Source: a virus
Virus record (IMG/VR): IMGVR_UViG_3300006874_000131
Coordinates: 1-24,977 of that record
DNA length: 24,977 bases
Direction: 5' to 3' (one strand)
Position 1 is the first letter of the stretch. Every line of letters begins with the position of its first letter. Position numbers and translations under genes: made by a program. Positions 1 to 24,977 of the stretch are shown one piece after another. The notes beneath the pieces were generated by a model that worked only from the letters and a program-made list of their open reading frames with translations, did no database searches and was not told the DNA's origin.

Positions 1-259
1 CGCCTCCGCTGAACGAAAAATGAAAATCTGTAAAACCGTTATCTCTTGCCTGTGCCTTGATACTATCTAGTGTGTGTAAGTACAATTCTAGATCTTGGTG
101 ATCAGGGGTACTAGATCTAGCGTATGGCCAGCAATAACTGCATGAATAATTACAAAATCTAGCCAGTATCCAAGAAACTGTGAAAAGATGGCTCTTTAGG
201 AGTGTCTTCTGTCCAAATTGGGTAATTTTATCCCAGGGTATTGTTTGAAAATTGTTCAT
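1..259 (-). CDS. Radical SAM protein, N-terminal part (cut by left window edge)
   Basis: This is the first 86 codons of a radical SAM enzyme; the rest lies beyond base 1. The radical SAM cysteine motif CxxxCxxC is intact (C36, C40, C43, written CNYSCSYC). It is followed at the window edge by FSFSGG, which fits the start of the family's SAM-binding GGE motif. Such enzymes bind a [4Fe-4S] cluster and cleave S-adenosylmethionine to a radical; the substrate cannot be told from this fragment. The ATG at 259 lies inside the end of the upstream GT-A-like gene (32-base overlap). An in-frame ATG at 277 is an alternative start, and neither has a clear Shine-Dalgarno. It is the third radical SAM gene in the window and of a different subfamily from the other two: it has no N-terminal twitch or B12 domain. 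Confidence 0.82.
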   Translation of the reverse strand, partial: MNNFQTIPWDKITQFGQKTLLKSHLFTVSWILARFCNYSCSYCWPYARSSTPDHQDLELYLHTLDSIKAQARDNGFTDFHFSFSGG

Positions 260-914
260 ACAACCAATCAAAATCATTTATTCTACGCAAATCTTGCGGT
301 GATTGTGCGTGTTTTTCTCCGTATTCTCTGCCTTCTTGGGCGCCGCGTTTTGCTTCATTTCTATAAAGTGCATCTGAAATAGGATTTAGCCACGCCGCCA
401 ATCGGTCTTCAGTTTCAATATTAAGTTGTCCTTGTATAGACTTACTTGATAATTTTGCACATTCTCTAAATGCACTTTTCCAAGTGTTAAACGGATCTGT
501 ATTAAATGCAGTAATGTTACTTATTTCGTTCATTACTCGAAAATTGTCGCTAATACTTGTAGTCATGTCAGGCTTACTTGTATCCATGTTTATTGTCATA
601 CGTCTAGGAAAAAGTTTTACACCGCCGTAGCCGTACTCTAAACCATTTATAGGATTCTTACTGCGCCAAACGTGTACATGATCTAACTGATGATCTGGAA
701 CTTCATAATCAAAATTAAAGGAATCTAAAACCTGTGCATCACCGTCAACAATCCAAAACATTTTAGTAAAACATTTCTTTGCAGCAGCAATGTGTGCCTG
801 ATGTATTCCTTTTACTCCGTCAACAGGCTTAGTCATAGGAAATCGTTCTTTTAGTGCAGCATAATTTTCAGCAGCATTAGGTTCTTTATAACTTATAAAA
901 ACAATGTCATACAT
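228..914 (-). CDS. GT-A-like glycosyltransferase, paralogue of the protein at 13951-14880
   Basis: This 228-residue protein opens with a Rossmann-like strand (YDIVFISY) and has a DGD motif at residues 57-59 after a hydrophobic strand. That is the DxD position of metal-dependent GT-A glycosyltransferases. It is clearly related to the protein at 13951-14880: both share an N-terminal YD[IV][VI]F[IL]SY block with an EPNA run, a DxD at the same place, an [IV]NGL.YG.GG block and a WP/FP..MTINM or YVLNM block. Nucleotide-sugar transfer is inferred from fold-level motifs, not from a recognised named family. The ATG at 914 is chosen over the upstream TTG at 917 and overlaps the HAD gene stop by 8 bases. 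The next gene downstream is a radical SAM enzyme, the same order as at its paralogue. Confidence 0.7.
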   Translation of the reverse strand: MYDIVFISYKEPNAAENYAALKERFPMTKPVDGVKGIHQAHIAAAKKCFTKMFWIVDGDAQVLDSFNFDYEVPDHQLDHVHVWRSKNPINGLEYGYGGVKLFPRRMTINMDTSKPDMTTSISDNFRVMNEISNITAFNTDPFNTWKSAFRECAKLSSKSIQGQLNIETEDRLAAWLNPISDALYRNEAKRGAQEGREYGEKHAQSPQDLRRINDFDWLYEQFSNNTLG

Positions 915-1194
915 CAAATATCCAGTCAGCTTTGTCGTCTACCCACACATCATAATGAGGTTTTTGCATCCACAAATTATGATACTTAACTCCCCAAGAA
1001 AACAACTGTTCTTTAGTTAATGCTGTCCAGTCTATACCTGAATTAGCTCCTCGGGCTGTCCAATAAACTATTGTATGTCCGTCCATATATAATTCGTTAA
1101 TCTTAGTTATATGTTCGTAGTTAGGTTTTGAGTTATAGTAATCACTGTCTTTAGTGTAGCATATTGTTCCGTCAATGTCAACTACATATTTCAT
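907..1194 (-). CDS. Small HAD-superfamily phosphatase (capsule/LPS type)
   Basis: The 95-residue protein carries HAD motif I as DIDGT (nucleophile D6, acid/base D8), motif II around TARG (residues 46-49) and a C-terminal DDK (86-88) in the motif IV position. There is no cap domain. Small capless HADs of this layout are common in capsule and LPS gene clusters, where they dephosphorylate small sugar phosphates. Here it lies four bases-overlap downstream of a cupin and close to an HldE-like kinase and nucleotidyltransferase. A role like GmhB (removing the 7-phosphate from heptose-1,7-bisphosphate between the kinase and nucleotidyltransferase steps) is therefore a reasonable inference, though sequence similarity to GmhB itself is not evident. 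Confidence 0.8.
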   Translation of the reverse strand: MKYVVDIDGTICYTKDSDYYNSKPNYEHITKINELYMDGHTIVYWTARGANSGIDWTALTKEQLFSWGVKYHNLWMQKPHYDVWVDDKADWIFDV

Positions 1195-1550
1195 TTTTGA
1201 CTATCTCCTTTGGCAACTCTGTAATTATCTTCAACACTGTCTGGTGTACTAACCTCTACTAGTGTACCTGCTTCTAAACAAATTATTTGATGCGGTAGCA
1301 ATGGAGGATTATGCCACGAATCTCCTACACGTAATTCATGTACCTCTATATCAGCTGTTCTAGTATCAATCGTACGGACTTCAAAATGTCCTGATAGTAC
1401 ATGCCAAGTTTCGTCCTTTTCTCGATGAAAATGCATACTAAACTTTGCACCTGTGTTAAAATTTAATAACTTACCGCAGTATAAGTCGTTAGTAGCAAAT
1501 ATTAATTCACTACCCCAACCCTTTTCTACATGTCCTTTTAGTCTTTGCAT
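1191..1550 (-). CDS. Single-domain cupin, phosphomannose-isomerase-C-terminus-like
   Basis: This is a 119-residue single-cupin protein. The first cupin motif is visible as H40, H42, E47 (HFHREKDE) with H50 beside it, and a second-motif histidine lies at H87 (PPLLPHQI). These would form a metal site. The N-terminal KGWGSE block resembles the start of the cupin domain of type II phosphomannose isomerase/GDP-mannose pyrophosphorylase, and similar lone cupins occur in LPS and capsule clusters. A sugar-phosphate isomerase or epimerase role is plausible but unproven. Start codon ATG 1550 has GGAAG upstream. It overlaps the kinase gene upstream by 13 bases and the HAD gene downstream by ATGA. Confidence 0.8.
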   Translation of the reverse strand: MQRLKGHVEKGWGSELIFATNDLYCGKLLNFNTGAKFSMHFHREKDETWHVLSGHFEVRTIDTRTADIEVHELRVGDSWHNPPLLPHQIICLEAGTLVEVSTPDSVEDNYRVAKGDSQK

Positions 1551-2335
1551 ATTTCTTCCAATCTCGGAGCATATACGCCTCTATGTTGTACAGAAATTTG
1601 GCTAGACTTTATTGCAAATTCTATTGCCTTTTCTTTATTATCAGTTAACATATAATATGTAACAAAGGCTGCAAAAAAACTATCTCCTGCACCGGTTACA
1701 TCGGCTATTTCTATTGGTTCTACATGATGAGTAGATGTTGTTTTACCATTTTCTATAACAAGCACATCTTTGTCAGCTCGGGTTACAACTAAACTTTCTG
1801 CTTCTGATATAGCATCATTATACTCATGTTCGTTTATTTTTACTATACAATTTCTAAATCTTGCAAGATCAGGTTTCTTAGTATCAATAAATATCGGAAC
1901 AGTTGCATTATTAGTTATTTCTTCTATTAAATCATAAGGAACTAACCCTTTGTCATAATCTGGTATTACTATACAGTCATATACGCCAGCATACGACAAC
2001 TTTACTTCTTGACTCTTAACCTTTTCATCAACTCTGTAAACTTGCCTATAGGATCCTTTTTCAATATACCTATGTTTGTTTTCTACAACATAAGTTTGCA
2101 AATTAATATTCTTTACGCCCAATGCTTTAAAGTTTTCTGCAACATTGTAACTCATGCCGTATGCACTTTCAGTATACATAAGATCAAAAATAGGCACAGG
2201 TGCTTCTTGGCTTATACGAGTTACTTTGCCGTAATGATTTAGATCACAACAACCGTCACCTATTATTAATACGTTCAATGACCTTTGTTGAAGAATATCT
2301 TGCATCTCTTTCAAAGAAAAACAGTTCTTTTGCAT
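1538..2335 (-). CDS. PfkB-family sugar kinase resembling HldE N-terminal heptose-7-phosphate kinase
   Basis: The 265-residue protein has the ribokinase/PfkB layout with HldE (RfaE) kinase-domain signatures. These are an early GDGCCD block (26-31) followed by RISQEAPVP (40-48), a sugar-binding loop YGMSYNVAEN (59-68), PDYDKGL (125-131), and the ATP/catalytic signature DVTGAGDSF (212-220) with catalytic D218. HldE-N phosphorylates D-glycero-D-manno-heptose 7-phosphate at C1. The substrate here may be that or a related sugar phosphate. It is shorter than a usual HldE kinase domain (about 320 residues). The start at 2335 is supported by AGGAAG five bases upstream even though it gives an 80-base overlap with the nucleotidyltransferase gene. 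A later ATG at 2305 is the alternative. Confidence 0.87.
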   Translation of the reverse strand: MQKNCFSLKEMQDILQQRSLNVLIIGDGCCDLNHYGKVTRISQEAPVPIFDLMYTESAYGMSYNVAENFKALGVKNINLQTYVVENKHRYIEKGSYRQVYRVDEKVKSQEVKLSYAGVYDCIVIPDYDKGLVPYDLIEEITNNATVPIFIDTKKPDLARFRNCIVKINEHEYNDAISEAESLVVTRADKDVLVIENGKTTSTHHVEPIEIADVTGAGDSFFAAFVTYYMLTDNKEKAIEFAIKSSQISVQHRGVYAPRLEEICKD

Positions 2336-2651
2336 ATTCGCTTCCTATAACTCTTTTATTTACATAGTCTGATCCAACTATCATTAAATCTGGACCATAT
2401 TCTTTTACAGTACTTATGAGCTCGTCGTCTGTTCCAAACAAACTAACTTCGTCAATGAATTTAATGCATTCTAGCATACGCCTGCGTATGTCTTGGTTAT
2501 TAACAGGTCTGTCGAAACCTTTGTTTACTTTTATCCTCTCGTCAGTATCTATTGCTACTTTTAAATAGTCGCCTTGGGATTTTGCATATTCAAATAATGC
2601 CATGTGTCCCGGATGCAGTATATCAAAAGTTCCGTTTACAAAAATTTTCAT
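2256..2651 (-). CDS. HldE C-terminal-like sugar-phosphate nucleotidyltransferase
   Basis: This 131-residue nucleotidyltransferase has the cytidylyltransferase-like signature NGTFDILHPGH (6-16, HxGH at 13-16), a KGFDRPVN block (44-51), GPDLMIVGSDY (86-96) and YSSTKVI (119-125). The order and spacing match the C-terminal domain of HldE, which joins heptose 1-phosphate to AMP to make ADP-heptose. A CDP- or other NDP-product cannot be excluded from sequence alone. It is a stand-alone protein, encoded just before the HldE-N-like kinase, so the two HldE activities are split and in reversed order. It overlaps the upstream E1-beta-like gene by ATGA. Confidence 0.87.
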   Translation of the reverse strand: MKIFVNGTFDILHPGHMALFEYAKSQGDYLKVAIDTDERIKVNKGFDRPVNNQDIRRRMLECIKFIDEVSLFGTDDELISTVKEYGPDLMIVGSDYVNKRVIGSEYAKELFFFERDARYSSTKVIERINNR

Positions 2652-3169
2652 ACAGAATATAATTGCGGATATTCTAACATTAGATGCATGCCGCCCTTCT
2701 CGTATGCGTTTTTATATACATCAAATATCTGTTCGCTAGATGTAAATTCATAAAATGTTGTGTTTGGACATAACGACTTAAATTGTTCAAAATAATTACC
2801 CTTATGTTGATGTCCGGGATCTAATGGCTCATCGGCGCCTTTGCCTACTCTAATAATAACCGTAGCTGTGCTTCCTGTCATCAGTTCATACTTATCTATA
2901 TGGTTAACAAGTTGATTTGTTGCACTTATTAAGAAGTCCCATCTAGGATAAATGGTAACTACTTTCATTCCGGTCATTGCCATACCTAGACTTATCCCCA
3001 TTTGAACTTCTTCCATTACTGGAGTTTCTATCATTTTATCTTTGTTGACATTATCGAGTGTAGCACTCATTGGATTACCAGGAAAAACAATTTGTTGTCC
3101 GATAAACTTTGTATCATTTTTATCACCTAAAAAGGTCATTGCCTTTGTTAGTTCTTCTTTATAACTCAT
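2648..3169 (-). CDS. Thiamine-diphosphate enzyme, E1-beta/transketolase-like pyrimidine-binding subunit
   Basis: The 173-residue protein matches the pyrimidine-binding domain of 2-oxoacid dehydrogenase E1-beta and transketolases. Catalytic Glu is E53 in ETPVMEE. It is followed by a GISLGMAMTG helix, a WDFLISATNQLVNH stretch and LDPGHQHKGN (116-124), equivalent to the E1-beta histidine loop. It ends where the C-terminal transketolase domain would begin (usual E1-beta is about 325 residues). The matching E1-alpha-like half is encoded at 9348-9977 in the same cassette, and the two probably assemble into one enzyme. No lipoyl-carrying E2 is present, so a two-carbon transfer (transketolase-like or AviB1/AviB2-like branching of a sugar) is more likely than a dehydrogenase complex; this is inference. 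Confidence 0.82.
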   Translation of the reverse strand: MSYKEELTKAMTFLGDKNDTKFIGQQIVFPGNPMSATLDNVNKDKMIETPVMEEVQMGISLGMAMTGMKVVTIYPRWDFLISATNQLVNHIDKYELMTGSTATVIIRVGKGADEPLDPGHQHKGNYFEQFKSLCPNTTFYEFTSSEQIFDVYKNAYEKGGMHLMLEYPQLYSV

Positions 3170-4076
3170 TTTGATAAATTCCTTGTTTTATGTTAACATG
3201 TAGTAACGGCGAAAACGACGGTAAATTAGTAAACGGCTGTAACAAATTTCTATCTTCTATAGTTTTAATAACGTTTTCAGCCATTACATGATGGCACAAC
3301 ATTGATGGATGGTCATCTAAGGGCGGTTGATTAAAATAGTCATAATCGGATCTTATTGTTAATTCTTGATTACCAGGTTGATGTTCGTCCATCATGTCTG
3401 CCATGCTTTGGTATTCTATTCCTTTATAAGTCAATGTCATTAACCGTTCATTCATCCAAGGATTATTTCTAATCCATTCTAAATTTTCATTTGGCCATGA
3501 TAGTAACAGTGTAGGTATACCCTTATCTTCACAAGTGCGTAAAAAATGTTCTATAGGTCTTAGACTATAATCAATATACCATTTTACATAATCATCAGGT
3601 GTTTTGATATCATGTATCTTCATAAAACGTTTTAATTTAGGAATATCATTGTACAATTCATTAAAAGCAATACCCGGTCCTTCAAAAGCAATACAATCTC
3701 TATGAGGTTGAGTAAGTTGCATTACTACTAAACCAATATCTTCTAAAGGAATATCTGTCCTTCCGTGTCCATCCACAAAATTAGTATCACTAAAAAAACA
3801 GGTATTCCACCACTTTAAAATACTCTGATGACTGCCGCCGTTAACTCTATCTACTATTTCTGATGTATTAAAGTAATTTGCAACCAGTCTTGGAAATCTC
3901 ATTCTTGCAGCGTGTTCAATTTGTGTGTGATTTACTAGTCGGTGATCGTAGGTGTTCCACGGTTGTTCAACTATGCTAGGAAGTCCTGTATAATAATACA
4001 GACCTTGTCCCCAAGTAAAACTACATCCTGCAAATAAAATAGATTTATTTACTTTTTCTGTTTTTCGTTTTATCAC
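3159..4076 (-). CDS. SGNH/GDSL-like hydrolase or acyltransferase, long form
   Basis: The 305-residue protein begins with an SGNH-like block I, FAGCSFTWGQGL, with candidate nucleophile S19. Near the C-terminus it has a DDHP....HH block (about 254-263), in the place of the catalytic Asp/His of the family. SGNH proteins hydrolyse or transfer acyl esters, often on polysaccharides. Whether this one removes or adds acetyl groups is not visible. A shorter protein with the same GCSFT..GL block lies at 9970-10680. Translation starts at GTG 4076, preceded five bases earlier by a strong AAAGGAGG ribosome binding site located inside the upstream gene (32-base overlap). Confidence 0.72.
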   Translation of the reverse strand: MIKRKTEKVNKSILFAGCSFTWGQGLYYYTGLPSIVEQPWNTYDHRLVNHTQIEHAARMRFPRLVANYFNTSEIVDRVNGGSHQSILKWWNTCFFSDTNFVDGHGRTDIPLEDIGLVVMQLTQPHRDCIAFEGPGIAFNELYNDIPKLKRFMKIHDIKTPDDYVKWYIDYSLRPIEHFLRTCEDKGIPTLLLSWPNENLEWIRNNPWMNERLMTLTYKGIEYQSMADMMDEHQPGNQELTIRSDYDYFNQPPLDDHPSMLCHHVMAENVIKTIEDRNLLQPFTNLPSFSPLLHVNIKQGIYQNEL

Positions 4077-4500
4077 TTTGTCCTCCTTTCGGCCAACTTA
4101 TTTCCCAGTCTTTAAAATCTGCTGCTAAACAGTCTACTTTATAATCTTTTCTTCCACCAATTAGTTCTTGTATAATATTCTTACTTGTATTTCTAATTCC
4201 GTTCAGACCATGAGTAAGTTCAAGATTTCCTTCTTTTTCGCCTCTACGAAACTTTGATTCATTTTGCCAGATATGCAAATTCATTTGTGCGCAAACTATT
4301 ATAGCTCTAATAGTTTTTGCATCAACTACTGAATTATTTTCATCTAGTATAAGTTGTATGTCGTGTACAATATCATCAATCTCTTGTGCGTACTCGTCTT
4401 TGTATTCTGGTATAAAGACTTCTTTTAATTGTACAATAGAAAGTCTATCAATTAATTCACTTAGTGTTTGTAAATATCTTCTTTCTGATTTGTATGTCAT
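4045..4500 (-). CDS. Conserved unknown protein, mostly helical
   Basis: I do not recognise this 151-residue protein with confidence. It looks mainly alpha-helical: an N-terminal LSELIDRLSIVQLKE helix, then an acidic stretch, a NLHIWQNESKFR segment and a basic C-terminal tail (KTKNRKSK). The N..IW..E pattern faintly recalls DUF4254-like proteins found in polysaccharide clusters, but this is weak. It sits between the SDR gene (ATGA overlap, downstream) and the SGNH-like gene, so it is probably co-expressed with sugar-pathway enzymes. No signal peptide or membrane segment is visible. Confidence 0.72.
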   Translation of the reverse strand: MTYKSERRYLQTLSELIDRLSIVQLKEVFIPEYKDEYAQEIDDIVHDIQLILDENNSVVDAKTIRAIIVCAQMNLHIWQNESKFRRGEKEGNLELTHGLNGIRNTSKNIIQELIGGRKDYKVDCLAADFKDWEISWPKGGQSDKTKNRKSK

Positions 4501-5429
4501 AGGTTCGTAAAACTCCTGTTGTTGTGCGTAACTACAATACTATATGCTTCAATAAGTTGTTTTATACCATAATCTAAATCATACAAAGGTTTCCAACCTA
4601 GTGATTCTATTTTATCATTACTTACAATATAGTTTCGTTTATCAAAGTCTTGTTTAAATTCGTCCTGCTTAATAACTAAACCAGGTATGTGTTCTTTTAT
4701 TTTTTCTGCAAGTTCCATTTTACTTAGATTAGCAGTAGACAATCCTACATTAAATGCTTCGCCTGAACATTTTTCATAGTTTTCTATTACAAACTCAAAT
4801 GCTCTTGCAATGTCTTGTACATGTATATAGTTGCGTTTAAAATGCGCTTCAAACAAAACGAGATATCCATCCGTAAAAGATTTATAAACAAAATCATTTA
4901 CTAACAGGTCTTGGCGCATTCTAGGACTAATTCCAAAAACAGTAGCAAGTCTTAGTGCAACACCGCCGCTAGCAATAACTGTATCTTCTGCGTCACACTT
5001 TGTTTTAGCATACAAACTAAGAGGTTTGAATGGACTTTCTTCTGTGATAATTTCTTCACTAGAACCATACTGGCTGTTTGTGTTAGGCATAATCAATTTC
5101 TGTTTTGCTGTTAACACTTGTGCAATGTGCTTTATCTGTTCGTAGTTAACTTCTACTGTAAGTTGAGGATTATCTTTACATGCTGGCATTCCTACAATAG
5201 CAGCTAAGGGAATTATTACATCGTGATCTTTAACTAATTCTTGCAATAGTTCTTTGTTGCGTACATCGCCTTTTACAAAACAAAAGTTGTCGTTTTTAAA
5301 TAGATGCAAAAGAGACAATTGCTTGTACATAAGATTGTCTAATACTGTAACAGCATATCCTTTAGATAACAAATATTCTGCTGCTGTAGAACCTAAGTAT
5401 CCGGCTCCGCCTGTGATTAATATTTTCAT
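4497..5429 (-). CDS. NAD-dependent epimerase/dehydratase, extended SDR family
   Basis: This 310-residue protein is an extended short-chain dehydrogenase/reductase. It has the NAD(P)-binding glycine motif GGAGYLGS (7-14), an acidic D31 ending beta-2, GDVRN (54-58), a PNTNSQYGSSEE block holding the catalytic Ser/Thr region, and the catalytic pair Y140xxxK144 (YAKTK). Family members epimerise, dehydrate or reduce nucleotide sugars. An HldD-like heptose epimerase, a 4-epimerase or a 4,6-dehydratase-like role are all possible, and the subfamily is not decided by what I can see. Start ATG 5429 follows AAAGGGAT. A 5-base gap separates it from the upstream gene, the largest gap in the whole cassette. 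Confidence 0.88.
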   Translation of the reverse strand: MKILITGGAGYLGSTAAEYLLSKGYAVTVLDNLMYKQLSLLHLFKNDNFCFVKGDVRNKELLQELVKDHDVIIPLAAIVGMPACKDNPQLTVEVNYEQIKHIAQVLTAKQKLIMPNTNSQYGSSEEIITEESPFKPLSLYAKTKCDAEDTVIASGGVALRLATVFGISPRMRQDLLVNDFVYKSFTDGYLVLFEAHFKRNYIHVQDIARAFEFVIENYEKCSGEAFNVGLSTANLSKMELAEKIKEHIPGLVIKQDEFKQDFDKRNYIVSNDKIESLGWKPLYDLDYGIKQLIEAYSIVVTHNNRSFTNL

Positions 5430-5434
5430 ATATT

Positions 5435-6532
5435 TTATCCCTTTAAAGCATTTATAAACTTTGATGTTAATACCATATCGTCATCTTGTGTAATCATACG
5501 AATTAATTTTTCATAATTTTTTTCTATTTTTTCACCATAATTGTCTAGTAAATATTTTTGAACATTATGATTAGTTTTATATTTTTCTTTTAGATCGATT
5601 AGATATTTGCAAGTGCTATATATAGAATTTTGTGCGTCATCTTGTGTAATCTCATTTAAATTTTCAGGAAGAAATTTAAAATTTAGTAACCAAAATCCAT
5701 TGTCAATAAGCCATTTATATTGATCTTGAGTCGTATATAGCATAAAAAATATTTTTGCTTTACCATATAACAAACATTTTAATGTTTTTTCCGATATATG
5801 TTGTCTGTGAAATCTACTGTCTGTATCGACACCATCAGCCCAATTGTGACCTACATCGTTACCTATTGTTTCCCATAACATATTAACAACACTAGTTTGG
5901 TAATCTGTATAAGATGATATGTGATTATGTTCCCAAACTCCGAATATTTCATAACTATTAATAACATCAGAAATATTACTACTATGCGATTTGTAAATTT
6001 TAAGATCTTCTTTTAATATTTCTTTCATATTATCATAGATCATATGTCTAGTCTGAGACAATTTTCCGTTTATATGGAAAGGTCTGTGATAACATCCAAC
6101 AAGATTATTTTTTATGTCAGATGGATAAAAATTTAAAAATTCATGACCAAAATAATAATAAAAATAAAATAAAGTTAATCTATAATCATTTATAGCATTT
6201 TTATGATCAAAAGAATATTTTGCGCCAGAAAGATATATATTACCGTTATCTAAAAATCTTTTTATATCATTATCTGAAAAGCTAGGACCTATCTTTTCGC
6301 CAGGAGTTGATAAAACTATTTTACTTTTATTTTCTTGATTAATAAGATCAATGCTGTTAGAACATTCTAAGTATTTTTTTTTAGGCCAAGATTTGCCAAA
6401 ATAGAACAAATCATTGTTAAGTTTAACACTAAAGCTACCTCGCTCTCCTACATTAACCTTGCCATTTTTTAAAAAATACATAATGTACCCTATTTCATTC
6501 CAACGGCTATACTTAAAATAATACTTGGACAT
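5435..6532 (-). CDS. GT-like protein, divergent member of a three-copy family
   Basis: This 365-residue protein belongs to the same family as those at 8034-9347 and 11197-12573, but is more divergent. Shared landmarks are a mid-protein RPFHIN...TRH..IYDN block (about 150-168), a TSVVNMLWET block (about 213-222) and the C-terminal ISEKTLKCLLYGKAKIFF block (246-263). The SEKT block resembles the donor-binding loop of GT10-type fucosyltransferases. A glycosyltransferase role is therefore inferred, not shown. Unlike its relatives it lacks the downstream GFKTF....DE.Y block. It is rich in Tyr, Phe, Asn and Lys. The ATG at 6532 is chosen, overlapping the radical SAM stop as TGATG; the TTG one codon earlier is less likely. 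Confidence 0.7.
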   Translation of the reverse strand: MSKYYFKYSRWNEIGYIMYFLKNGKVNVGERGSFSVKLNNDLFYFGKSWPKKKYLECSNSIDLINQENKSKIVLSTPGEKIGPSFSDNDIKRFLDNGNIYLSGAKYSFDHKNAINDYRLTLFYFYYYFGHEFLNFYPSDIKNNLVGCYHRPFHINGKLSQTRHMIYDNMKEILKEDLKIYKSHSSNISDVINSYEIFGVWEHNHISSYTDYQTSVVNMLWETIGNDVGHNWADGVDTDSRFHRQHISEKTLKCLLYGKAKIFFMLYTTQDQYKWLIDNGFWLLNFKFLPENLNEITQDDAQNSIYSTCKYLIDLKEKYKTNHNVQKYLLDNYGEKIEKNYEKLIRMITQDDDMVLTSKFINALKG

Positions 6533-8034
6533 CAATCACCTAATAATTTTCTTTTTAAAGTTTTCTTTCTTGTATTACGCAATTGCTCTACTGCATGAAA
6601 TCCAAATCTTTTTTCTAATAGTCTCTCATATTCTGGTAAGCTATTGTATCTATCCCATGCATAATCTCTAAATCTTAAAACTTCTGCTGCTGACAAATAA
6701 TCTGTTGGCAAGTTTTGTGTTTCATATGCGTGTTGCGAGTAACCTATATACTGGTCAGGAAGTTTTACTCCATTTGCTTTTGACTGTCTATATAACGGCG
6801 ATCCTGGATAAGCCATAGCACAGTAAAAACTAGCCATTTCAGTTAAGTTTTCTTTAGCAAACTGTAAGGTATTTTCCATACTTTTCTGCGTGTCTCCTGG
6901 TAATCCAAATATGTAATTTCCTGCTACTGCAATACCATGCGATTGAATATTTGCAATCAATGTAGTAATGTTTACATCTTCAAACCCTTCTTTGTATATA
7001 ATTTTTCTAGCTTCTATATCAGGATTCTCAATTCCTAATGCGAGCCATTTAACACCTGCACGTCTTAGTATTTCTAAATGCTCTGGTTTACAAGTGTCTA
7101 CTCTAGCATATGCCCATATGTTAAAGTCATAGCCTCGTTCAATGATTAACTCACATATTCTTACAAAATGTCTAGGATTAAGAACAAACAGTTCATCTGC
7201 AAATTTAATATTTTTAACACCTTTATCTGCTAGTATACCAAGTTGATTAACTGTAAATTCCGGAGACCAAAATCTAAAGCCATTCATATGAGATGCGTCG
7301 AGTTGATCATTGCTAGATCTATTAATAATATTAATCATACAAAAGGAACACTTATACGGACATCCTAAACTAGTATATATAGATGCAAAAGGTTCTTTTA
7401 TTGAATTATTAGTCCAACTATGCCAGCCAGCTGTTCTATACCCACTGTTAGGATCTATTTTATTCCAATTTATTCCAGGCAAGATAATATCAAGGTTGCT
7501 TCTAGAAACAGGAATAGATGCTTCATTTAAATGTACACCTTCTGCATCCCTATATGCTATACCTTTGATGTAGGACAAGGACTTTGTTAAGTCCGAAGCT
7601 TGACTTAAATCGTGTAATGCTTGTACACCTTCATTTGTAAATGCAATGTCAATAAAAGAATGTAACTCAAGTGTTTCGACAGGCAATGCACTTACATGCC
7701 CGCCTACGAATCCTATTTTAATATTAGCATCTAATTGTTTTACAAGTTCTGCAACTTCTATTGCTCCGGTCATATTTTGCGAAGAAGCGCTCGGTTGTGC
7801 TCCATAGACAATAAAAACTGCCATTTCACATCTAGAGTCTTGTATCCTTGCCGCTGACTGTTCTGCAGTCAATCCTAAGACTTCGCAATCTAATATTTCT
7901 GTTCCTATACCTGCTGTTGATAGACTATTTTCTAAGAGTCCTGCCCAAATAGGTGTCTCTATAGCACTATCGGATGATGCTAAAGACTGAAATACTCTTT
8001 TTGCAGAATTTGCATGAATAAGCAAAAATTTCAT
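6532..8034 (-). CDS. B12-binding-domain radical SAM enzyme
   Basis: The 500-residue protein starts with a Rossmann-like cobalamin-binding domain (about 1-150) and continues with a radical SAM core whose cysteines are C225, C229 and C232 (CPYKCSFC). The usual His-on motif DxHxxG is replaced by DCEVLG (49-54), so cobalamin would bind without histidine ligation, as in many B12 radical SAM enzymes. Other core landmarks are KFADELFVL, ALGIENPD and NYIFGLPGDT. Known class members include C- and P-methyltransferases and ring-forming enzymes. Methylation or rearrangement of a sugar carbon would fit this cassette, but the substrate is unknown. It lies between two GT-like paralogues, coupled to them by one-base stop/start overlaps. 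Confidence 0.88.
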   Translation of the reverse strand: MKFLLIHANSAKRVFQSLASSDSAIETPIWAGLLENSLSTAGIGTEILDCEVLGLTAEQSAARIQDSRCEMAVFIVYGAQPSASSQNMTGAIEVAELVKQLDANIKIGFVGGHVSALPVETLELHSFIDIAFTNEGVQALHDLSQASDLTKSLSYIKGIAYRDAEGVHLNEASIPVSRSNLDIILPGINWNKIDPNSGYRTAGWHSWTNNSIKEPFASIYTSLGCPYKCSFCMINIINRSSNDQLDASHMNGFRFWSPEFTVNQLGILADKGVKNIKFADELFVLNPRHFVRICELIIERGYDFNIWAYARVDTCKPEHLEILRRAGVKWLALGIENPDIEARKIIYKEGFEDVNITTLIANIQSHGIAVAGNYIFGLPGDTQKSMENTLQFAKENLTEMASFYCAMAYPGSPLYRQSKANGVKLPDQYIGYSQHAYETQNLPTDYLSAAEVLRFRDYAWDRYNSLPEYERLLEKRFGFHAVEQLRNTRKKTLKRKLLGD

Positions 8035-9347
8035 TACCGATATAGTTCCTCAATTTTTTCAAACAACTCTATATAAGGATTAGTATCTATAAAAGTTTTA
8101 AGATGTTCTTGATTATATAAAAGTATATCCTTACAATTATAATACAGATCATGCATGGTGTCAAGAGACATATTACCCAGTCTTCTAATTTCTTTCATCA
8201 TTAATTGAACACGCTTCTTCTTGTTATCTTCTCTAGTATATGCTTCGTCAATATACGGTTCAAAAGTTTTAAAACCTAACTCGTGCAACAGTTGTATTGC
8301 ACCAATATTTCCGTAGTGTATAAACGGATGTAAATTTACAAATGGTCTAAACGTTTTTTCAGAATTAAAAGGATAATCGTTATTGATAAAATCTGTTTCA
8401 GATACAATACTTACATAACTATCAGTATACCACTGTTTATTAGTTTGGTTTGATGGAAATCCTGTTTTGTCATCAAAATGATTAGTGTCAAGTTCTATTG
8501 GAATCATTGCATTAGCTTTATCAATTACGTCCTTAGGCATATCAGCACCGTAATGTTCATAAAGCCAATTTTGTACAATGTCTGTTTCTTCCTGCATAGG
8601 TGAAATAAAACTTGCTAAACTTTTTTCTAATAAACCTGTACGCACTAATTCGTATAATAGATAATATCTATGCTTTCGATTTGCCCTATTTAAAGTTAAA
8701 AAGTGCTTACTACGTTTAGATCCATCTAGGTCTGCCTCTCTTACTATATCAGCAGTATAATTTAGACTACCAACAAACGGAAAGTTCATCATTTCTTTTG
8801 CACTTTCGTGTGCAAAGAACGTCGAACTTTCGATAACATGCATTTCTGTATTTTTTTGAATATTGCCAGCAACCATAATTAAATTTTTTAAATCCATTCC
8901 ATAAGATCTAAAATAGTCTTCTATTTCTCGTATACCGTCTAACATAATCGGATCATGCGTAAGATTAATTATAATCTTAACCTTTCCTGATAGAATTAAA
9001 TTACGCATCTTAGTTGACAGTGTATCCATAAGAGAATAATGAATATTAGTATTTTTTGTATAACTGCCCTTCCATAAAACTTCAAAATGCAAAATCTCTA
9101 AAGGAAATAAGTAAGTTTCATTATCGTTAACATCTACTTCATCTGGACTTACTTGTTTTAATAGTCCTGGTTTAATTGTATATCGATGAAAATTATCGTG
9201 CCATCTAAAAGATACACCGACAGTCTCTTCTATTCTTTTTCTAATTTCTTCTTCATTAAAAAGATTAGAAGTTTCATATAAACAGGACTGATGTAACCCA
9301 TTAGGTAATGCAATTCCATTTACCCATTTATCAAAAACAACTTTCAT
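8034..9347 (-). CDS. GT-like protein with C-terminal SEKT motif (family member 2)
   Basis: This 437-residue protein is a clear relative of 11197-12573 and a distant one of 5435-6532. Shared blocks are ALPNGL near the N-terminus (13-18), TLNRANRKHRYYLLYEL (218-234), SIVSET (313-318), NSEKTFRPF (328-336) followed by HPFIHYG (340-346), and GFKTFEPYIDEAY (358-370), then a long helical tail. The E-K pair in SEKTF resembles the nucleotide-sugar site of GT10-type and other inverting GT-B enzymes, so glycosyl transfer is inferred. No signal peptide or membrane helix is seen. It abuts the E1-alpha-like gene upstream with no gap, and its stop overlaps the next start as TAATG. Confidence 0.75.
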   Translation of the reverse strand: MKVVFDKWVNGIALPNGLHQSCLYETSNLFNEEEIRKRIEETVGVSFRWHDNFHRYTIKPGLLKQVSPDEVDVNDNETYLFPLEILHFEVLWKGSYTKNTNIHYSLMDTLSTKMRNLILSGKVKIIINLTHDPIMLDGIREIEDYFRSYGMDLKNLIMVAGNIQKNTEMHVIESSTFFAHESAKEMMNFPFVGSLNYTADIVREADLDGSKRSKHFLTLNRANRKHRYYLLYELVRTGLLEKSLASFISPMQEETDIVQNWLYEHYGADMPKDVIDKANAMIPIELDTNHFDDKTGFPSNQTNKQWYTDSYVSIVSETDFINNDYPFNSEKTFRPFVNLHPFIHYGNIGAIQLLHELGFKTFEPYIDEAYTREDNKKKRVQLMMKEIRRLGNMSLDTMHDLYYNCKDILLYNQEHLKTFIDTNPYIELFEKIEELYR

Positions 9348-9977
9348 TTAGAAAACTACCCATTTACCAGTACCGTAATGAGGATATTTAGATTTATAGT
9401 TATAATGTATAACATCATTAGGTAAATCTCTTGTTTTATTCCATGTTGCTACAGTCGGAGTTCTTGTACTAACTTCGTTATCTTCTACTACAAAGTATAA
9501 TGGTAGATCGAAATTACGTGCGTACTTATGGACTTCATAAAATAGCCCAGTTTCAAAACACATATCTCCTATAAAGCACCAAACTTTATCATCAGTTCCG
9601 TTATCTTTGATAGACTTAGCAACACCTAATGCTATTGAAAGAGGTCCACCGACGATTGCACTACTATAGAATTTTTCATCGATGTTACAAACTGTAATAG
9701 ATTTACCATCAAGTATTTCTTGTTCTAACCAATTAGGACTTAGACCTTTTAACAAAGCATGATAATGACTACGCCATGTAGAAAATACCCAGTCGCTTGT
9801 TTTAATTCTTTTAAATATTTCTATCAACGAATCTTCATTACCGTTACTTAAATGAACAGGTCCTCTAATCTTAGCACTTTCCCAATGTTCTATTATTTTA
9901 TTTTCAAACTCAATTAGATCTTGTGCTGTAAAAATGCTTTCTCTCACCTGAGGATACTGTTCTAAATTTTTAATCAT
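9348..9977 (-). CDS. Thiamine-diphosphate enzyme, E1-alpha-like diphosphate-binding subunit
   Basis: The 209-residue protein matches the E1-alpha half of 2-oxoacid dehydrogenases. Features are HLSNGNE (42-48, like the family's HLS.GqE), TWRSHYH (67-73, like YR.HG), an AIVGGPLSIALGVA helix region (107-120) and the thiamine-diphosphate/Mg2+ motif GDMCFETG (137-144) ending at EDNEVST (165-171, metal-ligand-type N167). The third motif glycine is Met here (GDM rather than GDG). It is much shorter than standard E1-alpha (about 360 residues) and stops soon after the cofactor motif. Its likely partner is the E1-beta-like protein at 2648-3169. The pair would use thiamine diphosphate to move a two-carbon unit; acceptor and donor are unknown. 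Confidence 0.83.
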   Translation of the reverse strand: MIKNLEQYPQVRESIFTAQDLIEFENKIIEHWESAKIRGPVHLSNGNEDSLIEIFKRIKTSDWVFSTWRSHYHALLKGLSPNWLEQEILDGKSITVCNIDEKFYSSAIVGGPLSIALGVAKSIKDNGTDDKVWCFIGDMCFETGLFYEVHKYARNFDLPLYFVVEDNEVSTRTPTVATWNKTRDLPNDVIHYNYKSKYPHYGTGKWVVF

Positions 9978-10680
9978 AATATTTTCCTAAATGACTATGT
10001 ATGTGTTCTGCTACTACTCTGTGACCATCGACTGAAAAATGTGAATCATCTATAGGATAATTTGGTAAGTCTAATAATCTATATTTATTAGTTGAAATAT
10101 ATCGACATAAATCAATGTTGTAATGAATGTTATCAAATGTCATCATGGTTTTACTTTCATCAGGCACTTCGTCTGCATCGTACAGAATCCACAATACATC
10201 AATTTTTTTGTTTTGTAGATATACAGTATATAAGTCAATATTTTTCATAAGGGTATTGAATTCGACTGTTCTGTTGTAAAAATATTTTTGATACAAGGTG
10301 TAGTATCGCTTGATATTTTTATCGTCAATTTCTAAATTGTTAACTGTAACAAAATCTTCTATTTGATTTGAGTAAATCATTATACGTGGCAACAGAGTTG
10401 TTTGCATAGTAACTAGAATATTGCTACCATCCTTAATATCTTTTGTGTGCTCATATACGTTCTTAAAAATTAAATCGTTCGATGCTCTTGGAACTCCGTG
10501 ATTTTCTACTTCACAATTTAGCATTTTTGCTAGTTGTGTAGGATATGCATTGGCATACATATAATTTCCATATTCATTAGGAGGATGCTTTTTTAACCAC
10601 CTATGATACTCTGGTGAATTAAGGCCTGCGCCTTGTGTAAAACTACAACCAAAAGATAAAAGTTTATCGTATTGTTTCAT
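9970..10680 (-). CDS. SGNH/GDSL-like hydrolase or acyltransferase, short form
   Basis: This 236-residue protein has an SGNH-like block I, FGCSFTQGAGL (10-20), with candidate nucleophile S13. Its C-terminal DDSHFSVDGH block (211-220) carries the Asp and His expected for the catalytic dyad, and there is a GxxxN-like stretch near VPRASND. It resembles the longer protein at 3159-4076 at both ends. Esterase or O-acyltransferase action on a glycan is the usual role for such genes in polysaccharide clusters; direct evidence is lacking. It overlaps the RmlC-like gene upstream by ATGA and the E1-alpha-like gene downstream by 8 bases. Confidence 0.76.
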   Translation of the reverse strand: MKQYDKLLSFGCSFTQGAGLNSPEYHRWLKKHPPNEYGNYMYANAYPTQLAKMLNCEVENHGVPRASNDLIFKNVYEHTKDIKDGSNILVTMQTTLLPRIMIYSNQIEDFVTVNNLEIDDKNIKRYYTLYQKYFYNRTVEFNTLMKNIDLYTVYLQNKKIDVLWILYDADEVPDESKTMMTFDNIHYNIDLCRYISTNKYRLLDLPNYPIDDSHFSVDGHRVVAEHIHSHLGKYYD

Positions 10681-11207
10681 CTATCTCTTTCCTGTAAAAT
10701 AGGATCTGTTGTAGGCCACTCTATTCTAAATCGAGGATCGTTCCACTTAATAACACCTTGATTCTTTTCGTCTACATAGTCGCCTTCGTAGAACATATTA
10801 TAATGGAATATACAATCTGTTAGTGCATAGTGACCGTTAGCGTACCCAGGAGGTATTAAAACTTGATCTCTAGTCTTTTCTGATAGTATATAAGATTCCC
10901 ACTTACCTGTTTTAAGATCAAGAACAACTAAATAGATATCACCTACAAGAGCTTGTACAAGTTTATAAGTCTTATCATCATAATGCAAGCCTCTTAATAC
11001 ACCTTTGTAAGACTTACTAAATCTTCCGTGAACTTCGCTGTCTTTAGAAATAATTTCTGTTACAGGATGGTCGCTAGAATGATAAGTTGTAAAAATTTCT
11101 CCTCTGTATTCACGATATACAGAAGGTTTATAAATTGGAACTTGTTTGCCAAACGTATTAAGATGCGAAACTATCCATTCGTTCCATTTTTGATTTTTAT
11201 AGCTCAT
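10677..11207 (-). CDS. RmlC-like dTDP-4-keto-sugar 3,5-epimerase family protein
   Basis: The 176-residue protein has the RmlC double-stranded beta-helix signature: SKSYKGVLRGLHYDD (64-78, catalytic-type H75), KLVQALVGDIYLVVLDLKTG (82-101), IPPGYANGHYAL (118-129), and a C-terminal Tyr-containing FHYNMFY (134-140) followed by IKWNDP (153-158) and IEWP. RmlC epimerises C3 and C5 of dTDP-4-keto-6-deoxyglucose on the way to dTDP-rhamnose. RmlA, RmlB and RmlD are not in this window, so the phage version may act on another keto-sugar or on host-supplied intermediates. The length is typical of the family and the start overlaps the upstream gene by 11 bases. Confidence 0.88.
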   Translation of the reverse strand: MSYKNQKWNEWIVSHLNTFGKQVPIYKPSVYREYRGEIFTTYHSSDHPVTEIISKDSEVHGRFSKSYKGVLRGLHYDDKTYKLVQALVGDIYLVVLDLKTGKWESYILSEKTRDQVLIPPGYANGHYALTDCIFHYNMFYEGDYVDEKNQGVIKWNDPRFRIEWPTTDPILQERDR

Positions 11208-12573
11208 TTGCTTTTGCTTCCAAGAAATTTACAAAGTCTTTAGTTAAAGGCTCTGACTCGTAAATCTTTATTAAGTGCTCTCTATTGTGTTCTAAAATAT
11301 CTTGCATTTCCCAATACCATGTATATATTTCATCTTCGGACATTTCGCATAATCGTTTGACTTCTGAAACTATCATTTTTAAACGCTTGTGTGCAACTTT
11401 TTCATTATCATACGACTCGTCTATCCAAGGACTAAAAGTTTTAAATCCTAAATCTCTTAAATGCTGTAATGCACCCTTGAAAGAAAAGAAAAAGAAAGGA
11501 TGATAGTTTCCTATCGGTTTAAAAACTTTTTCAGTTAATGATTTATGATCTCCATGATAGTATGTTTCTGTGCATATATAAAAATAACTATTTCTATAAG
11601 GTTCTCGTGTTCGATCAGTCCATGCACTTACAGTATTCATAGTAGTATCGGGCTCGTCGGCAAGTTTTTTTGGAAATAAATTAACCAATGACTCTGTTTC
11701 GACATCGTAATCTAAACTCCATTCAATCTTAACATGTTTTAACATTTGATCATTTAGCGAGGTTTTTTCAGATAGATAACTCCAATCACCGCGATCTAAA
11801 ATTTGTTCACAATATAAAGAATACAGAAGTGCTTGTCGATGATTTCTAGGACTTTTTATTTTCATTAAAAATCTAAAAGGACGTTTTCTACTTTTTTCTA
11901 ACTCTGAATCCCATCGACCAGTTTTTGAATAATATTTACTACTGTTCCACATAACAAACGGCCAATCACGCACTTGAATCTTTCGTTCATGGGGTTCAAA
12001 CCATTCATCGTATATCTTATGGCCATTATGTGTATTAAACACTAAAATAATTTGACTCGGTGGAATATAGGACGATTCTAAACATTTATGTAAATTTTCA
12101 TATTCATGTTTTTCGATATAATTTTCCTGAGCTAAATCTAGAATTATAGTACATTTTTTGTTTTGAGCATCTTCTAATGCTTCTTGCGACATATACTTCC
12201 AAAAATAATTACCATTAAGTTTTGAAAATTGCCTAACTCCATGTGCTGCAAACTGATCTAAATGAGGACTTATCTTAACAACATAAAAATAATGACTACA
12301 CTTTTGTTTTCCTTCGAATAATGAAGTATGTTTTATACTAGTTACTTCTTCTAAAGCATTTAAATTTGTTACTGTCCAACTGTTAGGCCAGTCTCCTAAC
12401 TGATTATTAAATATCTGTCTACTAATATTAGATTCGCTAGGGTCAGTATAGGCGTTAAATCCGTTGCTTATATTATGTTGAGAGTGCATGTAATTCAACA
12501 CAGCATGATTACTTTCTAAAGCATTAGGTAAAAAATATCCCGGGAAAACATAGTCATATAAAAAGTATATCAT
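11197..12573 (-). CDS. GT-like protein with C-terminal TEKV/SEKT motif (family member 3)
   Basis: This 458-residue protein is the closest relative of 8034-9347. Shared blocks are FLPNALE (14-20), SPRNHRQALLYSLY (241-254), YICTET (332-337), LTEKVFKP (346-353) with HPFFFF (358-363), and GFKTFSPWIDESYD (376-389), followed by a helical tail. A glycosyltransferase role is inferred from the E-K loop, as for its relatives. The start at ATG 12573 is chosen because it forms an ATGA overlap with the radical SAM stop and lines up with the start of the paralogue. An in-frame ATG at 12588 would add five residues and is also possible. Confidence 0.75.
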   Translation of the reverse strand: MIYFLYDYVFPGYFLPNALESNHAVLNYMHSQHNISNGFNAYTDPSESNISRQIFNNQLGDWPNSWTVTNLNALEEVTSIKHTSLFEGKQKCSHYFYVVKISPHLDQFAAHGVRQFSKLNGNYFWKYMSQEALEDAQNKKCTIILDLAQENYIEKHEYENLHKCLESSYIPPSQIILVFNTHNGHKIYDEWFEPHERKIQVRDWPFVMWNSSKYYSKTGRWDSELEKSRKRPFRFLMKIKSPRNHRQALLYSLYCEQILDRGDWSYLSEKTSLNDQMLKHVKIEWSLDYDVETESLVNLFPKKLADEPDTTMNTVSAWTDRTREPYRNSYFYICTETYYHGDHKSLTEKVFKPIGNYHPFFFFSFKGALQHLRDLGFKTFSPWIDESYDNEKVAHKRLKMIVSEVKRLCEMSEDEIYTWYWEMQDILEHNREHLIKIYESEPLTKDFVNFLEAKANEL

Positions 12574-13961
12574 ATAGTATTTTTCCATTTATGATATTCT
12601 TCTTCCATTTCAGGAAACGTTTTAAGAAAATTAGTTCCACGTCTTCTATCATGCTCATCAACAAATCTAATTAAATTTTTTCTATGATTAATTACATGGG
12701 GTTTTGTTTCGTGTTCTTCGTCGATGTATGTTGTTATTTCATATATACGTCTAAACTTTTCGGCTTCCCAATTAAAGAATTTCCTATTAGCTGATTCGTA
12801 CCAGCCGTTGTTTTCTATGTTATCGTATACTAAAGAAACCTGATCATATATATATCTTCTAAACTTTGCAGGCATAATATCAACTGCTTGATATCCAGGA
12901 TGTCTCAAATAAGGAACATCAAGTATCATAGGCATGTGCTTAGCCTGCCAACCGCCGTATGTATCTTTAATTTCTAATATATCTTTAATAAGATTTTTAA
13001 AACTAAACAAACTTAAAAAGTTATATGTTGCCATATTAGTAAATGTACAATTTGGAACTTCAGTTAATACTTTGTTTATATTATCTAACCATTTGTTGTA
13101 GTCTAGTCCGTGTCTAATGTATTCTGCTTGTGCTCCTGTAGCTTCAGCACTTGTAAATATTTTAAATTTCTTAACCTTGCCTTCGCTACAGATTATTTTA
13201 ATTTTTTCCATAAAGCGATTAAACACTCCGTCTGGAACACACATATTACTGTTGACAGCAAACTCTAGGTCTGGTCTAGGATTTTCTATAAGATCGTCTA
13301 GTACTCGAAATGTATCTTTAGAAAGTAATGGCTCGCCGCCTGTAATACGGAAATGTTTGAGATCCTTTGATACATCGGGCCACCATTTCCAAAATGCTTC
13401 TACATAAGGATTGTAATCTTTATTTGGAATAGGCATAACACCTTGATCTTTAAGCCAATCAATACCGCCATGCGCAGTTGTAGTTGGATACGGTCCGTAT
13501 TTCTGAACTTCTTCCATCCATTTACTACTAACTTGTGGTGAACAGTATGAGCATTTGAAATTACACACACTACTAAAACTTACTTCTAAATAACTAGGAT
13601 TAACATTATCATCCCAAGGTTTTTGAATAATTTCTGGAATATAAGATTCAGCCCAGGGTTCTTTGGACTTATATGTTCTATCACTTATTTCGTTATTGTC
13701 TTCTACACGCCAACAATAGTCACACTCTTTAGGCCTATCACCTTCGAGCATTTGCTTACGTTGTAACTTCTTAAATTTTGTATTATGTAATGCACTAGAA
13801 TTACCTTCTAATTCTTCAACAGGTATTTTGTGAGGTACTGGATGATGACAACTATGCGTCTGTCCGGTATGTAGGTGTAGTGTAACTTGTTTCCACTTAG
13901 CTACACAAAAACTGCAACTAACAGGATCTAGATTTTCTTTTTTCCATACTTCAGGTGTCAT
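12570..13961 (-). CDS. Twitch-domain radical SAM enzyme
   Basis: The 463-residue protein begins with a cysteine-rich twitch-like domain: C16, C19, C38 in HSCHHP, and C80/C83 in CDYCW. This could hold an auxiliary [4Fe-4S] cluster. The radical SAM core follows, with C133, C137, C140 (CNFKCSYC) and the SAM-binding ITGGEPLL (206-213). Having the auxiliary domain before the core fits the family usually annotated 'twitch domain-containing radical SAM protein'. Substrates of that family are mostly unknown; oxidation or rearrangement of a sugar or a small peptide are possibilities. The ATG at 13961 is chosen over the TTG at 13973 because GAGG sits six bases upstream. It directly follows a GT-A-like gene. 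Confidence 0.87.
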   Translation of the reverse strand: MTPEVWKKENLDPVSCSFCVAKWKQVTLHLHTGQTHSCHHPVPHKIPVEELEGNSSALHNTKFKKLQRKQMLEGDRPKECDYCWRVEDNNEISDRTYKSKEPWAESYIPEIIQKPWDDNVNPSYLEVSFSSVCNFKCSYCSPQVSSKWMEEVQKYGPYPTTTAHGGIDWLKDQGVMPIPNKDYNPYVEAFWKWWPDVSKDLKHFRITGGEPLLSKDTFRVLDDLIENPRPDLEFAVNSNMCVPDGVFNRFMEKIKIICSEGKVKKFKIFTSAEATGAQAEYIRHGLDYNKWLDNINKVLTEVPNCTFTNMATYNFLSLFSFKNLIKDILEIKDTYGGWQAKHMPMILDVPYLRHPGYQAVDIMPAKFRRYIYDQVSLVYDNIENNGWYESANRKFFNWEAEKFRRIYEITTYIDEEHETKPHVINHRKNLIRFVDEHDRRRGTNFLKTFPEMEEEYHKWKNTI

Positions 13962-14880
13962 TATTATCCTCAATTAAAAATGGTTCTTTGTTTATTCTTT
14001 TTGGCACTTGATAAACTGTTTTAAAAAATTTACTTTGTTGATCACTTAGTGGAGATATTGATATCGGAATATTTAATTCTTTTATCAAAGTTTTACCTAA
14101 ATCCTGTATTGTAGACATTAGTGTTTCATCAGTAACTTCTAATTGGTTCCAAAAATTATTCAAATACGAAAAGTCACGTACATTTATAAAGTTCCAGTCT
14201 GTACACATTGTCATATACAACCCCTGTCTTGCACCAAATATCGCCCATAGTCCGTTTTCTACATCTGCACCGATCATTTGCCAAATATAAAGTCTATGTA
14301 AATTTTGCCAATATCCGTCATACAGTTTACTTGTATCAGGCTTCATTCCCTGATCAAGTGACATCTTAACACCTTCACGAAAACCAGCACGCCATGCTTG
14401 CTGTGGAGTTGCATTATTATACACATCACTAAAAGTAGTATTCATTTGGATATAGCGCATGTCCCAACAAAAGTCAACTTGACCTTGCGGATTTCCTGGT
14501 TCAGCATTTTCATGTGTACGCATATTGAGAACATAACTCTTTGGCCAACATTTAAGTCCGCCATTTCCATATACTAATCCGTTTATAACATTTTTTCCAC
14601 ACCAGCTAACAACACTATGATCTAACTGTGCTTCAGGTTTAAAATTTATAATTTGTTGTATATAATTAGCATATACTATATTGTCAGCATCTACAGTTAT
14701 AAATCTATCAGTTTCGCTTAATTCTGCGCAAGCCTTGTGTGCAGCATCCGAGCCTTCTACTCCGTGGACACGTTTAGCCCATGGTATTTTACTACACAAG
14801 TCTGCATAGTTTTTTTCTGCGTTGGGCTCGTCGTAACTTAAAAAGATAACATCATAGTCTGCTACTTTAATTGAATTCAT
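13951..14880 (-). CDS. GT-A-like glycosyltransferase, long paralogue of 228-914
   Basis: This 309-residue protein has an N-terminal Rossmann strand (DYDVIFLSYDEPN, 8-20), a DAD motif at 64-66 in the DxD position, INGLVYGNGGLKCWP, and a helical C-terminal half with a WRAGFREGVKMSL segment that aligns with WKSAFRECAKLS in the shorter paralogue. Retaining or inverting nucleotide-sugar transfer is inferred from the GT-A-like layout; I do not recognise a numbered GT family. It lies between the repeat-bearing protein (ATGA overlap) and the twitch radical SAM gene (11-base overlap). The GT-A-like plus radical SAM order recurs at the left edge. Confidence 0.75.
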   Translation of the reverse strand: MNSIKVADYDVIFLSYDEPNAEKNYADLCSKIPWAKRVHGVEGSDAAHKACAELSETDRFITVDADNIVYANYIQQIINFKPEAQLDHSVVSWCGKNVINGLVYGNGGLKCWPKSYVLNMRTHENAEPGNPQGQVDFCWDMRYIQMNTTFSDVYNNATPQQAWRAGFREGVKMSLDQGMKPDTSKLYDGYWQNLHRLYIWQMIGADVENGLWAIFGARQGLYMTMCTDWNFINVRDFSYLNNFWNQLEVTDETLMSTIQDLGKTLIKELNIPISISPLSDQQSKFFKTVYQVPKRINKEPFLIEDNNDT

Positions 14881-15764
14881 TTTACTACCTCATATCTATA
14901 ATTACGATAAAGTCGTGGTGTAAATATCGAAAGATTTTCTTCTTCTGATTTGTACATGTACGGAAATATGCACTTTGTCTTGTCTATTAAATCTTTAATT
15001 GGTATTTCAATAGTCCGAATTAGTATGTTAGGATCATCGGGCTCAGTGATAAAAAACATAACAACCTTATCAGTAATTTCCTTGTCTAACAATTTTTCAT
15101 TTACAACAATATCTTTAGTGCTATAAAATTGCCATTGTTTTGCAATATCATTTTTAAAAATATATACACTAGTGTCATCAGACGAATTTATCATATACAA
15201 CTGATTGTCAACTAAAACTTTATGTCCTTTTCTATTTTTTCGTGCCATTAAAGGAATAGATTTTTTATCTACTGATACTATATTTTCAAGAAATAGTTCA
15301 GCAGTGTCTAACGTATCTTCAACAGTAAAATCTTTATGAAGTTTGTATACATTATTATTAGCCCAAACGTGATCGCCTTTATAAAACAAATCAGTTGCGT
15401 TATGTTTTCTAAAATCTATACCAACGTATATCTTTTCTAGGTTGTCAAATGTATTACCTTTAAATGGAATTTGATAAAGGTAATCTTCAACTGATTTTAA
15501 AAAACTAGTTGCAACCTCTCTAGCGATTACGTATTCTCTAAGTTGATGATTATATTTTACTACATATTCGCTAATTTTTGCTCTACCTAAAAAATATTCT
15601 TTTACTTCGTCATGATTAACTTCAATAACATCATAATCGCTATCTATAGGGTTATTTGTAATGTCAAAGACTTCGCCATGTGTTTTTTCAAAATACACAT
15701 AACTTATATCTCCTTGTGCTATTAAACTGTTTAATTTTGTTATTGCATTAATTAAATTAGACAT
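14877..15764 (-). CDS. Unknown protein carrying one copy of a carbohydrate-binding-like repeat
   Basis: The 295-residue protein has no recognised catalytic domain. Residues about 113-192 match the repeat unit found twice in the neighbouring glycosyltransferase: a GDHVW..NNVY block (130-140), then about 50 residues later a GHKVLVDNQLYMI block (180-192). The two-aromatic GxxVxxxxxxY pattern recalls chitin-binding CBM5/12 modules. The N-terminal 100 residues look helical and acidic. A role in glycan binding or in holding the acceptor for the neighbouring transferase is inferred. It overlaps genes on both sides (8 and 4 bases). Confidence 0.75.
   Translation of the reverse strand: MSNLINAITKLNSLIAQGDISYVYFEKTHGEVFDITNNPIDSDYDVIEVNHDEVKEYFLGRAKISEYVVKYNHQLREYVIAREVATSFLKSVEDYLYQIPFKGNTFDNLEKIYVGIDFRKHNATDLFYKGDHVWANNNVYKLHKDFTVEDTLDTAELFLENIVSVDKKSIPLMARKNRKGHKVLVDNQLYMINSSDDTSVYIFKNDIAKQWQFYSTKDIVVNEKLLDKEITDKVVMFFITEPDDPNILIRTIEIPIKDLIDKTKCIFPYMYKSEEENLSIFTPRLYRNYRYEVVK
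15189..15428 (-). repeat. Protein repeat unit, copy in the unknown protein (single)
   Basis: This codes for residues about 113-192 of the 14877-15764 protein. It has a G[QD]HVW block and a second GxxVxxxNxxY block about 50 residues apart, the same spacing (51 and 53) as the two copies in the next gene. The similarity is visible at protein level only. Confidence 0.6.
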
Positions 15765-17190
15765 AAGTTATTTCCTTGTATTTGTTAAATACTTTTTCGA
15801 CAAAGTCTTTTTCGGTATAATGCAATATACCATTTTGTACAAAATTTCCTAACTTTAAATTACAATTGTCATCTAAATATACGCCTAATTTATCTTGCCA
15901 CCTATCTGGCGGATTGTTCCAGCCTTGTATCATCGGCTTTAAGTGTGTAAATGTAAGAATATTGTTTTTCTTATTTGTAACTTCTTCTTCTATATTAAGT
16001 ATTTTTATTGCAATTGCTGCTGCGACATCTATACTCAAATGTCCGGGTGTTTGATTAGGTAGAAACTCTTTCCAAAACTCTTTCCAATTCTTACAAATAA
16101 TTTCTAGTAAATTATAAAAGTTTTTTGCTAGATCTGATTGTTTAAAATAATGTACCCCAACGTATGTGTTAGGCAAATAGTTTTCGGTAAATGTCTTTCG
16201 GTAAAAATCATTTTCAATTACGTTATTATTAAATGTTCTTACTTCAGATGTAAAGAATAAATCTGAATCACTTAACATATTCCACGTACTAGTAAGATCA
16301 TTAAACACCATCATATCAGTGTCCATTACAATTGTTTCATCATACGGACTACAGTGATAGATTTTCCATCTATTTTCAACTTTCCAAATAGTTGTTTCAG
16401 CATCATCACCAAAGGGAATAGGAATAATTTTGTCAAACAATATCTCATAATCTGCAGGAACAATATCGTTAGTAATAATTGATATTTTTTCATTAGGACT
16501 ATTTTTACTTAGAGACAGTGCTAATAACACAGCCTGTTTAACATAGTCTACTTGTAGTACAGGATCAACTGTATATAAATTATTATAATAACACACTAAA
16601 TTGCCCGGCCGTGGGTTTTCAAATACTAAACTTTTGTTACTGTCTGCATACAATTTAACTTCTTGATCAATAATAGGCTCGTAATCGTCTTCAGTAAACT
16701 CACTATTTGCTGGTACGTCAACTAAAGCACGCCACACTCTGTTATTATGCCAAACATGTTGACCTGCTAAATGTAAAACTTCTTTATACCAAATATCAAT
16801 GTTAACTCCTTCAAATTGAGGAGTCAGTGTATATAATTGTGTTTCATCTTCTTTACGCACTTCGTAAATATTATTATCAGATAATACAATATTATTCTTT
16901 TTACACAAGTGATGTACAACAAGATCGTTTTTGTCATAGTGTATATAGACTTCAGGTATTACTAATTTTACATCATCATAATTAAATGTTTTAGACTGTA
17001 AACAAGTATTAACAAATCTAAAGACTTTATTATCATACCAAACATGCTGACCAGATATATAGTCGAGATCCGGATACCATATATCTACATGAATACCTCT
17101 GTATTGCTCTTCGAGGAAATGATTAGGTATTTGTCTCGATACTCTTTCATAACTATTTTGTGCTAAAACTATTATACCTCTATTGCTCAT
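15757..17190 (-). CDS. GT8-like glycosyltransferase with inserted tandem repeat module
   Basis: The 477-residue protein is a GT-A enzyme related to 17180-18022. Both share F[D]KIIP, SPYD.T...DTD (D290 and D292 here, the metal-binding DxD) and an NDL stretch just after. In the neighbour, the first strand (GALLFARNN) runs straight into the first helix (DYVNQAQFLAKR). Here the equivalent strand (GIIVLAQNS, 5-13) and helix (DYVKQAVLLALS, from about 215) are separated by about 200 residues made of two copies of a roughly 97-residue repeat. The repeat carries GQHVW blocks at 47 and 143. It looks like a carbohydrate-binding insertion near the nucleotide-binding side. The sugar donor and acceptor are unknown. 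Confidence 0.82.
   Translation of the reverse strand: MSNRGIIVLAQNSYERVSRQIPNHFLEEQYRGIHVDIWYPDLDYISGQHVWYDNKVFRFVNTCLQSKTFNYDDVKLVIPEVYIHYDKNDLVVHHLCKKNNIVLSDNNIYEVRKEDETQLYTLTPQFEGVNIDIWYKEVLHLAGQHVWHNNRVWRALVDVPANSEFTEDDYEPIIDQEVKLYADSNKSLVFENPRPGNLVCYYNNLYTVDPVLQVDYVKQAVLLALSLSKNSPNEKISIITNDIVPADYEILFDKIIPIPFGDDAETTIWKVENRWKIYHCSPYDETIVMDTDMMVFNDLTSTWNMLSDSDLFFTSEVRTFNNNVIENDFYRKTFTENYLPNTYVGVHYFKQSDLAKNFYNLLEIICKNWKEFWKEFLPNQTPGHLSIDVAAAIAIKILNIEEEVTNKKNNILTFTHLKPMIQGWNNPPDRWQDKLGVYLDDNCNLKLGNFVQNGILHYTEKDFVEKVFNKYKEITYV
16567..16812 (-). repeat. Protein repeat unit, second copy inside the glycosyltransferase
   Basis: This codes for residues about 127-208: EGVNIDIWY, GQHVWHNNRVWR, FTEDDY, then GNLVCYYNNLYTV. 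It is offset 96-97 residues from the first copy, so it is a tandem duplication at protein level. Confidence 0.7.
16858..17100 (-). repeat. Protein repeat unit, first copy inside the glycosyltransferase
   Basis: This codes for residues about 31-111: RGIHVDIWY, GQHVWYDNKVFR, FNYDDV, then NNIVLSDNNIYEV. It pairs with the copy at 16567-16812 and with the single copy in the neighbouring gene. Confidence 0.7.
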
Positions 17191-18022
17191 TAATTACTCT
17201 TTCTAGACTAAATTTATTCATTATATGAACACTTTTTCCTTTAGTACTTAATGCTAGATATTCTCCTAAGTATTTTGGTCGTTCAACCAAAAATTGCATA
17301 TAATCATCATTAATTTCTAAACATATATCTTTATCAATTGTATAATAATGCGTACCTGGTAATTCTTGTACACAACTATCAAGTCCATCAAAACCATTAA
17401 GAATATGTGCTGCAATACTAAATGCAAAGTCATTTCTAAATAACGGAGAGTCAATTTGATACACTCGCCTGTAATGAGGCCAATTATCTTGTATGTGTGA
17501 AATTAGATCAAAGAATATTTTATTTGATTCAGTCTTTGTAAAATATACTACAGTTGCCCAATAAAAATCAACACCACACTCACTTATGTACTTAAACTCT
17601 GCTTCACTACGTGTTCCTGATAAATCTTTTGCATTTTTAAACATCATTAAATCATATTGACTGTCAAAACAGGATTTAAATAAATCATTAGAAATAATAT
17701 AATCTGTATCTAATAACAATGTGCTATCGTATGGAGATAGATCATATGCTTGTGCTCTGCCTGCATTTTTAAAAGGAAGTTTTTTGTGTGTTAAAGTACC
17801 ATCAAAGTAAAATCTATTATTCTGGACAACTTCCCATGCTGTAGGAATAATCTTATCAAATATTCCTCGGTCAAAACTTTCTACTAAGTAGTCTGGAGAA
17901 TCAGTAACTATACTAGTAGGAATATTTAAATACTTCTGTATACGTTTTGCTAAAAATTGTGCTTGATTTACATAATCAAGCGATCCGTTATTTCTTGCAA
18001 ATAGTAATGCGCCTTTAGTCAT
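17180..18022 (-). CDS. GT8-like glycosyltransferase
   Basis: This 280-residue GT-A type protein has an N-terminal strand GALLFARNN, a helix DYVNQAQFLAKRI, FDKIIPTAW (55-63), and SPYDSTLLLDTDYI (96-109) with the DxD metal-binding motif at D105 and D107. The C-terminal part contains FYWATVVYFTKT and an H residue near SVHIMNKFSL that could complete the metal site. Length and layout fit compact GT8-like transferases, which use UDP-sugars with retention; the exact family is not certain. It is the uninterrupted form of the downstream transferase and overlaps it by 11 bases. Confidence 0.82.
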   Translation of the reverse strand: MTKGALLFARNNGSLDYVNQAQFLAKRIQKYLNIPTSIVTDSPDYLVESFDRGIFDKIIPTAWEVVQNNRFYFDGTLTHKKLPFKNAGRAQAYDLSPYDSTLLLDTDYIISNDLFKSCFDSQYDLMMFKNAKDLSGTRSEAEFKYISECGVDFYWATVVYFTKTESNKIFFDLISHIQDNWPHYRRVYQIDSPLFRNDFAFSIAAHILNGFDGLDSCVQELPGTHYYTIDKDICLEINDDYMQFLVERPKYLGEYLALSTKGKSVHIMNKFSLERVINEQ

Positions 18023-18368
18023 TTTCTATTAATTTTTCTACCGAACGTTTTTTACCCAATGCTACATAACTGTTATGATAATCGTTAGAAGCTTCAAAGT
18101 AAATATCTAAAATATCTTCTAAAAACTTAGACAAGTCTGGTATCATTACTGGACGATCGTTGTCATCAGTCAAAACAACGTCAGTATCTGCACCTTGCTT
18201 TACTAGTAAATCTATAAATGTAATTAACTCTCGTGTAATAGTAAACTGAGAACCTTCAGTAAAATATATTAAACTTTCTTTAAACTTTTCTTGAAGAATA
18301 CGTTTTTGATTATTGATCGTAACCATATACTTGCTAAAGTCAAGGGCTTTTTCTAATCTTTCGTCCAT
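18015..18368 (-). CDS. Small conserved unknown protein, first gene of the cassette
   Basis: This 117-residue acidic, mainly helical protein is not recognised. It begins MDERLEKALDFSKY and has a KRILQEKFKESL helix and a C-terminal KKRSVEKL stretch. It looks like a small phage protein of T4-like marine phages, but no function can be read. The ATG at 18368 is firmly chosen because AGGAGG lies five bases upstream and the sigma70-type promoter just beyond it. An apparent 10-residue N-terminal extension to 18398 would start inside the promoter and is rejected. As the first product of the cassette transcript it could be a regulator or chaperone, but this is only a guess from position. Confidence 0.8.
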   Translation of the reverse strand: MDERLEKALDFSKYMVTINNQKRILQEKFKESLIYFTEGSQFTITRELITFIDLLVKQGADTDVVLTDDNDRPVMIPDLSKFLEDILDIYFEASNDYHNSYVALGKKRSVEKLIEND

Positions 18369-18388
18369 ACTACCTCCTGTTAGTGTTA

Positions 18389-18417
18389 AGTATAACACAG
18401 ATTGTTTAGTAAGTCAA
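18389..18417 (-). promoter_or_regulatory. Sigma70-type promoter driving the sugar cassette
   Basis: On the minus strand the -35 is TTGACT (18417-18412) and the -10 is TATACT (18394-18389), with a 17-base spacer and a TG one base before the -10 (extended -10). Each hexamer differs from consensus by one base. The predicted start near 18382 leaves a short leader carrying AGGAGG before ATG 18368. It is in the only real gap between the structural genes and the cassette. Confidence 0.75.
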
Positions 18418-18434
18418 TATGAATATACTTATTA

Positions 18435-19382
18435 TTACAGGTTGCTTGTAGAGTTGTAAGTTGGTGCTGCTACACTTACAGTGGTGACTGTGTTAGACCC
18501 TATTACCATTGTACCATTTGCTCTCAGTACAGACGGTTGTACTGTTAACGTGCCCTGGACGTCTTCGTCAACATCAGTACCTTGTCCATCAACGCCGCCT
18601 GTATTAACATCGTCAAACACTACGTTAAATCTAATTCTAGAAGTGTTATCTTCTTTTGCTTGAATATAAAAAATGTTACCTGTATACGTTGATGCTGTTT
18701 TTTGCCATATAGTTTGGTAAGTACTAGTAAGATCATAGTTACCAATACTCGAAGCAGTACCATAGCCTGTGCTGTGTATAGTGCTTGTATAACCAAACTC
18801 AACGTGTCCAGTTCCGATTATACCCGACCATTCTTGACCCTTTGTAGAGTTATCGCCTGTTTGTGTAGAATCTATTTTCACTCTACTACCTGCATTAAAA
18901 AATTCTCTACGTGCAGCAGCGTCTGCAAATGTTAGTGTGAATTCATGATTTACAGCACCATTCCATGGAGTTGTTCTGCTATTACTCGAATATGAAGTTT
19001 CAGAACGTTGACTAGTATGTAGGTCAAATCTATTATTTTCGCAATCAGTCATTAAACCTTCAAGATATATTATGTGAGCTTCTTCAATTTTATCAGTATT
19101 AGTTGTGTTTGCAAGGTAATCACCAGTTACATAAGGACTTTCAATTGTCCCAAAAGCGGTTGTTCCAATCTGGTGTACTCTTGCTCTTACAATATCGCTA
19201 TAAATATCTAAATACTGTTGTTCACTAATCAAATCACCGCTAGATGTTGCTGCTACTGTTGTAGAATCAATACTGTTTCCGTAGCCATATGTTTCGTTAG
19301 CACCTGAAGAAGAATCTCCCATTACTGATAATATTCGAGAACGTAGATTGTTATATCGCGTGGCTGTAATAAAGGTAGGCAT
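18435..19382 (-). CDS. Virion structural protein, marine T4-like type (paralogue of the next gene)
   Basis: The 315-residue protein is rich in Thr, Ser and Gly and looks beta-rich, as phage structural proteins are. It shares with 19427-20413 an N-terminal ITA[TS]R[YF]N.L..RI block, a YGYG/GYGG stretch, IRAR.HQIG-type block (RARVHQIG), W NG...HE, RR.FFN.G and IGNYDLT.[ST]YQ. Related proteins are typical of marine T4-like phages; the exact virion location is not known to me. The ATG at 19382 is chosen because AGGAG lies just upstream; the TTG start 15 bases earlier is rejected. It is the last gene before the cassette promoter. Confidence 0.8.
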   Translation of the reverse strand: MPTFITATRYNNLRSRILSVMGDSSSGANETYGYGNSIDSTTVAATSSGDLISEQQYLDIYSDIVRARVHQIGTTAFGTIESPYVTGDYLANTTNTDKIEEAHIIYLEGLMTDCENNRFDLHTSQRSETSYSSNSRTTPWNGAVNHEFTLTFADAAARREFFNAGSRVKIDSTQTGDNSTKGQEWSGIIGTGHVEFGYTSTIHSTGYGTASSIGNYDLTSTYQTIWQKTASTYTGNIFYIQAKEDNTSRIRFNVVFDDVNTGGVDGQGTDVDEDVQGTLTVQPSVLRANGTMVIGSNTVTTVSVAAPTYNSTSNL

Positions 19383-19395
19383 TGGGACTCCTGTC

Positions 19396-19419
19396 AAACT
19401 ATATCATTATATATAGTTT
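19396..19419. repeat. Perfect 9-base inverted repeat, 6-base loop
   Basis: AAACTATAT (19396-19404) and ATATAGTTT (19411-19419) are exact inverted repeats around CATTAT. The hairpin lies between the two paralogous structural genes, just before the ribosome binding site of the downstream one. It is AT-rich and has no T-run typical of a terminator. It could instead be a promoter-like element (TATATATAA on the minus strand) or a translation-modulating hairpin. Confidence 0.45.
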
Positions 19420-19426
19420 ATTTACT

Positions 19427-20413
19427 TTACAGTGTTGTTATGTTTTGGTAAACTGGTGCAGGAACTTCGATATAAAAGTCAATTAAATCATCACCAGTTA
19501 GAGTACTTTTTGCTCTTAAATGATTTACACTACTCTTTAAAGTTCCGTCAATTAAATCATCTTCTGCGCCGCTTTCCAAATCATCAAATACAATTTTAAA
19601 TTGTATTTCAGAATCAGAAACTTCTTTTGCATATATTTCCATTAAATTTTGATTATATGTAGGATATATTCCACCATTGCTTAATTTAGTATAAATTAAT
19701 TGATAAGAAGTTGTTAAATCATAGTTGCCGATTGCAGAAGGTGTTCCCTGGTCAGTTGTACTAGTATCACTATGGTTAAACTTAACTATACCTGCTCGTT
19801 GTAATAGAACACTCCAGTCATTGCCTTTAGGGGTTGCATAACCTAAATTAGATGTTTCTATTCTAAGTTCACCGCCTGAGTTAAAAAAATGTCTACGATG
19901 ACCAGAATTATTAAAAGAAACTTTTACTTCATGTATAAGTTGTCCATTCCATTGAGAAGTTCTAGTGGAAGAAGTACCCAATTCGACTACTGACTGAGTC
20001 GAATCAACTAAGAATTTATCAGTTTCGATTCTATCCATCATTCTTTCTAGATCAGCAATACCTTTAAATTCAGCATCAGCTCCTGTGCCAGTTGACTCTT
20101 CGCCTATAATATCAATTCCGGCTACAAATTCAAGATTTTTTATTTGATCAGTTATTTCAGAACTTAATAACCCAATTTGGTGTAATCTTGCTCTTATCAA
20201 GTCTTTGTATAAATTATTAAAAGACTGTGCAGTAACATTAACTTGCATATTGCCGCCTGGGATGTTTGTTACTTCTTCACTACTTATAGCACCACCATAA
20301 CCTGAAGCACCTTGTCCATATCCAGTTTGTCCAGCGCCAGTTCCTAAAACTGCTGCTATTCTGTTTTGCAATAGGTTAAACCTTGATGCTGTAATTAAAT
20401 CTCCGACGGCCAT
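19427..20413 (-). CDS. Virion structural protein, marine T4-like type (paralogue)
   Basis: This 328-residue protein is homologous to 18435-19382 over its whole length. It has LITASRFNLLQNRI at the N-terminus, a glycine-rich TGYGQG/GYGG stretch, RARLHQIG, SQWNGQLIHE, HRRHFFNSGGEL, AIGNYDLTTSYQ and a beta-rich C-terminus ending in PAPVYQNITTL. In the related protein the end is PTYNSTSNL. It is likely part of the tail or fibre apparatus, but no defined role is visible. AAGGAAAG lies five bases before ATG 20413, and an 11-base gap separates it from the upstream gene. Confidence 0.8.
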   Translation of the reverse strand: MAVGDLITASRFNLLQNRIAAVLGTGAGQTGYGQGASGYGGAISSEEVTNIPGGNMQVNVTAQSFNNLYKDLIRARLHQIGLLSSEITDQIKNLEFVAGIDIIGEESTGTGADAEFKGIADLERMMDRIETDKFLVDSTQSVVELGTSSTRTSQWNGQLIHEVKVSFNNSGHRRHFFNSGGELRIETSNLGYATPKGNDWSVLLQRAGIVKFNHSDTSTTDQGTPSAIGNYDLTTSYQLIYTKLSNGGIYPTYNQNLMEIYAKEVSDSEIQFKIVFDDLESGAEDDLIDGTLKSSVNHLRAKSTLTGDDLIDFYIEVPAPVYQNITTL

Positions 20414-20424
20414 TTATCTTTCCT

Positions 20425-21948
20425 TTATACCTTAAGAACACATTCTACTAATTTTTCGCCCTCATCGTTATTTGTTTCTAGTGCTATGCCTACCATTGCC
20501 GTTGAAGCAATAGTTGTACATACACCTTCTGCCCAAGCATACACTGCCATACCCTTTGAAACTGGACCTTTTACTCTTACTGGTAAACGTCCTTTAAGTC
20601 CAATATATTGCCCTTCTGCTTCTGAATTCATCATAAGCGCAGGATCTGTTGATACAACACCAATACAGAATGAACTTGCGCTTGCTGGCTCTACTTCATG
20701 ATCCGGATGTCCACATACTGCAACTGCTGTGCCTGCTGGTAATTCTTCAGCAGTGGTATATTTCTCTGCAAGGTCAGCAAATTGTGCTTGTGTTGCTGTA
20801 CCATGAAAAACATTTGCTGTAATGTCACCGCTTGCATCTCTTGCGGCAATTGTATTTCCGCCAGCAGTGACTGTTGCTGTTTGGTGACTAGGTGCGCCTG
20901 CTGCAGGATCATTTACTTTAAGATTAGTTGCTTTATCAGATTCGCCTCTAAAGTTTACAGCATGTACTTCTGCCCATTGTAATGTAGGCGATCCTAAATC
21001 AGTTACATTGTCTAATACCGGAACTACTGCTGGGTGTGTAATTTTTGCTACATCAGTTAGTGTACCTGAAGCGTTTGTTGTTTTAAAAATTATTTCACTG
21101 TTACTACCATTATTGTTTGATAGTACACCAGCACCGCTTTGTGTAGATAGACCAAAAATTCCATCTATAGTTGCACTAGGTGCTGTTAGTGTTGCAGAAA
21201 AGTTAGCTGCGGCACTTAGTGCATATGCACTTGCTGCAACGCCACCTAGTTTTTCTGCATTAGAAGCAGTACCATGGTAAACATAATCATTTCCGGCTAC
21301 ATTAGTACTATTTGTAACACCGTTGTCTGAATCTAAAGTATATTTTAGGGTTGTACCTTTTTTAATTTTATCAAAGCCGGCAATAGGATTAAGTGATCCT
21401 AAAGTAAATTCTTCGTTACTTATAATATACGAAGTTTGATCATTAATTACAGCTTTAATAATAGTTTTTGTAGCACCTAACGTATCAATTACTTGTTCAC
21501 TTACCATGTTAGTAATACCTGAACCAGCAGACTGAGGACCAACTAGGGTATATTGATTATCTCCTGCTGTACCGTTATGCACATATAACTGATTGTTTAC
21601 TTCGTCCCACCAAAAATCACCTTTAACAAGTGTACTAGGTGCACTTGATGCGATCTCAGAACCGCCTGTTGATTTCCAATATCCAATACCTGGTAATGCG
21701 CCAGGAGTAGCAACAAAATATTTTAGTTTACTATTTGTAGAATCGTACCATAACTGCCCTCTAATTGCTCTAGTTGGTGCGTTTCCGCCTGCAAAGTTTT
21801 CTAACAAGAACAATAAGTTCTCGTTTTGGATCTCTCCGTACCCTGCGTAGTTTTTACCAATAAATTTGATATTGGTTGTTTGATCTATAGTTCCATCTTC
21901 TACTGTTGTTAACAGTGAATTGTCGAATCTATCAATTTGATAAGCCAT
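20425..21948 (-). CDS. Large virion structural/fibre-like protein
   Basis: This 507-residue protein shares its first roughly 120 residues with 21988-23874: Y.GYGE..NEN...LLENF, GQLWYDS, WKSTG and GDFWW....NQLY. The middle is repetitive and beta-rich (LGSPTLQWAEVHA and similar). The C-terminal 110 residues form a domain common at the ends of marine phage fibre proteins: ADLAEKY, GVVSTDPALMMN, LKGRLPVRVKGPV and a final VECVLKV. A receptor-binding or whisker-like fibre role is inferred. The start has AGGGG upstream, and a 39-base gap before it holds a possible late-promoter element. Confidence 0.82.
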   Translation of the reverse strand: MAYQIDRFDNSLLTTVEDGTIDQTTNIKFIGKNYAGYGEIQNENLLFLLENFAGGNAPTRAIRGQLWYDSTNSKLKYFVATPGALPGIGYWKSTGGSEIASSAPSTLVKGDFWWDEVNNQLYVHNGTAGDNQYTLVGPQSAGSGITNMVSEQVIDTLGATKTIIKAVINDQTSYIISNEEFTLGSLNPIAGFDKIKKGTTLKYTLDSDNGVTNSTNVAGNDYVYHGTASNAEKLGGVAASAYALSAAANFSATLTAPSATIDGIFGLSTQSGAGVLSNNNGSNSEIIFKTTNASGTLTDVAKITHPAVVPVLDNVTDLGSPTLQWAEVHAVNFRGESDKATNLKVNDPAAGAPSHQTATVTAGGNTIAARDASGDITANVFHGTATQAQFADLAEKYTTAEELPAGTAVAVCGHPDHEVEPASASSFCIGVVSTDPALMMNSEAEGQYIGLKGRLPVRVKGPVSKGMAVYAWAEGVCTTIASTAMVGIALETNNDEGEKLVECVLKV

Positions 21949-21973
21949 ATTCTGTACCCCTAAATGCTATTAT

Positions 21974-21981
21974 TATTTATC
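21974..21981 (-). promoter_or_regulatory. Possible T4-type late promoter element
   Basis: GATAAATA on the minus strand differs by one base from the T4 late consensus TATAAATA. It sits in the 39-base gap 26 bases before the ATG of the 20425-21948 structural gene. In an AT-rich genome a chance match is possible. Confidence 0.35.
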
Positions 21982-21987
21982 GTATCT

Positions 21988-23874
21988 TTATAAACTTTCA
22001 AGACCTATGTTTACCCATTCAATTGTTGTAATATTAGTGACAGGATCAGTATTTGCCTGCACTTCATAAGTTAAAAGTTGTCTGTTTGGATTTGTGAATT
22101 CGATATTGTTAAACGCAATATCTCGAACCACTGGTTGATTTTCTGTACCATTTTTGTCAACAGCAACCGTTGAAATATTCTTTGCTGTTTCAATATTAAT
22201 TGTAACACTACTATAACTAGTTGTATGTATTCTTGCTATTTTACCAACGTTAACAGATTCAACTGGAAACAGTCCTGCTAAGTAAGAAGCAACAATTTCT
22301 AGATATGCTAAGTTAGTATCGATACCTGTAACGTCTAATGCCATAGCTAATGGCTGTGTTAATGTTGTATTATCGACATATACTTTGTTAGCAGCATCAC
22401 CTGGATTCTGTGGTGTAGCAATACCACTTATTCTAGCAACAGGGTTAATTTGTAACTGGCCGCCTGTAGTAAATGTAATATTACCTGTAGCTTGTAAATT
22501 TAAATTACCTGTTGCTAAAACAGTATTGCCGTCTATGTTAATGTTATCTACATCTAAATACACCAATGTACCTAGTCTAACTAAATCATCTGCAAAGTTA
22601 ATGTTTTGTAAACTGTTTTCTGTTAATTTAATACTACCGTTAATTCTATAACTTAGCGATTCACTTGTTAAATTTAAATCTTTGTTTGATTCCCAAGCGT
22701 TTGAATCGTATTCCCATAAGAACGTTTTATCGCCCTGTGTAGATCTAACAATAATACCACCGCCGTCTGCAAATAAATCGTCTTGTGCTGTACCGTCAGC
22801 AGTAACAGCAAGTTTTATCGATTTATCCAAAACTTGCAAGGTTGTAACTTCAACGCTTAATTGCTCACCTTCAACAATTAAGTTGCCTGTTATTCGTGTA
22901 TCACCTTCAACATCTAGCGTATATAACGGAAGTCGATCAATATTCATTATACCAACTCTACCTTCACTAGCATCAATGTATACAGCGTTAGTTAAGTTAC
23001 CTAAGTTAGCCCCAGACACAACTCTTAATGCAAGGTCACTATTTGAGATAGGATTTTCGATAAAGAAATTAGCACCCTGTGGACGCATACTCATAATCGT
23101 GTTAGTAGTATTTGAGAATATTAAACCGTTTGTGTTTCTTATTTCTAATCTACCAGTTGTTAAACTATCAATATCAGATCTAATAAACTGATCAGCATTG
23201 AGTAATTGTCCGTCAGTTGTTGCTAAGTTTGAAGTACTTTCAGCAGTACCAATAAACTTAAAATTTACTTTATCGTATACGTTAAACCCTTTGAATATAA
23301 TACCATTAGGATTACTTGCTGATACAAGTGCTGGAATTCTAGCCACTACAGCAGGTGTAAATTCTATGTTACTAAATAAACCAACTTCTTCGTTATTGAT
23401 GTATAGTTTTGCAATTGTAATCTCAACTTCTGTAATACTTTTAATAGTTTCAACGAAGAAACCTGTTTTACCTTGGTTTTTAGTAAAACTCGGTCCAATT
23501 AATAATGGATCGCCGCCGCCATCAAAAAAGTATAACTGGTCATCACTATTGTTAAACCAAAAGTCACCAGCTGCTAATCCAATAGGCTGTGTTGACTGAA
23601 TAAACGGTTCGCCTGTTGATTTCCATTCTACACCAGTATAAATTTTTAACTGGTTGTTTGCGCTATCCCACCATAACTGCCCTGTCAACGGATTGCTTGG
23701 TGCAGCAGTATTCGAAAAGTTTTCAAGCAATTTGATAAAGTTTTCATTAAAAACTTCACCGTAGCCCCTATACCCTCTACCTACAAGCGTTAAGTTTGTA
23801 CTTGTAGTATCAATCTTTCCGTCAATTAAGTCTACTAGTACTGTACCGTTTGTTTTATTTAATTGATAGCTCAT
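21988..23874 (-). CDS. Large virion structural/fibre-like protein (paralogue of the next gene)
   Basis: This 628-residue beta-rich protein has an N-terminal region homologous to 20425-21948 (YRGYGEVFNEN, LLENFSN, GQLWWDS, WKSTG, GDFWFNNSDDQLY). A central region contains TLDVEGDTRITGNLIVEG, a pattern common in phage fibre and neck proteins. The C-terminal part includes NPGDAANKVYVDN, a motif frequent just before fibre tips. It belongs to the virion, probably a fibre or whisker component; the precise position is not known. Its start overlaps the collar-protein stop by ATGA, with AGGAA eight bases upstream. Confidence 0.82.
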   Translation of the reverse strand: MSYQLNKTNGTVLVDLIDGKIDTTSTNLTLVGRGYRGYGEVFNENFIKLLENFSNTAAPSNPLTGQLWWDSANNQLKIYTGVEWKSTGEPFIQSTQPIGLAAGDFWFNNSDDQLYFFDGGGDPLLIGPSFTKNQGKTGFFVETIKSITEVEITIAKLYINNEEVGLFSNIEFTPAVVARIPALVSASNPNGIIFKGFNVYDKVNFKFIGTAESTSNLATTDGQLLNADQFIRSDIDSLTTGRLEIRNTNGLIFSNTTNTIMSMRPQGANFFIENPISNSDLALRVVSGANLGNLTNAVYIDASEGRVGIMNIDRLPLYTLDVEGDTRITGNLIVEGEQLSVEVTTLQVLDKSIKLAVTADGTAQDDLFADGGGIIVRSTQGDKTFLWEYDSNAWESNKDLNLTSESLSYRINGSIKLTENSLQNINFADDLVRLGTLVYLDVDNINIDGNTVLATGNLNLQATGNITFTTGGQLQINPVARISGIATPQNPGDAANKVYVDNTTLTQPLAMALDVTGIDTNLAYLEIVASYLAGLFPVESVNVGKIARIHTTSYSSVTINIETAKNISTVAVDKNGTENQPVVRDIAFNNIEFTNPNRQLLTYEVQANTDPVTNITTIEWVNIGLESL

Positions 23875-24977
23875 GTTGATGTTCCTGCGTATATAATATA
23901 ATTTAATGCCAAGTAGGGGTTCATAACATTAAGTGGTGAACCTAAGGCACCGCCTGTTTCTATACCTCCTGTAGTTGTTTTTCCTTGATAACCCGAGGCA
24001 CCTGCTTCTATAGATATAGGAATACCGTCTGGATCGGTTAATAACTGCCCCGGGTTATCTGGATCCTGTGCTTTCTGACTGATAGCATAGAATTGAGATT
24101 CGTCACCTTCTAAAGTATGATCATGGTCTGGTAAATTCTGTGTATTAATTGCATATGATTGATTTCCTTGTGATTGACCTATTGTATCTGGGCCGCCGCC
24201 TTCAAATGCAATACCTGTAAAGCTAAATGTAGCAATTCCACCTACAGTTAATGAGTTAATTGTAATTACTAGATCATGAGTAGGTGTAGCGCCGCCGAAT
24301 ATAACTCCAGAAATTGTAACTTTTTCTGCAACTGTATATCCAGTACCTGGATTAGTAACTTGTACATTATAATTTCCAGCATTAAGTTGTACACTGAATA
24401 CAGCGCCAGAACCAGTACCCGTTGTTGATGTTTGCTGAACGTTTGTAAAACTTGCAACTGATCCAGTAACACGGTTTGCTGCTTGGCCGCCCATATTATC
24501 AACACCTAAAGGAAATCTACCTCTTAAATCAGGTAATCCGAATTTTAAATCTCCGCCATCGCTAACTAAACTTGCTGATTTAAAGTTATGTCCTATCACT
24601 TGCCATAGTTCGTTGTAGTCAGTTTTAAATACTTCTTGCCCTGTGCATAGTAACCAACCTGCAGGCGCTGTAACACCTGCATATGGCATAATACTACCGA
24701 CCGGTGTAATAGGCACAGATGACAATAAATCAACTTTGTTTACTTTATACAGTCCTGAATCTGCTCCTGTAGTTTTGTTAATTAACAGTTCGTCTGTGTT
24801 ACTGATTAAATCAGCTCTAAGTCTTGTTTTACTAGCAACGATATCGTTTGATATTGAAACTTCAAATACCTTTTCAGATCCTGACTGTCCGTCAAACTCA
24901 AAACTATTACTTGTAAAATCGCCTTGCATTCTAAATGTAGTTGCATTAGTTAATTTATCAGCAGTAGTTGATCTACC
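23871..24977 (-). CDS. Tail fibre protein with phage tail-collar domain (5' end beyond window)
   Basis: The reading frame stays open to the right edge: 16 further codons before the first ATG at 24929 read ADKLTNATTF followed by GDFTS, a repeat style typical of fibre shafts. No ribosome binding site precedes 24929. The true start is therefore probably outside the window. Counting from 24929, residues 76-140 are a phage tail-collar domain (PVGSIMPYAG, PAGWLLCTGQ, FGLPDLRGRFPLG). The C-terminus has NLPDHDHTL and ends with ALNYIIYAGTST. About residues 167-241 are an inserted beta-rich module (GTGSGA, PGTGY, LVITI). Collar-domain proteins form fibre tips or attachment sites. Confidence 0.87.
   Translation of the reverse strand, partial: GRSTTADKLTNATTFRMQGDFTSNSFEFDGQSGSEKVFEVSISNDIVASKTRLRADLISNTDELLINKTTGADSGLYKVNKVDLLSSVPITPVGSIMPYAGVTAPAGWLLCTGQEVFKTDYNELWQVIGHNFKSASLVSDGGDLKFGLPDLRGRFPLGVDNMGGQAANRVTGSVASFTNVQQTSTTGTGSGAVFSVQLNAGNYNVQVTNPGTGYTVAEKVTISGVIFGGATPTHDLVITINSLTVGGIATFSFTGIAFEGGGPDTIGQSQGNQSYAINTQNLPDHDHTLEGDESQFYAISQKAQDPDNPGQLLTDPDGIPISIEAGASGYQGKTTTGGIETGGALGSPLNVMNPYLALNYIIYAGTST

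Follow-up and report, generated by a model that had tools for sequence, protein, structure and literature searches.

A compact four-gene block in a marine phage as a putative heptose synthesis branch with a cupin as candidate isomerase

Related gene sets in bacteria and viruses

In bacteria, the ADP-heptose pathway comprises GmhA, HldE (HldA/HldC), GmhB, and HldD, while the closest described gene set in phages is the cyanophage 'LPS' cluster T4-GC 304–308 (P-SSM2 PSSM2_309–313, S-CAM1, S-SM2, and P-TIM68). Sullivan et al. (2010; PMC3037559) place three of the four families described below among co-occurring 'LPS' genes, give their function as unknown, and consider 'stuffer DNA' as an explanation while also arguing for functional linkage. 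Here, we analyzed a 24,977-nt stretch of marine phage DNA (IMGVR_UViG_3300006874_000131; the window), in which four overlapping ORFs at positions 907–2651 on the (−) strand encode a nucleotidyltransferase, a kinase, a cupin, and a small HAD phosphatase. From the nucleotidyltransferase to the HAD, the ORFs overlap by 80, 13, and 4 nt, which are upper bounds since the ORF starts were set mechanically, and no fusion of the cupin to another gene of the module was seen. The window had no DNA-level match among phage records. The four proteins were 94.7–100% identical in those sister contigs that hold them, and the co-occurring cyanophage relatives showed identities of 32–38% (kinase) and 45–54% (transferase). 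The four overlapping genes reported in a preliminary description of this DNA were thus confirmed, as all ORFs are present, the family assignments stand, the proteins are found in sister contigs, and relatives occur together in cyanophages and in 79 further viral loci.

The same description regarded a phage making its own activated heptose-like sugar as unusual, which proved wrong: cyanophage genomes have the same genes, and published work already names these copies heptose or LPS genes. The gene set is therefore not new in phages, and cyanophages including P-SSM2 carry it, with transferase, kinase, small HAD, and cupin all present. The cyanophage cluster differs in adding an HldD-like SDR (T4-GC 308; TIGR02197, 207–210 bits) and, in P-SSM2 and S-CAM1, in a swapped order of HAD and cupin; its public labels are 'phosphoheptose isomerase' for the HAD and 'cysteine dioxygenase' for the cupin. 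With the bacterial pathway, the phage block shares the kinase and transferase families, to which viral relatives add HldD-like and GmhB-like genes. Unlike the bacterial arrangement, the phage kinase and transferase are split and in reverse order, the kinase is compact, GmhA is absent, and a cupin is added. Neither this cupin nor the small HAD was found near bacterial HldE in any of 80 loci among the matches listed.

The 79 viral loci, in which the kinase shares 38–49% identity with that of the window, are the best 80 of at least 571 confirmed matches of the kinase scan, after removal of one near-duplicate of the window; their selection was by resemblance to this kinase family, and short contigs are frequent among them. 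A transferase was present in 78 of them, the cupin in 75, and an HldD-like SDR (>180 bits) in 63. The five-gene set occurred in 37 loci, and all five activities lay within 5 kb in 31, as in one locus (L120) that reads cupin–GmhB–transferase–kinase–HldD on a single strand. Five representative HldD-like SDRs of the T4-GC 308 type had TIGR02197 as best match in every case (203–229 bits versus 46–86 for galE), with the HldD-like SDRs of the relatives all falling below the TIGR02197 cut-off of 274.6, and the SSTTE and HKGxxAS motifs were absent from the four cyanophage HldD-like SDRs checked. Loci found by the cupin scan alone (n = 71, some sharing contigs) were excluded from these counts; they contained the kinase in 54, the transferase in 57, and the HAD in 7 cases, with the cupin alone in 12.

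Kinase, nucleotidyltransferase, phosphatase, and neighboring genes

Every module protein tested scored below the respective NCBIfam equivalog cut-off. The kinase (positions 1538–2335, [−] strand; 265 aa), a compact PfkB-type enzyme ~50 aa shorter than HldE-N and predicted to act at the heptose 7-phosphate step, is nearest to HldA/HldE-N by both profile and fold. Specifically, it matched rfaE_dom_I (TIGR02198) with 99.6 bits (cut-off, 345) compared with 42 bits for ribokinase; a profile search of the PDB gave HldA at 108.9 bits and the next match at 54; and its structural model (pLDDT 93.1) retrieved Burkholderia cenocepacia HldA at all of Foldseek ranks 1–7. A ribokinase or fructokinase placement, named beforehand as an observation that would speak against this role, was checked, and HldE-N was the best match instead.

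The nucleotidyltransferase (positions 2256–2651, [−] strand; 131 aa; phrog_7878) carries HxGH and STxxx motifs and is predicted to be an HldE-C/HldC-like enzyme of the heptose 1-phosphate step. It matched rfaE_dom_II (TIGR02199) with 92.9 bits (cut-off, 181.5). The possibility that it belongs to a glycerol- or ethanolamine-phosphate class instead was answered in part: HldE-C outscored TagD (62.8 bits), but the highest whole-chain match in the PDB was an ethanolamine-phosphate cytidylyltransferase, with 125.6 bits over two domains (best domain, 73.5), while the single-domain 5x9q reached 105.4.

The small capless HAD phosphatase (positions 907–1194, [−] strand; 95 aa) showed no match to GmhB models and, among NCBIfam profiles, matched just EcbF-BcbF and BT0820, weakly. 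It resembles the EcbF/BcbF capsule phosphatases in being a small HAD with EcbF-BcbF as its best NCBIfam match and in matching PDB entry 9iqw ('Capsule biosynthesis protein') with 78 bits, but its EcbF-BcbF score, 30.6 bits, falls short of the cut-off (162). Its DxD, T, K, and D residues are invariant among 10 relatives. The 79 loci contained a GmhB-like phosphatase in 19 cases, this small HAD in 11, and a third HAD in 12, such that exactly one of the three families was present in 42 loci and two together in none (chance probability of zero pairs, 6.8e-5, assuming independent loci, which these are not); in the other 37 loci, none of the three families was found. Because the small HAD alternates with GmhB-like genes, it may play the GmhB role. 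As for T4-GC 306 (phrog_1238), its reading as a genuine phosphoheptose isomerase was rejected, the protein being a HAD; the P-SSM2 copy had no Pfam match at an E-value of 0.01 and aligns with the HAD of the window.

Several neighboring genes were considered as parts of the pathway. The SDR at positions 4497–5429 ([−] strand), previously suggested for the HldD role, does not fit it, since its HldD score (TIGR02197, 57.2 bits) is below those for galE (99.4) and the dTDP-glucose dehydratase RmlB (94.4), and it is best described as a GalE/RmlB-like epimerase/dehydratase. No HldD was found on the 127.6-kb sister contig. An extra gene that separates the TPP half from the transferase in two sister loci was rejected as HldD (it encodes another SGNH-like protein), as was the SDR of a second transferase–SDR cluster on the sister contig (L023, 9159–11860; galE 50.8 and HldD 44.5 bits). 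An RmlC-like sugar 3,5-epimerase, possibly a tailoring enzyme, is encoded at positions 10677–11207 ([−] strand; PF00908, 99.3 bits). A split E1-type TPP enzyme is represented, also on the (−) strand, by a transketolase pyrimidine-binding half (2648–3169; PF02779, 29.2 bits) and a TPP-binding half (9348–9977; PF00676, 46.1 bits; phrog_34187). A relative of the pyrimidine half adjoins the kinase in S-SM2 and P-TIM68 as a fused, 402-aa protein. These halves, considered as a source of sedoheptulose 7-phosphate, do not belong to the core of the module because blastp found neither of them in the 79 loci.

The cupin and the GmhA step

A search for GmhA-type SIS proteins (SIS_2) gave no match in 94 viral records (0/15, 0/40, and 0/39), while the E. 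coli control was positive, as were 11 of 14 control genomes from well-known bacteria and archaea. Since most of these viral records are fragments, a GmhA from the host or from a distant viral locus could still serve the pathway. The 10-kb flanks of ten viral loci with E. coli-type GmhA contained none of the seven module profiles.

The cupin (positions 1191–1550, [−] strand; 119 aa; Cupin_2, 35.3 bits; model pLDDT 92.7) is encoded on the same strand as the kinase in all 75 of the viral kinase loci that contain it. Its metal ligands are conserved in 119–120 of 120 cupins, and H40, H42, K45, E47, H87, E99, and D108 are invariant within the window-like cupin profile (A5). When the loci of the kinase and cupin scans were pooled and identical sequences removed, HxHxxKxE was present in 121 of 122 viral cupins and E(V/F)ST-x5-DN in 118. 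The same patterns mark the D-lyxose isomerases (HxHxxKxE in 7/7 and EVSTVNDDxTDN in 6/7), whose metal ligands and catalytic Lys, Glu, and Asp are thus present in the phage cupin at the motif level. According to PMC8378251, the ligands of the Thermofilum enzyme TsLI are H75, H77, E88, and H143, and activity is abolished when the equivalents of K86, E156, or D163 are lost; E99 and D108 of the cupin correspond to E156 and D163 by motif rather than by superposition. Along with HxHxxKxE, the second His and the EVST..D pattern are shared with the D-lyxose/D-mannose isomerases (PF07385), but those are longer (about 175–230 aa), their overall profile similarity is weak, and the substrate of the phage cupin would be a sugar phosphate.

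By themselves, the profile and fold comparisons of the cupin do not point to isomerases in particular. PDB matches of A5 were oxalate decarboxylases, quercetinases, and KdgF, with isomerases absent, and a broader profile (A4) matched D-lyxose and L-ribose isomerases (2y0o, 5.7e-6) ranked below oxalate decarboxylase. An hhalign comparison with D-lyxose isomerases was weak (probability, 2.9%), and in the fold comparison, which is not decisive, many cupin functions tied, with CapF, whose cupin domain we take to be a C3-epimerase domain, coming first. In bacteria, homologues were weak matches in 2 of 26 HldE-bearing genomes, and searches at an E-value of 1e-8 gave 8 among 398 Pseudomonadota and a single one among 395 Bacteroidota. 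Among the surroundings of seven of these nine, one (L294) had a fused transferase–kinase ORF ~4.5 kb away and the other six had no other module profile. Locus L191 contains HldD, transferase, and kinase and has no cupin of the block type.

Because viral relatives fill the other steps and SIS GmhA was not found in the 94 viral records, the cupin is the best candidate for the isomerase step. The earlier suggestion that it may replace GmhA thereby gains support from those records and from the isomerase-like catalytic pattern. A cupin heptose isomerase was not mentioned in the open-licence literature searched.

Proposed pathway and alternative readings

On balance, we favor reading the block as a heptose synthesis branch that the phage carries, leading from sedoheptulose 7-phosphate to nucleotide-activated D,D-heptose, with the cupin replacing GmhA. 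The cupin would isomerize sedoheptulose 7-phosphate, the compact HldA-like kinase would add the 1-phosphate, the small HAD would take off the 7-phosphate, and the HldC-like transferase would yield activated D,D-heptose, probably ADP-linked; in most viral relatives, an HldD-like 6-epimerase would add a further step. In the window phage, the product may stay in the D,D form, because HldD is lacking from the 127.6-kb sister contig, and could be tailored by the SDR and the RmlC-like epimerase. Its acceptor would be the host surface or a protein of the virion. The heptose pathway proposed in the preliminary description held in its kinase and transferase, which best match HldE-N and, among NCBIfam models, HldE-C, but not in the SDR as HldD; it is the best reading also because GmhB-like phosphatases and true HldD-like epimerases adjoin relatives of the block.

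Epimerases are common among the cupins of sugar clusters, and a less probable yet serious alternative is that activated heptose is made from heptose 7-phosphate supplied by host GmhA, the cupin being a later epimerase or tailoring enzyme acting on the activated sugar. The first rank of the CapF domain by fold, the RmlC-like epimerase in the window, and the SIS_2 matches in most control genomes, which make host supply plausible, agree with this. However, the cupin is retained in 75 of 79 loci whereas later-step genes vary, its catalytic pattern resembles that of aldose–ketose isomerases, and a phage that encodes every other step could be expected to encode the first committed one too.

That the block activates another compound, such as a hexose or a CDP-linked polyol or amino-alcohol phosphate, appears unlikely, as the kinase resembles HldA rather than ribokinase and C6 epimerization, to be expected of the HldD-like SDRs in 63 of 79 loci, is sensible just for heptose; still, the transferase profile gives 89 bits for TagD and also picks up ethanolamine-phosphate cytidylyltransferase, the scores of the module lie below equivalog cut-offs, and the contig of this phage is without HldD. 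Open frames, catalytic residues that stay invariant between widely diverged proteins, and the recurrence of the set in many dissimilar viral contigs make host-derived filler DNA without a role, comparable to the 'stuffer DNA' of Sullivan et al., very improbable. That paper (PMC3037559) bears on both sides, as the function it leaves unknown would suit filler and the linkage it argues for would not.

For the question of 'LPS' genes in marine phages, the cassette now reads as part of a heptose pathway that is nearly complete, a single step being unfilled. We give even weight to the broader proposal that small metal cupins of this virus-centered family represent another, unrelated type of sedoheptulose 7-phosphate isomerase, and that many phages may start the heptose pathway from sedoheptulose 7-phosphate of the host, using their own 2.5–3-kb operon and no SIS GmhA. 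The GmhA step is a target of antibacterial work in bacteria. Should the cupin prove to be the isomerase, it would represent a new enzyme family for this step, and the labels 'phosphoheptose isomerase' for the HAD and 'cysteine dioxygenase' for the cupin, which stand on many phage genomes, would be wrong.

The block and its phage

All genes of interest lie on the minus strand of the 24,977-base IMG/VR record, including the four overlapping genes of the preliminary description, which we confirmed as a nucleotidyltransferase (hereafter, transferase; 2256-2651), a kinase (1538-2335), a cupin (1191-1550) and a small HAD phosphatase (907-1194), each overlapping its neighbor or neighbors. The window is phage DNA, given a tail-collar gene (23871-24929) and virion-like genes upstream of the sugar genes; it had no DNA-level match among phage records. 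Near-identical genes occur on several IMG/VR contigs, including a 127.6-kb sister contig whose DNA polymerase is closest to those of Sinorhizobium phage Phosso (50.2%) and Agrobacterium phage Atu_ph07 (45.4%); the window phage is therefore not a cyanophage. Because the genomes of these two phages span about 470-490 kb, the sister contig may cover only part of its genome.

Further genes surround the block. Two genes separated by 6 kb (2648-3169 and 9348-9977) encode the halves of an E1-type TPP enzyme; S-SM2 and P-TIM68 encode this enzyme as a single 402-aa ORF close to the kinase. The sugar region also encodes two radical SAM proteins (6532-8034 and 12570-13973), one of which has a B12-binding domain. 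Two related ORFs (8034-9347 and 11197-12588; 30% identical) with no Pfam or PHROG match may be glycosyltransferases. SGNH/GDSL-like proteins lie beside sugar genes in the window (3159-4076 and 9970-10680) and in the sister locus L007 (8882-9661); in L007 and a second sister locus, L010, one more such gene separates the TPP half from the transferase. The sister contig also carries a second sugar cluster (9159-11860), comprising a TagD/HldC-like transferase, a phosphomannomutase-looking HAD, a dehydrogenase-like ORF and an SDR.

Family placement and phage precedents

A ribokinase placement of the kinase was tested, and the proposed HldE-N-like assignment held by both profile and fold. Specifically, the NCBIfam model rfaE_dom_I scored 99.6 bits (far below its equivalog cut-off) versus 42 for ribokinase, and a profile of ten phage kinases placed Burkholderia cenocepacia HldA first in the PDB (108.9 bits; next, 54). 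With the predicted structure (pLDDT 93.1), Foldseek ranks 1-7 were HldA chains (E = 5e-21 to 5e-18), followed by ribokinase (E = 2e-14). The HldE-C-like assignment of the transferase is less settled than that of the kinase: rfaE_dom_II (92.9 bits, again far below the equivalog cut-off) leads TagD (62.8 bits), but the top whole-chain PDB match is a two-domain ethanolamine-phosphate cytidylyltransferase (125.6 bits; better domain, 73.5), followed by 5x9q (105.4 bits), which we take to be B. pseudomallei HldC, and TagD (89.2 bits). The small HAD retains the complete HAD residue set in ten relatives, but matches EcbF/BcbF, not GmhB. The heptose-type reading of the block is supported in part, while the SDR at 4497-5429, proposed as HldD, was rejected as GalE/RmlB-like by profile.

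Such genes were expected to be unusual in phages, yet tblastn matched the kinase to 35 phage records and the transferase to 70, with cyanophages leading both. P-SSM2 and S-CAM1 carry the whole set, with transferase, kinase, HAD and cupin consecutive and an SDR following on the opposite strand; these families are arranged differently in S-SM2, P-TIM68, S-T4 and Sf-CH8. T4-GCs 304, 305, 307 and 308 correspond to transferase, kinase, cupin and SDR. Sullivan et al. (2010; PMC3037559) describe T4-GCs 260, 265, 266, 304, 305, 307 and 308 as LPS genes of unknown function co-occurring in P-SSM2, S-SM2 and S-SSM7, and two other papers name heptose-related LPS genes of a cyanophage (PMC7378029) and rfaE of pelagiphages (PMC7029224). 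Phage heptose genes are already known; neither the pathway-wide view nor a cupin as GmhA substitute was found in the open-licence literature searched.

The HAD query matched 384 phage records, many being those of T4-like enterobacterial phages. Records of cyanophages and of other phages label T4-GC 306/phrog_1238 members, including 12728-13072 of the compared locus L017, "phosphoheptose isomerase", but these members align with the small HAD phosphatase.

The cupin and the missing isomerase

GmhA carries out the phosphomannose isomerase reaction on a substrate with one more carbon, which would make such a cupin a sensible replacement. Metal ligands are kept in 119-120 of 120 non-redundant viral cupins, HxHxxKxE in 121/122 and E(V/F)ST-x5-DN in 118/122; cyanophage cupins have EFSTxHFDxDSxR in place of the latter. 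HxHxxKxE is found in an ORF of each of ten D-lyxose isomerase loci (the ORF being picked by that motif), and EVSTVNDDxTDN occurs in six of seven aligned D-lyxose isomerases. In the Thermofilum enzyme, according to PMC8378251, H75, H77, E88 and H143 bind Mn, and mutating the residues corresponding to K86, E156 and D163 abolishes activity; in the window cupin, the counterparts of these three, by motif only, would be K45, E99 and D108.

Other comparisons speak against an isomerase. A window-like cupin profile matched oxalate decarboxylases, quercetinase and KdgF in the PDB, with no isomerase among its matches; a broader profile listed D-lyxose and L-ribose isomerases but ranked them below oxalate decarboxylase. 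Profile-profile comparison with D-lyxose isomerase was weak. In fold comparison, the predicted structure (pLDDT 92.7) gave a tie among CapF, phosphomannose isomerase, D-lyxose isomerase, KdgF and others. RefSeq labels the cyanophage counterparts of 1191-1550 (T4-GC 307/phrog_7851) "cysteine dioxygenase"; the conserved residues resemble those of a sugar isomerase cupin.

Searches of sets of 15, 40 and 39 viral records (six being isolate cyanophage genomes and most others fragments) gave no match to SIS_2, the GmhA family, with a positive E. coli control. None of seven module profiles was found within the 10-kb flanks of ten viral loci with E. coli-type GmhA, and the cupin and small HAD occurred in none of 80 bacterial HldE loci among the matches listed. 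Based on these results, it is the cupin, not GmhA, that accompanies the viral pathway. The proposal that the cupin may replace GmhA is favored by this SIS_2 absence and the isomerase-like motifs, but its profile and fold are not isomerase-specific.

In a Bacteroidota genome (L294, 7631-13905), a distant cupin relative lies ~4.5 kb from a fused 477-aa transferase-kinase ORF whose order is the reverse of HldE.

The viral module and its possible product

A kinase-profile scan of viral contigs supplied 80 loci (the best 80 of 571 confirmed matches), or 79 after removal of a copy of the window. Among these 79 best loci, the transferase occurred in 78, the cupin in 75 (always on the kinase strand) and the small HAD in 11; neighbor clustering added an SDR family (63 loci) and a GmhB-like family (18 loci; 19 by profile search). 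The SDRs of five relatives scored 203-229 bits with the HldD model versus 46-86 with galE, and two GmhB-like representatives scored 135-138 bits, below the cut-off of 178. The small HAD, the GmhB-like protein and a third HAD (12 loci) never occurred together, with exactly one present in 42/79; the chance of no pair is 6.8e-5 if loci were independent, a guide only, as the loci are related. Transferase, kinase, cupin, HldD-like SDR and a phosphatase were all present in 37/79, within 5 kb in 31, with the phosphatase on the opposite strand in eight GmhB cases. In 15 loci, a gene with a weak heptosyltransferase match that stays under the cut-off (PF01075, 17.7-18.8 bits) lies nearby. One locus, L191, has an HldD-transferase-kinase operon (6645-9764) without the window-type cupin; at most 1.3 kb upstream of its SDR start is an unrelated cupin-like ORF.

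On the sister contig, only two SDRs match the HldD-like profile; they score 109 and 88 bits, while the cassette SDRs reach 231-382 in most of the relatives listed (174.5 in L014, another compared locus). The product of the window phage may therefore have the D,D form, possibly modified by the window SDR and an RmlC-like epimerase. Alternatively, HldD could sit in the part of the genome that the contig lacks. The sugar acceptor may be a surface glycan or a virion protein.
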